Shown here: positions 1 through 64,000 of the stretch, one piece after another
How positions within the stretch are numbered: position 1 is the stretch's first letter
How the letters are laid out: every line of letters begins with the position of its first letter
Source of the DNA: an uncultured Alphaproteobacteria bacterium
GTDB taxonomy: Bacteria; Pseudomonadota; Alphaproteobacteria; MPNO01; UBA2964
Assembly (NCBI GenBank): GCA_951812775.1
Contig: OX638326.1
Span: forward strand, 3,049,391 to 3,113,390
Length of the DNA: 64,000 nucleotides
Reading direction: 5' to 3'
Translations under genes and position numbers: made by a program
Notes under the pieces: generated by a model
Told to the model about the DNA's origin: nothing
What the model saw: only the letters and a program-made list of their open reading frames with translations
Databases searched by the model: none

Positions 1-17
1 CTATAAGGATATTGGAA

Positions 18-215
18 ATGCCCAAGATGAAGACGAAATCGAGCGCCAAGAAGCGCTTCTCCAAAACTGGTACCGGCAAGATAAATCGCAATTACGCGTA
101 TAAGCGCCATTGCCTGGAAGAAAAGTCATACAAGATGCGCCGCAAAGCCCGCGGAACGACGACCTTGGCACCGCAGGATGCCAAGCTCGTTCGCCAATAT
201 ATGCCTTATCTATAA
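18..215 (+). CDS. rpmI: 50S ribosomal protein L35
   Basis: This is a structural protein of the large ribosomal subunit, 65 residues, the usual length for bacterial L35. It opens with the family signature [14 protein letters not shown] and is strongly basic. An in-frame TTG lies 6 bases upstream, but the ATG at 18 gives the canonical N-terminus and has an AAGGA ribosome-binding site at 5-9. It is followed after 21 bases by rplT. The pair is normally preceded by infC, which would lie left of the window. Confidence 0.97.
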
Positions 216-236
216 TCGAGCTGACGGAGAAACGAT

Positions 237-596
237 ATGTCACGCGCAAGAAGCGGCGTTGCAGCGCACGCCCGCCACAAAAAAGTTTTAGCACAGGCCA
301 AAGGGTATCGCGGTCGTAACCGCACCGCCTTTCGGGTTGCCAAGGAAAAGGTCGAGAAAGGGCTGCAATATGCCTATCGCGACCGCCGTAACCGCAAGCG
401 TAATTTTAGGGTTTTGTGGATTCAGCGGATCAATGCCGGTGCCCGCCTGAATGGGCTGACTTATTCCCGTTTGATGAATGGTTTGAACCGCGCTGGTATC
501 GAATTGGATCGTAAAGTTCTTGCCGAACTGGCGGTCAAGGAACCGGCAGCGTTCAAGACGATCTGTGAACAGGCTCAGGCCGCGCTGGCGGACTAA
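237..596 (+). CDS. rplT: 50S ribosomal protein L20
   Basis: L20 binds 23S rRNA early in 50S assembly and in many bacteria also represses its own operon. The 119-residue protein has the basic N-terminal extension beginning [18 protein letters not shown] and the globular part containing [23 protein letters not shown] site precedes the ATG. It is co-directional with rpmI and pheST, the common bacterial order. I see no frameshift or unusual insertion. Confidence 0.98.
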
Positions 597-704
597 TCCA
601 GCTCGAAGATCAACGGCTTGGGGCTGACCCGCTAATTCCAGCATGGCGACACCCTGATGACGGGGCGCTCCGCTGGTTGCGGGTAGCGTAATGGGCATTG
701 GCGG

Positions 705-1781
705 ATGACAACGGAAAATCTCGACAGCTTACGCGACACGCTGTTTGCTGAAATAGACAATGCAGCTGATCTCGACGCGCTCGAAGCCATTCGCGTTGCA
801 GCACTCGGTAAACAGGGCAGTGTTACCGGGCTCTTGAAAGGGTTGGGCCAGGCGGCACCAGAAGACCGTAAAGCCTTGGGTCAATCCATCAATACTGTAA
901 AGGTTGCGGTGAATGACGCGCTCGCTGCGCGCAAGGATGACCTCGAAGCAGGGGCGCTTGATGCCATGCTGGTTGAGGAAGCAATCGATGTCTCACTGCC
1001 GGTTCGGCCGCATCAGGATGGATGCATTCATCCGATCAGCCAGACCATTGATGAAATGCTCGCAATCTTTTGCGAGATGGGGTTCGAAGTTGCCGAGGGG
1101 CCACATATCGAAACCGACTTCAATAATTTTACCGCGCTCAACATTCCGCCTGAGCATCCGGCGCGGCAGGAACATGACACTTTCTATCTGCCTGAAAAAG
1201 AAGATGGCTCTCGGCTGGTTTTGCGCACCCATACATCGCCGGTACAAATTCGCACGATGGTTGCTGAGCAACCGCCAATCCGGATCGTGGTTCCGGGCCG
1301 CACCTTCAGGGCAGATTATGACGCGACACATTCCCCGATGTTTCATCAGGTCGAAGGGTTGGTCATTGATGAGACGACCCATATGGGACATCTCAAGGGT
1401 TGCCTGATCGAATTCTGCCGGGCGTTCTTTGGCGTTGATGATTTGCCAGCGCGTTTTCGCCCCTCTTACTTTCCCTTTACCGAGCCATCGGCCGAAATGG
1501 ATATCGGTTGTTCGCGAGAAGGCGGTGGTCTGACGATTGGCGCCGGGGCCGACTGGCTGGAGATACTTGGCTGCGGCATGGTGCATCCAAATGTGTTGGC
1601 GGCTTGCGGTATCGACTCAACGAAGTATCAGGGCTTTGCCTTTGGCCTGGGGATCGAACGGGCCGCAATGCTCAAATACGGCATTCCCGACCTTCGGACA
1701 TTTTATGAATCTGATCTCCGCTGGTTGCGGCATTACGGGTTTGCGGCGCTTGATATCCCTGCCGTCACCAAGGGGGTGTAG
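705..1781 (+). CDS. pheS: Phenylalanine--tRNA ligase alpha subunit
   Basis: This is the catalytic subunit of the alpha2-beta2 class II synthetase that charges tRNA-Phe in the cytoplasm. The 358 residues comprise an N-terminal helical tRNA-binding arm (about 1-100) and the class II core. Visible motifs are [21 protein letters not shown] and the motif 3 region [19 protein letters not shown] near the C-terminus. The gene ends 3 bases before pheT, whose ribosome-binding site lies in the last codons of pheS, so the two are likely translationally coupled. Confidence 0.97.
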
Positions 1782-1784
1782 GCG

Positions 1785-4187
1785 ATGCTGTTTACATTTT
1801 CCTGGCTCAAAGAACATCTTGAAACCGATGCCTCTTTAGAAGAGATCACTGATCGTTTGTCGATGCTCGGCCTTGAAGTTGAAGGCATTGATGATCGCGG
1901 TGAAGCGCTCGCACCGTTTGTGATCGGATATGTTAAAGAAGCAAAACAACATCCCAATGCAGACCGGTTGCAACTCTGTGTTGTCGATACCGGCAATGGC
2001 GATGAACAGGTGGCTTGTGGGGCGCCCAACGCGCGTACGGGGATGAAGGGCGTGTTTGCGCCAAGTGGAAGCTACATTCCTGGTTCCGATATGACCCTAA
2101 AGCCGTCAAAAATTCGCGGCGAAGACTCAAACGGCATGCTCTGTTCCGAACGCGAGATGGGACTGTCTGACGACCACGAAGGTATCATCGAACTGCCAGA
2201 TGATGCGCCGGTTGGTGAGGGTTGGGCAAAATGGGCCGGGATAGATGACGCGATTATTGATATTGCGCTGACACCCAACCGGGGCGATTGCGCCAGCGTC
2301 CGCGGTATCGCACGCGATCTGGCGGCGGCAGGGCTTGGTACGCTAAAGCCGCTCAATGAGGATAAAGTTGCCGGCAGTTTCGAAAGCACCATCAAGTGGC
2401 GACGTGATTTTCCGGCGGAAGCTGGGGACGCGTGTCCGATGGTGGTTGGCCGGACGTTCTGCAATGTAAAGAATGGCGTAAGTCCGCAATGGTTGCAGGA
2501 TCGTCTGCGGGCAATTGGCTTGCGACCCATCTCGGCGCTGGTTGATATTACAAACTGGTCGACCTTTGATCTGGGTCGGCCCCTCCACGTGTTTGATGCT
2601 GACAAGATCAGCGGTGATCTCACCATGCGATTTGCGCGTTCTGGTGAGAAACTGGAAGCACTCGACGAGCGGGAATATGCGCTTGAAGACGGCATGATCG
2701 TCATTGCCGACGAAAAGGGCCCGCAGGGTATTGGCGGCGTCATGGGCGGCATGGCATCGGGCTGTAGTGAAATCACGACAAATGTCTTCTTGGAAGTAGC
2801 GCTCTTCGATCCGATCAGAATTGCCGAAACCGGTCGAAAGCTCGGCATCATATCGGATGCCCGCTATCGCTTTGAGCGGGGTATTGATCCGACGTCCCTG
2901 GCGTGGGGCACAGAAATTGCAAGTAGGCTGATCCTTGAAATTTGCGGCGGCGAAGTGTCCGAGCTGACAATTGCAGGTGACATGCCTGACTGGCAGCAGA
3001 GCCAGACTTTGCGGACCTCACGTGTTCTGTCGCTTGGTGGTATTGATGTTCCCGTCGCTGAACAGGAACAGATCCTGTCTGTCCTGGGTTTTGACCCGAA
3101 AGTGGAGGGTGACGACCTGAACTGTGCGGTGCCACCCTGGCGACCCGATATCGAGGGCGAAGCTGATCTGGTTGAAGAGGTGCTGCGTATTCACGGTTAT
3201 GATGATATTCCCGCGTTGCCCTTGCCCAATGCCGCCGTTGTGCCCAATCCGGTGCGCAGCGCTGCCCAAGATCGCGTTGAGACGATCCGCCGCGTCCTTG
3301 CCAGCAACGGATTGGTCGAAGCAGTGACCTATTCGTTCCTGGATGCCAAGACGGTTGCCTTATTCGGGGATGTCCCGGACACCATACGATTGGTAAATCC
3401 CATCAGCGCTGATCTTGATACGATGCGTCCATCGGCTCTTCCAAATCTGATTTCGGCCATTGCACGCAATCAGGCGAAGGGCATTGAAAACCCGTCTTTA
3501 TTTGAAGTTGGCCCACAATATTCTGATGACACACCGGATGGCCAAACGACAGTAGCGGCCGGCGCGCGTGCAGGTCATACAGGGGCTCGCAACTGGGCAG
3601 TGGCAGCGGAACCAGTCGATGCATTTCATGCAAAGGCGGACGTTTTAGCGGCATTGGCCGCGGTCGGTGCGCCGGTGGAGAATTTGCAAGTCTCAACAGA
3701 TGCACCGGACTGGTATCATCCCGGCCGGTCAGGTTGCTTACGCCTCGGCCCAAATGTCCTGGCCCAGTTTGGGGAATTACACCCGCGGATTGCTACGGCA
3801 ATGGATGTAGATGGGTCAATTTCTGTGTTTGAAATATTCATCGACAGCATTCCGCCTAGAAAATCAAAAGGCGGGGCCGCTAAACCACTTCTCACATTAT
3901 CGGCATTTCAACCCGTACGGCGTGATTTTGCGTTTATTGTCGATGAGGATGTCCCTGCCGGTAACGTTTTGCGCGCTATCCGGACTGTCGACCGTGCGCT
4001 GATTACCGATGCCGAACTGTTTGACGTTTATCGTGGCAAGGGTGTTGAAGATGGCAAGAAATCTTTGGCATTGGCAATAACCTTGCAGCCTAAAGATTCT
4101 ACCATGACGGAAAAAGAAATAGACGCGGTAGCGGATAAAATCGTTGCCAATGTGACAAAGCAGACCGGCGGCGTGCTGCGTAGTTAA
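1785..4187 (+). CDS. pheT: Phenylalanine--tRNA ligase beta subunit
   Basis: This is the partner of PheS in phenylalanyl-tRNA synthetase. The 800 residues match the family length. An OB-fold tRNA-binding domain lies at about 40-150 (VIGYVKEAKQHPNADRLQLC), followed by the B3/4 editing domain, the B5 domain, a pseudo-catalytic class II core, and a C-terminal FDX-ACB anticodon-binding domain from about 705 (LSAFQPVRRDFAFIVD). The AGGGGGTG site overlaps the pheS stop. The gene is complete. Confidence 0.97.
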   Translation: MLFTFSWLKEHLETDASLEEITDRLSMLGLEVEGIDDRGEALAPFVIGYVKEAKQHPNADRLQLCVVDTGNGDEQVACGAPNARTGMKGVFAPSGSYIPGSDMTLKPSKIRGEDSNGMLCSEREMGLSDDHEGIIELPDDAPVGEGWAKWAGIDDAIIDIALTPNRGDCASVRGIARDLAAAGLGTLKPLNEDKVAGSFESTIKWRRDFPAEAGDACPMVVGRTFCNVKNGVSPQWLQDRLRAIGLRPISALVDITNWSTFDLGRPLHVFDADKISGDLTMRFARSGEKLEALDEREYALEDGMIVIADEKGPQGIGGVMGGMASGCSEITTNVFLEVALFDPIRIAETGRKLGIISDARYRFERGIDPTSLAWGTEIASRLILEICGGEVSELTIAGDMPDWQQSQTLRTSRVLSLGGIDVPVAEQEQILSVLGFDPKVEGDDLNCAVPPWRPDIEGEADLVEEVLRIHGYDDIPALPLPNAAVVPNPVRSAAQDRVETIRRVLASNGLVEAVTYSFLDAKTVALFGDVPDTIRLVNPISADLDTMRPSALPNLISAIARNQAKGIENPSLFEVGPQYSDDTPDGQTTVAAGARAGHTGARNWAVAAEPVDAFHAKADVLAALAAVGAPVENLQVSTDAPDWYHPGRSGCLRLGPNVLAQFGELHPRIATAMDVDGSISVFEIFIDSIPPRKSKGGAAKPLLTLSAFQPVRRDFAFIVDEDVPAGNVLRAIRTVDRALITDAELFDVYRGKGVEDGKKSLALAITLQPKDSTMTEKEIDAVADKIVANVTKQTGGVLRS

Positions 4188-4263
4188 AAGAGTTCTTGTG
4201 AGACGGATTTCGCGTTCCTATTTTGAAAAATAGCCCGTTAGAAAAGCCTGGAGGCTTCTTGCG

Positions 4264-4758
4264 ATGAAAAAAATAGTTCTTACAGTTCTTGTTGGTTTGA
4301 TTTTTGGCGGCGCAGGTGGTTTTGCCGTTGGTATCTTTGTTTATCCGTTTCTGTTTCCGCCACCGCCAGCAATGGAAAAGGTTGAAAACCGCGCTGAAAA
4401 GACGGTGGTTGCGACGGGGAACTTTATTCATGCCAACCCATCGGATCCGGTGCATTACGGGCAGGGCTCTCTTGAACTTCTCAAAGGAAACGCGGGTGGA
4501 AATCTGGTTCATTTGAAGCCCGACTTCAAAGTAGGGCCTGGCCCACGCTTTCATATCTACCTTGCGGACAAAGGCAAAATTATGAATAGCGCTGACTTCA
4601 AAGCGGCAAAGAAAATTGATCTTGGTAGGTTGCGATCCTTCGAGGGCAGTCAGGTCTATCTGGTGCCCAAGGGAACCGATATCACACCAGTCAAAAGCGT
4701 TGTTATCTGGTGCAAGGAATTCAACGTCTTGATTTCACCAGCGACGCTGAAGAAGTAA
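4264..4758 (+). CDS. DM13 domain membrane-anchored protein
   Basis: The 164-residue protein has one N-terminal hydrophobic segment (about 4-31), so it is probably anchored in the inner membrane with the rest in the periplasm. Residues 48-160 fit the DM13 domain: TGNFIHANPSDPVHYGQGS, a central GPGPRFHIYLAD and the conserved VVIWCKEFNVLIS, whose cysteine is typical of the family. DM13 domains are thought to take part in redox or electron transfer, but the role here is unknown. It stands alone between pheT and lepA. Confidence 0.75.
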   Translation: MKKIVLTVLVGLIFGGAGGFAVGIFVYPFLFPPPPAMEKVENRAEKTVVATGNFIHANPSDPVHYGQGSLELLKGNAGGNLVHLKPDFKVGPGPRFHIYLADKGKIMNSADFKAAKKIDLGRLRSFEGSQVYLVPKGTDITPVKSVVIWCKEFNVLISPATLKK

Positions 4759-4826
4759 GACTGTTTTTTTAATTTAGGCTTTGTCGTCTCTATTGCGGCC
4801 GGGTTTTTGAGTATCGAAATAAATTT

Positions 4827-6629
4827 ATGAGCGACTTATCCCACATCCGCAATTTTTCAATCGTTGCGCATATTGATCACGGCAAATCGACCATGGCTGA
4901 TCGGCTGATACAGGTTTGTGGCGGTGTGTCTGAGCGCGAGCTTAAGGAACAAATGCTCGACACGATGGATATTGAGCGCGAACGCGGCATTACCATTAAG
5001 GCTCAAACCGTACGGTTGGAATATAAAGCCAAAGATGGCCAGACCTATCAGCTGAACCTGATGGATACGCCCGGCCATGTGGACTTCACCTATGAGGTCA
5101 GCCGGTCCCTGGCGGCCTGCGAGGGGTCGTTGCTGGTGGTCGATGCCAGCCAGGGCGTTGAAGCACAGACATTGGCGAATGTGTATTTGGCTCTGGATGC
5201 TGATCACGGGATTATTCCTGTTCTTAACAAGATCGATTTACCAGCAGCCGAGCCGGAACGTATCAAGGCCCAAATTGAAGATGTCATCGGGCTTGATGCA
5301 TCGGAAGCCATTCATGTTTCCGCCAAGACCGGGCAAGGCATTGAAGAGGTGTTGGAATCACTGGTTCAGAAGTTACCACCGCCAGAAGGTGAGAAAGACG
5401 CGCCGCTGCAAGCCTTGCTTGTCGATAGCTGGTATGACGCCTATCTCGGTGTCATCGTCCTGGTGCGGATTAAGGATGGCGTTCTCAAACGCGGCATGAA
5501 AGTGAAGTTTATGGCGACCGACGCTATCCATTCGGTGGACAGCGTCGGCGTATTCTCACCCAAGCGGACATCGGTGGATGCGCTCTACCCGGGCGAAGTC
5601 GGCTTTATCACCGCCTCAATCAAACATGTCGCAGAAACTCAGGTGGGTGATACGATTGTTGAGGAAAGATCACCGGTCACCGAACCGTTGGCGGGCTTTC
5701 AGCCATCTGTCCCGGTGGTGTTTTGTGGATTGTTCCCGGTTGATGCGGATGACTACGAATATCTGCGCGATAGTCTCGCGAAGTTGCGACTCAATGACTC
5801 CAGCTTTCATTACGAAGCCGAGACGTCGGCGGCGCTCGGCTTCGGTTTCCGGTGCGGCTTTCTTGGCCTGTTGCATCTGGAGATCGTACAGGAACGTTTG
5901 CTGCGGGAGTTTGATCTCGATCTGATTACCACGGCGCCGTCCGTGATTTATCGGGTCCATATGAAGAACGGCGATATTGAAGAAATCCATAACCCCGCTG
6001 ACTGGCCGGATGTCGTAAAGATCGAAAAGGTTGAAGAGCCGTGGATCAAGGCAACAATCCTGGTGCCCGATGATTTCCTCGGCCCGGTGCTGGCACTATG
6101 TCAGGAACGCCGAGGTGAACAGATTGAGCTGACCTATGCCGGCACCCGCGCCATGGCGGTCTATCGGTTGCCGCTGAATGAAGTGGTGTTCGATTTTTAT
6201 GATCGGCTGAAATCCGTAACACGCGGCTATGCCAGTTTTGACTATCAGCTGGAAGATTATCGCGAAGGCGAACTGGTGAAGGTCTCTATCCTGGTTAACA
6301 CAGAGCCGGTGGATGCTCTTTCCATGATTGTCCATCGCACCCAGTCCGAATATCGCGGTCGTGGCATTTGTAGCCGGCTGAAGGATCTGGTGCCGCGTCA
6401 GCTCTTCAAGATTCCTATTCAGGCAGCGATCAGCGGCAAGGTGATCGCTCGGGAGACCATCAGCGCGATGCGTAAAGATGTAACCGCCAAATGTTATGGC
6501 GGCGATGTTTCGCGCAAACGAAAATTGCTGGAAAAGCAGAAGGAAGGCAAAAAACGGATGCGCCAGTTCGGTTCGGTGGAAATTCCCCAGACGGCCTTTA
6601 TCGAAGCGTTGCGCATAGGCAGCGACTAG
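4827..6629 (+). CDS. lepA: Elongation factor 4 (LepA), ribosomal back-translocase
   Basis: LepA is a translational GTPase related to EF-G that acts on stalled or mispositioned ribosomes. The 600 residues have the expected order. G1 AHIDHGKST is near the N-terminus, G3 is DTPGH, G4 is NKID, then domain II, EF-G-like domains III and V, and the LepA-specific C-terminus with [20 protein letters not shown]. No strong Shine-Dalgarno site precedes the ATG, but the start agrees with the family N-terminus. Confidence 0.97.
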
Positions 6630-6645
6630 ACCGGTCCGTCGGTTC

Positions 6646-6951
6646 TTAGAACTGCCCGCGCTTGTTACGCTTGCGGCCAACCCACATCAACAGTAGGGCC
6701 GGCCCACCAAATACCGCCCAGCCTGGCCACAGCAAAATCGTTGTGATGACCGGCTCCCAGAGCCATGGCGCGACATAGCGCTGAATACCGGCCTGGCTGA
6801 CGCTCAGGCTCTGCGCATCAAGCGTGAACCATAATTCGCCGAGCGCGATGATCCTCCAACCACCATTGCCAATCGCCTGCCAGGCCTCATAGCCCGCAGC
6901 GGCAACAGCGATAATGGCCAGCAAATAGCCCAATACCCGGCAAATAATCAC
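6646..6951 (-). CDS. Small two-helix membrane protein of unknown function
   Basis: I do not recognise a named family. The 101-residue product has a hydrophobic segment at about 5-28 and another at about 66-92, ending in a basic tail (VGRKRNKRGQF). It is therefore probably a small inner-membrane protein with two spans and a short periplasmic or cytoplasmic loop. It is convergent with lepA, 16 bases away. Function unknown. Confidence 0.6.
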   Translation of the reverse strand: MIICRVLGYLLAIIAVAAAGYEAWQAIGNGGWRIIALGELWFTLDAQSLSVSQAGIQRYVAPWLWEPVITTILLWPGWAVFGGPALLLMWVGRKRNKRGQF

Positions 6952-7042
6952 CCGATCACTCCTCAGACGCGTTTATGACAAGAGCCTAATAAGGCCAAAC
7001 GCTGGCTGCAAGTTTTGTCTGTTAACGGAATTGTGCCTAATG

Positions 7043-7070
7043 CTTGAGATATTGTTCAACGGTGTTAGAT
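7043..7070 (+). promoter_or_regulatory. Probable sigma-70 type promoter of tRNA-Ser
   Basis: CTTGAG at 7043-7048 and TTAGAT at 7065-7070 are separated by 16 bases. They end 11 bases before the first base of the tRNA. CTTGA- as the -35 element is common in alphaproteobacterial stable-RNA promoters. This is a sequence match only. Confidence 0.45.
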
Positions 7071-7081
7071 TGTGCGCCGCT

Positions 7082-7171
7082 GGAGGGGTGGCCGAGTGGC
7101 TGAAGGCGCACGCTTGGAAAGCGTGTAGGCGGGCAACCGTCTCGAGGGTTCGAATCCCTCTCCCTCCGCCA
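7082..7171 (+). tRNA. tRNA-Ser(GGA)
   Basis: The 90-base sequence folds as a class II tRNA. The acceptor stem GGAGGGG (7082-7088) pairs with TCCCTCC (7161-7167). The anticodon loop TTGGAAA puts GGA at 7116-7118, reading UCC and UCU. A long variable arm, as in serine tRNAs, lies before the T arm GAGGGTTCGAATCCCTC. The discriminator is G and CCA is encoded (7169-7171). No duplicated 3' end or integrase was seen, so there is no sign that it serves as an attachment site here. Confidence 0.97.
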
Positions 7172-7179
7172 GATTTAAC

Positions 7180-7548
7180 TCACAACAATTCAGCGAGTTT
7201 AATACGATAAATTCCTGTAGTGGCACGGACTGTTGTGTCCGATTGAACAGGGCGCACTTGAGTTAGCTCCCAGGCGAACCAACCTTCTTCAAAATAATTT
7301 GCGCAGGCGGCCTTCATATCGGAGGGAACAAAAGGACGCACAAAAGCAACTTTTACTATTGCGACCGGTCGCCCGGTTTCGTCTTCCTCTCCCGCTTTAT
7401 GCAAGAAGCGTTTGTTTTCCACGATGAGCAAATCATCAGCGGGATCGAGATCGGGTTCCCATCTTCGAACCTTCAATGTTTTCTCGCCAGTGGCTATACG
7501 GGTTCCACCTGGACACACTATGGAAATGGCATTGATGTATTTATCCAT
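7180..7548 (-). CDS. ASCH/PUA-like domain protein
   Basis: From the chosen start the protein is 122 residues and begins MDKYINAISI. This resembles the start of ASCH domains (PUA-like fold, RNA- or nucleotide-binding), followed by TGEKTLKVRRWEP and DDLLIVENKRFL, which match the family pattern. The frame stays open upstream to an ATG at 7635, giving 29 extra residues that do not resemble the domain. Neither start has a clear ribosome-binding site. It is convergent with the tRNA. Function not assignable beyond the fold. Confidence 0.55.
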   Translation of the reverse strand: MDKYINAISIVCPGGTRIATGEKTLKVRRWEPDLDPADDLLIVENKRFLHKAGEEDETGRPVAIVKVAFVRPFVPSDMKAACANYFEEGWFAWELTQVRPVQSDTTVRATTGIYRIKLAELL

Positions 7549-7770
7549 AGGAAAAAATTGTATCACGCAGGATAATAGTGAGGAGGCCAATTCACCAAAA
7601 TGGAAAAACTTGACGCCTCTATAGGCTGTCCGCATTTCTTCAACTAATTCTTATAACTTTTAGAAATTCCACTTTCAGTTGATCTGTTTGTTAGGTTATC
7701 GTTCAAATACGAAATTTTGGCGTGCGATATCCTAAGCACGAATATGCAATAGGCGAGGCTTTGAGAAACA

Positions 7771-8462
7771 ATGACTGTAATGATCGATGGTTCAGTTGGT
7801 GCTGTCGGCAAAAACGGAAAAGCGGATACTCGGAAAATTCAAAAGCTGCTTAATTCAGTCTTCCCCTCAACGCCGTTGGTTGTTGATGGCGATTGCGGTT
7901 CCAAAACCATTCGACGCATTAAGAGATTTCAAAAACGTTTTATGGCGGCACCCGATGGCCGGGTTGATCCAAAGGGCCGCACGCTAAAAAAGTTGAATGC
8001 CGCGGCACCTGGTTTGCAAAATGATTGGAGTGGCGATAGTTCCCGGTGGTCTGAAGAAAAGAAATTGGCGAGTCTGGACCGACGGATGAGGCCGAAGGTG
8101 GTTCGTGTCCTTGCCGCTCTAAAAGCCCAGGAATTCAAGCCAAAGATTTTTTTGCCTGGCGCTCTGTTGCCGTCCAGCAGGAAATCTATGAGAAAGGAAA
8201 TTCTAAGGTACGCTTCAGTTTCCATAACGCTCAGAAGAAAAATGGAACGCCGAACGCCTATGCGGTGGACGTCATTGATCGACGTTGGGCGTGGGGCAAA
8301 GAGGCGGAGAAAAACGGCTTTTGGCAAGCACTGGGCGAGGCCGGAAAAGCGGAAGGTCTTTATTGGGGAGGAGATTGGCGCAGCTTCAAAGACTGGGCGC
8401 ATCTGCAATTCCACCCCAACAGCAAACTTGCCGAGGTGAAACGAGAAAGTTCTGTGGCATAA
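7771..8462 (+). pseudogene. PG-binding domain + M15-type peptidase, frameshifted
   Basis: The first frame (from ATG 7771) encodes a peptidoglycan-binding domain at about residues 15-75 (IQKLLNSVFPSTPLVVDGD...TIRRIKRFQ). At the run of seven T at 8147-8153 the coding sense moves to another frame. That frame reads FAWRSVAVQQEIYEKG, then SFHNAQ, AYAVDVIDRRWAW, and ends with GLYWGGDWRSFKDWAHLQFH. These are the H, D and H zinc-ligand motifs of M15_4/CwlK L-alanyl-D-glutamate peptidases. One missing T restores a single protein of about 230 residues. It resembles phage-type endolysins, and no signal peptide is seen. Sequencing error or -1 slippage remain possible. Confidence 0.7.
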
Positions 8463-8557
8463 GTTCTTATTGAATTGTTTTGATCTCTGAAGCCCGTGAG
8501 GTCATCCTCAACAGCTGGATTTGAAGCGTACAAATTGCGGTGAGGTGCCTTGCTTGA

Positions 8558-8995
8558 TCAATTTAAAACAATCCATTGTTTGAATTTCTTTTCAACGGAT
8601 TTGCAATCGGCATAAGTCATGTCACGTGACATGAACGGACCCGCTGACCGGCTCGTCGGCGCGACGACGACACATTTTGACATATTGGTTTCTACCCGGA
8701 TTTCTTTCGTACCCGCGTCATAGACAAATTTCTGCGTATCTTTGTTGGCGACGCAATCCAACAAGCCGAACGGTACGGCTTCGTTGTCGGGATCACTGAG
8801 CGTCATGTATTTGCCTTTATACGGGACCGATTTGATCTGCCCGCTTTTGGGCTCGTGGGAAAACTGGGTGTCTTGGCCTCGACCCGCCGGTTTGCAGCTA
8901 TGGGCCTGCAATGTCTCAGAAAAACCGCGCCCTTTGGTGTCGATACACCAACCCAGCCTATCACATTCATCCAGATTGTCAGCAAGATAAATCAC
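8558..8995 (-). CDS. Ricin-type lectin-like protein, probably 5'-truncated
   Basis: The 145-residue reading from GTG 8995 contains WCIDTKGRGFSETLQAHSC, QFSHEP and paired cysteines (DCVANKDTQKFVYD, MSKCVVVAP), which suggest a beta-trefoil ricin-B-like fold. Function unknown. The frame stays open upstream to 9043 and reads protein-like (AEPPQLKSATPV, resembling the region after a signal peptidase site). It has no start codon there, and a stop at 9044-9046. The signal peptide and true start therefore appear to be lost. The small gene at 9069 is transcribed divergently. Confidence 0.45.
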   Translation of the reverse strand: MIYLADNLDECDRLGWCIDTKGRGFSETLQAHSCKPAGRGQDTQFSHEPKSGQIKSVPYKGKYMTLSDPDNEAVPFGLLDCVANKDTQKFVYDAGTKEIRVETNMSKCVVVAPTSRSAGPFMSRDMTYADCKSVEKKFKQWIVLN

Positions 8996-9068
8996 CGGTG
9001 TTGCCGACTTAAGCTGCGGAGGTTCTGCGTGCGGCGAGTCGAGTCAAAATGGGAACAGGAGAAGAACA

Positions 9069-9233
9069 ATGGCCAAGAAACCAGTCCAAAGCGTTGCATC
9101 GAAACCGCCAGTCGGTCGGCCGTCCAAGCCCATGCCCAAGCCGATTCCGGATACGCCAAAGAATGTGGCCCGCGCGATTATGCGCGAGCCACCTAAGAAG
9201 AATTGGGGTTACCTCAAGAAGAAGCCCGGCTAG
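9069..9233 (+). CDS. 54-residue basic proline/lysine-rich protein
   Basis: This short gene begins MAKKPVQSVASKPPVGRPSK and contains a GRPSKP segment resembling an AT-hook. It then has PIPDTPKNVARAIM and ends PPKKNWGYLKKKPG. It has an excellent AGGAG site at 9057-9061, seven bases before the ATG. The protein is very basic, without membrane segment or signal peptide. It could bind nucleic acid, but that is inference from charge and the GRP motif. Its 3' end meets the end of the barrel-protein relic on the other strand (stop codons overlap by four bases). Confidence 0.6.
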   Translation: MAKKPVQSVASKPPVGRPSKPMPKPIPDTPKNVARAIMREPPKKNWGYLKKKPG

Positions 9234-9913
9234 AAGCGATATCGAACGCCAACCGTCACGTTGTGGAGCTCGGCTCGCTCTTTAGTAAAGCTCAGTTTAT
9301 CCGTCCCGAAGTACCTATATCCGGCTTGGATTGTTGCCTTTTCATTGATTGCGTATCCAATGCCAGCACCAATCTGGTAGGCAAAAGCCCAATCAGAATC
9401 ATCCGATGAAAGGGGGAAGGTCATTCCATTGACGGAAACTGACTTCATTTTTGCGGAAATTCAGGCCGTCCCCAACCCGCCACCGAAAAACGGGGTCCAG
9501 GGAGAACCAGTGTCAATGTCGTACCAAGCATTGACCATGAGACCGAGAGACCGGATGTCTCCGTTGACGTTCCCCTTCTCCCCATTCACCCTGGCCAGGT
9601 TTACGCCCTCAACAACGCCGGTAGCGTTCTTGATTTCCGCCGAATCGATGTCGCCCGTGCGCCAAGAAAGTTCCCCCTTAACGCGGAATTGGCCGAAATC
9701 ACGCCCAACCGAGCCATCGATTCCGAAACCTTTGTCAAAACTGTATTCGACTGTCCCTGAATAGCCATCGCCCGTTTCGTCTACGGCGTGATCCAATGGC
9801 TGCACCACGCCTAAATTCAATGAGCCGTACCAGCCCTTTGTACTATCGGCGTAGGCTGGCCAATTCAGCCCCAAAAGAACGGTCAAGCCGGAAACTTTCA
9901 CAAGGTTTTTCAT
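9230..9913 (-). pseudogene. Outer-membrane beta-barrel protein, in-frame TGA
   Basis: The 5' part (9913-9464) has a signal peptide ending PAYA-DS and barrel-like text (GWYGSLNLGVVQPL, FGIDGSVGRDFGQFRVKGEL). It stops at TGA 9463-9461. The same frame continues with ISAKMKSVSVNGMTFPL and ends IGYAINEKATIQAGYRYF and VGVRYRF, the terminal Phe expected of outer-membrane barrels. One nonsense change (for example TGG or CGA to TGA) thus cuts a barrel of about 227 residues after three quarters of its length. Without the last strands it should not insert properly. Confidence 0.7.
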
Positions 9914-9919
9914 TAGCTG

Positions 9920-9941
9920 TCTCTCTCTCTCTCTCTCTCTC
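9920..9941. repeat. (TC)11 / (GA)11 dinucleotide tract in 5' leader
   Basis: Twenty-two bases of perfect dinucleotide repeat lie 6 bases upstream of the barrel-protein ATG. On the coding (minus) strand the tract continues an AGGAG site into GAGAGA repeats. The repeat is thus part of the ribosome-binding region. Such tracts change length by slippage and can modulate translation. Confidence 0.9.
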
Positions 9942-10244
9942 CTGTTTCACATTATCCGGCTGGTGCCGGGCTTTGTGATTGACGGAAAGAGACAGTCAAC
10001 CCGCCTATTCCTCGAAGCGCCGGGAGCTACCCATTGCCTGAGATACGAGTGTTGTATTCAGCGGGAGACCCGACCTAGCGGGCTCCTTCCGTCATCACGA
10101 GGGGAAAATTCCTCTAAAAAGCTGATTGAGTCAAGCGGTTTGGGTAAAATCGTATATAATTCCCATTTTTTAAAACATACCGGTATGACCTTTGCTGATT
10201 ATTGGCGTAAAAATGAATTTGTTATGTGATTTCGGGAGAATATT
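9942..10244. other. Intergenic region without convincing gene
   Basis: No convincing gene is visible. An 88-codon frame from 9963 has unlikely composition (Cys/Arg-rich, no ribosome-binding site) and was not accepted. A TATAAT lies at 10155-10160 without a good -35 box. The GGGAG at 10234-10238 belongs to the next gene. Confidence 0.5.
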
Positions 10245-10856
10245 TTGTTTCGTTCCGTCATCGTTGTAATCTTGCTCGTGGGAGCATTCGGAGGACCACT
10301 TCTTGCGGCAACAGACGATAAGAATGCTATCAACCTCTATATATATTCACTGAAAGACCAAAACGGTAAGTTGGTTGGCCTTGGTAAGTTTTATGGAACA
10401 AGCGGGATGCGCCGGGCCGTCGGCAACACTTACCGCAAACTTAAACAAAAAAGCAGTCGTTCGAAAGTTGGCGGTTTGACTCTTATTAGGCCGAATAGTT
10501 GCTTTGCTGTCTATCTAAAGAAAAAGCCGGATAAGAATGGGCGTCCTCGCTACGGGTTAGCCCAGAAACCTGATCGAAAATCACTTCAGAAATATGTTAA
10601 TCGGCTTCGGAAACGGCGATTTTCAATTGTTCGTAGTATTGAATGCCATCGTGGCGGCACCGAAACTGGTTTGGCTGAATTCGGTTTCGAAGAACACTTA
10701 TGTCCGGCAAATGCGAAGGCTCGTGGGGAGCGTTATTGGATAAGACAACGGGCACCTGACGTTTACCATGTGCATTCCAGCCGTGGCACTTATACCCATA
10801 ATTTGCGTATCAAAGATCAAAAACGGCTCCAAAAAGCGGTCAAGAAAGCTAATTGA
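10245..10856 (+). CDS. Secreted basic protein of unknown function
   Basis: The start is TTG at 10245, chosen because GGGAG at 10234-10238 is correctly spaced and the reading gives a signal peptide (MFRSVIVVILLVGAFGGPLLAA). The 203-residue product is basic, with RKLKQKSSRSKVG, RLRKRRFSIVRSIECH and a C-terminal IKDQKRLQKAVKKAN. Three cysteines are visible. I do not recognise the family. After its TGA the same frame remains open for 92 more protein-like codons (next entry), so the present C-terminus may be premature. Confidence 0.6.
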   Translation: MFRSVIVVILLVGAFGGPLLAATDDKNAINLYIYSLKDQNGKLVGLGKFYGTSGMRRAVGNTYRKLKQKSSRSKVGGLTLIRPNSCFAVYLKKKPDKNGRPRYGLAQKPDRKSLQKYVNRLRKRRFSIVRSIECHRGGTETGLAEFGFEEHLCPANAKARGERYWIRQRAPDVYHVHSSRGTYTHNLRIKDQKRLQKAVKKAN

Positions 10857-11135
10857 ACCATCGACAGAATTTGCGGTGGTAAAGAAGACACTTTTTTCCC
10901 TTCTATTTTTTCAATTATCAAAGATGCCGTAAAACCCACGGAGAAGGAGAAGGAAGAAAATTTCGAGCAGGCTGTAAAAAAATGTTTCAAGAAATATGAA
11001 AAACCCTCAATAACAGCAGAGAACAGGCCGATAACGGAACAAGAACGTGCTAGCATCTTGGCCGAAAGAACCTCGATTCTTCATCGTTGCGGCATTATTC
11101 AAAAAACACGTGGGGAGCCTAAATGGCGGGGGTGA
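10857..11135 (+). other. In-frame open extension after TGA 10854-10856
   Basis: Directly after the stop of the preceding gene, in the same frame, 92 sense codons run to TGA 11133-11135. They read protein-like: ICGGKEDTFFPSIFSIIKDA, then KPTEKEKEENFEQAVKKCF, then ITEQERASILAERTSILHRC. There is no start codon at the beginning (only a TTG near 11057). The end overlaps the start of the next gene by 13 bases, a normal operon overlap. It is either the C-terminal part of a gene split by a nonsense mutation or a readthrough extension. Confidence 0.5.
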
Positions 11136-11782
11136 TCAAATTCAGGCGGGGACGGCAGCTCTTAAACTGGAATATCTTTCCGATCATAATTGGCTTACTT
11201 ACTGTAGCAATTATTTGGGATAGCGCGTCTCCAGCATTCGCTCAGGATGCCAAGCATTGCATCACCATAAGCAATGGCAAACGCGGGCAGGTTGTTAAAA
11301 ACAATTGCGGTAACTTGCTTGAAATTGTCTGGTGTCACTTAAAAAATAAAAAAGGGGTTAGAAGTGGGCTTTGTAATAACGGTAGAAACGGTCATTATTA
11401 CCAGAAGCACCGGACCCTCAAGCCAGGTGAGGCATATGAAAATCAATACTTTTTTCCCCTAGGCACCCGGATTCATTTTGGCGCTTGCTTTGGAAATTAT
11501 TATTCAGTCGATAGAAAATCCTCTAAGGGACGAAGCTATAACTGCAAAAATCGTAAAAAGAAGGCTAAAAATACAAGTAGCAGCGGAACTCGAGTAACCC
11601 CTACCTCAACTTCTACTGGGCGGGGCTCGTCTAGTACTAATCGTCGAGGGACACTTAAGCGCTCCAATATTAATAATCGGACCCGCGCACGGCCAAGAAC
11701 AACTAAATCGCGGACGACATCAAAACGCCGATCTACTTCGAAACGTCGTTCCACCAACAGACGGCAGAAGCGCAAATATTAG
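11123..11782 (+). CDS. Secreted Cys-rich protein with Arg/Ser/Thr-rich tail
   Basis: The 219-residue protein has a basic N-terminus, one hydrophobic segment and a probable signal-peptidase site (SPAFA-QD near residue 41). A domain of about 95 residues follows with six cysteines (HCITISNGK, VVKNNCGNLLEIVWC, SGLCNNG, FGACFGNYYS, YNCKNRKK). From about residue 150 it becomes low-complexity Ser/Thr/Arg (TTKSRTTSKRRSTSKRRST). A GGGGAG site precedes the ATG. The fold and role are unknown. The tail could bind anionic cell wall, LPS or nucleic acid. Confidence 0.6.
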   Translation: MAGVIKFRRGRQLLNWNIFPIIIGLLTVAIIWDSASPAFAQDAKHCITISNGKRGQVVKNNCGNLLEIVWCHLKNKKGVRSGLCNNGRNGHYYQKHRTLKPGEAYENQYFFPLGTRIHFGACFGNYYSVDRKSSKGRSYNCKNRKKKAKNTSSSGTRVTPTSTSTGRGSSSTNRRGTLKRSNINNRTRARPRTTKSRTTSKRRSTSKRRSTNRRQKRKY

Positions 11783-11816
11783 GCCCTGAAATACTTTTCG
11801 GCGTCACGCTACTTTC

Positions 11817-12785
11817 TCAACAAGTCACACTTCTCAACTGCTCCAGATAGTCATTAAACTCCTCTCGCAATGACTCCGGCGTTTCTATTTGAACCTGACC
11901 GAGCCAGTCTGGGTGGCAGAGCTCATGGATTAGCTCGCGATGTCCCTGACAGCGCAAATCGACAATCAACCCGCCGCGAATACGCCGCATCTTTTGGCTG
12001 CGGTGAAACCGCACTTTCTCGGCGCGTTTGGCAGTTTCACCGGTAAAGCGCAGGCGAATCTCCAGAATCTCATCGCCGTGATAAATGCCAAAACTATCAG
12101 CGGCCCAATCCTTAAGGTTCCAATCGTTCCGCGCTTCAAAGATCGATCCGGTTGGTTTCACGTCTTCGACAAGGTCCAGCCGGTAGGTCACCGGGATATC
12201 GCGGTGCGCCGCGACCAGATAGCCAAACCGTCCAAACAGTAGCCCCAGAGGATCGACGGTACGCCAACTTGCGCGACGTTGACCCAAAGCCCGATAACGG
12301 ATTTCCAGCTTCTCAAACCCCTGAATAGCCCGTTCAAAAATTGCCATATGGGCTTCGCTGGCCTGGGTACGGGGACCGGTCCGACCGATATGGACGGTGC
12401 GATTGATCAGCTCTTCCTCATCAATCGCCAGATGGTTGGACAGCGGTTTTTGATTTCCCAGCAATTTTGTCAGAGCAACCGTGGCCAGCCCTTCCGGCAT
12501 GGTCTGCAGATGGCGTTCAAGGGCGGCGCGTTCATTGGGCTGGAGCATCAAAAGCGTGCCCGGCATGTCGGCCTGTAGCCGCCAGCGCTTTGTTAAATGA
12601 TGGTCACTCTCCAGCCGGCTCAGCTCAACTTCCAGCCCAATTTCATCGAGTCCCTGTAACATGCGTTCGACGGTTTTACGGCTCCGCCCGGTGCGTGCCA
12701 TCAGCTGGTCGATGGTCAGGCCAAGCGAGCTGACCTGCAATTCAAGGGCGAGTTCGAGCATGTCTCGAAGCTTGGTATAGGCCAT
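11817..12785 (-). CDS. WYL-domain transcriptional regulator
   Basis: The 322-residue protein has an N-terminal winged-helix region (about 1-70: LTIDQLMARTGRSRKTVERM). It then has a WYL domain, where IRYRALGQRRASWRTVDPLG and LLFGRFGYLVAAHR correspond to the family core, and a C-terminal WCX-like part. WYL regulators sense nucleic-acid or nucleotide ligands and often control DNA-damage or defence genes. It is transcribed divergently from the gene at 12913 and may regulate it. Complete. Confidence 0.85.
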   Translation of the reverse strand: MAYTKLRDMLELALELQVSSLGLTIDQLMARTGRSRKTVERMLQGLDEIGLEVELSRLESDHHLTKRWRLQADMPGTLLMLQPNERAALERHLQTMPEGLATVALTKLLGNQKPLSNHLAIDEEELINRTVHIGRTGPRTQASEAHMAIFERAIQGFEKLEIRYRALGQRRASWRTVDPLGLLFGRFGYLVAAHRDIPVTYRLDLVEDVKPTGSIFEARNDWNLKDWAADSFGIYHGDEILEIRLRFTGETAKRAEKVRFHRSQKMRRIRGGLIVDLRCQGHRELIHELCHPDWLGQVQIETPESLREEFNDYLEQLRSVTC

Positions 12786-12822
12786 GAGCAGATTTCTCCT
12801 CTGATTTCTTATAACCCAAAAA

Positions 12823-12850
12823 TTGACGAATAATAAGGATATCCTCTACT
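12823..12850 (+). promoter_or_regulatory. Possible promoter in the divergent WYL/12913 gap
   Basis: TTGACG (12823-12828) and TCTACT (12845-12850) are 16 bases apart, with a GGATATCC palindrome at 12838-12845 between them. The palindrome could be an operator for the divergent WYL regulator. This is pattern matching only. Confidence 0.3.
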
Positions 12851-12912
12851 CATCGGATAAACGGTGGCCCCGCCGAAAGAGCAACGGTCCACACCAGTAA
12901 GAGGAGAAGAAA

Positions 12913-13368
12913 ATGCATACAGATTTTTTACCAACCCGGAAAATTCCCGTCAGCCAGCTTTATGCCTGGAACAGCCAGCGTGCCTTTCTTCTGGAAATTA
13001 CGCTGAGCCATCAAGGCTGCTTTATCCGCGATCAAGCGAGCGGTACGGAATTCCTGGCTTCCACCGATGATCAGGGCTTTATCCGTGGTGCGACTTTACT
13101 GGGCGACACTCGTGATCATTTGGTTTATCTGCTGCTATCGGATATGACCGGTTGCGAATGGGTCAATGAATATTCCGAGCAATGGCCGCTCTATCGTTGC
13201 TGGACCGAGGCAGAACGCGACATTCACGCGCGAAAGGTCGCCGCAGATTTGGCCGATGATCGCGCTGAAGCAGAGGGGATATCGACCCAGGAGGCATTTG
13301 AGATCGAATATCAGGCAATCTATAACATGCATCCGGTGACCATCGAAAATTGGCAGGTTGCCGCCTGA
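12913..13368 (+). CDS. Conserved-looking hypothetical protein next to WYL regulator
   Basis: The 151-residue soluble acidic protein begins MHTDFLPTRKIPVSQLYAWN after a good AAGAGGAGAAG site. It carries many tryptophan and acidic residues (GCEWVNEYSEQWPLYRCW) and a helical C-terminal half with IHARKVAADLADDRAEAEG. No catalytic motif is recognised. Its divergent position to the WYL regulator suggests it is the regulated partner. Function unknown. Confidence 0.6.
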   Translation: MHTDFLPTRKIPVSQLYAWNSQRAFLLEITLSHQGCFIRDQASGTEFLASTDDQGFIRGATLLGDTRDHLVYLLLSDMTGCEWVNEYSEQWPLYRCWTEAERDIHARKVAADLADDRAEAEGISTQEAFEIEYQAIYNMHPVTIENWQVAA

Positions 13369-13405
13369 AACTGGTCAGGCAGGTCAGGGATAAATCGTGA
13401 CGCCG

Positions 13406-13645
13406 TTACTCCGCGGCGGGTTTCACCCTGATCTTGCTCTTGTTGATTTTTGTGCCGTGTAGCGCAGCGATGGCTGCTTCGGCCTCTTCCTCTGCAGGCA
13501 TTTCAACGAAGCCAAATCCTTTGGATATTCCCGTATTGGCATCCATGACAAGGTCACAGGAATCGATGTTGCCATGGGCTTTAAACAGATCGGCAAGCCC
13601 GTCCTCGCTCAGGTCGCGCGGCAGGTTAAGGACGATGATTTTCAT
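13406..13645 (-). CDS. Single-RRM RNA-binding protein
   Basis: The 79-residue protein is a single RNA recognition motif. RNP2 is IIVLNL at residues 3-8 and RNP1 is KGFGFVEM at about 42-49, with the beta-alpha-beta-beta-alpha-beta spacing of bacterial Rbp proteins. Such proteins bind single-stranded RNA and are often cold-induced. The start is preceded by GGGAACTCTA. Complete. Confidence 0.85.
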   Translation of the reverse strand: MKIIVLNLPRDLSEDGLADLFKAHGNIDSCDLVMDANTGISKGFGFVEMPAEEEAEAAIAALHGTKINKSKIRVKPAAE

Positions 13646-13982
13646 TAGAGTTCCCGTGTGAGACTGAAAGGCGGCTAATTTTCACTGCCATGGTCCGCGT
13701 TATAACGGAGCAGGGCGTAGATAAACAGGATAATGCCGCCCATCTCCATACCTTCTTCAACCGGCGTCCAGAGATTGTAGGCCAATGTGTCCATCAGATC
13801 TTTTCTGTCATAGATGTCCGTGCCAATTTCAACCCCAAGAGCACCGCCGAGAAAGATCGCGGCCGAGACGATAAACAGGGATCGTGTGGTCGTCGGCAGG
13901 TGAACCAAAAACCGCAAATACAGGGCAATAAAAATCAGCGTGATCGGTGCTGCCACGTAAACCCAGGAAAACGTCGTGAAAT

Positions 13983-15268
13983 GGACACCTCGAAGAACGT
14001 TCGGTTTGGCCGCTTGCGGCGTGATTTGACCGGGTGGGCGCGTCTGAGTGTCGGTTTTTCGAGCCGTTTTGCGTCGATTTGATCGGTTTAGCCGGTCGAA
14101 CCGGCCGTTCCGGCGTCATGTGGGCGCACTTCGCCCCTGGAGCCAGAGGAAACGGCGCATGTTATACGCCAGATTGGTCATGCCGATCTTGGCCTCGGCC
14201 CGGGCGATGCCGATGGTCCGAACCGAGAGCGCCATCAAGCCTTTCTGATGGGCGAAGACATGCTCGACGGCGGAGCGTACCGCCGAGCGCGCCGCGTTGG
14301 CCTTGGCCAGGGTCGCCGGCATCGGCTTGCCGCGCGGCTTGCGGAAGTGGATCTGGGAGCGCTTGCCTTGGCGCGCCAGCATCTTCTCGTTACGCTTGGA
14401 CCGATAGGCGGTATCCGCCCAGACCGGGCTCGCCGTGTTCTCCGGATCGATCAGACCGGCGAGCTGGCGGCCGTCATTGGCGGCGGCATCGGTGACGCGC
14501 CACTTGCGGATCAACCCGTGCCGCCGGTCCGTGGAGATGTGGTTCTTGTAGCCAAACGCCGGCACCATGATCTCCGGCCCCTTGGGGTGCCCATCCTCCA
14601 GACGCTTCACTCGGCCACGCTTCATGGTCCAGCGCGCATCCCGGTCTTTCTGGGCCAGCTTGGCCGGCTTGTCCTTCCACTCCTCTGGCACCTTGCCGGC
14701 CTTCAACGCCACCTTCTCCGGAACGCTGTTGCGCTGCCTGGGCGCCGCGACGATCGTGGCATCGACGATCTGGCCCGACAGCGCCAGGTAGCCATGGCCG
14801 CGCAGGTGTTCGTCGAAGCGATCGAACAACGCCTCGATCGCCTTGGCCTGCACCAGCAACTCACGGAACAGCCAGATCGTCTTGGCGTCCGGCACCCGGG
14901 CGTGAAGCCCCAGGCCCAGGAACCGCATGAAAGACAGCCGGTCGCGGATCTGGAACTCGGTTTGATCATCCGAGAGATTGTATAGTGCCTGCAACACCAG
15001 GATATTGAACATCAGAACGGGGTCATAGGGAGGCCAGCCACCCTGGCGCCGGTCCGAGCGACGTAGCACCCGGATCAAGGGCCGGCGAAACAACTCGAAA
15101 TCGACCAACTCACCAAGCCGAAGCAACGGATCACCCGCCGCCGACAGCGCCGCGTAACGCTCATCAAGATCGAAAAAACCGGGCTGATCCGACATTCCAT
15201 CCTCCATCAAGCCGATGAGAGAAGTGAAGCAGATCATGGCCAAAATGACGAGGTTTTTAGAGGCGCCC
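13983..15268 (-). mobile_element. IS5-family insertion sequence, copy 1 (1286 bp)
   Basis: The boundaries were set by comparison with the second copy at 31540-32825. The ends are imperfect inverted repeats, GGGCGCCTCTAAAAACCT against GGACACCTCGAAGAACGT, 13 of 18 matching. The element is flanked by AAAT on both sides (13979-13982 and 15269-15272), a 4-bp target duplication. It sits inside the membrane-protein gene. Both copies are exactly 1286 bp. Confidence 0.92.
14116..15195 (-). CDS. IS5-family DDE transposase, copy 1
   Basis: The 359-residue transposase has an N-terminal DUF772-type domain and a DDE domain. The first Asp is in IVDATIVAAP and the second in WADTAYRS. The Glu is in RSAVEHVFAHQK, which fits the R-x3-E-x6-K signature of the IS5 group. 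I chose the ATG at 15195 because GGAGG lies five bases upstream. The frame stays open further up through the IS end into the disrupted host gene. It differs from copy 2 at four residues near the N-terminus (D/A, V/A, W/R, N/K). Confidence 0.92.
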   Translation of the reverse strand: MSDQPGFFDLDERYAALSAAGDPLLRLGELVDFELFRRPLIRVLRRSDRRQGGWPPYDPVLMFNILVLQALYNLSDDQTEFQIRDRLSFMRFLGLGLHARVPDAKTIWLFRELLVQAKAIEALFDRFDEHLRGHGYLALSGQIVDATIVAAPRQRNSVPEKVALKAGKVPEEWKDKPAKLAQKDRDARWTMKRGRVKRLEDGHPKGPEIMVPAFGYKNHISTDRRHGLIRKWRVTDAAANDGRQLAGLIDPENTASPVWADTAYRSKRNEKMLARQGKRSQIHFRKPRGKPMPATLAKANAARSAVRSAVEHVFAHQKGLMALSVRTIGIARAEAKIGMTNLAYNMRRFLWLQGRSAPT

Positions 15269-15627
15269 AAATGATTAAGTGTCTCGTGGAAACCGGCAAT
15301 TTCATCCAGCGATAGAAAGTAGAACCCAAGCGCCAACCCGTACTAGGCGTGTTTCCAACGGTCGTCTTCCGCTCTTTTGCCTATGGCGATAAGCAACAAC
15401 AGAGATGCGACGATAAAGAGCGGAATGGTTGAGTACCAGGTCGGGATATTGCGCTCGAGATCGACATCAAACATTTCTCGAAGTCTCGATGGTACGCGCG
15501 TTATCTCGAAATGCCAGAATTATAAGGCGATATGCGCAATAAGAAGCAAAGCGGCGGGTATAAGGAGAATGGTGATGGTCCGCCTGATAGGCAGGTCGAC
15601 TTTCAATCTGAACATCCAGTGGCCTCC

Positions 15628-16479
15628 CTAGTCGGAAAGAATGCTCTGCTCCATCATTTCGCGTAGCTCGTCCGTGACAGTGGGTTCGACACCGAACCAT
15701 CTGGTCCAGGCTGCAGGCCCTTGATGGATCAGCATGCCCAGCCCGCCTATCGCTTGATTGCCGCGTTCACGTGCCGCCGCCAGGAAGGGGGACTCCAGTG
15801 GCGTGTATATGATGTCGGCGGCAATGGCAGTCGTCGGAAGCTGATCGAGATTTATATCGAGTGGCGCTTCGCCGACCATCCCTTGATTGGTCACGTTGAC
15901 AACTGTTAATGTGCCCTCAAGCAGATCGTGCCGCTCTTCCCATGGATAAACCGTGATGGGCCCGCCGAATTCGTCAGCAATAATTTGGGCTTTTTCCGTT
16001 GTGCGATTGACTAGCCGGACCTCCTGTGCGCCTTCGTTCAGCAACGCATATACGACCGCGCGACCGCCGCCGCCGGCACCAATCACCGTGCAGGGTCCGG
16101 AATCAGCACGCCATTCTGGCTGTTGCTGTTTGATGTTTCCCAGAAAGCCGAGCCAGTCATTATTGGTGCCAAAGAGCGAGCCATCTTCGCGCACAACAAC
16201 GCAGCTGATCGCGCCGATCTTTTTCGCCGTGTCATCGACCTCATCGACGATGGTCATGGCATCGAGCTTATGCGGGATCGTCAGGTTGCAGCCGGCAAAC
16301 CCCAGAGGGTGCAGCGCCCGTAACGCTGGCTCCAATTCACCCGGTTTGATTTCAAGAAACACGTAGGTCCCGGCCAGCACCTGCTGCTCCATCCAGTAAT
16401 TATGCATCATCGGCGAACGCGAATGCATCACCGGCCAGCCCATTACGCCGGCCATCAGAAACTTGTCGGGATGTGCCAT
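15628..16479 (-). CDS. Shikimate/quinate dehydrogenase family protein (AroE-like)
   Basis: The 283-residue protein has the AroE layout: SRSP at the substrate site, NLTIPHK with the catalytic Lys, NNDWLGF in place of NTDG-x-G, and the nucleotide loop GAGGGGRA. C-terminal IYTPLESPFLAAARERG and GLGMLIHQGPAAW also fit. The start is ATG 16479, eight bases after the upstream aldolase gene. A longer frame exists but runs back into that gene. The operon with two aldolase-like genes suggests a catabolic (quinate/shikimate-type) role rather than the housekeeping aroE. The substrate is not determinable. Confidence 0.8.
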   Translation of the reverse strand: MAHPDKFLMAGVMGWPVMHSRSPMMHNYWMEQQVLAGTYVFLEIKPGELEPALRALHPLGFAGCNLTIPHKLDAMTIVDEVDDTAKKIGAISCVVVREDGSLFGTNNDWLGFLGNIKQQQPEWRADSGPCTVIGAGGGGRAVVYALLNEGAQEVRLVNRTTEKAQIIADEFGGPITVYPWEERHDLLEGTLTVVNVTNQGMVGEAPLDINLDQLPTTAIAADIIYTPLESPFLAAARERGNQAIGGLGMLIHQGPAAWTRWFGVEPTVTDELREMMEQSILSD

Positions 16480-16486
16480 ATCGGTT

Positions 16487-17167
16487 TCAGCCTTCAGCCA
16501 TCTTGGCGCTGAAGTGATCCCAGGTGCGCTGAAACAGGCTTGCGGTCCATAATTTCTCGCGGCACAAATCAAGCTCCGCCTGGGTAAACGAGTAGGGTGT
16601 GCCGATTTGGGCTGCCATATATTGGCGCTCGGCATTGTCCTCAAGATAGTTCATCAACACGAAGGCATTGATGATGGTCTCGCCCAGCGTTACCGCGCCA
16701 TGCGCCTTCATCAGGGCTGCCGGTCGGTCACCAAGGCAATCGGTGAGGGCGGTCGCCATTTTCACATTGTTGATCGAATCCGGTGAATCGAGCACAGGCA
16801 GCGGATAGACCAGCGACCCTTGCGCATAGACCGGCAGATATTCCTGCCCGGCGGTCGACAGGACAGTCGACCATTTGGGATGACAATGGATCACCGCACC
16901 GGCTTGCGGGCGTGCTTTGTAGACGCCGGCATGGAGATAAAATTCCAACGGAGGATTGCCATCGCCTTCAAGCAGATTGCCATCAAAATCAATGATACAG
17001 AGATCAGCGACCGTCAGCGTGCTGCGCATCCGATTGCCGATATTGATGAGAATACGGTCGTCTGGCTGGCGGATGCTGGCATGGCCGTTATAATCGACGA
17101 TTCCGGACCGTTCGAGCATACGAATACATTGCACCAGTTGTTGTTTTTGGTCGTCCAGATCGCTCAT
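16487..17167 (-). CDS. Class II aldolase/adducin family protein
   Basis: The 226-residue protein shows the zinc-binding signature IHCHPKW (HxH), the third histidine in KAHGAVTLG and the catalytic-type Glu in PLEFYLHAGVYKARP. Members include fuculose-phosphate aldolase and aromatic-acid decarboxylases of the phthalate type. The start at ATG 17167 has AAGGAAGG upstream. The reading extends 41 codons further, without domain similarity. It lies between another family member (17190) and an AroE-like gene, all co-directional. Confidence 0.85.
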   Translation of the reverse strand: MSDLDDQKQQLVQCIRMLERSGIVDYNGHASIRQPDDRILINIGNRMRSTLTVADLCIIDFDGNLLEGDGNPPLEFYLHAGVYKARPQAGAVIHCHPKWSTVLSTAGQEYLPVYAQGSLVYPLPVLDSPDSINNVKMATALTDCLGDRPAALMKAHGAVTLGETIINAFVLMNYLEDNAERQYMAAQIGTPYSFTQAELDLCREKLWTASLFQRTWDHFSAKMAEG

Positions 17168-17189
17168 TGCTAACCTTCCTTCCTCTTTC

Positions 17190-17936
17190 TCACCAATTCG
17201 TCTCGGCGCACACTTCGCGGCGCCATAAATCCCAGGCCCGCATGCAGGCACCATTATTGGGCACATCGGCGAGGCGGCCTTCTTCCTCATCCAGCGAGGC
17301 TATTGGCTTATCGCCTGCAAGGTCCATCGTCCAGTGCTGGATACGTGAATTGACCTCGGTAAAAACCGCGCGAAAAACGGCGAGATGCAAGGTCGCCCCG
17401 CAGGCGACCGAACCATGCGCTCGCATCAGTGCGATGTCCTTATCGCCTAGACACTCGGCAAAGGTCTCGCCCTTGTCACCATCGCTAACCAGCATGTCGG
17501 TCGGTCCGTATTTCTCGCTGATATCAAACACCGGCACGCCAGCAGCCAGAAACGCCGCGTTGTGAAACATTGCTTCGATTTTGCAATCGACCAGCCCAAA
17601 GGGAATGACAGAGGGCGAATGGCTGTGAACGACGGAGTTGAGATCAGGCCGTGCCTTATAAATCTCGCCGTGGATAAAGCGCTCTAAAAAGCTGCCCTGT
17701 CCTTCCGCGTCCACCGCATTGCTATCGAGATCGTACTCGATGATATCTTCCGGTGTTGCCAGGGCAGGCGCCTTGGCACGGCACATGAAATAACGGTCCG
17801 GCGCATCAGGGTGGCGTTGCGAGACATGTCCGAAAGCATCGATCACGCCACGCGCCGCCAGAATACGGCTCGCCGCCGCCAGATCAGCAATAAACGCCTC
17901 AGAAACCGGCCCGCCTGATTTTGGTTCTTCGCTCAT
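17190..17936 (-). CDS. Class II aldolase/adducin family protein
   Basis: The 248-residue protein has the metal site HSHSPSVIPFGL and RAHGSVACG, with the Glu region FLERFIHGEIYKARPDL. The HSHSPSV form resembles (hydroxy)phthalate decarboxylase-like members more than sugar aldolases, which would fit the aromatic context. It is first in the three-gene run 17936-15628. The identity of the substrate is inference. Confidence 0.85.
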   Translation of the reverse strand: MSEEPKSGGPVSEAFIADLAAASRILAARGVIDAFGHVSQRHPDAPDRYFMCRAKAPALATPEDIIEYDLDSNAVDAEGQGSFLERFIHGEIYKARPDLNSVVHSHSPSVIPFGLVDCKIEAMFHNAAFLAAGVPVFDISEKYGPTDMLVSDGDKGETFAECLGDKDIALMRAHGSVACGATLHLAVFRAVFTEVNSRIQHWTMDLAGDKPIASLDEEEGRLADVPNNGACMRAWDLWRREVCAETNW

Positions 17937-18105
17937 GGTGATTTCATCCCCGCGTGTTTTTATTTCTGGAATCTGGTCGATACCCTATCGAAATCATACA
18001 GATATGTAGTGCCTCAAGCCGGTTTTGGCAAAGGCCGTGCAGTGTCGAGATCAAAACGAATCAGCGGCGATTTACGCCACCAGCCTTAACGGCTACACTC
18101 TTTAT

Positions 18106-19938
18106 ATGCTGCCTGACAGCCATATTGATGCCATCCCCGCCTCACCACAGGAATTTCTCTCTTCTGTTTTTGGCTATGACAGCTTTCGCGGGCACCAGCA
18201 GGATATTATCGATCATGTAATCGCGGGTGAAAGCTGCGGCGTTCTGATGCCGACGGGCAGTGGCAAGTCACTGTGCTATCAGATTCCGGCGATCTGCCGT
18301 CCGGGGACCGGGATTATTGTTTCGCCGTTGATCGCGTTGATGCAGGACCAGGTCCTTGCTTTACGCGAGCTTGGTGTTCGCGCTGCGGCAATCCATTCCG
18401 GCCTCGAATATACAGAGACATCGCAAGCCCTGGCAGACTTGTGCGCCGGGCGTCTGGACCTGGTGTACGTTGCGCCGGAACGGCTCTTGATGGACAGTTT
18501 TCTTGCGGTCCTCGATGACATCCCTCTAGCCTTATTCGCCATAGACGAAGCCCATTGTATCTCGCAATGGGGTCATGATTTCCGCCCGGAATATCAGGAA
18601 CTGACCCTGCTGCGCACACGCTATCCCTATGTGCCCTGCATTGCGGTCACCGCGACGGCAGATACGCCGACGCGACAGGAAATGATAGAGCGGCTGGAGT
18701 TGCCGAAACTCTTTATCGCCGGATTCGATCGCCCCAACATTGCCTATGATGTGGCGAATAAGGAAAATCCGAGACGACAGTTTCTGGCCTTTCTCAAATT
18801 GCGGGAAGCATCGGAAAGCGGCATTGTCTATTGCCTGTCGCGCCGCAAGGTCGAGGAAACCGCGCAATGGCTCTGCCAGCAGGGTTATAACGCGCTGCCC
18901 TATCACGCACGGCTGGACGCCCAAATCCGCCATCAAAACCAGGAACGGTTCCTGCGCGAGGAAGGCATCATCATGGTGGCGACGATTGCCTTTGGCATGG
19001 GGATTGATAGACCTGATGTACGGTTTGTCGCTCATCTCGATCTGCCGAAGAATATCGAATCCTATTATCAGGAAACCGGGCGTGCCGGACGTGATGGCCT
19101 GCCCGCAATTGCCTGGATGGTCTACGGCCTGCAGGATATCGCCCTGCAACGGCAGATGATTGAGAACGGCGACAGCCCGCCCGACCAGAAACGCATAGAG
19201 CATCAAAAGCTCAGCGCCTTTTTGGGCTATTGCGAAAGTGCGACCTGCCGCCGTCAGGTGCTGCTCACCTATTTTGATGATGAAGCCAGCCCGTGCGGCA
19301 ATTGCGATACCTGCCTGCGCCCGCCCGAAACCATCGATGGCACGGTGGCAGCGCAAAAATTGCTATCCTGTATCTATCGCACCAATCAGATTTTTGGCGG
19401 GGCCTATATTATTGATGTGCTGCTCGGCCGGGAGAATGAGCGCATTCGGAAATTCGGTCATGACAATTTGAGCACCTATGGCATCGGCACCGAACACACA
19501 GCCAAAGAATGGCAAAGCCTGATCCGGCAGATCGTTGCGCGCGGCCTGCTCTTCGTTGACACACAGAACCATGGCGGGCTGAAAATCACCGAAGACGGCG
19601 CGGCATTTTTAAAGACCAAAGAAAGCCTGCAACTTCGCCTTGATCCGAAAACCGTAGGCGGCAGTGCGGGCGGAGGCAGAAGCCGTAAAACCGATCCCGC
19701 TCTGGCGCTTGAAACCGAAGAAGATCAGGCGCTTTTCGCTGATCTTCGGGCTTTACGTCTCTCGATTGCCAAGGAACAGGGCATCCCGCCCTATGTGGTG
19801 TTCCACGATAAAACCCTGATCGACATGACCCTACGCCGCCCGCTCAGCCTGGATGCCATGGCTCAGGTCCCCGGTGTAGGACAATCAAAACTCACCAAAT
19901 ATGGTCAGGTTTTTCTGGAGGCGATAAAGGACGGTTGA
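18106..19938 (+). CDS. recQ: ATP-dependent DNA helicase RecQ
   Basis: RecQ is a 3'-5' SF2 helicase acting in recombination and fork repair. From ATG 18106 it is 610 residues, close to the E. coli length. It shows Walker [13 protein letters not shown] (about 49-60), DEAH with [17 protein letters not shown] and helicase motif [11 protein letters not shown]. The zinc domain is CESATCRRQ...CGNCDTC, followed by an RQC winged helix and a C-terminal HRDC domain ([20 protein letters not shown]). An in-frame TTG at 18025 would add 27 residues not expected for the family. The gene is intact inside a damaged neighbourhood. Confidence 0.95.
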
Positions 19939-19958
19939 GGGAGGTGTCGGCTTTTAGT

Positions 19959-20614
19959 TCAGGCCGCGCGCTTTCTTCTGAATTGATTGTTCGCTGTAAT
20001 CTCAAAGTCTAATTTATACCGATCTCCCAATTTGTCTTCAAACTGGATTGAAACGTTTAAAGGAAATGTGTCGGAGGTTGAGTATCGGATTTGTTGTCGC
20101 ATGCCGTTAGGCCATCTCGGTTGCGGTTGGCTTTGAGCAGAACCGTTAAGTAATATGCTTACTTCGTTTACCTCCACACCGGTATTCAATATATCCATGT
20201 ATTGGCTCTCACCGCTACGTCCACCGCCATCCGCTACGAAGTTTGGTTGATAGCGTTCCCGTCTCTCTTTTTCTTCGTTTTCTATGATCACTGAGTTTAG
20301 CGAGGCGGGTTCTTCAGCAGCTTTGGCTTGCCTACCAGCATTTTTCGCAAGAGCAGCGGTCTCTTCCACTTGGCGACGTAACTCTTCTTGCTGCAACTTT
20401 AATGCTTCCGTGTTGAGTGCAAGCTCACGACTCTGCTGGAAATAACCAATCACTAGCCACAGCAATGCTAATGGCGCAGTAAGACCAGCAAGAAATCGCC
20501 GAGTTCGTTTAAGGTCATGGAAGCAGCCGCTGACCATTTCGAGTAAATGATCAGTCCAAACCCGATAATCCAGATGGCACTTAAAACAAAGCCAGTTGCG
20601 GTTAGTTTTCTCAT
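19959..20614 (-). pseudogene. Two-span membrane protein with coiled coil, frameshifted
   Basis: From ATG 20614 the reading gives MRKLTATGFVLSAIWIIGFG, then SMTLNELGDFL, and shortly stops. Near 20490 a single missing base (TTG-CTG where TTG-GCTGG is expected) separates it from AGLTAPLALLWLVIGYFQQS, then a coiled coil (TEALKLQQEELRRQVEETAA) and a beta-rich C-terminus. Joined, it matches a widespread family with the signature LNE-x-GDF-AG-x3-PLA-x-LWLV-x-GYFQQ. A longer uninterrupted frame from 20627 exists but its first 43 residues are out of register. Function of the family unknown. Confidence 0.65.
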
Positions 20615-20696
20615 AATTAAACAACATATTTAAAATTTATGATTGATTCGCAAATATAATTAATACGGGTATTTTTACAGAGGCAAGGAATAGAAA

Positions 20697-21077
20697 TTGA
20701 TAAATCATCTAACCTCAATCGGATTGTTCCTCGATATAGCGGGGGTTTGTTTCCTAGCTTTAAGTTTATTTGCAACAACGAATGCTCAATTAAAAAGTCA
20801 ATCAGGAACGTATTGGAATTTTAACGCCGCGGTTCTTAGAACATTGGTTTACCAACGTGTTGATGCCCGAATTGGGTTTCCGATGTTGGTAGTGGGTTTT
20901 CTTCTACAACTCACGAACTCGCTCGGTTATCGCTTAGATGATGATTCAACCGCCGCCGCTTGTTGGACCATTTCAGTAGCAATTGTATTCGGATGCGTTG
21001 TCGCTAGATCCCATTTGGCCAACCTTAGATATTGGATTCTATGGGCAGAAATGTGTGCAGAAGCGAAGAAGAAATAA
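20697..21077 (+). CDS. Small integral membrane protein, unknown function
   Basis: The product is 126 residues and starts at TTG 20697, after AAGGA at 20685-20689. Three hydrophobic segments are visible at about 6-26, 60-74 and 88-104. The loop RTLVYQRVDARIG and the C-terminus AEMCAEAKKK are polar. I do not recognise it. It is divergent from the frameshifted membrane gene at 20614, with which it may have formed a pair. Confidence 0.5.
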   Translation: MINHLTSIGLFLDIAGVCFLALSLFATTNAQLKSQSGTYWNFNAAVLRTLVYQRVDARIGFPMLVVGFLLQLTNSLGYRLDDDSTAAACWTISVAIVFGCVVARSHLANLRYWILWAEMCAEAKKK

Positions 21078-21081
21078 AGGC

Positions 21082-22797
21082 TTACCCCTCTGCTAATATC
21101 GTCCCGGCGACCTTCTCGCCCACCATAATTGTCGGGAAATTGGTGTTTGCACATGGCACAGCCGGCATGATTGAGGCGTCGGCGACGCGTAGCCCTTCAA
21201 CACCGTAGACCTGCGCGGATGGGTCGGTTACCGCACCAGGATCATCGGAGGCGCCCATGCGGTTTGAGCAGGAAGCGTGGAAATGGCCGAGCACGGTTTT
21301 GTGAATCCATTCGGTCATCACGCTGTCATCTCCCAGCACATCATTGACCGAGAGCCCGTCCGAGATGAAGTTGCGGATGATCCAGCGGCGTAGCGGGCCG
21401 GACAGGTCCATCGCTTGGCCGCCGACCCAGGTCTGGAACTTGTTGGCGGTGTTATAGACGGCATAGCGTCGGGCGCGGTCGCTATAGCTGATCGGGAAGA
21501 CATCGTGCAGGGTGTCGCGCAGTTCCGGCATCTCACAAAGTTTTGCCATCATGCGCACCCCGATCTTGAGTCGTTCAAGATCGCGTTCATCGGAACACAT
21601 ATTGAAGTCTACCTCCGGTACGCCCATCGGATCATTGGGGTTCAGTTTCACCTCACCGGTGGAATAGGATTTGTTGACCCACAGCATCATCAGCCCGACC
21701 CGTTCCCCGACGGCATGCCAGAAGGATTTGTTCATCGGGATCATATACATGTCGCCCGCCGGGCAGCCTTCAACACCGGAGGACCAGCGCATCCCGGCAT
21801 ACATTGGCTGCCGCAGATCAGGGGGCAGGCGCGAGTCGGGTTTCATATAGCAGCCGAAATTGACACCTGGATGTTCCATCAGATGTTTGCCGACACCGGC
21901 ACGGTCGGCCACGACATCGATGCCGTATTCCTTCAACTCAGCCGCCGGGCCAATCCCGGAGCGCAGCAGCATGGCCGGTGAATGCAGGGCTCCAGAACTG
22001 ACGACAACCTCGTTGGCTTGAATATCAAACACCTCACCCTGTCGATGTATGCGCACGCCGGTGACCCGCGTACCCTCGAACAGAACTTTCTCTACGCGGG
22101 AGTCGCCAAGGATGTTGAAGTTGGGCCGCGCGCGCACATCCGACGTCAGATAGGCGGTTGCGGTAGAAGTTCGGCGGCCTTCCTGATGGGCGACCGCGAT
22201 CGGGAAATAGCCGTCATCAAAAACCCCGTTTTTGTCTTTCAGGTCTTTCCAGCCTTCTTTGCGGGCGGCTTCAACAAAGCCTTTGGTAAAACCCGGCCAG
22301 CGCTCAGCGGCCAATCGCCGGACGGCCATCGGACCGTCCTTGCCATGCAGCGGCCCGTCAAAATCAACGTCGGTTTCCTGCTTTTTGAAATAAGGCAGGA
22401 CATCGTCCCAGCCCCAGCCTTTTGCACCGCGTTCTTCCCAGCCGTCATAGTCCCATGGCACGCCCCGGATGGAGATCATGCCGTTGACCGAGGAGCCACC
22501 GCCGATCACCCGCCCCTGTGCATAGCGAACACGCTTGCGATTGTCGGGCGCGTTGCCCGGGCGCGGCCCCCAAGCAACCGATTGCCCGACCCAGGTAAAG
22601 CGCGGGTTGCTGTGGGCCGACCCGGCGAAAGTGTCACGGATTTCGGCAGGTTCCGTGCCCGGTACAAAATCCTCTCCGGCTTCGAGCAGGAGAACGTTGT
22701 TGGAGGAGCGTTCGCTCAAACGGCTTGCGACGACACATCCCGCTGAGCCGCCACCCACAATCACATAATCGAACTTTTGATTCTCAAACTCAGCCAT
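21082..22797 (-). CDS. GMC-family FAD oxidoreductase (choline dehydrogenase-like)
   Basis: The 571-residue enzyme has the N-terminal ADP-binding site YVIVGGGSAGCVVASRLSE and the GMC signature GRVIGGGSSVNGMISIRG. Near the C-terminus are the catalytic-type His in GHFHASCSNRMG and N-terminal-fold return ANTNFPTIMVGEKVA. GMC enzymes oxidise alcohols such as choline, aryl alcohols or polyethylene glycol. The substrate cannot be read from the sequence. It is divergent from the alpha/beta hydrolase gene at 22930. Confidence 0.9.
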   Translation of the reverse strand: MAEFENQKFDYVIVGGGSAGCVVASRLSERSSNNVLLLEAGEDFVPGTEPAEIRDTFAGSAHSNPRFTWVGQSVAWGPRPGNAPDNRKRVRYAQGRVIGGGSSVNGMISIRGVPWDYDGWEERGAKGWGWDDVLPYFKKQETDVDFDGPLHGKDGPMAVRRLAAERWPGFTKGFVEAARKEGWKDLKDKNGVFDDGYFPIAVAHQEGRRTSTATAYLTSDVRARPNFNILGDSRVEKVLFEGTRVTGVRIHRQGEVFDIQANEVVVSSGALHSPAMLLRSGIGPAAELKEYGIDVVADRAGVGKHLMEHPGVNFGCYMKPDSRLPPDLRQPMYAGMRWSSGVEGCPAGDMYMIPMNKSFWHAVGERVGLMMLWVNKSYSTGEVKLNPNDPMGVPEVDFNMCSDERDLERLKIGVRMMAKLCEMPELRDTLHDVFPISYSDRARRYAVYNTANKFQTWVGGQAMDLSGPLRRWIIRNFISDGLSVNDVLGDDSVMTEWIHKTVLGHFHASCSNRMGASDDPGAVTDPSAQVYGVEGLRVADASIMPAVPCANTNFPTIMVGEKVAGTILAEG

Positions 22798-22929
22798 TAC
22801 CGCCCCGTTCTATATTGATCGCCTGACGGTAGCGCGAAGCGTAGGTTGCGTCCAATCCAGGCATCACCTTGCCGGTAAGGGAGTTCGTGCCTAGGCTGAA
22901 TTCAAATAGGTCCTATCGGGAGAGAAAGA

Positions 22930-23730
22930 ATGGCAGAGCATATTCACGGTCCACTCTATTACGAACGTATGGGCCGCAAGGGGCCGGTGATCGCCTTTGT
23001 GCATCCCAATCCGATGGATCAGTCCTGTTGGCTCTATCAGATGGCGCATTTCTCCAGCTGGTATCGTTGTGTCGGTATCGATATTCCGGGTTACGGACGC
23101 TCGCCGACAGCAGATAAAGGCCTGACGATGGACGACATGGCGGCGGGTTGCTGGGAAGCAGTCGATGATGCGGTGGGCGAGGGGGAAAAGGCTATTGTAG
23201 TGGGCTGTTCTGTTGGCTCAGCGATTGCCCCCTATATGTATCATCAGCGGCCCGAGAAGACGTCCGCCCTGATCTTGTCAGGCACCGGCTACAATCCCGG
23301 CAAGCCCTTCGCCCCCGGGCGGATCGGGCAATATGAGGATAAAGGGGTCGGTTATCGCTGGGAGTATACGTTCCAGGATTTTAGCGCCGCATTTCGCACG
23401 ACGCCGATGGCACATTACTTCGCGGATTTGTTTGCTGAACGCAATGATACGGCTGATGCCCAGACCATTATCTATCAATTCGAAGCGATGATGGAGGAGG
23501 AGTCAGAACACCATCACGCGGGGATCAAATGCCCGACGATTATCCTAACCGGCAGTGAGGATAATTCTCATCAACGATCATTCGCCCTTCAGGAGCGCAT
23601 ACCGGATTGTGAGCTAAAAACACTGCCGGGGGCTGGGCATGCCTGCCAGCTTGAACAACCCTGGCTGTTTGACCGTTTTATGGTTGAGTTTTTGACCAAA
23701 CACGGGCTGCATCCCGCAGCTACCACTTAG
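22930..23730 (+). CDS. Alpha/beta hydrolase
   Basis: The 266-residue protein has the oxyanion region FVHPNPMDQSC (HP in place of HG), the strand GIDIPGYGRSP, the nucleophile elbow GCSVGS with Ser near 97, and the catalytic His in GAGHAC near 241. It belongs to the fold used by meta-cleavage-product hydrolases and lactonases. GGGAGAGAAAG precedes the ATG. The neighbouring Rieske and GMC genes suggest a role in aromatic or cyclic compound degradation, which is inference. Confidence 0.85.
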   Translation: MAEHIHGPLYYERMGRKGPVIAFVHPNPMDQSCWLYQMAHFSSWYRCVGIDIPGYGRSPTADKGLTMDDMAAGCWEAVDDAVGEGEKAIVVGCSVGSAIAPYMYHQRPEKTSALILSGTGYNPGKPFAPGRIGQYEDKGVGYRWEYTFQDFSAAFRTTPMAHYFADLFAERNDTADAQTIIYQFEAMMEEESEHHHAGIKCPTIILTGSEDNSHQRSFALQERIPDCELKTLPGAGHACQLEQPWLFDRFMVEFLTKHGLHPAATT

Positions 23731-23786
23731 GTTCTCTTGTTCGGCAATATTTTGCAGACCGACATGCTGTGGCCGCGGCGTACTGA

Positions 23787-24961
23787 CTAACTTGGCCCAA
23801 CTACTTCATTGCCGGATGGAATAACAACGACTTGATCCTGCGGCGTTCGGGCAATGCCGGGCGGGTCTTCGCCGCGTTCCATTGCGTCGATAGCCTCGCT
23901 GAGCCGTCGCCGGAAGAGGACGACCCCACGATCCGACGTCGCTAAATTTTCCAGCGCGTGCCGGGTGATGGGGCGTTGGCTGACCTGCGCTTCCCAGTCA
24001 TCGGGTTCGCGCTGTTTGGTTTCGTAATCACGGATGACCGGTGCATCTGGTGGCTGAAAAATCTTTTTCTCATGATCAATCAGCTCGACATGAAACCCGA
24101 TGGTGTTCTCGTTATCGATCGGCACCCACCAGCCGACCATGCGGGCGCGTTCAGTCTCGCGATCAGGATCCGTGCCGGTTACCTCGGTCGGCGGTACCGA
24201 ACGCGCGGTGGGGACATAAATTGTCGAGGTCCTGGTTAGTTTGAAGCCGCTATCCAGATCGGTATCCGAATATAGGACACGTGGGTCTTTTTGTGGGCGT
24301 AGTCATATTCGGGTTTTACGGCCATCACGTCAGAGAACTCGAACAAACCCGGATTCCAACCATGCAGAATATTGGTGTGCACGGGGTCCATGGCATTCTC
24401 CTGCAATTGTAGCCAATTGCATTCAGCGACCTCGCCACGGCTATAATTACGATAGGCGAGATACTCGGCATTCTCATCTTCAAGGATATCGTAACGCGGC
24501 AAGAGGGGTTTTTTGTCCAGCGGTCCCATATAGGCAAAGACCAGTCCCTTATATTCCTCGGCCGGATACCAAGGCTGGCGAATTTCATCTTTGTAATTGC
24601 TTTCCTCTGGCTCACCGGGCTGGTCAAGGCACCTGCCTTCTTCGTTATAGAGCCAGCCGTGATAGCAGCAGCGAATGCCGTTCTCCTCGATCCGGCCATA
24701 TTCCAATGAGGTGCCCCGATGGCAACAATGGGCGCCGAGGATGCCGACCTTTCCCGACTTGTCGCGATAGGCGATGATCTCTTCGTCGAGGATTTTGAGG
24801 AATTTTGGGAGGTCAGTCAGTTCTGACGACATACAAACCGGCTGCCAGTAGCGCCGCATCAGCTCGCCCATCGGCGTCCCAAATCCAACATGCGTAAGCC
24901 TTGGATCTTCGTCCGGCACAACTGCGTTCTGCCCATAACCTGAGATGTCGCTATTACTCAT
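23787..24961 (-). pseudogene. Rieske-type ring-hydroxylating oxygenase alpha subunit, frameshifted
   Basis: The N-terminal part has the Rieske 2Fe-2S motif CCHRGTSLEYGRIEENG followed by CCYHGW. The mononuclear iron motif is NAMDPVHTNILH (D-x2-H-x4-H). Near 24270 the reading leaves frame and stops. The next frame continues SDTDLDSGFKLTRTSTIYVP to the C-terminal part WWVPIDNENTIGFHVEL, ending at 23787. A two-base AT gain or one-base loss explains it. Whole, it would be about 390 residues, like phthalate/phenoxybenzoate-type oxygenases. The third of three ATGs (24961) is best spaced from GGGAG. Confidence 0.75.
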
Positions 24962-25063
24962 CATCATCTCCCATGCCGGTCGAATTATTATGGAATACTC
25001 GTTACCAGCTTTAGGAAGGATATGAAGCGGCTCCGCCTAATGACAATGAACCGAGAGTGACAC

Positions 25064-25969
25064 TTATCTGGCCCGTGATGTTACAGCGTTATGAAGTTCT
25101 TCGAGGAATACTTTGCTGGCTGCTGACATGACGACATTTGATCGCGTAATTGCAGCGATGGTCCAGGGTTGAATCGGGGTTTGCAGGTCAATTGGCGTGA
25201 TCGGCCACATTTGTGGGCGGTCAGCGAATATCTGCTTGGGCACCAGGACGATGTAATCGCCTTTTTCCACCAGCGCGAGCGCGCAGGTAGATGAAGTGCA
25301 TTCGATAGTGCTTCGAGGCGGTTCCATGCCGTTGAGGCGAAAAGTTTGTTCATAGACATCCCGGCTTTCGCCACGTCGGCCAAAAACCACCCATTCTTCT
25401 GACAGCAAGTCCTCAAGCCGTAATCCGCGTTTCTTTACCAACGGGTGATCGGCACGCACTGCCGGGGTGAGCACATCCTCGACCAGAACATTAATTTCAA
25501 GGTCACCGACGGCTGGGCGCTCGGGCATCAGGCAGACGGCCACATCTACCTCGCCTGACCTTACCGCCGGAACCACGTGCGGATAGACCAGCTCTTCAAT
25601 ATGCACACTCACCTTTGGTCTGGAGGTTTTTAAATTCAGGATGGCACGCGGCATGAGGTCAATGGCAACGGTCGGGGACGCGCTGACATTGATCTCGCCT
25701 GTTGTCACATCTTCGATGTTTTCAATTTCGTTGATCGCGTTATCCAGCTCGGCCTCAATGACGTGCGCACGTTTGATCAGCGCTTCGCCAGATTGTGTCG
25801 GGATGACGCTGTGGCTGAGGCGATGTAGCAGCTCACATCCCAGCTCCGCCTCCAGCAGTTTTATGCTTTTCGTAATGGCCGGTTGTGATCGGTTGAGATC
25901 GCGGGCGGCTTGTCGCACGCACCCCGTACGTCCAACGGCGACAAGATTTCTGAGTTGGTCGCGCTTCAT
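25064..25969 (-). CDS. LysR-family transcriptional regulator
   Basis: The 301-residue protein has an N-terminal helix-turn-helix (about 1-62: GCVRQAARDLNRSQPAITKS, ELGCELLHR). An effector-binding domain of two alpha/beta lobes follows (VDVAVCLMPERPAV, ADHPLVKKRG). It resembles the aromatic-responsive branch. It is divergent from the extradiol-type gene and probably controls that operon (26099-33197), perhaps also the Rieske gene downstream on its own strand. Complete. Confidence 0.9.
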   Translation of the reverse strand: MKRDQLRNLVAVGRTGCVRQAARDLNRSQPAITKSIKLLEAELGCELLHRLSHSVIPTQSGEALIKRAHVIEAELDNAINEIENIEDVTTGEINVSASPTVAIDLMPRAILNLKTSRPKVSVHIEELVYPHVVPAVRSGEVDVAVCLMPERPAVGDLEINVLVEDVLTPAVRADHPLVKKRGLRLEDLLSEEWVVFGRRGESRDVYEQTFRLNGMEPPRSTIECTSSTCALALVEKGDYIVLVPKQIFADRPQMWPITPIDLQTPIQPWTIAAITRSNVVMSAASKVFLEELHNAVTSRAR

Positions 25970-26012
25970 TTTTGATTACATATAATTATCAATAAATGAA
26001 AAGTTAATATCA

Positions 26013-26039
26013 TGTGGTTCGCACCACAAGCGCTATACT
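26013..26039 (+). promoter_or_regulatory. Dyad and -10-like box between LysR gene and VOC operon
   Basis: A dyad with six-base arms, TGTGGT-TCGC-ACCACA, occupies 26013-26028. TATACT at 26034-26039 could be the -10 box of the plus-strand operon. A palindrome overlapping the -35 region of a divergent promoter is a usual LysR arrangement. This is not proof of binding. Confidence 0.4.
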
Positions 26040-26098
26040 GAGGCAAAAGAGACATAAAATTTCTCGGCGGGGATCGTAAGACAACGTCAGAAAACCAT

Positions 26099-26923
26099 TT
26101 GATCTGGCCAGCACGGCTGCATCATTTTGCTCTAACCAGCGAAGCTCCCGGGGCGATGGCTGATTGGTATGTTCGAGCGATGGGCTACACCAAAGAGGCA
26201 CACGGCGATGGCTGGCTTTTGCATGGCGAAGAGCGTCATCTCATCATATTACCTGGCAAAAAATCCCAGGTTGGCTTCTCTTCCTATGCCGTCACGGACG
26301 TAGATCATCTAGAAGACGTTTCAGAGAAAATCTCCGCAGCAGGATGTGGTGTCACCCAATTTGATACGCCTCTATTCGAGGATGGCGCGATTTCGATCTC
26401 TGATCACGATGGCAATGTTTTTGTGTTCGGGATTCCTAAAAAGACCAGCTCAGGCAATGACGCTTTGCCCGGTCGGTTGCAGCATATCGTATTTGCGACC
26501 ACCCAACTGGCAAAACAGGTCGATTTCTTTACCAGTAAGATCGGCTTTCGGAAATCGGATACGGTACTGGCTTCCGATCAAGACCCGACAGCATGTTTCA
26601 TGCGATCTGATCCAGAGCATCACAGCCTCGGTCTGTTTCGAGCAGCGGAAGCGCGGCTGGATCATTTCTGTTTTGAGAGCACCTGCTGGAATGATATCCG
26701 TGACTGGGGCGACCATTTTTCCGAGCAGCGCATTCCGATTGTCTGGGGGGCGGGACGTCATGGCGCTGGCAATAACCTGTTTATCTTTGTTGAGGACCCC
26801 GACGGCAATAAAGTCGAAATCTCGGCAGAGATTGAATTGATGACATGGGAACAAGAACCGCGTGAATGGCCCCATGAGGAACGCACCCTGAACCTCTGGG
26901 GAACGGCCTGGTTGCGATCTTGA
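26099..26923 (+). CDS. VOC-superfamily extradiol-dioxygenase-like protein
   Basis: The two-domain VOC protein resembles type I extradiol dioxygenases (BphC/catechol 2,3-dioxygenase). Candidate metal ligands are His in LQHIVF and LDHFCFE and Glu in DPDGNKVEISAE, in the C-terminal module. The only start codon in frame is TTG 26099, with no ribosome-binding site. Upstream codons from 26078 read (K)TTSENHLIWPARLHHF after a GGGGAT, as if an ATG at 26078 had become AAG. Expression may be impaired. First gene of the LysR-divergent operon, 75 bases before the molybdopterin gene. Confidence 0.75.
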   Translation: MIWPARLHHFALTSEAPGAMADWYVRAMGYTKEAHGDGWLLHGEERHLIILPGKKSQVGFSSYAVTDVDHLEDVSEKISAAGCGVTQFDTPLFEDGAISISDHDGNVFVFGIPKKTSSGNDALPGRLQHIVFATTQLAKQVDFFTSKIGFRKSDTVLASDQDPTACFMRSDPEHHSLGLFRAAEARLDHFCFESTCWNDIRDWGDHFSEQRIPIVWGAGRHGAGNNLFIFVEDPDGNKVEISAEIELMTWEQEPREWPHEERTLNLWGTAWLRS

Positions 26924-26998
26924 AAATAAAGGTCTGAAATCGTTTTGAATTAGTCGCCGCTGCTTGCTCTTGGGGCGGCGAGAACTGAGGAGCTTATC

Positions 26999-29900
26999 AT
27001 GCGTTTGTCGCTCATTCTTATCGGGCTGCACATTCTTCTGAAATATACCGCTTGGCGGTATCCGGCCTTTGCCAAACGTTTGAAGGAACACAACATGTCT
27101 GCCCAGATCAAAACCTGGGACGATTCAGTCGGTCGTTGTTTTATATTTGAAAACGGCAAGGTTTCCTCAAAGAGCGGCATTAACCCAGATGCTGATATCT
27201 GTATGTCGTTCAAGACGGAGAGCCTTGCGGTCAATCTGTTGATGCCGCCGATAAACTGGCTCGATCAGATTAACGCCCTGAAAGACTTCAAACTCAAGAT
27301 GGACGGCGACGACGGGCTCGCTAACTGGTTTGCGCAAACCACCATGATGACCCAGAGCATCGGCTGGAGTTGGGGGAGCGAGTCTGCTGATGGCATGAAG
27401 CGCACCGTCAATATGACAAATGGCGGACCGGTCTTTGTCGACGTTAAGGACGAAAAAATCATTCGCCTGACACCGATAGATCTTGCCGACGATGACACGC
27501 AACCCTGGACCATTAAGGCACGGGGGATGGAATTCACCCCGCCGCGTAAAACGACATTGGCGCCGCATGGCCAGAACGCCAAATCAATCGTGCACTCGCC
27601 GGATCGGCTGCTGTATCCGATGAAGCGGGTGGATTTTGATCCCGACGGTGAGCGCAACACCCAAAATCGTGGCATTTCGGGGTATGAAAGAATTTCATGG
27701 GATGAGGCGATTGATATCGTCGCGACTGAAATCAAGCGCCAGAAGCGGGTCCACGGACCGGGGTCTATCGCTAACAGTCATGGTTCGCATCATACTTGGG
27801 GCAATATTGGCTATTACCTGAGCGCGCTTTACCGGTTTCGCAATGCGGTTGGCATGACCCACCTGCATCATAACCCGGATAGCTGGGAAGGTTGGTATTG
27901 GGGTGCTGTACATCATTGGGGACACAGCCTGCGCGTCGGGCAGTCCGAAACTTATGGCACTGTTGAGGATTGCTTGCAGAATTGTGATCTGGTGGTGTTT
28001 TGGTCCGCCGATCCCGAGACCACGAGCGGATCATATGGCGCACAGGAAGGCACCATTCGCCGCCAGTGGTTGAAGAACCCGGATCTCGGTATCGACGTTG
28101 TTCATGTCGATCCGTACTACAACGCTTCAGCGCAGTTCCTGCCCGGCAAATGGTTTGCGCCAAAGCCCACGACATCTGTTGCGATGGCGATGGCAATTGC
28201 CTATGTGTGGATTCAGGAAGGTCTGTACGACAAGGAATATGTCGAGACCCGTACCGAAGGTTTTGATGTCTGGAAGGCCTATCTGGTTGGCGATGAAGAC
28301 GGAGTTGCAAAGACACCGGAATGGCAGGAAGCAGAAACCGGGGTGCCTGCCAAAGATGTCCGCGCCCTTGCCCGTGACTGGGGAAAGAAGCGCGTCTATC
28401 TCGCGCCCGGTGGCTGGGGCAATGGCCATGGCGGGGCCTGCCGCAATCAGACCGGCATCCAGTGGGCGCGTGTCATGGTGTGTCTTGTCGCGATGCAGGG
28501 ACTTGGCAAGCCAGGCGTTAATATGGGCAATCTGCAATGGGGCTGTCCGGTTGACTTCAATTTCTATTTCCCGGGCTATGCGGATGGCGGCATGTCGGGT
28601 GATCTCGAAAATACGTCGATGCCGGTTGAGCTTTATCAGCGGATGCCGCAGCTCCCGACAATGAATGCGTCTTTTCAGAAAATTCCCCGGATCAAAATGC
28701 CGGAAGCCATTTTGAACGGAAAAACAGAAGGTCAGCCCTGGGTTGGTAAATCAATAGAGCATCAATTCGGCAAGATGACCTATCCCGCGCCAGGCCATGC
28801 ACCGGTCCGGATGTTGTATAAATATGGTGGCTCCATTTTGGGGACCATGAACAACACCAACCGCTGGGTAAAAATGTACCAGTCGGAGAATATTGAGTTC
28901 GTGGTCAATCAATCTATCTGGGACGAAGGTGAGGCAAAGTTTGCTGATATTATTCTGCCTGCCTGCACAAATTTTGAACGACCCGATATCAGCGAATGGG
29001 CCGGTCTCGGCGGCTATGGTCATCATGGTCAGCAGCAACTTAATCACCGGGTCATTGTATTCCAGGCGCCGGCGATCAAACCCTTGGGCGAGTCCAAATC
29101 TGATTTCTGGATCTTTAACGAGATCAGCAAAAAGCTTGGCCTGTCGAACTATTTCTCCGAGGGGATAAATGAAATCGACTGGGTTAAACGCCAGTTTGAT
29201 GCCTCAGATCTGCCGTCCCAGATTAGCTGGAAGAAATTCATCAAGAAGGGCTACTTCGTTGTGCCGAGCGAGAAGGAAGAGTTTCGTGCACCAGTGTCTT
29301 TCCGCTGGTTCTGGGAAGGTCGCAAAAAAGATGTGCCCGAGCCACAGCCCTTGCCTTCAGATTATACCGAAGAATTCCTCAAAGGATTGCAAACTCAGTC
29401 GGGCAAACTGGAATTTGAATGCAACAGCCTGAAGCGGTTCGTAGATCCGGAACGACCGCCAATTGTCAAATATGAACCGGCCTGGGAAGGCCCGCATAGC
29501 GGCGAGCGATTTGAAAAGTTTCCACTACAATTGCTGACACCACATTCCAAATACAGTTTCCACACCCAGGGGGATGGCAAGGACAGCTTTCTGCTTAATA
29601 TTCCTGATCATCGGGTGCTGGTTGATGGCTGGTATTATTGGGTAATCCGCCTCAATGCAGAAGATGCTGCCGCGCGTGGCATAAAGAAGAATGATCTTGT
29701 GAAAGTGTATAATGATCGGGGCTGTGTGATTTGTGCCGCCTTGCCGACTGCCCGCTTACCGAGAGGCGTGTGCCATGGGTATGAGTCGTCAGCGATGTAT
29801 GAGCCGATGGGTGAACCCGGTAAATCGGTGGATCGCGGCGGTTGCCTCAATTTGTTGACGCCGGACAAAACCCAAACGAAATCGACGCACTCTCTTGCAG

Positions 29901-30004
29901 GGGCCAATGCTTTGGTCGAAATCGAATCATGGGATGGCAATACTGATTTTGTATCGGCGGCCTTCATTGACGGACACCCCGATGGTGTCGCGGCAGCCGA
30001 GTAG
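26999..30004 (+). CDS. Molybdopterin oxidoreductase, transhydroxylase large-subunit-like, with SCP2-like N-terminus
   Basis: The 1001-residue DMSO-reductase-family protein has an extra N-terminal part (about 30-125; [27 protein letters not shown]) resembling an SCP2 lipid-binding domain. The catalytic part then begins [15 protein letters not shown]. It is strikingly like the large subunit of pyrogallol-phloroglucinol transhydroxylase of Pelobacter. H264 and D294-S295 (HNPDSWEG) have the same 30-residue spacing as His144 and Asp174-Ser175 of that enzyme, from memory. [10 protein letters not shown] (about 522-531) corresponds to its tyrosine region. No N-terminal Fe-S cysteines or TAT signal, so it is cytoplasmic. 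The partner follows 16 bases later. The substrate is inferred only. Confidence 0.85.
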
Positions 30005-30020
30005 GTGGTGGGAGAAGAAA

Positions 30021-30863
30021 ATGTCTAAATGGAACCTGATCATTGATGTTGCTGAATGCACCAACTGCAACAACTGTACTCTCGCGGCCATGGATGAATA
30101 TATCGACAATGACTGGCCAGGCTATTCCGCACCGATGCCGAAGCATGGTCATCGCTGGATCGATATCAAACAAAAGGAACGTGGCGAGGTACCCTTTATG
30201 GATATCGCCTATGTGCCGACCATGTGCAATCACTGCGACAATGCCCCCTGCATGAAGGCGGCGGGCGATGATGGGTCAACCACCAAGCGCGGAGACGGGA
30301 TTGTGCTGATTGATCCGGAAAAGGCCAAAGGTCGTAAGGATCTGGTTGATGCTTGCCCCTATGGCCACATTTGGTGGAATGAGGAACTTGAACTGCCGCA
30401 AATCTGGACCTTCGATGCCCATCTTCTTGATCAGGGCTGGCAACAGACCCGCGGTCAGCAATCCTGCCCTACCGGTGCGATGAAAGCGGTGAAGCAGGAC
30501 GACGCGTCGATGCAAAAAATGGCGGAGGACGAAGGGCTGGAAGTCATGCAGCCCGACCTCGAAACCCGGCCGCGCGTCTGGTACCGCAATCTTTGGCGCT
30601 ACAGTAAAGCCTTTATTGGCGGCAGTGTGTCCGCTGAGGCCGATGGTGTTGTCGATTGCGTTGAAGGCGCTACGGTCATCCTGTCGAAAGACGGGAACAA
30701 AGTTGCTGAATCCGTGAGCGACATATATGGCGACTTTAAATTCGACAAACTTGATGAGAATAGCGGCAGCTATACAGTTGAGATAATCGCTGAAGGTCAC
30801 GATGCAAAAACGGTTACCGCGGCGTTGGAGGACAGCGTATATCTCGGGGAAATCCGCCTGTAG
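30021..30863 (+). CDS. Fe-S electron-transfer subunit with CnaB-like C-terminal domain
   Basis: This is the 280-residue partner of the molybdopterin subunit. Its ferredoxin-like part contains CTNCNNC (13-19), CNHCDNAPC, DACPYG and SCPTGAM, eight cysteines that suit two 4Fe-4S clusters. The C-terminal 75 residues form a transthyretin/CnaB-like beta domain (EGATVILSKDGNKVAESVSD, FKFDKLDE). The same domain order is known in the pyrogallol transhydroxylase small subunit. The stretch PQIWTFDAHLLD has no cysteines where that protein, from memory, has a C-x2-C pair, so one cluster seems absent. ATG 30021 follows GGGAG. Confidence 0.85.
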   Translation: MSKWNLIIDVAECTNCNNCTLAAMDEYIDNDWPGYSAPMPKHGHRWIDIKQKERGEVPFMDIAYVPTMCNHCDNAPCMKAAGDDGSTTKRGDGIVLIDPEKAKGRKDLVDACPYGHIWWNEELELPQIWTFDAHLLDQGWQQTRGQQSCPTGAMKAVKQDDASMQKMAEDEGLEVMQPDLETRPRVWYRNLWRYSKAFIGGSVSAEADGVVDCVEGATVILSKDGNKVAESVSDIYGDFKFDKLDENSGSYTVEIIAEGHDAKTVTAALEDSVYLGEIRL

Positions 30864-31539
30864 CGGAATTTAAGGAGATGGTTGATGGCGACAGGTTTTG
30901 AGCCAGCCACGGGCTCCTCTGTATGGAAGGGCTCTGATTTCGTCGGCAATGACGAGTGGATTGTCTCGTTGTCTCCCGAAAATCTCCAAGAAATTGATGC
31001 GGCTTTGCGTTTTGCGAAAGAAACAAAGTGGCCCGTTCACAAGCTTAGTCAAAACGAGTTTCCGCTCCCCGTTCTCGGCAGTACCTTAAGTGCACTAGCT
31101 TCGGAGCTTGAGACCGAACGTGGATTTGCAGTCATCCGGGGAGTTCCGGTTAATCACTACAGCGAAGAAGAGAACAAATTTGTCAGCTTCGGGCTTTGTT
31201 CGCATTTTGGCAGTGTTATTCCGCAAAGTCGCGAGGGTGATTGGATCAATCATGTGATCGATATTAGTGATCAGGGTTCGGCGCCGAAGCCTGAGCTTGA
31301 TCACGTCCTGAAGCGCAAGCAACTTCGGACCAATCATCGTGGCGGCGAGCTGGATTTCCATACCGATACCACAGACGTTTTCGCTCTGTTTTGCCTGCAA
31401 CCTGCTAAAAGCGGGGGCAGGAGCCGTCTGGTTAGTGCCGCGACATTGCACAATATAATCGGTGAGACCAAACCGGATTATCTCGAAGCGCTCTATGACG
31501 GTTACTATTATATGTCGCAGCCGGACGATAAGGCCATTT

Positions 31540-32825
31540 GGGCGCCTCTAAACACCTCGTCATTTTGGCCATGATCTGCTTCACTTCTCTCATCGGCTTG
31601 ATGGAGGATGGAATGTCGGCTCAGCCCGGTTTTTTCGATCTTGATGAGCGTTACGCGGCGCTGTCGGCGGCGGGTGATCCGTTGCTTCGGCTTGGTGAGT
31701 TGGTCGATTTCGAGTTGTTTCGCCGGCCCTTGATCCGGGCGCTACGTCGCTCGGACCGGCGCCAGGGTGGCCGGCCTCCCTATGACCCCGTTCTGATGTT
31801 CAAGATCCTGGTGTTGCAGGCACTATACAATCTCTCGGATGATCAAACCGAGTTCCAGATCCGCGACCGGCTGTCTTTCATGCGGTTCCTGGGCCTGGGG
31901 CTTCACGCCCGGGTGCCGGACGCCAAGACGATCTGGCTGTTCCGTGAGTTGCTGGTGCAGGCCAAGGCGATCGAGGCGTTGTTCGATCGCTTCGACGAAC
32001 ACCTGCGCGGCCATGGCTACCTGGCGCTGTCGGGCCAGATCGTCGATGCCACGATCGTCGCGGCGCCCAGGCAGCGCAACAGCGTTCCGGAGAAGGTGGC
32101 GTTGAAGGCCGGCAAGGTGCCAGAGGAGTGGAAGGACAAGCCGGCCAAGCTGGCCCAGAAAGACCGGGATGCGCGCTGGACCATGAAGCGTGGCCGAGTG
32201 AAGCGTCTGGAGGATGGGCACCCCAAGGGGCCGGAGATCATGGTGCCGGCGTTTGGCTACAAGAACCACATCTCCACGGACCGGCGGCACGGGTTGATCC
32301 GCAAGTGGCGCGTCACCGATGCCGCCGCCAATGACGGCCGCCAGCTCGCCGGTCTGATCGATCCGGAGAACACGGCGAGCCCGGTCTGGGCGGATACCGC
32401 CTATCGGTCCAAGCGTAACGAGAAGATGCTGGCGCGCCAAGGCAAGCGCTCCCAGATCCACTTCCGCAAGCCGCGCGGCAAGCCGATGCCGGCGACCCTG
32501 GCCAAGGCCAACGCGGCGCGCTCGGCGGTACGCTCCGCCGTCGAGCATGTCTTCGCCCATCAGAAAGGCTTGATGGCGCTCTCGGTTCGGACCATCGGCA
32601 TCGCCCGGGCCGAGGCCAAGATCGGCATGACCAATCTGGCGTATAACATGCGCCGTTTCCTCTGGCTCCAGGGGCGAAGTGCGCCCACATGACGCCGGAA
32701 CGGCCGGTTCGACCGGCTAAACCGATCAAATCGACGCAAAACGGCTCGAAAAACCGACACTCAGACGCGCCCACCCGGTCAAATCACGCCGCAAGCGGCC
32801 AAACCGAACGTTCTTCGAGGTGTCC
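31540..32825 (+). mobile_element. IS5-family insertion sequence, copy 2 (1286 bp)
   Basis: It has the same length as copy 1 and is in opposite orientation. Only five base differences were found, all in its first 265 bases. The flanks are ATTT at 31536-31539 and AATT at 32826-32829, a near-perfect four-base target duplication (one mismatch). It interrupts the TauD-type gene and, by polarity, may reduce expression of genes downstream. Confidence 0.92.
31613..32692 (+). CDS. IS5-family DDE transposase, copy 2
   Basis: This is a 359-residue transposase with the same DDE residues as copy 1 (VDATIVAAP, WADTAYRS, VEHVFAHQK). The ATG is five bases after GGAGG. It carries Ala, Ala, Arg and Lys at the four positions where copy 1 has Asp, Val, Trp and Asn. 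GGRPPYDPVLMFKILVLQ is the expected family form, so this copy looks like the less mutated one and is probably functional. Long frames on its other strand are shadows. Confidence 0.93.
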   Translation: MSAQPGFFDLDERYAALSAAGDPLLRLGELVDFELFRRPLIRALRRSDRRQGGRPPYDPVLMFKILVLQALYNLSDDQTEFQIRDRLSFMRFLGLGLHARVPDAKTIWLFRELLVQAKAIEALFDRFDEHLRGHGYLALSGQIVDATIVAAPRQRNSVPEKVALKAGKVPEEWKDKPAKLAQKDRDARWTMKRGRVKRLEDGHPKGPEIMVPAFGYKNHISTDRRHGLIRKWRVTDAAANDGRQLAGLIDPENTASPVWADTAYRSKRNEKMLARQGKRSQIHFRKPRGKPMPATLAKANAARSAVRSAVEHVFAHQKGLMALSVRTIGIARAEAKIGMTNLAYNMRRFLWLQGRSAPT

Positions 32826-33234
32826 AATTCGGCTGCAACTATTTCGACCAAGCGCGTTCCGGTCTTTCGCCGTAAAGGCGACAAAGTCGAAGGCTATTAT
32901 ATTTCGCAAGTCGTCCAGCGTGCGCTTGACCATGGTGGATTTGAGTACAATGCGATCGAAGACGATGCGCGCGAGGAATTGCAGCGCGTTGCGGAAGCTC
33001 CGGGTGTTGCGCACGAGTTTGATCTCGAAGCCGGGGATTTGTTGGTCGTGAATAATCACGCCGTCTTGCATGCTCGCTATGATTATGAGGACTATCCCGA
33101 GATTGAACGCCGTCGTCACCTGTTTCGGCTGTGGATGGCAAATACGCCAGAGATGTTATCGAAGACATTTGTGGCGCCCTCCGAAAAATTCTCGTAAAGA
33201 ACCCTCAACAACCTATCAACGTTAGGACAGAACT

Positions 33235-34158
33235 ATGAAAGCGGCATATTTCGAAGAGCATGGCGGACCTGAAGTTATCAAACTGGGCGAGTTGCCAGAC
33301 CCTGTTGCCGGAGAGGGTGAGATTGTTATCGATATTCATGCTGCTTCCGTGAACGGTGCGGACTGGAAAGTCCGCGAAGGATCTTACAAGCAGGTGCCCT
33401 ATTTTCCTTATGTTCTGGGCCGGGATTTTTCCGGCACGGTCTGTGAGGTTGGTGATGGCGTCTCTGATTTTGCAATTGGGGATGAAGTGTTTGGCGTTTG
33501 CGAAGTCGGGCAGGAAGGCACGTACTGCGAAAAGATTGCGATGAATGCAGCCCTTTGCGCCCCTAAGCCTGCGGGGATGTCGCATATCGATATCGCGGCC
33601 CTGGCTCTGATCGGCATAACCGCTGTGATCTCGATTGAAGACACCCTAAATCTCAAATCTAATGAAAAGATACTGATCCAGGGCGGTGCGGGTGGCGTTG
33701 CCAGCTTCGGGATTCAGCTCGCCAAACATCTAGGCGCTCATGTGATCAGTACGACGAGTGCCGGCAATGTTGATTACGTGAAGGGTCTCGGGGCAGACGA
33801 GGTCATTGACTATAATGCACAGGATTTTCGTGACGTCGTTTCTGACTGTGATGTGGTTTTTGACACGGTTGGCGGCGATGTGGCGCCAGGCGCGTTTGAG
33901 GTCCTGAAACCGGGCGGACGCGCTGTCTTTATCGCATCCGGGGTTAAGGGACTGGAATCGCCGTCGAGTGATTTTACTTCCCTTCGGCCAAATGTTTATC
34001 GGGACCGGCCACATCTGGAACGGGTGGTGGAGCTAATCGAAGTAGGCGCCGTCACAGTGCCGGCGGTGAAACTGTTCTCACTGGATGACGTGATTGAAGC
34101 GCAGAAACTCAGTCAGTCGCGTCATTTCCGTGGCAAGCTCGTCTTTAACTATCGCTAA
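33235..34158 (+). CDS. Zinc-independent quinone oxidoreductase (MDR superfamily)
   Basis: The 307-residue protein has the GroES-like N-terminus (VLGRDFSGTVCEVGDGV, IGDEVFG) and a Rossmann part with ILIQGGAGGVASFGIQLAKH as the NADPH loop. It ends HFRGKLVF. The catalytic zinc ligands of alcohol dehydrogenases are missing, as in NADPH:quinone reductases. It may reduce quinones formed from hydroxylated aromatics. AGGACAG precedes the ATG. Its end overlaps the convergent LLM gene by 14 bases. Confidence 0.88.
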   Translation: MKAAYFEEHGGPEVIKLGELPDPVAGEGEIVIDIHAASVNGADWKVREGSYKQVPYFPYVLGRDFSGTVCEVGDGVSDFAIGDEVFGVCEVGQEGTYCEKIAMNAALCAPKPAGMSHIDIAALALIGITAVISIEDTLNLKSNEKILIQGGAGGVASFGIQLAKHLGAHVISTTSAGNVDYVKGLGADEVIDYNAQDFRDVVSDCDVVFDTVGGDVAPGAFEVLKPGGRAVFIASGVKGLESPSSDFTSLRPNVYRDRPHLERVVELIEVGAVTVPAVKLFSLDDVIEAQKLSQSRHFRGKLVFNYR

Positions 34159-35251
34159 CAGATTGCCGCAATCCTAACCGTTCCATACGGGGCAGAATTT
34201 TGTCCCGCAGCACGGGGAAGTCACTGACATAATTCACCAGCCCTATCGCGATGCCATCGACGCCGCAGTCGCTCATCTTCCGGTACTGTTCGACGACATC
34301 GTCATAGCTGCCGATTACCGGGTAGGTGCCGACGCCGCTGATCATGCGTTCGGTTAGCGTTGTGAGTTGCTTTAGCGGCGTATCACGCCCTTTGGTGCGG
34401 ATGGCGACAGCGTGTTCGCCAGCTTCCCAGTCGCCTATCTCATAGACGAGATAGTGGTAATATTCTTCCGCTTCTTTGGTGGTCGGTTTGGTGACCATAT
34501 GGCCGCTGGCAAACACCCCGACATTCTCCGCCTCTGAAGAATCCCGGAGGGCCTGAACGCTGGGACCAAACTTATCGAATTCCATGATTGAGGTGAACAG
34601 GCAATCGGCGTGGCGCGCTGCAAAAGCTTTGCCTGCCGGTGAGTTTCCCGCGCTTACCAGCATCGGACGATCATCGCCCCAGGGTTTTGGTTTTAGGAGA
34701 ACGCCTTCGAGGTCGAAATACTTTCCTTTGTAATCAAAAGGCTCATCTTCTGACCACACGCGTTTGAGAATGGTGACCCATTCTTCTGTAAAGTCATAAC
34801 GTTCTTCCTGTGGCCGCAGATCAACGCCGAACATTGCATGTTCGGCGGCATTCCAGCCTGAAACCATGTTTAAGCCGAACCGGCCCTTACCTATGTGATC
34901 GGCCGTGACCATCTGCTTGGCGGCAAAAATCGGGCTGAGAAAACCGACATGGACGGTCCCAAAGACACAGACATGTTCGGTTGCCGCCAGTAGGCCCGAG
35001 GCCCAGGTAAGCGTTTCGAAGGTCGTGCCTTCAGTGTCCGTTTCACCTTTGTATCCATGCCAACGACCAATCGGCAGGATGAATTCCAACCCGGCGTCAT
35101 CGGCGAGTTTGGCCGCTTCGAGATTATTGTCCCAGCTCGCATCCCAGCGTTCCGGCACTTTGGACATGCTCAAACCACCCGAACAATTTTGGCCAAACAG
35201 CCCCAGTTTGAATTTGTTGGGCCCATACATCCGCGTATTTTTGCGGCTCAT
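34145..35251 (-). CDS. LLM-class flavin-dependent monooxygenase (RutA/SsuD-like)
   Basis: The 368-residue TIM-barrel protein of the luciferase-like family carries family segments GLNMVSGWNAAEHAMFG, AGNSPAGKAFAARHADCLF and GTYPVIGSYDDVVEQ. These resemble RutA and sulfone/sulfonate monooxygenases using FMNH2. A separate flavin reductase would be needed and none is adjacent. AGGGAA precedes the ATG. Complete, in contrast to the second LLM gene at 45180. Confidence 0.88.
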   Translation of the reverse strand: MSRKNTRMYGPNKFKLGLFGQNCSGGLSMSKVPERWDASWDNNLEAAKLADDAGLEFILPIGRWHGYKGETDTEGTTFETLTWASGLLAATEHVCVFGTVHVGFLSPIFAAKQMVTADHIGKGRFGLNMVSGWNAAEHAMFGVDLRPQEERYDFTEEWVTILKRVWSEDEPFDYKGKYFDLEGVLLKPKPWGDDRPMLVSAGNSPAGKAFAARHADCLFTSIMEFDKFGPSVQALRDSSEAENVGVFASGHMVTKPTTKEAEEYYHYLVYEIGDWEAGEHAVAIRTKGRDTPLKQLTTLTERMISGVGTYPVIGSYDDVVEQYRKMSDCGVDGIAIGLVNYVSDFPVLRDKILPRMERLGLRQSVSDS

Positions 35252-35405
35252 TTAAAAGTTCCCTGGCTAGATTTCACGTTTGTGGGATTAGATCATAGAG
35301 CGCAACAAATTCAAAAGGCGACCCGTTGACACAGGAGACACAATATCCGTAGCTGTTTCATTGAAAAATCAGACGAAATGGATATGACGAACAGGGAGTA
35401 GATTG

Positions 35406-36233
35406 ATGTCAGATACCAAGGAATATAGCTGCGTAAAACTCGAGATTGATGACGAAGGCATTGCCTGGGTGTCTTTTAATCGACCGGAGAAGCGCAACGC
35501 GATGAGTCCAACCCTCCATTTTGAGATGGAAGAAGTGATGGCAGAGCTTGAGACCAATGAAGACGCCAGGGTCATTGTTCTGACGGGTGAGGGTGTCAGC
35601 TGGAGCGCGGGGATGGATCTTAAGGAATATTTCCGCGAGACCGACAATAACCCAAAAGCACACTTTAAATCACAATGGGCGCATCGTCACTGGGCGCAAT
35701 ATTTGCAGGTTTCCTCAAAGCCCTCGATTGCGATGGCCAACGGCTATTGCTTTGGCGGTGCGTTTACACCGCTGGCCGCTTGCGACATTGCCATCGCTGC
35801 CGAAGACGCAACGTTTGGTCTCTCTGAGGTGAATTGGGGAATCTTGCCGGGTGGAAATGTTAGCAAAGTATTTCGTGACCTCGCCTCACATCGTGACTCG
35901 TTGTTCTATGCCATTCCCGGACGAACCTTTGACGGCAAAAAAGCCGTTGAGATGGGGATTGTTAATCTGGCCGTCCCCGCTGACAAGCTACGGGACGAAA
36001 CCGTAACGCTGGCCCGGGAATTATTGGAAAAAAGTCCTGCCGTTCTGGCCTTTACCAAGCAGGCCATGAAAGCGGTTCAGGGCATGGATATGAATATGGC
36101 CTATGAGTATCTGGGTGCTAAACAGGGCGCGCTGCGCGCGGCGGATAAAGAAGGTACGCGGCAAAAAGGCATGGCGGAATTTCTTGATAATAAGAGCTAT
36201 CGGCCGGGCTTGAGTCCTGTAAAGCGGGACTAG
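35406..36233 (+). CDS. p-Hydroxycinnamoyl-CoA hydratase/lyase
   Basis: This crotonase-fold enzyme converts feruloyl- or coumaroyl-CoA to the benzaldehyde plus acetyl-CoA. The 275 residues closely follow the Pseudomonas enzyme (Ech/HCHL): NRPEKRNAMSPTL, WSAGMDLKEYF, the oxyanion-hole region NGYCFGGAFTPL, and FGLSEVNWGILPGG with the catalytic Glu. The typical C-terminus is FLDNKSYRPGL. GGGAG lies seven bases before ATG 35406. A feruloyl-CoA synthetase is not in the window. Its stop overlaps that of the convergent YaiI gene. Confidence 0.88.
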   Translation: MSDTKEYSCVKLEIDDEGIAWVSFNRPEKRNAMSPTLHFEMEEVMAELETNEDARVIVLTGEGVSWSAGMDLKEYFRETDNNPKAHFKSQWAHRHWAQYLQVSSKPSIAMANGYCFGGAFTPLAACDIAIAAEDATFGLSEVNWGILPGGNVSKVFRDLASHRDSLFYAIPGRTFDGKKAVEMGIVNLAVPADKLRDETVTLARELLEKSPAVLAFTKQAMKAVQGMDMNMAYEYLGAKQGALRAADKEGTRQKGMAEFLDNKSYRPGLSPVKRD

Positions 36234-36679
36234 CTGCGCTTCGCCTCCTGAACCACGACTTCCATTCGGTCGAGAAATTTCGACTGCTCGGCTTTGCTAA
36301 AAGGTCTGGGGCCACCAGTAATTTCGCCTGTTTCACGCAATCCCTGCATGATTTCCCGGGTCGCCAGCGCCATGCCGATACTATCGTCCATGTAGGTTTC
36401 GCCGTTAGGTTTCAGCGCAAAAGCCCCCTGTTTCAGGCAGCGCCCGGCGAGTGGGATATCGTTGGTTACGCAGATATCCGCCTTGCCGATATGGTCAGCG
36501 ATCCAGTCGTCGGCGGCATCAGCCCCCTGAGTCACGACGACGAGTTGGAATAATGGATTTTGGGGCGGGCAAATGCCGCCGTCGCATACCAGGTAAGTTT
36601 TAAGCCCGTGCCGCGTCGCAACCCGTTCTACCTCTTCCTTAACCGGGCAGGCATCAGCATCGACATAGATTTCAACCAT
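36230..36679 (-). CDS. YaiI/YqxD family (UPF0178, DUF188) protein
   Basis: The 149-residue protein has the family signatures YVDADACPVKEEVERVA at the N-terminus, TQGADAADDWIADHI and CVTNDIPLAGRCL, and ends in GGPRPFSKAEQSKFLDRM. The acidic cluster suggests a PIN-like metal-binding fold. The biological function is unknown. Its first 50 bases overlap the 3' end of the SDR gene on the same strand. Confidence 0.9.
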   Translation of the reverse strand: MVEIYVDADACPVKEEVERVATRHGLKTYLVCDGGICPPQNPLFQLVVVTQGADAADDWIADHIGKADICVTNDIPLAGRCLKQGAFALKPNGETYMDDSIGMALATREIMQGLRETGEITGGPRPFSKAEQSKFLDRMEVVVQEAKRS

Positions 36680-37476
36680 CGTGTTCTACAGCTGGTGGGA
36701 ATACGCCCACCATCGACTTTGATGGTAGAACCGGTGATGTAGCGCGCCTGTTGACTGCAGAGGAGAACAGCCGCGTCGGCCATCTCCTGCACCGTGCCAT
36801 CACGACCCATCGGTGCTTCTGAAATCATTTTGGCTTTGATATCCGCGGCGGTAACCCCAGCCCGTTTCGCGCGGGCGATATCGCCGTGATGGACACGCTC
36901 TGTTTCAATACGTCCGGGAACCAGGCAATTCACCGTTACGCCATCCTTTGCGACCTCATTGCTGAGCGATTTTGACCAGCCGACAAGCGACATTCGCAAA
37001 GAACTCGACAGGACATTTTCCGTCGCGGCGAGGAATATGTTGGACGATGTCATGGAAAGAACACGACCCCAGCCACGTTCTCGCATGCCTGGCAACATGC
37101 CGTTGGTCACTCGGATCGCCGACATCATGATCAGATCAAACCAGTCGTGCCATGTCGCGTCATCGACTTCAGATGGTAGCAATCGCGGTGGGCCACCGCA
37201 ATTGTTAAATTGGATATCAATGCCGCCGAGATGGTCGAGCGCAAAATCGATCAATCGATCAACGTCCTCCTCCCGGGAGAAGTCACCCGTTATGGATTCC
37301 ACGCGAACACCAAAAGTTTCGGCGATGTCCTTCGCTTCGCTTTCTAATATATCCTGGCTCCGGGCGGTGAGAATGATATCGGTGCCCTCTGCCGCTAAAC
37401 CACGCGCGACACCATTGCCCATGCCGTAGCTCGACCCCATGACAAGGGCACGTTTGCCTTTAAGACCAAGGTCCAT
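36628..37476 (-). CDS. SDR-family oxidoreductase with atypical active site
   Basis: The 282-residue short-chain dehydrogenase has the NAD(P) loop GSSYGMGNG (about 14-22), NNCGGPP at the NNAG position and the Ser in SMTSSN. Where the catalytic Tyr-x3-Lys should be, it reads SSSLR (aligned on LVGWSKSLSNEVAKDGVTVN), so both Tyr and Lys are replaced. The C-terminus VDGGRIPTS would normally end near here. Instead 18 or so extra residues run into yaiI, perhaps after loss of one base before an old TAG. It starts 3 bases after the FAH gene. Confidence 0.85.
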   Translation of the reverse strand: MDLGLKGKRALVMGSSYGMGNGVARGLAAEGTDIILTARSQDILESEAKDIAETFGVRVESITGDFSREEDVDRLIDFALDHLGGIDIQFNNCGGPPRLLPSEVDDATWHDWFDLIMMSAIRVTNGMLPGMRERGWGRVLSMTSSNIFLAATENVLSSSLRMSLVGWSKSLSNEVAKDGVTVNCLVPGRIETERVHHGDIARAKRAGVTAADIKAKMISEAPMGRDGTVQEMADAAVLLCSQQARYITGSTIKVDGGRIPTSCRTRWLKSMSMLMPARLRKR

Positions 37477-37479
37477 GAT

Positions 37480-38415
37480 TCAGTTGCCAGGCGCGTATTT
37501 GCCACCGGTCTGCGGTGTTTGCACGCCCTCGCCACCGCTCCCCGCATGCTGCAGCCGCGTAACACGGTCCCAGGTTCGCTTGAGGTCGTCTCTGATATGC
37601 ACGGTCAGGCAGCCGAGCCCTTCAATTTCCAGCTCGATCTTGTCGCCATCCATGAACGGGTTAAGCCCGCGATGGTTGGTTCCCGTCGCCAGCACATCAC
37701 CCGGTTCCAGCGTGTGTATGGAACTTACCCACGAAATACAGCGCGGGATTTTGTGCGCCATGTCGTCGGTGTTGAAGTTCTGCATTACTGTACCGTTGTT
37801 GTGCAGTTGCACATGTAATTTTTGCGGATCCGCAATCTCGTCCTTCGTGACGATATAGGGTCCCATTGGTGCAAAGGTTTCGCGCCCTTTCATCTGATAA
37901 AACGTGTTGCCGGGCGGCAACAAACCGCGAGCCGAACCGTCAATAAAATTGGTATAGCCAAAGACATAATCCATCGCTTCTGCTTCGGAAACATTACTGG
38001 CCCGCTTGCCAATGATCAGCGCAATCTCGGCCTCGCCTTCAAAGATTGTGGCCGGAATATCCGGGAGAACCATCGTATCGCCATCGCCAATAACGCTATT
38101 GGGCGATTTGAAGAAGGCGTTAATCGGTGCTGGTTCTTCGCGGGTGCCGTCTTCCATATAGTTTACCGCCATGCAGTCGATATTGCCGGGTTTTGGCAGG
38201 GGCGGCCGAATGCGTACGCTGCTTACCGGTACGCCATCACCGTTAGCTGCGGCGGCTTCAATGCGATCTCTATAAATGTCGAAATTCTCGATGAGCCCGT
38301 TAATTCGGTCATGCGCTCCGATATGGGGCACTTCATTGGCAATGTCGGTGATATCAACCACGGCCTCGCCCTTGAGGACGCCCAATTTGAAATCATCAAA
38401 ATGCAGTAACTTCAT
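37480..38415 (-). CDS. Fumarylacetoacetate hydrolase family protein
   Basis: The 311-residue protein has the FAH core: FFKSPNSVIGDGDTMVLP, the metal-binding EGEAEIALIIGKRA (two Glu) and the Asp in GYTNFIDGSARGLL. It also has GDVLATGTNHRGLNPFMDGD and ends GLGCLTVHI. Family members hydrolyse or decarboxylate acylpyruvates from ring cleavage. It is first in a short operon with the SDR and YaiI genes and divergent from the HsaA/HpaH-type gene at 38577. Confidence 0.9.
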   Translation of the reverse strand: MKLLHFDDFKLGVLKGEAVVDITDIANEVPHIGAHDRINGLIENFDIYRDRIEAAAANGDGVPVSSVRIRPPLPKPGNIDCMAVNYMEDGTREEPAPINAFFKSPNSVIGDGDTMVLPDIPATIFEGEAEIALIIGKRASNVSEAEAMDYVFGYTNFIDGSARGLLPPGNTFYQMKGRETFAPMGPYIVTKDEIADPQKLHVQLHNNGTVMQNFNTDDMAHKIPRCISWVSSIHTLEPGDVLATGTNHRGLNPFMDGDKIELEIEGLGCLTVHIRDDLKRTWDRVTRLQHAGSGGEGVQTPQTGGKYAPGN

Positions 38416-38576
38416 TTTCTATACTCTCAGATTGTCGTAATTTCGTGCGTTCCTTGACGCTTCTCTTGGCAACAAGTTAGCTCAAAACCCGCATCCGTGC
38501 ACCGGCATAAGGGCTGTTTGTGCTGAGCTAAGCCCGCTATGCTGAAGCGACGATTTGGAAAGATGGTTTAAGGGCT

Positions 38577-39797
38577 ATGCAATCTAGTGCTGAGGCGGCG
38601 ACTTCCCCCGGAGATGTATCTCCCGAAACATTGGTAGAGCGGGCGCGGGCCATCGTGCCGGACTTGCGGGAGCGTCAGGCGATTACTGAAGAGGCAGGCC
38701 ACGCCCTGCCCGCAGCGATTGAGACTTTTTTGAAAGCGGGGCTCTATCGGGTCGTGCAACCAAAGAAATTTGGCGGGTGTGAATACGGAATAGATGACTT
38801 TATTCGCGTGGCGATGACGGTAGCGTCGGGGTGCGGATCAACCGGCTGGGTGTTCTCAACCAGGGCACAGCATCAATGGCAGATCGGTTTGTTTGCCCCG
38901 GAGGCGCAAGAGGAGGTCTGGGGCAACGATCCGATGGCCTTGGCGGCATCCTCCTATGCGCCAACCGGTGTGGCATTGGCAGAAGGTGATGGCTATAGGT
39001 TAAACGGAAAGTGGTCCTTTTGCAGCGGCGTCGAAGTCGCGCAATGGATGCTTCTCGGGGTTCGGATCGCACCGGCGGAGGGCGTTGAGCCTACCCAGGT
39101 TGGTTTTGCCCTAATCCCTAAATGCGACTATCGCATCGAAAAGAACTGGGACGTGCTTGGTCTCGTCGGTACCGGTAGCCATGATTTGGTCATAGAGGAT
39201 GTCTTTGTGCCGGCCCATCGTATTTTGACCCATGAGCAGGCACAGTCTGGTAATCCACCGGGCGCCGAGATCAATAAAAATGGTTTGTTCCGGATCCCGT
39301 TTTTTGCCGCTATTTCCTATTGTCTTTGCGCCGCCATTCTGGGCATGGCGCGTGGCGCACTCGAAGATTATCTCAAGGGCATGCGCGACCGCGTGACACG
39401 CGGGGCGGCTATGGGGGCGGCCAAGAATGTTGCGGAGTTTCAGAGTATTCAATTGCGGATAGCGGAAGCGTCCTTGAGTATCAACGCGGCAGAAACGCTG
39501 GTGTTACGTGATACAGGGGAGATTATGGACATTGTAAATGCCGGTCAGGAATTGACCGTGGCGCAATGTGTTCGCAATAAGGGCAATATCGCTTTCGCTG
39601 TGAAACTTTGTGTTCAAGCGGTGGATCTGTTGTTCGAGTCAGTTGGCGGGCAGGGGTTGCATAGCCAGAATCGGGTGCAGCGCGCCTGGCGGGATATCCA
39701 TGCCGCGTCCAAACATATCAGTATGAACTGGGATGCCGTGGCGACGCTCTATGGCCGCTCACAACTCGGCCTGCCACCGGGTCCAGCGCAATATTGA
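38577..39797 (+). CDS. Flavin-dependent monooxygenase, oxygenase component (HsaA/HpaH-C2-like)
   Basis: The 406-residue protein has the acyl-CoA dehydrogenase fold. Its characteristics (VVQPKKFGGCEYG, CGSTGWVFSTRAQHQWQIGLF, LNGKWSFCSGVEVAQWML, VGTGSHDLVIEDVFVP) place it with two-component phenol hydroxylases such as HsaA. These use reduced flavin from a separate reductase to ortho-hydroxylate phenols. No reductase is adjacent. AAGGG lies just before the ATG. It is 18 bases from the next gene, likely co-transcribed. Confidence 0.85.
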   Translation: MQSSAEAATSPGDVSPETLVERARAIVPDLRERQAITEEAGHALPAAIETFLKAGLYRVVQPKKFGGCEYGIDDFIRVAMTVASGCGSTGWVFSTRAQHQWQIGLFAPEAQEEVWGNDPMALAASSYAPTGVALAEGDGYRLNGKWSFCSGVEVAQWMLLGVRIAPAEGVEPTQVGFALIPKCDYRIEKNWDVLGLVGTGSHDLVIEDVFVPAHRILTHEQAQSGNPPGAEINKNGLFRIPFFAAISYCLCAAILGMARGALEDYLKGMRDRVTRGAAMGAAKNVAEFQSIQLRIAEASLSINAAETLVLRDTGEIMDIVNAGQELTVAQCVRNKGNIAFAVKLCVQAVDLLFESVGGQGLHSQNRVQRAWRDIHAASKHISMNWDAVATLYGRSQLGLPPGPAQY

Positions 39798-39815
39798 ACG
39801 AATGGTTCGTGAAAG

Positions 39816-40916
39816 ATGACGCTGTTTATCGATAATCCTGCCGTTGAAGAAATCCTGACAGTCGAAGATGTCATGGATGCCCTGGAACAGGGCCATGCTG
39901 AACTTGGCCATGGACGCGCAATCAACGGTCCAAAATTCCGCATCATGACACCTCGCGACCCATCTCATGTCGCGGGGGGAACCGAACCGTTCCACCATGT
40001 TTATACATCGCTGAACGGTGCGATTGAGAAATGGAATGTGATCTGCAATCGGGTCGATTCAGACTTTATCCATTATCCTGAGATCAATGGATTGCGTCGG
40101 GAGGTACGTGTGCCCGGCCCACCCAGCGGGATGTTCTGTGGCTTTGTGCAGCTCTATGACAGCTCGACGGCAGAGCCTTTGGCAATTGTCCATGATGGCT
40201 TTATGCAGAAGTACCGGGTTGGTGGAACCGCGGGTCTGGGCACGAAATATCTCGCGAAGAAGAATTCAAAAGTCCTCGGGCTTATCGGTTCGGGCTGGCA
40301 ACAGACCTCCGCAATTGAATGTCATTGCGCAGCGGCGGATTTTGAGCTGGTTAAAATTTTCAGCCCGACAAAAGAAAACCGGGAAGCTTTCGCGGCTGAC
40401 TACACGGAAAAATTGGGTATCGAGGTTCGGGCTGTAGATAGTGCCGAAGAAGCCGTTCGGGGCGCCGACGTGGTCTGTACAGCAACAAATGCCGTCAATC
40501 CTGTTCTGAAAACAGAATGGCTTGAGCCGGGCATGCTGATCACGGCAATCAAGGATGCCACCGAAATTGAATTCGAAACGTTTGAACGCGCTGACTACAT
40601 CGTCAGTAATCGCAATGGGCCAAACTGGAATCGATTTGCCATCGGCGGCACCGAAGCAATTCCTGAAGGTCAAAGTGATAATTGGGGCAAGCCGGGAAAT
40701 GTCGACTGGGACAACATTCCGTTGTTTGGCGAGGTTGTCGCTGGCCTAAAACCGGCCCGCGCGAATGACGAGCAGGTTATTTTATTTCCCGTGACCGGCG
40801 ATGGTGTTCAGTTTGCAGCTGTTGCATACCGGCTTTACGAACGCGCGAAAGAGAAGGGCCTCGGCACAGAGGTCGATACGACGCTTTGGCTACAAGCCGC
40901 GAAATACATCCCCTGA
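39816..40916 (+). CDS. Ornithine cyclodeaminase / mu-crystallin family protein
   Basis: The 366-residue protein has the family Rossmann loop LGLIGSGWQQTSAIECHC and the substrate-side LAIVHDGFMQKYRVGGTAGLG. Mid-C-terminal segments are GADVVCTATNAVNPVLKTEWL and GMLITAIKD. Relatives are NAD-dependent imine or ketimine reductases and cyclodeaminases. Placed after a phenol-hydroxylase-like gene it may act on a catabolic intermediate. Substrate unknown. Confidence 0.85.
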   Translation: MTLFIDNPAVEEILTVEDVMDALEQGHAELGHGRAINGPKFRIMTPRDPSHVAGGTEPFHHVYTSLNGAIEKWNVICNRVDSDFIHYPEINGLRREVRVPGPPSGMFCGFVQLYDSSTAEPLAIVHDGFMQKYRVGGTAGLGTKYLAKKNSKVLGLIGSGWQQTSAIECHCAAADFELVKIFSPTKENREAFAADYTEKLGIEVRAVDSAEEAVRGADVVCTATNAVNPVLKTEWLEPGMLITAIKDATEIEFETFERADYIVSNRNGPNWNRFAIGGTEAIPEGQSDNWGKPGNVDWDNIPLFGEVVAGLKPARANDEQVILFPVTGDGVQFAAVAYRLYERAKEKGLGTEVDTTLWLQAAKYIP

Positions 40917-40925
40917 CATATCCCC

Positions 40926-41177
40926 ATGGATAGTTTCGTTTATATTTTGGGCTGCGAAACATCGCGCGGGTGGCAAACCTATGTCGGTTGGACAAATGAT
41001 CTCGAAAAGAGGCTGGCTGCGCATAATGACGGTACAGGGGCTAAATCAACACGTGGGCGAGATTGGGTATTACTCTATGCCGAAAAACTCGATAACCGGT
41101 CGGCAGCTATGAGCCGCGAATGGCATTTAAAGCGGGATCGTTTGTTTCGGAAGAACGTGCGTCCGGACCAGCTATAG
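40926..41177 (+). CDS. GIY-YIG domain nuclease-like protein
   Basis: The 83-residue protein consists of one GIY-YIG domain of the YhbQ/UvrC-N type. It has FVYILGC (GIY position), TYVGWTNDLEKRLAAHN (YIG position with the conserved Arg) and STRGRDWVLLYAEKL with the metal-binding-type Glu near residue 64-65 (SREW). It starts nine bases after the preceding gene. The 3' end overlaps the convergent aldolase gene by six bases. Confidence 0.85.
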   Translation: MDSFVYILGCETSRGWQTYVGWTNDLEKRLAAHNDGTGAKSTRGRDWVLLYAEKLDNRSAAMSREWHLKRDRLFRKNVRPDQL

Positions 41178-41936
41178 CGGCCGCCCAAAAATTGGTTTTG
41201 GCGGACCGGTTTCTGGCGCCTCGATACTTGCCAATTTGCGACTGTAATAACCCCAGCTATGGTCGAAATGTTCTTCTGACCAGATTTGGCTGTTGCGCAA
41301 GGCTTCAGCCTCTTCATCGGGGTAGCTCCAATCGATACCGGAAGCTGCGACGTCGAGCGGGGCTTTACAGGCGCGTTCCAGCCAGATTCCGACCAGCGTC
41401 GCCATTTCGATCAACGTCCCGCAGAATGTTACGCCGTGATTTTTCATAAAAACTGCGAAAGCCGGTCCCAGCGCATTCGCCAGAGATTGCCCTAAATCGA
41501 CAGATTTAACCAACGCGCCGGTGCCAAGAAACATTGGGATTCGGTCCGGAAAATAGCTGGCTTCCAGCGTGACAGGGCGTAGGTCACCCTCCGTGGCAGA
41601 AAATACACATGTGTAATAAGGGTGCGTATGGGCGACGACATTTATGTCTTCGCGCTTCTTCAAAATTTCGGAATGGATCGGCCATTCGGAATGGCAATTT
41701 CCAGCCCCGGCAATCTGTTTGCCGTCAAATGTCACTAATACAAAATCATCGGCGTTCCGAAATTCACCAAGTCCGACCGCATTCCGTTTCATCCAGAATC
41801 CACGTCCATCGGGATCGCGCAGGGATAAATGACCAAGTGTCATATCGCCATGACCTTCCATTTCCAGGATACGACAGGCTTGCGCCAGCTTGTCGAGATC
41901 GGCGCACAATGTTTTGCTCATACAATCCTTAGCCAT
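41172..41936 (-). CDS. Class II aldolase/adducin family protein
   Basis: The 254-residue protein has the zinc motif AHTHPYYT, the third His in MKNHGVTFCG and the Glu region CHSEWPIHSEILKKRED. It is the third member of this family in the window and is not closely similar to the pair at 16.5-17.9 kb. The start is ATG 41936 with GGGAG upstream. The reading extends 47 residues more without similarity. It is divergent from the amidohydrolase at 42070. Confidence 0.85.
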   Translation of the reverse strand: MAKDCMSKTLCADLDKLAQACRILEMEGHGDMTLGHLSLRDPDGRGFWMKRNAVGLGEFRNADDFVLVTFDGKQIAGAGNCHSEWPIHSEILKKREDINVVAHTHPYYTCVFSATEGDLRPVTLEASYFPDRIPMFLGTGALVKSVDLGQSLANALGPAFAVFMKNHGVTFCGTLIEMATLVGIWLERACKAPLDVAASGIDWSYPDEEAEALRNSQIWSEEHFDHSWGYYSRKLASIEAPETGPPKPIFGRPL

Positions 41937-42069
41937 AACGTTCTCCCTGTTAATGTCATTGCACCGGTATTTTGTTCTGATTGAAAAAAAGTTTAACAGA
42001 TGCGCGTTGATCGAAAATCCTGTTTGATGGAAATCAGGATTTCGCAAAATTCGTTCGGAAGGAAGCAGA

Positions 42070-43056
42070 ATGGCCAAGAAACCTGTCGTCGTTGACTTTC
42101 ACGCCCATATCGCAGTGACGGAAGTTCTGGAAAAGACCTTTAGTCATTCGCAGTTTGCCCGGGCGTTCGCCAAGACCAAGCCTGGCAGTAAAGCTATCGG
42201 TATTCCAAAACCGTCGCTTGATCGTATGTCGGATATGAAAATTCGATTCAAGGAAATGGATCAGATGGGGATCGATATTCAGGTCATCAGCCCCAGCATT
42301 CTCCAGCAATGTACCTATTGGGCGAAGCCGGAAGCGGCGCTTAAAATGGAGCGGCAAAGTAATGATTTTGTCGCTGAGGCTGTCGCACAGCACCCGGACC
42401 GGCTTGTCGGGATCGGCTCAGTGCCCTTGCAGGACGTCAAGCTGGCGGTAAAGGAACTTGAACGTGCGGTTACAAAAAATGGACTGAAAGGCGTGATCAT
42501 CGGCTCGAACGTCAATGGCGAAGAACTTGGTCACAAAAAGTTCAAGCCGTTCTGGCGTAAAGCGGAGAAGTTGGGCGCGGCGGTCTTTATCCACCCAACC
42601 GGCAGTACGGACCCAAGGATGCGGCCGCACTATCAATTGATAACGGTGGGTCAACCGTTGGAGGAAGCGATGGCACAAGGGTCACTGGTCTATGATGGGG
42701 TGATGGATGCATTCCCAAAACTCAAGGTCGCAATTGCCCATGGCGGAGGTTATTTGCCTTTCTATACCGGGCGCCACGATCACGTTCAGCGGATGGGGCA
42801 TATCGGCGACCAGCTTAAGGGCAGCTTCAGTTCATATCTCAAACGCTTCAACTATGAGACGGTTCTCTTTAATCCCGACATGCTCGAATATCTCGCGCAA
42901 CAAGTACCCCCAAAGAACATCATGATGGGAACGGATTACCCGTTCGGGGAAAAGAACCCTGTGAAATTTGTCCGTCGGGCGAAGAAGATATCTAAAGCAG
43001 CGCAGGATCGAATTCTGGGTGCGAATGCGGCTAAATTTCTTGGGATCAAGATTTAA
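42070..43056 (+). CDS. Amidohydrolase-2 family protein (ACMSD-like)
   Basis: The 328-residue TIM-barrel metal hydrolase has DFHAHIAV (first two ligands) and IFIHPTGSTDPRM-type His at AVFIHPTG. It also has AHGGGYLPFYTGRHDHV and the Asp in MMGTDYPFGEKNP. The family includes 2-amino-3-carboxymuconate-6-semialdehyde decarboxylase and gamma-resorcylate decarboxylase, which fits aromatic degradation. GGAAGGAAG precedes the ATG. Complete. A sister-like 3' relic lies at 44260. Confidence 0.88.
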   Translation: MAKKPVVVDFHAHIAVTEVLEKTFSHSQFARAFAKTKPGSKAIGIPKPSLDRMSDMKIRFKEMDQMGIDIQVISPSILQQCTYWAKPEAALKMERQSNDFVAEAVAQHPDRLVGIGSVPLQDVKLAVKELERAVTKNGLKGVIIGSNVNGEELGHKKFKPFWRKAEKLGAAVFIHPTGSTDPRMRPHYQLITVGQPLEEAMAQGSLVYDGVMDAFPKLKVAIAHGGGYLPFYTGRHDHVQRMGHIGDQLKGSFSSYLKRFNYETVLFNPDMLEYLAQQVPPKNIMMGTDYPFGEKNPVKFVRRAKKISKAAQDRILGANAAKFLGIKI

Positions 43057-43078
43057 ACCTCGATCTGATACAGAACTG

Positions 43079-44172
43079 TTATCCTAAAGCGTCGGCGAAA
43101 ATCTCTCGGTATTCGTCACGGGTGGGTCTGATAGGTGCGGTGAAGTTGAAGTGGATATTTTCAGCATGACCCGACAGCTCATCGAGATCGTCATTAGGGT
43201 AGCCGAGTTCTCGCACTGAAGACGGTAATCCAATACGGGTATTCAACGCCGTAATGCCAGTCGCGAGATCGGTGCCCGCCGGGAGCCGCATCGCTTTACA
43301 GATTTGTTCAATTTTGTTGTCGATATCCGCATCGCTTTTACCCTTGTAAAAGCGGATTACCGCCGGGGCGGAAGCAGTGATCAGGGCGCCGTGATGCAAA
43401 GGGCTGTCAGCGAAGATATGGCCAAGCACATGGATCGGCCCCAGCCCCATATATTGCCATGCCGCCCTCCAGGACTGCCATCAGTGACAGCACGTTCGAT
43501 GTAATCAACAACGCGGGTGATGCCATCGAGAGCAATGGCTTCGGTAGGGGGATTGACGTTGTTGGATAGAAACCCTTCGACGCAATGACCAAGCGCATCC
43601 ATACCGGTGCCGGCGGTGAGAATTGGGGGCAAAGTCAATGTCAGCTCGGGGTCGCAGATTGCCAGATCGGCCTGAACAAATGGGCTGCGGATTCCGAGTT
43701 GATGTTCACCATGGGCGGGGTGGATACCGCCGCCGATCGTGATCTCCGCGCCGGTTCCCGCGGTGGTCGGGATCGTAATATAGGGCGCAACGTCGGCGGT
43801 AATCTTCGAGGGATCCTTCAGATATTCGATAATCGGTTCAGGATGGGTTGCGGCAACGCGGAGCGCTTTACCAGTGTCGAGGACCGAGCCGCCGCCAAGT
43901 GCGATGATGCCGTCGCAATTCCGTTCCTTATAAACAGCCAATGCACCTTCAATTCCACCAACAGTAGGGTTCGGTGGAATGCCGTCAAAGACCGCGAGAT
44001 CCGGGTTGCCCTGCATTGCTTCACGGAGTGTCTCGACAAGACCATGTTCGGTGAGCCCGCTATCGGTGATGACTAAGGGGCATTTGATCCCGCGGGATTC
44101 CAGCTCACCTGCCAATTGCCCTACCGCGCCAAAATCGAAAATAACGGTCGGAAACCCCGGCAATACACCCAT
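43079..44172 (-). pseudogene. Iron-type alcohol dehydrogenase/maleylacetate reductase-like, two lesions
   Basis: The first frame (from 44172) gives GGGSVLDTGKALRVAA, TIPTTAGTGAEITIGGG and GMDALGHCVEGFLS, up to YIERAVTDG. It then leaves register. A second frame supplies MAVLEGGMAIY, and a third MGLGPIHVLGHIFADSPLHHG to the end at 43079. The pattern fits a deletion between two TGATGGC words near 43480 plus loss of one AT from an AT run at 43449-43454. The intact enzyme would be near 380 residues and would reduce maleylacetate or oxidise alcohols. Confidence 0.8.
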
Positions 44173-44259
44173 CTCACGAACTCCTTTTGGTTTGGCTAAC
44201 GCGTTTAGATTTCTCTTCAGGGTGGCACGACTCCGCTGAGTGATAAACTCCTCTCGTCA

Positions 44260-44298
44260 GTGGCAATGGCGGCCGAATTTTGCGGGATCAAGATCTAG
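44260..44298 (+). pseudogene. Possible 3' relic of a second amidohydrolase
   Basis: The last codons before TAG 44296-44298 read AAEFCGIKI-stop. These closely match the end of the intact amidohydrolase at 43056 (NAAKFLGIKI-stop), and the DNA agrees at about 25 of 34 aligned bases. One extra G breaks the register just upstream. It overlaps the stop of the convergent hydrolase gene. The match is short, so this is tentative. Confidence 0.35.
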
Positions 44299-45179
44299 CT
44301 GTTTTCGCCAATAAATTTGATCAGTCGGGTTGCGCATTCGTCGGGCGCTTCGACCTGCACACTATGGCCTGTTCCGGCGATGATTTCGATTGGTGCGTTA
44401 CCAAGTTCTTGTGAATAGGCCGCAGCATGTTCCTGTGGAACGAGATGGTCGTTTTCCCCCCATATGATCAGCGCGGGGCCTTTATATCGCCGCAACCGAT
44501 TGCGTAGTTTTCGGTTATGCAAATACGGCGGCGAGAAACCAAAGCGCGAAGCGAAACGAAACATACCGTATCGGAGCAATTCCTCGTCTAGATCGCCCCG
44601 GCCATCCGGGAACAGCTCATTGCCGATTTTTGACTCCGGTGCGGAAAAGAGAAGTGTTCGTAAGTCATTGTAATATAGCCCATCTTCGGGTTGGGCTACC
44701 CAGAAAATGTCGGCGATGGGATGACCTTTTACAAACAACCCCGTTGCACCCAGAAGGCTCAGCGACCGGATTTTCTCCGGGTAACGAACCGCAATTTCTG
44801 CTGCGACCCAGCCACCCAGACAGGAACCGACGAGATGAAATTCCTTAAGCTTAAGAGCCTCAAAAACATCGAGATAATGAAAGATCAAATCCTCCATCGT
44901 ATCGAGTTCTTCGCGCTCCTGTGATTTCGAACAGGCTGGATAGGCAAGCGCTATGACGTGAAGTTTTTTTGCGAGCTCTTGTTGCAAAGGTGGTGTGTCG
45001 CCTGCGAGGCCCGGCACATCGGCAAACCCATGGAGATAGACAATTGGATCGCCATCGCCTTCTTCAATGACCCAAACATTACTGCCGTAGACATCAACTT
45101 GAGCCTCATCGAAAATTGGAGAAGATGAAAACTTCAATGACCCAAACATTACTGCCGTAGACATCAACGGTGTGCTCAC
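44295..45179 (-). CDS. Alpha/beta hydrolase with disrupted N-terminus
   Basis: The protein has YLHGFADVPG at the oxyanion site, the nucleophile elbow GSCLGG (Ser near 118), Asp in IIWGENDHLVPQ and His in GTGHSVQ, like meta-cleavage-product hydrolases. The only usable start in register is GTG 45179. The ancestral start was probably ATG 45183, which overlaps the stop of the upstream LLM gene as ATGA. From that ATG the reading gives VDVYGSNVWVIE and then runs out of frame, because a 37-bp segment occurs twice. Translation of the present form is uncertain. Confidence 0.65.
   Translation of the reverse strand: MSTPLMSTAVMFGSLKFSSSPIFDEAQVDVYGSNVWVIEEGDGDPIVYLHGFADVPGLAGDTPPLQQELAKKLHVIALAYPACSKSQEREELDTMEDLIFHYLDVFEALKLKEFHLVGSCLGGWVAAEIAVRYPEKIRSLSLLGATGLFVKGHPIADIFWVAQPEDGLYYNDLRTLLFSAPESKIGNELFPDGRGDLDEELLRYGMFRFASRFGFSPPYLHNRKLRNRLRRYKGPALIIWGENDHLVPQEHAAAYSQELGNAPIEIIAGTGHSVQVEAPDECATRLIKFIGENS
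45062..45168. repeat. 37-bp direct repeat (45062-45098 and 45132-45168)
   Basis: Two identical 37-bp segments are separated by 33 bp (period 70). They encode VDVYGSNVWVIE in the hydrolase gene, once in register and once out of it. Removing either 37 or 70 bp restores the frame from ATG 45183. It is therefore an insertion or duplication of length 1 modulo 3. Confidence 0.9.
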
Positions 45180-46127
45180 TCATGAGTCTTTTCCCAACTG
45201 CTCATCGAGACTGGGAAAGTCCCGTGCGAACAGTTCCGCCGATTGTTGCCGCAATGTCGGCATTACTTCTGTAGCGAAGAGATGCATGCTCTTTCGGGCA
45301 AGCTCGGGCTTCATGTTGCCGAAATGAAACTGAATCAAGAAGTTCCCCACGCCGGCAAGTTCAATAAGTTCCATCAAACGGCGCCGCACGGTTTCGGGGC
45401 TGCCGGCGATAATTGAACCGCCGGCATCAAGCGTCTCCCAATCCTTCGCGTCACCGAGGAGATCACGGCCAGGCTCAGAGTTTTTGAGGTAGTTCTCCCA
45501 CGACCGTTTGCTTTGGGATGGAATCCCCGGGCCGAAGGTTTGGGTGCGTCCCTCTCGCCGCAAATGGCCTTTCAGGAGGTTGCGCAGGAAATACCAGACA
45601 CCTTCGGAAGCTTCTTCGCGAGCCTGTTCGTCGGTTTCCGCAACATAGACGGAGAGCAAGACACCCATGCGGTAGGGGTGATAGGTACTGCCATGATCTT
45701 CGACAATTTGCGAGAAACGGTTTACGGCGGCTTTGGTCGCGGAACCGTGCACCCGCGAGGACAGGAAATAGTTGTATCCCCGCTTGGCACACTCTTCCAT
45801 CGTTTCAATGCTCAAGGACCCGGGGATCCAAACCTCTGGATGCGGTTTTTGTCTCGGTTTCGGCCAGATATTGACGTAGCGCAGTGGATAATGCTCGCCC
45901 TCATGCTCGAAGGGTCCCTCATCCGTCCAGGCACGGGTAATGAGATCGCACCCCTCCCAAAACTGGCTACGCGCTTTTACGGAAGTGATGTTGTAATTAA
46001 ACGCTTCCGAACCCCCACCGACGACGAACCCGGCAATGAGCCGCCCATGCGTCATCATATCGATCATCGCGTATTCTTCGGCAATGCGGAGCGGGTTCTT
46101 GCGCAGCGGCAATAAGCTGCCAAGCAC
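45180..46127 (-). pseudogene. LLM-class flavin oxidoreductase, 5'-truncated
   Basis: The 315-residue reading starts at GTG 46127 and enters the family at its middle: KIAVLGSLLPLRKNPLRIAE in the open frame just above, then IDMMTHGRLIAGFVVGGGSE. About 75-90 N-terminal residues normally found in these TIM-barrel enzymes are absent. Upstream DNA belongs to an unrelated gene (46064-46666). The remaining part is intact and ends in ATGA overlap with the hydrolase start. The flavin and substrate site is thus incomplete. Confidence 0.75.
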
Positions 46128-46666
46128 AGCAATTTTTGCGCGTGCTGCATGAGTTTCGATTTCAGCGCCGTTACTGTCGGGCCACCCCGCCGGGCGATGC
46201 CGTCGGGGTCGAGCCCCTCCGTGGTCTGGAACCTCTGCAGCCCATCATCGATATCTTTTGTGATGGCGACGGGCGGCGCGTCGAATTTGATAAGGTCGAG
46301 TTTCTTTAGCCCGTTGGCGATGGCTTGCACATCGCGGCTGTTATTTTCCAGCCCGTTGCCGACTGGCCCAGTGAGATCAAGATCGCTGATATCGAATTCC
46401 GTCTGCTCGGGCAGGATACTGGTTTGGTGTAGAAGGGTGCGTTCCGTGGGACCATCAGGGCCTAAAACCCCATCAATCTTTAAACCGTTCTCTCCCTGAA
46501 TATTAAAAATCCCGTCTTCGGTCGGTTTGTCAAAAAACGGTGAGAACCCTTCATCAGGCTGTTCAAGATGACCGATTTCTTTCAGCAGGTTCTTGACTGA
46601 AAAGATATCACTCGGGTCGTTATCCAGCCCAAGCCCGACCAGGCCGCGTAATCGGTTAATTTGCAT
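46064..46666 (-). pseudogene. PG-binding-like repeat protein, 3'-truncated
   Basis: From ATG 46666 the protein contains two or so modules resembling peptidoglycan-binding domains (GENGLKIDGVLGPDGPTERT; DGLQRFQTTEGLDPDGIARR followed by GGPTVTALKSKL). After MQHAQ near 46140 it runs into the LLM gene in a wrong frame, adding about 25 foreign residues (CLAAYCRCARTRSALPKNTR). The junction is a deletion or rearrangement end. The original length is unknown. Confidence 0.6.
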
Positions 46667-46808
46667 TGATGTTTATATTCCCGCAATAAGTGAAATCAAT
46701 ATTATAAAACAATTCAGGAACAAGAGAAAAGAATTTTTTCCTATTCTTAACTACCATTTCAATTAAAGGGATTCTCTAGCACTCAATGACGGCGGTTTTA
46801 TGGCTGAT

Positions 46809-47567
46809 TCAGGACCGTTTTGCGATGGCACGCTGTCGCCGTGCGATATAGGTCTCAACCTTTGCCGTAGTCATCGGATCGCCAAACATTTCGTTCCGCA
46901 TCCAGACGCGTTGTAGGCTGACGTCAATCATTGCCGACTGCATCTTTTTCATATCGGCTTTGTTTTTAATCATCTTGGCAGCGATATCGGCCTGGACCAT
47001 ATAATGGTCCTTCTCGTCATAATGGTCCTTCTCGTCTTCCCAGATCACTTTCATGGCGTTAGCCGTCATCTGGTTGATCTTGCTACCTTTCAGGTTTTTC
47101 CCGACACGGAACAGCGCTGTGCCACCGCCCTCGGTGATGCCAACAGCAGCTCTACCGATAGGACCGCCCTTTTGCACGTAGCGGCGACGGATATCGCCCA
47201 GCTTTTTCTCCTGTGGCAATTGTTTGAGATCGCGCTTGGATAGTTCTCGGCCCTGCACATACTCCAGTACATCGGCGAGCATAACGAAGTGGTTATATTC
47301 AGAGACTAATTGTTCGAGTAGAAAATAATAGTCATGCCGATCAATGGTTTTTCCAACCTTTGGGAACATGTCGGCTGCTTTCGTCAGTTCGCGATGAAGC
47401 CCGTTAAAAAAACCGTCTACAGGATTGAGTTCTTTCCACAGCTGGGCCCGCAGATAAAAAGCGTGATCCGCCTTCTTGGCCGTCTTGTAAAACCGGCGAG
47501 CGATCTCTGCCTCTGCGTCCCAATAGGGGGTCGCGGTGTCGATCAATTGCTGCATTTTTGTGGCCAT
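46809..47567 (-). CDS. Probable ferritin-like helical protein, unknown function
   Basis: The 252-residue protein is largely helical. YYFLLEQLVSEYNHFVMLAD and KVIWEDEKDHYDEKDHYMVQ each contain E-x(2-3)-H-type pairs, as in ferritin-like diiron proteins, but I cannot assign a family with confidence. An exact in-frame 18-bp tandem duplication encodes the second DEKDHY. A GAGG site precedes ATG 47567. It is divergent from the flavoprotein gene at 47701. Confidence 0.55.
   Translation of the reverse strand: MATKMQQLIDTATPYWDAEAEIARRFYKTAKKADHAFYLRAQLWKELNPVDGFFNGLHRELTKAADMFPKVGKTIDRHDYYFLLEQLVSEYNHFVMLADVLEYVQGRELSKRDLKQLPQEKKLGDIRRRYVQKGGPIGRAAVGITEGGGTALFRVGKNLKGSKINQMTANAMKVIWEDEKDHYDEKDHYMVQADIAAKMIKNKADMKKMQSAMIDVSLQRVWMRNEMFGDPMTTAKVETYIARRQRAIAKRS
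47001..47036. repeat. 18-bp perfect tandem duplication inside a gene
   Basis: ATAATGGTCCTTCTCGTC occurs twice without a gap. It adds six residues (DEKDHY) in frame to the ferritin-like protein, next to a putative metal-binding Glu/His site. Confidence 0.95.
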
Positions 47568-47700
47568 TGGAAAATCCTCATCTGCTTACTGGCTAGAACG
47601 CGGGGAAAGTACCGGGTGCGTACTGTTGCCGCAAGTGTCGGAACTGGTCGTAGCGCGACCATTGCGCTATGTTGCCCGCGATTTCTAAGGATCAAATTCG

Positions 47701-49422
47701 ATGATGCGTGTTTCGACAGATGTTTTTGTAGTGGGCGCCGGTGGCGCTGGTATGTATGCAGCGATATCAGCAGCCCGTGAGGGCGCCGATGTGATAGTTG
47801 CCGATAAAAGCCTGGTTAGTCGCGGGGGCGCGACGATTATGGCGCAAATGACGGTGGCATCTGCTGTCGGCCACGAAGAACCTGATCACTGGACGCATCA
47901 TTTGGCTGATACAATTGAAGCTGGCCATGGCCTCTGCAACGAGGAACTCTCCGCCATCCTCTGCGAGGAATCTGTGACCCGTATCCATGAGATGGATGAG
48001 TGGAAAGTTGGCTGGGCGCGCGTTGATGGGCGGATGACACAGGTGCACGCCCCGGGCCACGGATTGAAACGCTGTGTTTACGTTGATTATCTGAATACTG
48101 GTCCGGCTGTGGCACGTGCGCTTCGTGGCGAAGTGGTTCAGCGCCCCGGTATCCGGCGGGCCAGCGGATTAGCGGTGATTGAAATAGTGGTGCAGGACGG
48201 TGAAGCTGTTGGCGCAGTCGCCATTGATGTTGAGAGTGGCGAAACGGTCCTTGTAGAAGCCGGGGCCGTTGTGCTCGCTGCCGGTGGGCTGACCAAGCTC
48301 TATATGCGGAACAGCGCCTCTATCAATATGGGCGGTGAAGCTTATGCGATGGCGTTGCGGGCCGGGGCAGAGCTGATCGATATGGAATTCGTACAGTTCT
48401 TTCCAATTGGCCATTTGGCACCGCGCATGGTGGGGATGGACCCGATAATGTGGGATCCGTTCCGTTATAAAGTCGGCGGTCGATTGCTTAACGGAGAGTT
48501 TGAAGAGTTTATTCATAATTACGGCGCGTCGGACGGCGGCACCTATACGGCGCGCCGGGATGTTGCATCCTATGCAATTTACAAAGAGGTCGAAGAAGGT
48601 CGCGGTTCACCGCATGGCGGCGTTTGGCTGAGCTTTGATCATATCGACTCGGAGGTCATGAAGGAAAAGTTTGGTCCGATGATTGGCCGACTTGCCAAGA
48701 ACGGTATTGATCTCCAGAAACAGGCCATCGAGGTTTTTCCAATCGCGCATTACCATATGGGCGGTATTCGCGTGGACAAGAAAATGAGAACCCGTATTCC
48801 CGGCCTTTACGCCGCTGGTGAAGCGGTCGGGGGCGCCAACGGGGCGACACGGCTTTCCGGCAATGCGATCCCTGAAGCCTTCGTGTTTGGCGAACGTGCC
48901 GGGAAGTTTGGCGCAGCCTTTGCCAAGAACAGGAAGCGCGCTTCAATCGATGAGGCGGCGACAAAAACTGTTCTTTCCGAGCCCAAGGCCCAATTGAAGA
49001 AAGGCGCTGAACCAGATGGCAGTGCCACAGCGCTGATGACGGAATTGCAGGCATTAATGTGGGATAAGGTCGGGTTGTTCCGAACCGGTGAGAAACTTGA
49101 TCAGGCTCTAGCGCGTATCCGCGAAATGCAGAATGATGATCTGCGGAATATTACTATCCCGGATGATGAACCGTTTAATCAGGCATTGCTCGACTGGTAT
49201 GAGCTTCGCGCGGGCTTGCTTTGCGCGGAGTCGGTAACCATGGCAGCGATAAACCGGACGGAAAGCCGTGGCGCACACCAACGAGAAGACCTGCCCGACG
49301 CGTCTCCTGACTTTGAGCGCAATCAGACGATCAAAATGTCTGGTGGTAAAATGGTGACCGGCTGGGCCGACGTGCCACGCATTTCCTATACACTCGAAGA
49401 AAAACAGGCGGCGGTGATATGA
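47701..49422 (+). CDS. FrdA/SdhA-like FAD-dependent oxidoreductase
   Basis: The 573-residue flavoprotein has the FAD loop VVGAGGAGMYAAISAAREGA (about 10-29), AGAVVLAAGG and the signature HYHMGGIRVDKKMRTRIPGL. It also has LYAAGEAVGGANGATRLSGN, and a C-terminal helical domain. Where SdhA/FrdA carry the flavinylated His (SHTxAAQGG), it reads SRGGATIMAQM, so FAD is probably non-covalent. It overlaps the 2Fe-2S gene as ATGA. It could be a fumarate-reductase-type enoate reductase or dehydrogenase; the substrate is unknown. Confidence 0.88.
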   Translation: MMRVSTDVFVVGAGGAGMYAAISAAREGADVIVADKSLVSRGGATIMAQMTVASAVGHEEPDHWTHHLADTIEAGHGLCNEELSAILCEESVTRIHEMDEWKVGWARVDGRMTQVHAPGHGLKRCVYVDYLNTGPAVARALRGEVVQRPGIRRASGLAVIEIVVQDGEAVGAVAIDVESGETVLVEAGAVVLAAGGLTKLYMRNSASINMGGEAYAMALRAGAELIDMEFVQFFPIGHLAPRMVGMDPIMWDPFRYKVGGRLLNGEFEEFIHNYGASDGGTYTARRDVASYAIYKEVEEGRGSPHGGVWLSFDHIDSEVMKEKFGPMIGRLAKNGIDLQKQAIEVFPIAHYHMGGIRVDKKMRTRIPGLYAAGEAVGGANGATRLSGNAIPEAFVFGERAGKFGAAFAKNRKRASIDEAATKTVLSEPKAQLKKGAEPDGSATALMTELQALMWDKVGLFRTGEKLDQALARIREMQNDDLRNITIPDDEPFNQALLDWYELRAGLLCAESVTMAAINRTESRGAHQREDLPDASPDFERNQTIKMSGGKMVTGWADVPRISYTLEEKQAAVI

Positions 49423-49772
49423 GCGAAGAACTAGAAACCAAACTCAAGGTCTATCGCGGTGCTGCTGGTGAAGAACCCCGCTATGACGAATTTGATGTCC
49501 CTCATGAAGAAGGGGCGTCTGTTCTTGATGCGCTGGTCTGGGTCCGTGAGAACCAAGACTCCTCTTTGGCCTTCCGTTATTCTTGTGTGAGTGCAAACGC
49601 CTGTAAGGAATGCATGATCCTGGTTGATGGCAAGGTAAACTACGCCTGCACGGCGCGGCTCAATACCGGCACTGTTACCGTTGAGCCCCTTGCCAATAAA
49701 ACGCTGGTCCGTGATTTGGTCACGGACATTGTGCCGCCCAAAGAAAGGCTGGGATCGGCAGAGGACGCGTAG
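49419..49772 (+). CDS. 2Fe-2S ferredoxin-like (SdhB N-terminal type) subunit
   Basis: The 117-residue protein has the plant-type cluster motif YSCVSANACKECMILVDGK followed by NYACTA (C-x5-C-x2-C-x11-C), as in the N-terminal half of SdhB/FrdB. The C-terminal half with 4Fe-4S and 3Fe-4S clusters is missing, and no membrane anchor gene follows. With the flavoprotein it probably forms a soluble two-subunit enzyme. The start overlaps the preceding stop by four bases. Confidence 0.85.
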   Translation: MSEELETKLKVYRGAAGEEPRYDEFDVPHEEGASVLDALVWVRENQDSSLAFRYSCVSANACKECMILVDGKVNYACTARLNTGTVTVEPLANKTLVRDLVTDIVPPKERLGSAEDA

Positions 49773-49778
49773 AGCAGA

Positions 49779-52124
49779 TCAGGCGGCTTTGTCGGCTTGA
49801 CCTTCTTTTACCAGTTCCACGAGCCTTGCCGGTGTTACCGGCGCTTCGGCAATATGAGCGTTAAACGGGCTCAGCGCATCTTCGATGGCTGAAATAACAG
49901 CCGCTGCCGCCGGAACGGTTGACCCTTCCCCAGCGCCTTTGACACCAAGAGGATTGAGAGGCGATGGGCTTTCCAAAAACTCAATGTCGAAGTTTGGTGT
50001 TTCCGGGGCGGAAGGCAGTAGATATTCGCCGAAATTTGTGGTCACTGGATTGGCATCATCGTCATAACCCATCCATTCAAACATCGCGTTCCCAATACCG
50101 TGGGCCACGCCACCCGTCACCTGTCCAGTGACAATCATAGGATTAATGAGTGTCCCAGAGTCATGGACGATGGTGTATTTGAGGATATTGACGCCGCCGG
50201 TTTCGGGGTCAGCTTCGACCTCGCAAACATGCGCACCGTAACAATAGGCGAGCGGATCGGTCAGGAAGTTCTGAGTTGATTCCATGCCGGGTGTAATGCC
50301 TCCGGGCAGCGCATAGCCCGGCGTTCCGGCAACTGCATGGGCAACCTGTCCCAATGATACCGACATATCCGGTACGCCCTTGACGCGGATATCTTTGCCA
50401 TCGATTTCCAGGTCCTCTTCAGAGGCTTCCAATAGGTGGGCAGCGACTTTGAGCGCTTTCTCCCGGACTTCGATAGCCGCGATGTGGCCTGAAGACCCGG
50501 CGGTGATTGCCTGACGGCTGCCAAAGCCACCCATTCCCATTAGGATTTGTTGCGTATCTCCGGCCACAACTTCGACATTCTCCATGTCGCCACCAAGCTG
50601 TTCCGCGACAACTTGTGCCATCATGGTGCGGGTGCTTTGGCCCATCGGTGCGGCGCCAGTATAGACGGAAATTTTGCCAGAGGTGCCGATGCGAACGATG
50701 GCGGTTTCAAATGGGCCTCGACCCGTGCCCTTTACACCGAAAGAAATACCAATGCCAAGATAGCGGCCTTCTGCCTGGGCGGCTTTTTGCCGTTCGGCAA
50801 AGCTGGCATAGTCTGCGGCCTCCATCGCCATTTTCTGGGCCTTGGGGAAATCACCCGAGTCATAGGTAATGTTGACACCCGCACGAGTCTTGAGAGGTTT
50901 TTTGTAAGGCATCTCTTCGCCGGGGATCATGTTTTTGAGACGAATTTTCGCGCGATCCATACCGAGCTCACCGGCGGCGCGATCCATCAACCGTTCCATC
51001 ACAAAGGTTCCCTGCGGATGGCTGGCGCCACGTACCGGCGCACATGGCATCATATTGGTAAAGGCTAGTTTCTGATCCATCCGGTAATGGGGAACCTTGT
51101 AGGGCCCTGGAATGCAGGCAGCAGCATTATAGGGCAGGGTGATGCCCTGAATTGTATAGGCGCCGTGATCGTGGATCAGTGTACCCCGCACACCCTGGAT
51201 CATACCATCGCTGTCGACAGCAATCTCCGCTTCCCAATACTGGTCACGTTCTTGTACCGCCGAAATAAAATGTTCGCGCCGGTCTTCGATCCATTTGACG
51301 GGACGGCCACAAAGTTTTGCGACCAAGGCGACAATGAGTTCCTCTGAATAGAAAACGAATTTAGGACCGAATCCACCGCCAACATCTGGTGTGATCACGC
51401 GTAACTGATTTTCGTTGGCGCCAAGCAGCTTGACGATAAACCCTTGCACAAGGTTCGGCATCTGTGTCGAGGACCACAAAGTGGTGATGTCCTGGATCGG
51501 ATCGTAACGTCCGACTGCTCCCCGGCATTCAATAGGATGTGCACTGCCCCGATGTTGCCAAATCTCTTCGCGGAAAGTGTGGGGTGCGGAATCGAATACC
51601 GCGTCCACATCGCCATATTCCTGAACCATTTCCATCATCAAATTACTATCGATATGGATGGAGGCGGTTGGCGCATCAGGTTCAAGCGCCTTCTTGCAAT
51701 CCCCAACAGCGGGAAGTGGATCCCAATCCATCTCGATCAATGCCGCAGCGTCTTCTGCGATATGACGTGTTTCCGCGATAACAATCGCCACGCATTCGCC
51801 GGCATACATCGTTTCATCAAACACCATAATGACGGGCCCCGCCGTCTCGGCATTTGGGACACCTCCCGGAAATTCAACTGGCAGGCGGTCGTCCGTCAGA
51901 AAGGGTTTTAGGTCTTCAAAGGTGTAGACCGCGAAAACGCCTTCCATAGCTTTTGCAGCGGACTTGTCGATTCCTTTCAGACGAGCATGCGGAAAAGGAC
52001 TCCGAACAAAGACGGCGTTGGCCATATTGGTCAATCTAATATCGTCGATATAGCGGCCCTGACCGCGGAGTAGGGCAGGATCTTCGAGTCGTTTTACCCG
52101 TCCGCCAAACACCTTGCCATCCAT
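49779..52124 (-). CDS. Xanthine dehydrogenase family molybdopterin subunit (CoxL-like)
   Basis: The 781-residue protein starts at ATG 52124 (AAGGG upstream, KRLEDPALLRGQGRYIDDIR next). It has the DVGGGFGPKF motif, GAAPMGQSTRTMMAQVVAEQ, GMGGFGSRQAITAGSS and the C-terminal GVKGAGEGS with the catalytic Glu. At the active-site loop it has PVRGASHPQG rather than the form I AYRCSFR of true CO dehydrogenase, so it is a form II type aldehyde or N-heterocycle oxidising subunit. The usual CoxM (FAD) and CoxS (2Fe-2S) genes are not next to it. Confidence 0.88.
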   Translation of the reverse strand: MDGKVFGGRVKRLEDPALLRGQGRYIDDIRLTNMANAVFVRSPFPHARLKGIDKSAAKAMEGVFAVYTFEDLKPFLTDDRLPVEFPGGVPNAETAGPVIMVFDETMYAGECVAIVIAETRHIAEDAAALIEMDWDPLPAVGDCKKALEPDAPTASIHIDSNLMMEMVQEYGDVDAVFDSAPHTFREEIWQHRGSAHPIECRGAVGRYDPIQDITTLWSSTQMPNLVQGFIVKLLGANENQLRVITPDVGGGFGPKFVFYSEELIVALVAKLCGRPVKWIEDRREHFISAVQERDQYWEAEIAVDSDGMIQGVRGTLIHDHGAYTIQGITLPYNAAACIPGPYKVPHYRMDQKLAFTNMMPCAPVRGASHPQGTFVMERLMDRAAGELGMDRAKIRLKNMIPGEEMPYKKPLKTRAGVNITYDSGDFPKAQKMAMEAADYASFAERQKAAQAEGRYLGIGISFGVKGTGRGPFETAIVRIGTSGKISVYTGAAPMGQSTRTMMAQVVAEQLGGDMENVEVVAGDTQQILMGMGGFGSRQAITAGSSGHIAAIEVREKALKVAAHLLEASEEDLEIDGKDIRVKGVPDMSVSLGQVAHAVAGTPGYALPGGITPGMESTQNFLTDPLAYCYGAHVCEVEADPETGGVNILKYTIVHDSGTLINPMIVTGQVTGGVAHGIGNAMFEWMGYDDDANPVTTNFGEYLLPSAPETPNFDIEFLESPSPLNPLGVKGAGEGSTVPAAAAVISAIEDALSPFNAHIAEAPVTPARLVELVKEGQADKAA

Positions 52125-52207
52125 GAGAATTACCCTTGTTCTTATTGCATCGGAATATCGTAGTAGAGTTTTAACGCCTGTGGTCGACAGGGTCCAATCA
52201 TCAGGCA

Positions 52208-52230
52208 TAAAAAACCCGGTTTATACCGGG
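52208..52230 (-). terminator. Rho-independent terminator of the DUF2336 gene
   Basis: On the minus strand CCCGGT-ATAA-ACCGGG (52230-52215) is followed at once by six T (52214-52209). It lies 28 bases past the DUF2336 stop and just upstream of the CoxL gene. Confidence 0.85.
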
Positions 52231-52257
52231 CATGGTCGTTTTTATTTTAAACGCGCT

Positions 52258-53238
52258 TTATTCAGCCGCTGCTGCTCTACCTTCACTACCACCTTCGACC
52301 TGTTTCAGGGCAAACAGATAGTTGGGATCGAGCTTCCAACGTCCGACGACCTTTTTTGCGGTGTCAGGACGAAGGCGGTCAAAGAAGGTCATGACGCGGG
52401 ATACCTCACGTGGATCGACCACTTTATCGCCAGGACGTGCTGACCGGCTTAGCAAGAATAACGATTCAAAATCAGGTTTGACCATTCCAATGGCCTTGCA
52501 GGCAATGGCCAGCCCTTCCCCGCCGGGCTCAAAGACCAAACGGCGTACGAGGTTGTGTCGTAGTCCTGTCAATTGAGCGAACATGCCTTCAAACATCCGG
52601 ACCTCACCTCTCCGTAGAGTTTGTAGGAGGACTTGCGGCGTAATTGCCTGTTTCTCCGCGAGTTTTTGTGCCAGGTGAGAGGCCTGCTCCAGCGAGCGCG
52701 TATCAATCTCACCACTATCGCCAGTTGGCTCAGGCTCGCCGAGCAGATATTTGATCGTGCTCTCAATTTTCTGGTCCAGTTCCGTCGGGTCGATTTGATA
52801 TTGCTCGACGATATGTTTTCGAAGCGCGTCCGAAACTGCCTCCGAGACTTTGTCACGCATTGCGATGGTGAGTTGGTGTTCGAAGGTCTGGTGTTGAATG
52901 ATCTCGATCAGCTCGAGGTCCTGCAGGACTTCGCTTTTCAGGAGAATATTGTGAGCAACATCCAGTTCATAATTGGCGAGAATATTTACAAGGTCGCTTG
53001 GTGCTTCGCTGTCTTCAGCCATTCGGTTGGCAAGGGCTTTACGGACAGAAATTTCTACATCCTGGATGAGTTGACGCAGAATATCTGTCATGAGGTCGCG
53101 TTCACGTTCGTTCAGAACACGTTCTTCCTCAAAAAACAGATCACCGACAATCTGGACGAGCTGAGATTTTCCGTCGACGGATTTATCCCGCGCCAGATCG
53201 AGAAGATCTTGCATTTCTGTTTCAGGCGATACGGTCAT
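52258..53238 (-). CDS. DUF2336 domain protein
   Basis: The 326-residue all-helical protein matches the DUF2336 family, common in Rhodospirillales and relatives. The N-terminal half has HEAT-like helices (VRKALANRMAEDSEAPSDLV, LANYELDVAHNILLKSEVLQ). The C-terminal half is LTGLRHNLVRRLVFEPGGEG and VSRVMTFFDRLRPDTAKKVV. Function unknown. It has its own terminator. The alphaproteobacterial distribution supports the taxonomic guess. Confidence 0.85.
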   Translation of the reverse strand: MTVSPETEMQDLLDLARDKSVDGKSQLVQIVGDLFFEEERVLNERERDLMTDILRQLIQDVEISVRKALANRMAEDSEAPSDLVNILANYELDVAHNILLKSEVLQDLELIEIIQHQTFEHQLTIAMRDKVSEAVSDALRKHIVEQYQIDPTELDQKIESTIKYLLGEPEPTGDSGEIDTRSLEQASHLAQKLAEKQAITPQVLLQTLRRGEVRMFEGMFAQLTGLRHNLVRRLVFEPGGEGLAIACKAIGMVKPDFESLFLLSRSARPGDKVVDPREVSRVMTFFDRLRPDTAKKVVGRWKLDPNYLFALKQVEGGSEGRAAAAE

Positions 53239-53452
53239 CGCTAACCACTTCTAAATACACCCCAATTACTTTTGTAACGACGCGTATAAAGTGGCGCTGA
53301 AGCACTTAATTTATCCTTAACCTGCAATTTGTTTCGTATGCAATTCGATGTGAATTTTGCATAAAATTTGATGTTAACGATATCAATAAACCCGTCATTA
53401 ACCTGTTGGAGGTACTAAGAGCAACGAAATTGGGAGGAAACGAGTAAGCTAA

Positions 53453-53698
53453 ATGCAGATTCACCCGGGGAACGCTCTCTTTCAGACGGTGTCCGGATCG
53501 GCCGCACAATCGAGCACGATCCAGAACAATCCGCAACAGACCCAGCAAGTTCAGAAATCGGCAGGTGCTCAACAGCTCCAGAGTGCCGCAACGCAATCGT
53601 CAAATCAGGTGGCAAATAGTGCTGGCATAAGCCGTGAGGTGCCCATTCAACCAGCGCAAAACTATCCGCGCGGCAGTTTTATTGACGTTGTTGTGTAA
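53453..53698 (+). CDS. Small Gln/Ser/Ala-rich hypothetical protein
   Basis: The product is 81 residues, low complexity in the middle (QNNPQQTQQVQKSAGAQQLQ). It has an N-terminal MQIHPGNALFQ and a C-terminal PRGSFIDVVV that look conserved. There is no signal peptide or membrane segment. GGGAGGAAA lies about 13 bases before the ATG, somewhat far. It is divergent from DUF2336 across a 214-base gap. The composition recalls small flagellar or motility-associated proteins, but I cannot support a function. Confidence 0.5.
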   Translation: MQIHPGNALFQTVSGSAAQSSTIQNNPQQTQQVQKSAGAQQLQSAATQSSNQVANSAGISREVPIQPAQNYPRGSFIDVVV

Positions 53699-53707
53699 TA
53701 ACCCGTT

Positions 53708-53723
53708 CCGATCTTTTGATCGG
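53708..53723. terminator. Hairpin between convergent genes
   Basis: CCGATC-TTTT-GATCGG forms a six-base-pair hairpin in the 27-base gap between the small gene and ftsY. There is no U tract on either side, so terminator activity is uncertain. Confidence 0.4.
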
Positions 53724-53725
53724 GG

Positions 53726-54658
53726 CTAGGCGTTGAGCCCAAGTAAATTGCGGGCGAAAAATTCAGCGTTAAACGGCTGAAGGTCGTCTTCTCCTTCGCC
53801 GACACCGACTGCATGCACGGGTAAACCAAATCGCTCCGCAAGTGCGACAACGACGCCCCCGCGGGCAGTACCATCCAGTTTGGTCATTACTAGCCCGCTG
53901 ACATCGGTCATTTCCTTGAATGTCTCGACCTGAGAATGCGCGTTCTGGCCCACTGTCGCGTCGAGAACGAGAAGACAGCTGTGCGGTGCTTCAGGGTCGA
54001 GTTTCTGTAGGACCCGAATAATTTTTGAGAGCTCGCCCATCAGATCTTCGCGGTTCTGCAATCGACCGGCGGTATCAATCAGAAGAACATCGGCATTTTC
54101 CGCACGTGCCTGCTCCAACGCATCAAAAGCGAGACCGGCTGCATCTGAGCCAGTGTCGCGGGCGATAACAGGACAACCCGTGCGTTCACCCCAAATTTTC
54201 AACTGTTCTACGGCTGCAGCCCGGAAGGTGTCTCCCGCGGCGAGGACAACAGATTTTCCTGAATTTGCCCAAATTTTTGCCAGCTTACCGATGGTTGTCG
54301 TTTTTCCGGAACCATTTACGCCGACGACAAGGATGACATGTGGTTTGCGGGAGGAATCGACTTCAAGAGGAATCGCGACCGGTCGAAGGATGTCGGCAAT
54401 ATTGCTGGCCAACGCTTCGCGAATTTCGGTATCGCTAACCTCTTTGTCGAACTTCTCATCGGCGAGTGCAGTAGACAGTTTCGCGGATGTTGTGACGCCA
54501 AGATCGGCACCGATGAGCGCTTCCTCAAGTTCGTCGAGCATCGCCGCATCAAGGGTCCGACGCGAAAGGGCAGCAGAAATGCCACCTGTTAATTTATCGG
54601 AGGTACGGCTGAGCCCGGATCGTAATCGCGATAGCCAACCACTCGAAGTTTCATTCAT
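53726..54658 (-). CDS. ftsY: Signal recognition particle receptor FtsY
   Basis: This SRP receptor GTPase docks Ffh-ribosome complexes at the membrane. From ATG 54658 it is 310 residues: N domain, then G domain with GVNGSGKTTTIGKLA, DTAGRLQNRED, TKLDGTARGG and the C-terminal GVGEGEDDLQPFNAEFFARN. The acidic A domain found in enterobacteria is nearly absent, as usual in alphaproteobacteria. The start overlaps the mtaB stop as ATGA, which decides against a longer reading to 54706. Confidence 0.96.
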   Translation of the reverse strand: MNETSSGWLSRLRSGLSRTSDKLTGGISAALSRRTLDAAMLDELEEALIGADLGVTTSAKLSTALADEKFDKEVSDTEIREALASNIADILRPVAIPLEVDSSRKPHVILVVGVNGSGKTTTIGKLAKIWANSGKSVVLAAGDTFRAAAVEQLKIWGERTGCPVIARDTGSDAAGLAFDALEQARAENADVLLIDTAGRLQNREDLMGELSKIIRVLQKLDPEAPHSCLLVLDATVGQNAHSQVETFKEMTDVSGLVMTKLDGTARGGVVVALAERFGLPVHAVGVGEGEDDLQPFNAEFFARNLLGLNA

Positions 54659-55905
54659 TCTACCGTCGCATTCAATTGAGAACCGTCGGTGCCGGTGATC
54701 TGGCACGTAATCAAACTACCAGACGCGATTTCGCGATTTAATCGCACCGGCAGAAATTGTTCGCAGCGTCCCGCATTGTCTTTTTCGACAAGAACGTCGG
54801 CCGATTTTCCAATACGTGAGTTCAGCATTGCTGACAGGCGTGACGCGCCAGCTTCCCTAAGACGAGCGGCCCTTTCACGTCTGACCTGTTTGGGCAAAGC
54901 GGGCATTTTGGCTGCCGGGGTCCCGGTCCGTTCGGAGTAAGGAAATACGTGCAAATGCGTGAGGTCGCATTCATCAATTATGGCCATCGTATTCTCAAAC
55001 ATATCGTTGGTTTCCGTTGGGAATCCGGCGATCAGGTCTGCGCCAAAGGTGGCGTCCGGACGCATCGCCCGAATGCGCAAGCAAACATCGATAGCGTCCT
55101 GTCGGTTATGGCGGCGCTTCATGCGTTTCAGGATCATGTTATCGCCCGCCTGCAGGCTGAGATGAAAATACGGTAGCAACCTTGGTTCGGAGCCGATCAA
55201 CATAAAAAGATCATCGTCTATTTCGACAGGGTCGATGGAGGAGAGGCGAAGCCGTGGCAGTTCTGGCACCTGGACTAAAAGTCGTTGACACAGATTGCCC
55301 AGAGTTGGGGTTCCCGGCAGGTCTTTACCGAAATCTGTTAGATCGACACCCGTCAGAACGATTTCCTTGTATCCGGTCTCTACCAGCGCGCGGACCTGCC
55401 GGACTACTTCTCCAACGGGTGTCGAGCGGCTTGGGCCCCGGCCAAACGGAATTATGCAAAAAGTACAGCGATGATCACAGCCTTGCTGAACTTGCACAAA
55501 GGAGCGCGCCCGTTCTTCAAAACCGCCGATAAAATGATTTACGGTCTCTGTGACAGATATAATGTCGTTCACGCGAATCTCGGTTGCATCGCTTTCGAGA
55601 TCTAACCAACTTTCTGCCTTAAGTTTTTCTTCATTGCCCAGGACAAAATCAACCTCATCCATAGAGCCATATTGATCCGGGTTTATCTGGGCAGCACAGC
55701 CTGTAACCACAATTCGAGCTTCGGGTTTGGATCGCCGCGCACGGCGGATCGCCTGCCGGGCCTGGCGTTCTGCCTCAGCTGTCACGGCACAGGTATTGAC
55801 TACGACTATATCGTCGATACCTGCCGCTGCCGTATGTGTTCGGATGATTTCCGATTCATAGGCGTTTAGCCGACATCCAAAGGTCAAGATTTCCGGCTGG
55901 GTCAT
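54655..55905 (-). CDS. mtaB: tRNA t6A37 methylthiotransferase MtaB
   Basis: This radical-SAM enzyme adds a methylthio group to t6A37 of tRNAs reading ANN codons. The 416 residues show the N-terminal cluster cysteines C11 (FGCRLNAYES), C39 (NTCAVT) and C70 (TGCAAQ). The radical-SAM motif CDHRCTFC is at 143-150, and a short C-terminal TRAM-like segment follows. It is transcribed with dapF upstream and ftsY downstream, an order seen in many alphaproteobacteria. Confidence 0.94.
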   Translation of the reverse strand: MTQPEILTFGCRLNAYESEIIRTHTAAAGIDDIVVVNTCAVTAEAERQARQAIRRARRSKPEARIVVTGCAAQINPDQYGSMDEVDFVLGNEEKLKAESWLDLESDATEIRVNDIISVTETVNHFIGGFEERARSFVQVQQGCDHRCTFCIIPFGRGPSRSTPVGEVVRQVRALVETGYKEIVLTGVDLTDFGKDLPGTPTLGNLCQRLLVQVPELPRLRLSSIDPVEIDDDLFMLIGSEPRLLPYFHLSLQAGDNMILKRMKRRHNRQDAIDVCLRIRAMRPDATFGADLIAGFPTETNDMFENTMAIIDECDLTHLHVFPYSERTGTPAAKMPALPKQVRRERAARLREAGASRLSAMLNSRIGKSADVLVEKDNAGRCEQFLPVRLNREIASGSLITCQITGTDGSQLNATVE

Positions 55906-55908
55906 TAC

Positions 55909-56757
55909 CTAGCCCTCGATCAATTCGGCAGGGAAGGTGCCGGTGAAGCTGATGGCAGTCGGACCGATCATGATAACATGATCGTCAGCCCGCCAATCGA
56001 TTGTTAGCGTTCCGCCATCAAGTTCGACCAGTACGGTGCGCCCGGTCAAATCTCGCCGATGCGCCGATACAGCTGCCGCGCAGGCACCGGTTCCACAAGC
56101 CTGGGTTATACCAGCACCGCGCTCCCATACACGCAAACGCAGTGCCCTAGGGTTTTTGATTTCGGCGATCCCAATATTAGCGCGTTCCGGAAACAACTCG
56201 TGATGTTCCAACGTCGGCCCCACCTCGCCAAGAGGAACAGCGGTGGCATCATCAACAAAGAAGACACAATGCGGGTTACCCAAGTTTACCGCCATGGGAT
56301 CGTCCAGGGTCCAGTTTTCGATATCAAGATGCAGCGTGTCTTGCTCGCTCGACAAAGGAATGTCCTGCCAGCTAAAGCGGGGTCTGCCCATATCGACGGC
56401 GACCATATTGTTCGGGTATTGCTCCGCTGTGAGAAGCCCGGCGCCGGTACCTATATTTGCGCTAGGACGCTCGTTTTCAGCCATAAGCAGATCGGCGACG
56501 CATCTCGTCGCATTGCCACATGCATCGACCTGGGACCCATCGGCATTAAAAATACGCATAAAGACGTCGGCATCCTGAAGTGAACCGCTTGTGGGCGTCG
56601 GTTCAAGCAGGATTAACTGATCGCAGCCAACGCCTGTATGGCGGTCCGCAATAGCTTGGGCCTGCGCCGCCGAGAGGTCGCGTGTCGCATTCCTCGTATC
56701 GATGACGACAAAATCATTGCCGAGGCCATGCATTTTTGTGAATGCAATATCAGTCAT
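55909..56757 (-). CDS. dapF: Diaminopimelate epimerase
   Basis: DapF converts LL- to meso-diaminopimelate for lysine and peptidoglycan synthesis. The 282 residues have the family start KMHGLGNDFVVID and the two catalytic cysteines in VDACGNATRC (C80) and TQACGTGACAAA. PHCVFFVDD and ERGAG are further family segments. It ends 3 bases before mtaB. Complete. Confidence 0.96.
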   Translation of the reverse strand: MTDIAFTKMHGLGNDFVVIDTRNATRDLSAAQAQAIADRHTGVGCDQLILLEPTPTSGSLQDADVFMRIFNADGSQVDACGNATRCVADLLMAENERPSANIGTGAGLLTAEQYPNNMVAVDMGRPRFSWQDIPLSSEQDTLHLDIENWTLDDPMAVNLGNPHCVFFVDDATAVPLGEVGPTLEHHELFPERANIGIAEIKNPRALRLRVWERGAGITQACGTGACAAAVSAHRRDLTGRTVLVELDGGTLTIDWRADDHVIMIGPTAISFTGTFPAELIEG

Positions 56758-56871
56758 AGGCGCCTTATAGGGGCTTAGGCCGCCTTTCGTCTACTCAATT
56801 GCGGCGGCATCAGGATGTTGTCAGAACTGTAAACTGGTGGTCGCGCTTGCCGTCGTCAACATTGTGATCTG

Positions 56872-57687
56872 TTATACCTCAATAAGGTCGAGAACGGTTC
56901 CGTCATTTTCAATGCAAGCGGCTAGCAATGCACCCTCTCGACCACATCCGGCATCCAAACTGATCGTGAAGGGCTTTTCGACAAGCCCTTTGGCTTCTGG
57001 GTCAAAACCGCGGATTACTTTGTCAAATCCACTATAAGAACTGTCGACCGTATCGAACGCCCGAGCCCCCCACCAAAACGTGTCGGCTTGCGCATCTAGT
57101 GGTCTTTCCGGGTCGATGCCCCGACTGACGAATAAAATCGTCGCTTCACGTGTATATGCAGCATGCTTGAGACTACTGAGCCATTCCTGATGGCCTGCTG
57201 CCTGAAAGGCAGCGCGAAGCTTTGTAGTCCAGTGGGTTATCGCCATTGGGCCCTGACGGATGGCGGCTCTGGCATCCTCTGCGCTACTGTCATAGGCATC
57301 AAGTGTCGCGCCTATTCCTTGGTCAAGCATCCACTCCAGGACGTCTGACGGGTCGACCGCAAATTGCAGCTGTAAAAGCCGTTGCCACATTTCTTCCTGG
57401 GCGCCGCGTAGTATCACCACATCGTGGGTGAACATATTGCGTCGGCTAAGAATGAGACGGCGGAACGTTAGCACGACATCGACCGTGGTGCGTACGTTCT
57501 CGCCACGACCTAAAATATTCCCCAGATACAGCAATCTGTCGCCCGGAATAAATTTATCCGCAACAGCAGTATGCAAGTTGTTCAAGCGATTGACATCGCC
57601 GTGGATAGACGAAATAGCCCAGATGCGTTGGGCGCAGTGCAAAACGGCAAAAATGGCTGGCTCTGTCATGTCTGGAATTAGGCGCAT
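56872..57687 (-). CDS. Metallophosphoesterase-fold protein lacking catalytic residues
   Basis: The 271-residue protein has the layout of bacterial Ser/Thr-phosphatase-like metallophosphoesterases, but every metal motif is altered. D-x-H-G is S27-I-H-G. GD-x2-DRG is G56-N-I-L-G-R-G. GNHE is G95-A-Q-E. The later VHAG is VSRG and the GHT motif is absent. The flanking text (GDRLLYLGNILGRG, ERPLDAQADTFWWGARAF) still follows the fold. It should be inactive as a phosphatase and may bind a ligand or partner. It lies alone between dapF and ffh, divergent from ffh. Confidence 0.7.
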   Translation of the reverse strand: MRLIPDMTEPAIFAVLHCAQRIWAISSIHGDVNRLNNLHTAVADKFIPGDRLLYLGNILGRGENVRTTVDVVLTFRRLILSRRNMFTHDVVILRGAQEEMWQRLLQLQFAVDPSDVLEWMLDQGIGATLDAYDSSAEDARAAIRQGPMAITHWTTKLRAAFQAAGHQEWLSSLKHAAYTREATILFVSRGIDPERPLDAQADTFWWGARAFDTVDSSYSGFDKVIRGFDPEAKGLVEKPFTISLDAGCGREGALLAACIENDGTVLDLIEV

Positions 57688-57868
57688 TTCCCTTTGAAGC
57701 CGTCAAGGACGGAGCCACTGCTATTTGCTTGACTTTCTTCATTTCGGGCGTAAATTCCCCGCCAACCCAAGGCCAGTACAGGTTTTTTCGCCCAGGGGTG
57801 ACCATCGGTCTGCGAGTGTTCGCACACCGATGCGTTTTGCATTGAAGTGAATTTGTTGATGAGCATCT

Positions 57869-59218
57869 ATGTTTGACACGCTGAGCACACGTCTATCTGA
57901 CGTCTTTGACAAGCTGAAGAAGCGCGGCGCGCTTTCCGAAGCCGATGTCACGTCAGCTTTGCGCGAAATTCGTGTGGCCTTGCTCGAAGCGGATGTTGCG
58001 CTGCCCGTCGTTAAAGGCTTCATCGACGCCGTCCGGGAACGCGCGGTTGGTGAAGAAGTTGTCCGCAGCGTTACGCCGGGTCAGATGGTGGTCAAGATTG
58101 TCAATGACCATCTGACGGAAATGCTCGGAGGCGATCAGGTCGAGATAAACCTCGCCGCTGCGCCGCCCGTCGCCATTATGATGGTTGGTTTGCAAGGGTC
58201 CGGTAAAACAACTTCGACTGCAAAACTTGCTATTCACCTTCGCGACCAGTTTCGCAAAAAGACATTGATGGCATCGCTTGATGTTCGTCGACCGGCAGCA
58301 CAACAGCAGCTGCAGGTGTTGGGCACCGACGCTGATATCCCAACATTGCTGATCGTACCCTTCGAAACACCGGAGATGATCACCAACCGGGCGATGGATA
58401 CTGCGCGCAAGGAAGGCTATGACGTCGTCCTGCTCGATACTGCCGGTCGGCTTCACATTGATGACGATCTGATGGATGAAGCGGCATCGGTTCACAAGAT
58501 TGCCAAGCCGGTGGAAACACTTTTTGTCGCCGATGCGATGACCGGTCAGGATGCGGTTAATGCCGCAGAGGCTTTTCATAAGAAGCTCAATGTAACCGGT
58601 ATCGTTCTAACCCGGATCGATGGCGATGCGCGTGGCGGCGCGGCGCTTTCGGTCCGTGCGGTTACAGGCTGCCCGATCAAACTGCTGGGCACCGGCGAAA
58701 AGCTCGATGCGCTTGAGGTGTTCCACCCGGAACGGATTGCGTCACGCATTCTCGGAATGGGTGATGTTGTCACGCTGGTCGAGAAAGCCAGCGAGGTTGT
58801 CGAGGAAGAAGAAGCTGAAAAGCTGGCGGCCAAGATCCAGAAGGGGCAGTTCGACTTTGAAGATTTTGCCAAGCAGTTAAGTCAGGTCCGCAAGATGGGT
58901 GGTATGGGCGGCATCATGGGTATGTTGCCGGGCTCGCAGAAAGTTAAAGCCCAGATGGGGGCTGCCAACGTCGATGACAAAGCACTTGCGCGACAGGAAG
59001 CTATCATTTTGTCGATGACGCCTAAGGAACGACAGAATCCAAAACTATTTAATGGCTCGCGCCGCCGCCGCGTAGCAGCTGGTGCAGGAACGACTGTTCA
59101 AGAAGTCAATCGATTGCTCAAACAGTTCCAGCAAATGAGCAAAATGATGAAACGTATGAACAAGCTCGGCCAGAAAGGCATGATGCGTCACGGTATGCCC
59201 GGCATGATGGGCCAGTGA
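57869..59218 (+). CDS. ffh: Signal recognition particle protein Ffh
   Basis: Ffh binds signal sequences and 4.5S RNA and delivers ribosomes to FtsY. The 449 residues have an N domain, a G domain with GLQGSGKTTSTAKLA, DVRRPAAQQQL, DTAGRLHIDD and TRIDGDARGG. A Met-rich M domain follows (GGMGGIMGMLPGS, SRRRRVAAGAGTTVQEVNRL). It leads the operon-like run to rplS. Confidence 0.97.
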   Translation: MFDTLSTRLSDVFDKLKKRGALSEADVTSALREIRVALLEADVALPVVKGFIDAVRERAVGEEVVRSVTPGQMVVKIVNDHLTEMLGGDQVEINLAAAPPVAIMMVGLQGSGKTTSTAKLAIHLRDQFRKKTLMASLDVRRPAAQQQLQVLGTDADIPTLLIVPFETPEMITNRAMDTARKEGYDVVLLDTAGRLHIDDDLMDEAASVHKIAKPVETLFVADAMTGQDAVNAAEAFHKKLNVTGIVLTRIDGDARGGAALSVRAVTGCPIKLLGTGEKLDALEVFHPERIASRILGMGDVVTLVEKASEVVEEEEAEKLAAKIQKGQFDFEDFAKQLSQVRKMGGMGGIMGMLPGSQKVKAQMGAANVDDKALARQEAIILSMTPKERQNPKLFNGSRRRRVAAGAGTTVQEVNRLLKQFQQMSKMMKRMNKLGQKGMMRHGMPGMMGQ

Positions 59219-59314
59219 CGGAAATCAATATTAATTCAGTAATCACAGTAACTTAAACACTATCAACTTAGAGAATTCACGATTAATCAAGGACTAAAAG
59301 GAAACCAATAGCCA

Positions 59315-59755
59315 ATGTCACTTAAAATCAGACTTTCCCGGGGCGGTGCCAAGAAACGGCCCTTCTACCGTATTGTTGTTGCCGACTCGCGGAGTCCCCG
59401 CGATGGCCGGTTTATCGAACGTATCGGCATTTATAACCCGATGCTAAAACGCGAAGACCCCAACCGGATTCAATTCAACGAGGAGCGGGTGCGACACTGG
59501 TTGTCAAACGGTGCAACGCCGAGCGATCGCGTCGCACGTTTTTTGGGTGCTGCCGACATTATTCCGGTGCCTGAACGCCGCGAACAAACCAAGAAGGACA
59601 AGCCACGCGCCAAGACGCTGGAGCGTCTGAAAGAACAGGAAGAAGCCAAGAAAGCAGCTGAGGAGGCCGCAGCTGCTGAGGCTGAAGCGCCTGCCGAAGA
59701 AGAACCAGCGGCAGAGGAAGCTCCCGCTGACGAAGAAGAGAAGAAGGAGGAATAG
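59315..59755 (+). CDS. rpsP: 30S ribosomal protein S16 with acidic C-terminal tail
   Basis: Residues 1-80 are the conserved S16 core ([40 protein letters not shown]). The protein continues to 146 residues with a Lys/Glu helix and an Ala/Glu-rich tail ([20 protein letters not shown]). Such tails occur in alphaproteobacterial S16 but this is a long one. AAGGAAA precedes the ATG. Confidence 0.97.
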
Positions 59756-59764
59756 TCCTGCAAC

Positions 59765-60352
59765 GTGGGTCTTCCGCAAATGGCATGTGATGATGCCCCG
59801 AACCGTATCTGTGTTGGCCGCATTGCCGGCGCGCATGGTGTACAGGGTCTGATCCGGATCAACAGCTACACGGAAGAACCTATGGATGTCGCGGCCTACG
59901 GGCCGGTTACCGACGAGGACGGCGAACGTATGTTTGAGCTAGAGGCAAAACGCATGGCCAAGACGCAGGTCCTGGCGCGCATTAAAGAGGTCATGGACCG
60001 TAACGCAGCAAAAGCGTTGCGGGGCGTACGCCTGTATGTGTCGCGTGATGTATTGCCGCCGCCCGCAGACGACGAATTTTATTGGGAAGATCTGGTTGGT
60101 CTTGCGGCTGAAACCGTTGATGGTGAGTCGCTTGGAAAGGTCCTCTCGGTTCAGGAATTCGGCGCCGGCGAAATGCTCGAAATTGGTAAACGCCGTGGTG
60201 GGACTACCTTGGTGCCCTTTACCCGTGATGTTGTCCCACAGGTTGACCTGCAGGCCGGGAAACTTGTCATCGATCCGCCACCCGGATTACTGGAGCCGGT
60301 GACGAAGGAGGATCCTGATCAGGGTTTGGACAGCGGGGAGGATGCAAAATGA
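59765..60352 (+). CDS. rimM: Ribosome maturation factor RimM
   Basis: RimM binds S19 and assists maturation of the 30S head. The 195 residues show [20 protein letters not shown], a typical RimM N-domain, and the PRC-barrel part ([40 protein letters not shown]). The start is taken as GTG 59765; ATG 59780 is the alternative and lies even further from the GGAGG at 59746. The stop overlaps trmD. Confidence 0.93.
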
Positions 60353-61062
60353 ACAATTCTCGCTGGACAGCTAAAGTTTTGACCTTATTTCCTGAAATGT
60401 TTCCCGGACCGTTAGGATTCTCACTCGCAGGAAGAGCATTGGATCAGGGTCTCTGGTCGCTGGAGACAACAGATATTCGGGAATTCGCCTGTGATAAACA
60501 CGCGACGGTCGATGACGCTCCATTTGGCGGCGGACCTGGAATGGTGATGCGGGCAGATGTTGTTGCCAAGGCTCTGGATGCTGCGGATTCAAAAACCCGG
60601 CCAATTTATTTAACGCCGCGTGGGCGACCGCTCGACCATGATCGGGTTCGGGCGCTGGCGGCGGATCCGGAAATTACGATCCTGTGTGGACGATTTGAAG
60701 GTGTCGATGAACGCGTGCTGGAAGCACACGGTCTTGAGCAGGTTAGCCTCGGAGATTTTGTTCTTTCCGGCGGTGAGCCTGCGGCGATCACGCTGATTGA
60801 TGCCTGTGTTCGTCTGTTGCCCGGCGTGATTGGTAAAGAAGAATCACTGTCGGATGAAAGTTTTGAAGAGGGGTTACTCGAATACCCTCACTATACGCGG
60901 CCCGTCGATTGGCAAGGTCGCAAGGTGCCGGAGCTCTTGTTGAGTGGGCATCACGAGAAGATTAAGAACTGGCGGCGTGAGGCTGCTGAACGAATTACTC
61001 AAGAACGACGCCCTGACCTGTGGAACAGGTATCAGGAACGTCATATGGCGATAAAGGAATAA
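60349..61062 (+). CDS. trmD: tRNA (guanine-37-N1)-methyltransferase
   Basis: TrmD methylates G37 of tRNAs using S-adenosylmethionine. The 237 residues contain the SPOUT trefoil-knot signatures [12 protein letters not shown] and [19 protein letters not shown], and [13 protein letters not shown] near the N-terminus. It overlaps rimM as ATGA and contains the ribosome-binding site of rplS at its end. Complete. Confidence 0.97.
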
Positions 61063-61066
61063 GACT

Positions 61067-61612
61067 ATGAATATTATTGAAACGCTGGAACAAGAAGAGA
61101 TCAGCAAGCTGACCGCAGAGCGGGACGTTCCTGAATTTGGCGCTGGCGATACGCTACGCGTTCACGTTAAGGTCGTTGAAGGGACGCGCGAGCGGATCCA
61201 GGTGTTTGAGGGCGTCTGTATTGCGCGCAAGAATTCGGGGATCAGCTCCGCTTTTACAGTCCGCAAGATTTCCTACGGCGAAGGTGTTGAACGTGTGTTT
61301 CCACTTTACTCGCCTCGGATCGAAAAAATCGAAGTTGTTCACCGCGGCGCGGTACGCCGGGCCAAGCTTTACTATCTGCGCGAGCTACGCGGTAAGAAAG
61401 CACGTATCGCAGAGAAGGTTGAACGCCGGGTGGGCGCTGACCAGATCGCCGGCGCTGATGATGTTGCAGTGGCCTCCGATGAAGTAGCGCCAGAGGTCGT
61501 TGAAACAACGGCTCCGGAAGCTGCAGCTGAAGAGGCAACAGCAGAGACGTCTGCAGAAGATACTGCTGCTGAAGAAACAGCCAGCGAAGAAACCAAAGAC
61601 GAAGACAAGTAA
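61067..61612 (+). CDS. rplS: 50S ribosomal protein L19 with long acidic tail
   Basis: Residues 1-120 are the L19 core ([55 protein letters not shown]). The chain then runs to 181 residues with an Ala/Glu/Thr-rich tail ending [10 protein letters not shown]. The E. coli protein is about 115 residues. The start follows AAGGAATAAG overlapping the trmD stop. Confidence 0.97.
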
Positions 61613-61662
61613 CGATATAGTCGTCTTTCAGGAGACGGCTATCAATTTGACAGAGGGAGACG

Positions 61663-63084
61663 ATGGTGTCGGGACCAAAGACATTATTCGATAAGATTTG
61701 GGAAAGTCATCTGGTAGACCAACAGGATGATGGAACTTGCCTGGTCTATATAGATCGGCAGCTTATTCATGAAATTACCAGCGCACAGGCTTTTGACGGG
61801 TTGCGTCAGTCGGGCCGGAAGGCAAGACGCCCGGAAGCCAATTTGTGCGTGCCGGATCACAACGTACCGACAACGCCGGGCCGTGGTGGTACGGATGAAA
61901 TCGAAGATGATGAGTCGCGGATTCAGCTCGAGGTTCTGGAAAAGAACGCTGCGGAGTTCGGACTTCCCTATATTTCAATCAATGATGAACGTCAGGGTAT
62001 TGTTCATGTCATTGGCCCCGAGCAGGGTTTTACCCAGCCGGGCGTAACACTGGTTTGCGGTGACTCCCATACGGCGACGCATGGCGCCTTTGGTGCTTTG
62101 GCATTCGGTGTCGGGACCTCCGAAGTTGAGCACGTGCTCGCTACCCAGACGCTGATCCAGCGACCGGCCAAGAATATGCGGATTACTGTCAATGGCTCCT
62201 TGCCAGCTGGTTGCACCGCGAAGGATCTGGTCTTGGCCATCATTGGCAAGATTGGAACTGCCGGCGGTACCGGACATGTCATTGAATATGCTGGTCCGGC
62301 AATCGAAGAGCTTTCGATGGAAGGCCGTATGACGGTTTGCAATATGACCATTGAAGCCGGTGCCCGTGCTGGTCTTGTCGCGCCTGACGAGAAAACCTTC
62401 GAATATCTGAAAGACCGTCCGCAATGCCCGAAGGGTGCCCAATGGGAAGCAGCCGTAGAGCATTGGCGCACGTTGCCATCTGATCCAGGGGCAACCTACG
62501 ACATTGAAGTCGAACTCGACGTGTCGGAGATTGTACCGCAGGTTACATGGGGAACGAGCCCCGAAGACGAAATCGGTATTACGGGAGAAGTGCCCGACCC
62601 AGCCAGCGTAGATGACGCAAATCGTCGTTCGGCGATGGAACGGTCCTTGGAGTATATGGACCTCAAACCGGGTATGAAGATGACCGATATCGCTGTCGAC
62701 AAGGTCTTTATCGGCTCCTGCACAAATTCCCGAATTGAAGATATGCGGGCCGCTGCGGAGATCGCCAAGGGCCGAAAGGTTGCGGACTCCGTTTATGCGA
62801 TGGTGGTTCCGGGATCTGGTCTGGTGAAAATACAGGCTGAGGAAGAAGGTCTCGATAAGATCTTTACCGAAGCTGGTTTTCATTGGCGCGAGCCGGGCTG
62901 TTCTATGTGCCTCGCAATGAATGGCGACATGTTGCACCCGGGAGAGCGGTCAGCTTCGACCTCTAACCGTAACTTTGAGGGCCGTCAGGGCCCCGGCGGG
63001 CGGACCCATCTTGTTAGCCCAATGATGGCAGCAGCCGCGGCTATTGCGGGTCACTTGGCCGATGTTCGCGATTTGATCGATTAA
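61663..63084 (+). CDS. leuC: 3-Isopropylmalate dehydratase large subunit
   Basis: LeuC with LeuD isomerises 2- to 3-isopropylmalate in leucine synthesis. The 473 residues have the aconitase-type 4Fe-4S cysteines in FIGSCTNSR and [31 protein letters not shown] and the C-terminal [20 protein letters not shown] also fit. It is 12 bases from leuD with an AAGGAG site between them. Confidence 0.97.
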
Positions 63085-63096
63085 GGAGACGCTAGA

Positions 63097-63711
63097 ATGG
63101 ATAAGTTTACAAAACTCACCGCCGTGGCGGCGCCGTTGCCAATCGTCAATTGTGATACGGACAAGATCATCCCTGCCCGTTTCTTGAAAACGCTGACTCG
63201 AACCGGTTTGGGTAAGAATCTTTTCGATCCGCTGCGTTATGACCCCGAAACGGGTGAAGAAAACCCTGATTTTGTGCTCAATAAACCGGCTTACAGGAAC
63301 GCGGAAATCCTTGTCGCCGGTCATAACTTTGGGTGCGGGTCCTCACGCGAACATGCGCCATGGGCGTTGCTGGACTACGGTATTCGTTGCGTCATTTCCA
63401 CGGGTTTCGCTGATATTTTCTATAATAACAGCCCCAAGAACGGCATCCTGCTGATCAAGGTATCTCCTGAAGAGCTCGACAAATTGATGGAAGGCGCCGA
63501 ACGCGGCGCTAACGCCACGATGACGGTTGATCTCGAGAATCAGGAAATTACCAATGCAGACGGCGAGAAAGTCTCATTCGATGTCGATCCTTTCAAGAAA
63601 CATTGTTTGCTCAATGGACTTGATGACATTGGACTGACTTTGCAGAAAGAAACCTCGATTGAATCTTACGAAGAAAAACAGAAAGCGTCAGAGCCCTGGC
63701 TCTATGCATAA
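63097..63711 (+). CDS. leuD: 3-Isopropylmalate dehydratase small subunit
   Basis: This is the 204-residue swivel-domain partner of LeuC. It shows [20 protein letters not shown], the signature [20 protein letters not shown] and [18 protein letters not shown]. It is closed by a strong terminator 27 bases downstream. Complete. Confidence 0.97.
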
Positions 63712-63737
63712 CGCTCGATAATATCCGATGTGAATCG

Positions 63738-63765
63738 GGGCGGGCCTTCGGGTCCGCCCTTTTTT
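63738..63765 (+). terminator. Rho-independent terminator after leuCD
   Basis: A nine-base-pair stem (GGGCGGGCC with GGTCCGCCC, one G-T pair) is closed by the stable TTCG tetraloop and followed by six T at 63760-63765. Confidence 0.93.
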
Positions 63766-63853
63766 CTAGAATAACATGTCGGGGACTCCCAATCGTGGCT
63801 GCTGTGTGCTAGAGTTTCGCGCGGAAATTTCGGCACAGAGAAGGAAGAGTAAA

Positions 63854-64000
63854 ATGGCTGCCAATAAAAAAGTATTGATGTTGCCCGGTGACGGGATCGG
63901 CCCGGAAGTGATGGGTGAGGTCCGGCGGGTGATGGACTGGATGGAGAGTAATCGCCAGGTCAGCTTTGATACTGAAGAAGATATTATCGGCGGCTGCTGT
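63854..64000 (+). CDS. leuB: 3-Isopropylmalate dehydrogenase, N-terminal part (window end)
   Basis: The first 49 codons are present. MAANKKVLMLPGDGIGPEVM carries the family N-terminus (LPGDGIGPEV), followed by WMESNRQVSFDTEEDIIGG. AAGGAAGAG precedes the ATG. The terminator after leuD suggests it has its own promoter in the gap 63766-63840. The rest lies beyond the window. Confidence 0.93.
   Translation, partial: MAANKKVLMLPGDGIGPEVMGEVRRVMDWMESNRQVSFDTEEDIIGGCC

Follow-up and report, generated by a model that had tools for sequence, protein, structure and literature searches.

Our analysis suggests that an anaerobic hydroxyl-moving enzyme has been rebuilt for another use, perhaps feeding an oxygen-using ring-cleavage pathway, in the bacterium that carries the window, by which we mean the whole 64,000-nucleotide stretch of DNA analysed here. 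The enzyme appears to represent a one-origin, multi-phylum subfamily of a textbook but little-studied enzyme with two architectural changes, a predicted N-terminal SCP2-fold domain and a small subunit that has lost the ligands of one Fe-S cluster.

An AthL/AthS-type molybdenum enzyme

The large subunit is encoded by a 1001-aa open reading frame at 26999–30004 on the forward strand and matches Pelobacter AthL (PDB 4v4c_A) in a phmmer search with an E-value of 2.2e-290 (969 bits). Residues 135–981 align on residues 6–870 of 4v4c_A with 53% identity, the Pfam family AhtL-like_1st (PF21423), whose cut-off is 27 bits, is recognized at 84.7 bits, and the full-length model superimposes on 4v4c_A with a TM-score of 0.94 by target length. 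Formate dehydrogenases fall far behind AthL (best E 8.8e-17), with TM-scores of 0.50–0.71 by target length for those among the matches listed for the full model. The second subunit, an AthS-like Fe-S protein at 30021–30863 (+), matches 4v4c_B (phmmer E 3.5e-78) and aligns with it end to end (2–280 on 2–274), C-terminal beta domain included; its start is the ATG at 30021, the TTG at 29895 given by the ORF finder being an upstream extension. At the level of sequence, these comparisons confirm that both subunits are members of the AthL/AthS family, the PF21423-bearing, Ser-coordinated RhL/PgtL group, and they bear out the kinship with pyrogallol-phloroglucinol transhydroxylase proposed in the initial annotation.

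The AthL-like bis-MGD catalytic part occupies 27395–30004 (+) and, as located by phmmer, a residue map and the full model, contains H264, D294, S295 (the Mo ligand), W296 and Y527. By alignment, H264, D294, S295 and Y527 correspond to AthL H144, D174, S175 and Y404; the His-to-Asp-Ser spacing given in the initial annotation for the Pelobacter enzyme is right, and both the Mo-ligand Ser and the Tyr are present. His, Ser and Tyr are kept in all 111 AthL rows, and Asp is present in 15 of 15 rows without the fusion and in 95 of 96 with it, a count that left out 28 names (copies, pieces and contig-cut sequences) and took in both L002 and L132. Four residues that we take to belong to the AthL substrate pocket are replaced in the window enzyme (R153 by Tyr273, W354 by His477, F468 by Trp581 and C557 by Leu670), so that its substrate is perhaps neither pyrogallol nor phloroglucinol. 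The active-site loops 264–272 and 526–554 have pLDDT below 50 in the large-subunit model.

A predicted SCP2-fold domain at the N terminus

The large subunit carries an N-terminal extension of about 130 residues, and we assign residues 1–132 (26999–27394, +) to an SCP2-fold domain on the basis of AlphaFold2, Foldseek and VIA. The model of residues 1–132 alone has a pLDDT of 74.6, and residues 1–80 reach about 91–95 in the full-length model. In the PDB, each of the first 38 Foldseek matches either was an SCP2 protein or contained an SCP2-like domain (best E 2.9e-6), with UbiJ-SCP2 among the best structural matches, and human SCP-2L aligned with a VIA Z of 14.1 (rmsd 2.3, 111 aligned). An SCP2 fold is thus supported by the predicted structure, in keeping with the SCP2-like N-terminus that had been suspected. 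Pfam gave no family for the isolated window N-terminus even at E 10. When 51 relatives were combined into a profile, it did not find SCP2 among PDB sequences, so the fold is known from structure only; SCP2 was the commonest weak Pfam match among the relatives (12 of 51, best E 0.0017).

Compared with the nearest same-genus copy, the extension has a dN/dS of 0.03; the value climbs to 0.28 for the farthest of the four copies used, and dS is close to saturation. Such purifying selection argues against a chance extension of the reading frame. A spurious start codon was rejected as the source of the extension: the domain is present in 83 of 85 locus ORFs (both L009/L026 and both L015/L091 included), and the other two are cut by a contig end.

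Loss of one cluster's ligands in AthS

The initial annotation missed a second feature, the loss of cysteines from AthS. Naming the clusters FS1, FS2 and FS3, and presuming from the ligand pattern which of them is affected, we found that the window AthS keeps the FS1 ligands C13, C16, C19 and C149 and the FS3 ligands C69, C72, C77 and C112, while the FS2 positions are A23, W129, D132 and G145. Eight of the 12 cluster-ligand cysteines are kept, and the protein's total of 9 Cys is insufficient for three [4Fe-4S] clusters. The same loss is common to 73 of 94 fused AthS, in which both cysteines of a C-x-x-C are gone and W-x-x-D stands in their place (D in 73, W in 72), and all of these belong to Pseudomonadota where the phylum is told. 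All 12 cysteines are kept in 21 fused AthS and in 14 of 14 unfused loci (13 genes); these counts left out 18 names and took L002/L132 and L015/L091 twice each. None of the 11 loci with VOC or FAH neighbours belongs to the 21 cluster-keeping AthS. Loss of the ligands needs two changes on the LG tree and one on the mixture tree. As far as ligand residues can tell, it is confirmed that a Pseudomonadota branch, window included, lost the ligands of one [4Fe-4S] cluster in AthS.

The window genome also encodes an unfused AthLS paralogue (L002/L132), composed of a DMSO-reductase family subunit and an AthS-like partner; it is about 35% identical to the window enzyme and, unlike it, lacks SCP2 and keeps all 12 AthS cysteines. 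Two candidate explanations of the cluster loss were tried and rejected. SCP2 as a substitute for the lost cluster does not fit the fusion's occurrence with the 21 AthS that keep 12 cysteines, and oxygen adaptation as the whole cause does not fit the intact cysteines of the paralogue in the same genome.

Origin and spread of the fused subfamily

SCP2-fused AthL occurs in several phyla. On the LG tree, 90 of 90 fused rows lie on one side of a branch marked 100*, 32 of 32 again fall together under the mixture model, and in both trees the fused clade is sister to Pelobacter AthL plus L111. Both trees came from 'quick' searches, and the LG tree, which left out L132, L017, L018 and six near copies, carries a warning that two long branches, L118 and the outgroup, come together. 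The fused members thus form one clade next to AthL, and a placement with the formate dehydrogenases was not seen. Judged by these trees, SCP2-fused AthL is a widespread subfamily with one origin and is not special to the window organism. Some genes were reached twice (L009 = L026, L015 = L091, L002 = L132, L011 = L129), and in an even sample of 398 from the phylum the only strong match was the window itself (1 of 398). Our literature search found no activity report for any SCP2-fused AthL, and found neither the SCP2 fusion to AthL nor the AthS cluster-ligand loss in print.

Gene neighbourhoods and host genome

Directly upstream of AthL, at 26099–26923 (+), lies a gene for a two-domain, extradiol-dioxygenase-like VOC protein (Pfam Glyoxalase, 77 bits). 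The protein is homologous to 3b59 and catechol 2,3-dioxygenase (PDB matches 3b59, E 2.6e-14, and 1mpy, E 1.7e-9) and scores 90 bits against the NCBIfam model catechol_2_3, below that model's cut-off. Its H129, H189 and E240 fit the 2-His-1-carboxylate metal triad of type I extradiol dioxygenases; in the VOC8 set, His is conserved in 8 of 8 rows, and 7 of the 7 rows that have a residue at the Glu position carry Glu. A divergent LysR-type regulator gene (25064–25969, −; Pfam) is also found in the same-genus genome G003 and was not seen in the G007 stretch. Following AthS, a gene for a TauD-family Fe(II)/2-oxoglutarate dioxygenase (30882–33197, +; Pfam) is split by an insertion sequence at 31535–32830, which is 1296 bp long and shares 99.5% identity with another copy of it in the window. 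In L125, a genome of the same genus, the corresponding position is occupied by an unsplit 340-aa relative, and TauD was seen in 2 of 4 same-genus stretches; DNA comparison of the region with L125 gave no match, and our reading of an insertion therefore relies on the split reading frame and the second copy. The fifth gene of the block encodes a zinc-type quinone oxidoreductase (33235–34158, +; Pfam, NCBIfam), and an FAH-superfamily hydrolase like maleylpyruvate hydrolase and HpcE (37480–38415, −; Pfam) matches 1gtt (E 6e-50) and 6jvv (E 7e-43). The VOC/FAH neighbourhood of AthL is seen in the window genus. No window-type VOC/FAH was found in the 19.5, 8.1 and 13.7 kb fetched around AthL from the same-family genomes G009 and G010 and the same-order G022, whose AthL are 79–88% identical to that of the window. 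The VOC link therefore holds within the genus but not in same-family genomes, and is not deep.

Across relatives, a codon-usage gene caller found AthS in 74 of 86 loci, having replaced an ORF-length caller that missed many and found AthS in 42 of 81 loci. Besides AthS, every neighbour family occurs in at most 15 of 86 loci. SCP2-fused AthL adjoins phloroglucinol-pathway genes (at least two of DPGC, HOHD and TAL) in 10 of 80 loci, from anaerobe groups and Xanthobacteraceae, where 'anaerobe' and 'aerobe' were read from names for taxa other than the window's. VOC or FAH neighbours occur in 11 of 80 loci, and 59 of 80 have neither these nor two phloroglucinol genes. The loci counted with the pathway profiles were also those from which the profiles had been made. 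Since the PGR profile is that of a generic SDR, a locus was not counted when its sole pathway gene was PGR (8 of 80) or DPGC (1 of 80). The close relatives L031, L035 and L053 carry the reductive route, and SAR116 has both kinds of locus. In all four annotated plasmid loci, both VOC and FAH genes are annotated and there is, near by, a protein annotated either as OmpW or as 'outer membrane protein transport protein', the latter of which we take to be FadL-like; an AMP-binding acyl-CoA synthetase is near in two of the four. The sterol-like or lipid substrate considered at the outset loses ground here, since phloroglucinol-pathway genes beside the same fusion argue against it, as does the scarcity of any recurrent neighbour apart from AthS.

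The window genome contains one COX1 (E 4e-165), in line with the probably aerobic host envisaged earlier. A DPGC search of this genome gave no match with a profile whose hits in the five control genomes all have E-values of at most 5.2e-94, and a TAL search gave none with a profile that detects 10 of 14 genomes; neither the cyclohydrolase nor the lyase of the reductive route is detectable in the window genome.

Proposed function

Our best reading, which we hold tentatively, is a redox-neutral hydroxyl-transfer enzyme that feeds oxygenolytic ring cleavage. We infer that a heterodimeric AthL/AthS enzyme, probably cytoplasmic, would shift a hydroxyl between polyhydroxybenzenes with no net oxidation and no O2, the chemistry taking place at a site made up of Mo-bound Ser295, His264, Asp294 and Tyr527. 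In a passage of PMC10420851, oxygen transfer by the Pelobacter enzyme is described as redox-neutral, and the reverse reaction, phloroglucinol to pyrogallol, is invoked in a passage of PMC12203004. SCP2 would have been fused once, in an ancestor perhaps active in an anaerobic phloroglucinol route, and the domain may present or retain a hydrophobic polyphenol or bound co-substrate, or act as a structural lid. One AthS [4Fe-4S] cluster would then have been lost in the Pseudomonadota branch, tolerably so because hydroxyl transfer need not send electrons out, although the loss alone is compatible with electrons still leaving AthS. In the window genome, the product may bypass the reductive phloroglucinol route and pass to the extradiol-type VOC dioxygenase and FAH hydrolase. 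In the simplest chemistry, the substrate would be phloroglucinol (or else a substituted phloroglucinol or resorcinol) and the product an isomer bearing adjacent hydroxyls, which an extradiol enzyme can open. The complete scenario is one we regard as fairly improbable when taken as a whole: aerobic Pseudomonadota would have recast an anaerobic Mo transhydroxylase so that an O2-dependent pathway begins with a step that itself needs no O2, run backwards (meta-triols such as phloroglucinol to ortho-diols), dropping one Fe-S cluster because no electrons leave, with SCP2 holding hydrophobic polyphenols or a hydroxyl-donor co-substrate and the product going to the VOC extradiol dioxygenase and FAH hydrolase.

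A net hydroxylase of the resorcinol hydroxylase type (RhL/RhS) is possible, if doubtful. Such an enzyme would place a water-derived hydroxyl on a 1,3-dihydroxybenzene, release two electrons via AthS or directly to quinone, and hand an ortho-diol to the VOC dioxygenase. A passage of PMC10100899 puts RhL and the Pelobacter enzyme in one Ser-coordinated group, an ortho-diol is what the extradiol enzyme encoded next door needs, and the block also encodes a quinone oxidoreductase; against this, the loss of one cluster's four AthS cysteines would interrupt the usual electron path, and it is the unfused paralogue of the same genome that keeps all 12. That loss would equally oppose electron input to a reductive dehydroxylase of catechols or polyphenols, comparable to the gut catechol dehydroxylases, which shares the DMSO-reductase superfamily and the substrate class. 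A passage of PMC7028382 has these dehydroxylases clustering apart from transhydroxylase and beside acetylene hydratase, itself a weak match to the window large subunit (E 3e-11), and we consider a reductive role highly improbable; of the hydroxyl-transfer or reductive function first suggested, the reductive half thus recedes and hydroxyl transfer stands as the best reading.

By analogy with UbiJ and UbiT in ubiquinone hydroxylation, the SCP2 domain might instead hold a lipid-tailed ring (alkylresorcinol, acylphloroglucinol or quinone precursor) that the enzyme hydroxylates or rearranges. The fold itself and the UbiJ-SCP2 match speak for this, as do the OmpW or FadL-like proteins and acyl-CoA synthetases near the plasmid loci, and UbiT is described in a passage of PMC6747719 as an SCP2 partner of O2-independent hydroxylases that is UbiU-fused in Zymomonas. 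However, the same fusion stands beside phloroglucinol-pathway genes, and the 18 window proteins scanned around AthL include no member of a ligase, OmpW or FadL family, which leaves this idea distinctly unlikely. We give very little probability to a decaying operon, on its way out in the window strain, whose enzyme no longer matters: the insertion inside TauD and the AthL lying in several frames in same-genus G003 would suit it, but the AthL, AthS and VOC frames are open, AthL is under strong purifying selection and the block is retained in other genus members.

Under the hydroxyl-transfer reading, the AthS loss makes the role of Fe-S clusters in a redox-neutral transhydroxylase testable: if a natural enzyme works with one cluster missing, then not every cluster is required to conduct electrons. 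The locus also offers a genetic handle on possible use of phloroglucinol-type rings (flavonoid A-rings, phlorotannins) by O2-respiring bacteria.

Comparison with known systems

Likeness to AthL/AthS of Pelobacter acidigallici (PgtL, 4v4c) amounts to homology over the whole catalytic and small subunits, with the Mo-ligand Ser, His, Asp and Tyr in common. The window enzyme differs in its added SCP2 domain, in the changes at R153, W354, F468 and C557, and in an AthS without four cysteines of one cluster, while its host respires O2 and its gene neighbourhood is different; it falls outside a narrow Pelobacter type defined by twelve Cys ligands and the pocket residues. RhL/RhS of Azoarcus anaerobius, likened here by description only and placed in the same Ser-coordinated group in that passage of PMC10100899, carries out net hydroxylation with an electron acceptor, unlike the proposed window reaction. 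The phloroglucinol pathway of Clostridium scatologenes is given as PGR-DPGC-TfD-TAL in a passage of PMC10470551, whose main text contains 'SCP2' 0 times; its gene families are those adjoining SCP2-fused AthL in the 10 loci, whereas two of its key genes, DPGC and TAL, were not found in the window genome. UbiT resembles the window SCP2 domain by description only, in the passage of PMC6747719. SCP-2L of MFE-2, UbiJ and the C-terminal domain of the sec-alkylsulfatase Pisa1 have the predicted fold in common with the window domain at 8–25% identity; in contrast to these known SCP2-fold domains, that of the window has no Pfam match and is fused to a molybdenum enzyme.

Identity of the large subunit

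The large-subunit ORF (26999-30004, forward strand, 1001 residues) is followed by a small-subunit gene with its ATG at 30021 and its end at 30863, and the pair matches AthL and AthS, the two subunits of the Pelobacter pyrogallol-phloroglucinol transhydroxylase. In PDB sequence searches, residues 135-981 aligned with AthL (4v4c_A) at E = 2.2e-290 and the small subunit with AthS (4v4c_B) at E = 3.5e-78. The large-subunit search returned no other close chain; TMAO and DMSO reductases came next (E = 1e-68 or weaker), and formate dehydrogenases gave E = 9e-17 or weaker. H264, D294 and S295, singled out in the initial annotation, do align with AthL H144, D174 and S175, and Y527 aligns with Y404. Around these residues the pocket is altered, with AthL R153, W354, F468 and C557 replaced by Tyr, His, Trp and Leu, and because of these changes pyrogallol itself is probably not the substrate. 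A full-length model (pLDDT 83.5, pTM 0.85) overlays 4v4c_A along the whole chain (TM 0.94 by target length, rmsd 2.0); since its active-site loops 264-272 and 526-554 were poorly predicted, we drew no pocket claims from it.

An SCP2 fold joined to the catalytic core

Pfam assigned no family to the N-terminal domain, so that sequence alone gives it no name, and a profile of the domain run against PDB sequences did not find SCP2. Among the weak Pfam matches in the N-termini of 51 relatives, SCP2 was the commonest (12/51, best E 0.0017), and four matched the alkylsulfatase C-terminal family, whose fold is SCP2-like as well. Structure comparison bears out the SCP2-like N-terminus proposed initially: for an AlphaFold2 model of residues 1-132 (pLDDT 74.6, pTM 0.64), the first 38 Foldseek matches were all SCP2-type chains, and the model superposed on human SCP-2L with Z 14.1 and rmsd 2.3 over 111 residues. 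Residues 1-80 reach a pLDDT of ~91-95 in the full-length model.

A scan of genome contigs found at least 503 relatives; the best 80 were retained, so distant and unfused relatives are under-represented. Across these 80 and five loci from relatives, the domain is present in 83 of 85 ORFs (two genes being counted twice), and the two ORFs without it are both cut by contig ends. Carriers of the fusion include Moorella, Sporomusa, Gracilibacter, Desulfobacula and Dehalococcoidales as well as SAR116, Magnetospirillum, Xanthobacteraceae and Betaproteobacteria, and eight plasmid records match, in Rhizobiaceae, Burkholderiaceae and Salipiger. The enzyme is rare, as only 6 of 399 genomes match in a sample of one order (that of the L104 genome) and 1 of 398, the window itself, among genomes sampled from the phylum to which the window belongs. 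Unfused relatives were drawn from samples of two further phyla, that of the L073 genome (9/297 genomes match; five fused and six unfused genes) and that of Sporomusa (5/299; three fused, three unfused). At the 14 unfused loci, with flanks of mostly 1.5 kb, a profile search for SCP2 turned up no stand-alone gene.

In the catalytic-core tree, one branch (support 100) divides 90 fused from 12 unfused rows, with Pelobacter AthL and one further sequence (L111) forming the sister group of the fused clade, and a 40-row mixture-model tree makes the same division (32 fused, 8 unfused). A single fusion event would therefore suffice. On a Sinorhizobium terangae plasmid (L110), the SCP2 part (7070-7558) and the catalytic part (9106-11568) are separate ORFs ~1.5 kb apart, as if an insertion had occurred at the domain border.

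Loss of cluster ligands in the small subunit

Among 94 AthS proteins of fused loci, 21 keep all twelve cluster cysteines and 73 do not. All 73 have lost the C-x-x-C pair at positions 126 and 129 of the Pelobacter chain, where 72 carry Trp and 73 carry Asp. Cysteines 23 and 145, presumably of the same cluster, are lost more loosely, being still present in 19 and 26 of the 73. The other eight are kept, with the FS3 ligand set complete in 94/94 and FS1 in 90/94. By the NarH-type ligand pattern, we take the four lost ligands to be one cluster, FS2, lying between FS1 and FS3. The window AthS has A23, W129, D132 and G145, and its whole ORF holds only nine cysteines. That W-x-x-D is nearly fixed suggests replacement under selection rather than drift.

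The twelve cysteines are intact in every unfused locus (14 loci, 13 genes), among them a paralogue in the window's own genome. Keepers among the fused loci, where the phylum is told, belong to Thermodesulfobacteriota, Bacillota, Chloroflexota, Actinomycetota, Acidobacteriota and Myxococcota, and one more, L089, is a MAG labelled Proteobacteria. The other 73 comprise 53 Pseudomonadota and 20 entries consisting of the window plus records that carry no phylum label. The loss maps as one change on the mixture-model tree (support 97) and as two on the LG tree. The paralogue (L002/L132, G000:C1:2111962-2114331) is an unfused AthLS-like pair, ~35% identical, and further genomes from this order hold similar pairs (L017, L018, L025). 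In three Actinomycetota loci (L083, L092, L098), AthS lies upstream of AthL, not downstream.

Gene neighborhoods

The window's gene order is LysR / VOC-AthL-AthS-TauD-QOR / LLM / ECH / SDR-FAH / acyl-CoA dehydrogenase-OCD, where VOC is extradiol-dioxygenase-like, QOR a quinone oxidoreductase and FAH a hydrolase of the FAH superfamily. AthL-AthS, QOR, LLM, ECH, SDR and FAH are kept in four same-genus stretches (G007, G004, G001, G003), VOC in both with a readable AthL 5' side (G007, G003) and TauD in two (G007, G004); LysR is present in G003 and absent from the G007 stretch. VOC and FAH genes of the window's kinds were not found in stretches from the same family (G009, G010) or order (G022), so the link is not deep. 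The extradiol triad is intact in the window VOC protein, which shares 34% identity with its SAR116 counterpart.

The window's TauD gene is split by an IS copy (31535-32830) that is 99.5% identical over 1296 bp to one on the opposite strand (13978-15273), with a DUF772/DDE_Tnp_1 transposase. A Rieske-domain ORF (24236-24967, 243 aa) seems to fall short of a full-length oxygenase alpha subunit and may be broken. In same-genus G003 (L131, 7738-11608), AthL and AthS spread over several frames, through real decay or assembly error. A second, unrelated molybdenum enzyme, a xanthine-oxidase-family subunit with MoCoBD domains, lies in the window at 49779-52208.

Ten of the 80 loci combine the fused gene with at least two of cyclase-family, 3-hydroxyacyl-CoA-dehydrogenase-family and BKACE genes, eight of them also with an SDR; the same gene families make up the C. 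scatologenes pathway PGR-DPGC-TfD-TAL described in PMC10470551. Seven of the ten belong to the group with all twelve cysteines; the remaining three, from Xanthobacteraceae, are close to the window protein. In eleven other loci the VOC or FAH sets compiled for this analysis have a member, and none of the eleven is one of the 21 keepers (L068 was omitted from the AthS alignment because it nearly duplicates L067); 59 loci have neither association. One SAR116 contig (G065) carries VOC-FAH-AthL-AthS with an HOHD-PGR-cupin-DPGC group ~10 kb off. A SAR116 block (L067, 5117-15424) holds a BphC-type VOC, a member of the window's VOC set (VOC8), FAH, fused AthL and AthS, with class V aminotransferase, FAD aromatic-hydroxylase-like and MetE-like genes. 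All four annotated plasmid loci have VOC, FAH and an OmpW or FadL-like porin nearby, and two an acyl-CoA synthetase; four further plasmid stretches lack annotation in the region.

The initial annotation had suggested a hydrophobic aromatic or sterol-like substrate, and UbiJ and UbiT are examples of SCP2 proteins that serve ring hydroxylation of lipid-tailed substrates, as described in PMC6747719. A lipid substrate is nevertheless unlikely as the common reason for the fusion, because fused genes also stand beside the plain phloroglucinol pathway. A search of the window genome for DPGC gave no hit, while the five control genomes were positive (E 5.2e-94 or better) and three relatives gave weak 28-31% matches; TAL was not found there, nor in G007, G009 or G010. 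The window genome has one COX1.

Proposed reaction and comparison with known systems

Full-text searches of the open-access literature found no recognizable paper on the SCP2 fusion or the AthS cluster loss. We propose a hydroxyl-transfer reaction for the window enzyme, which for this reason would tolerate a broken electron path in AthS; an ortho-diol product could then undergo ring opening by the VOC dioxygenase, and the opened product may be cut by the FAH hydrolase. Related systems are on record: PMC10100899 places transhydroxylase and resorcinol hydroxylase in one group, PMC3971608 includes an earlier record of transhydroxylases in Chloroflexi, and the phloroglucinol gene cluster is known, from PMC10470551, in marine alpha- and gammaproteobacteria, Mesorhizobium and Bradyrhizobium. 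The Pelobacter transhydroxylase reaction involves no net redox change according to PMC10420851, and PMC12203004 takes it as reversible, from phloroglucinol to pyrogallol.
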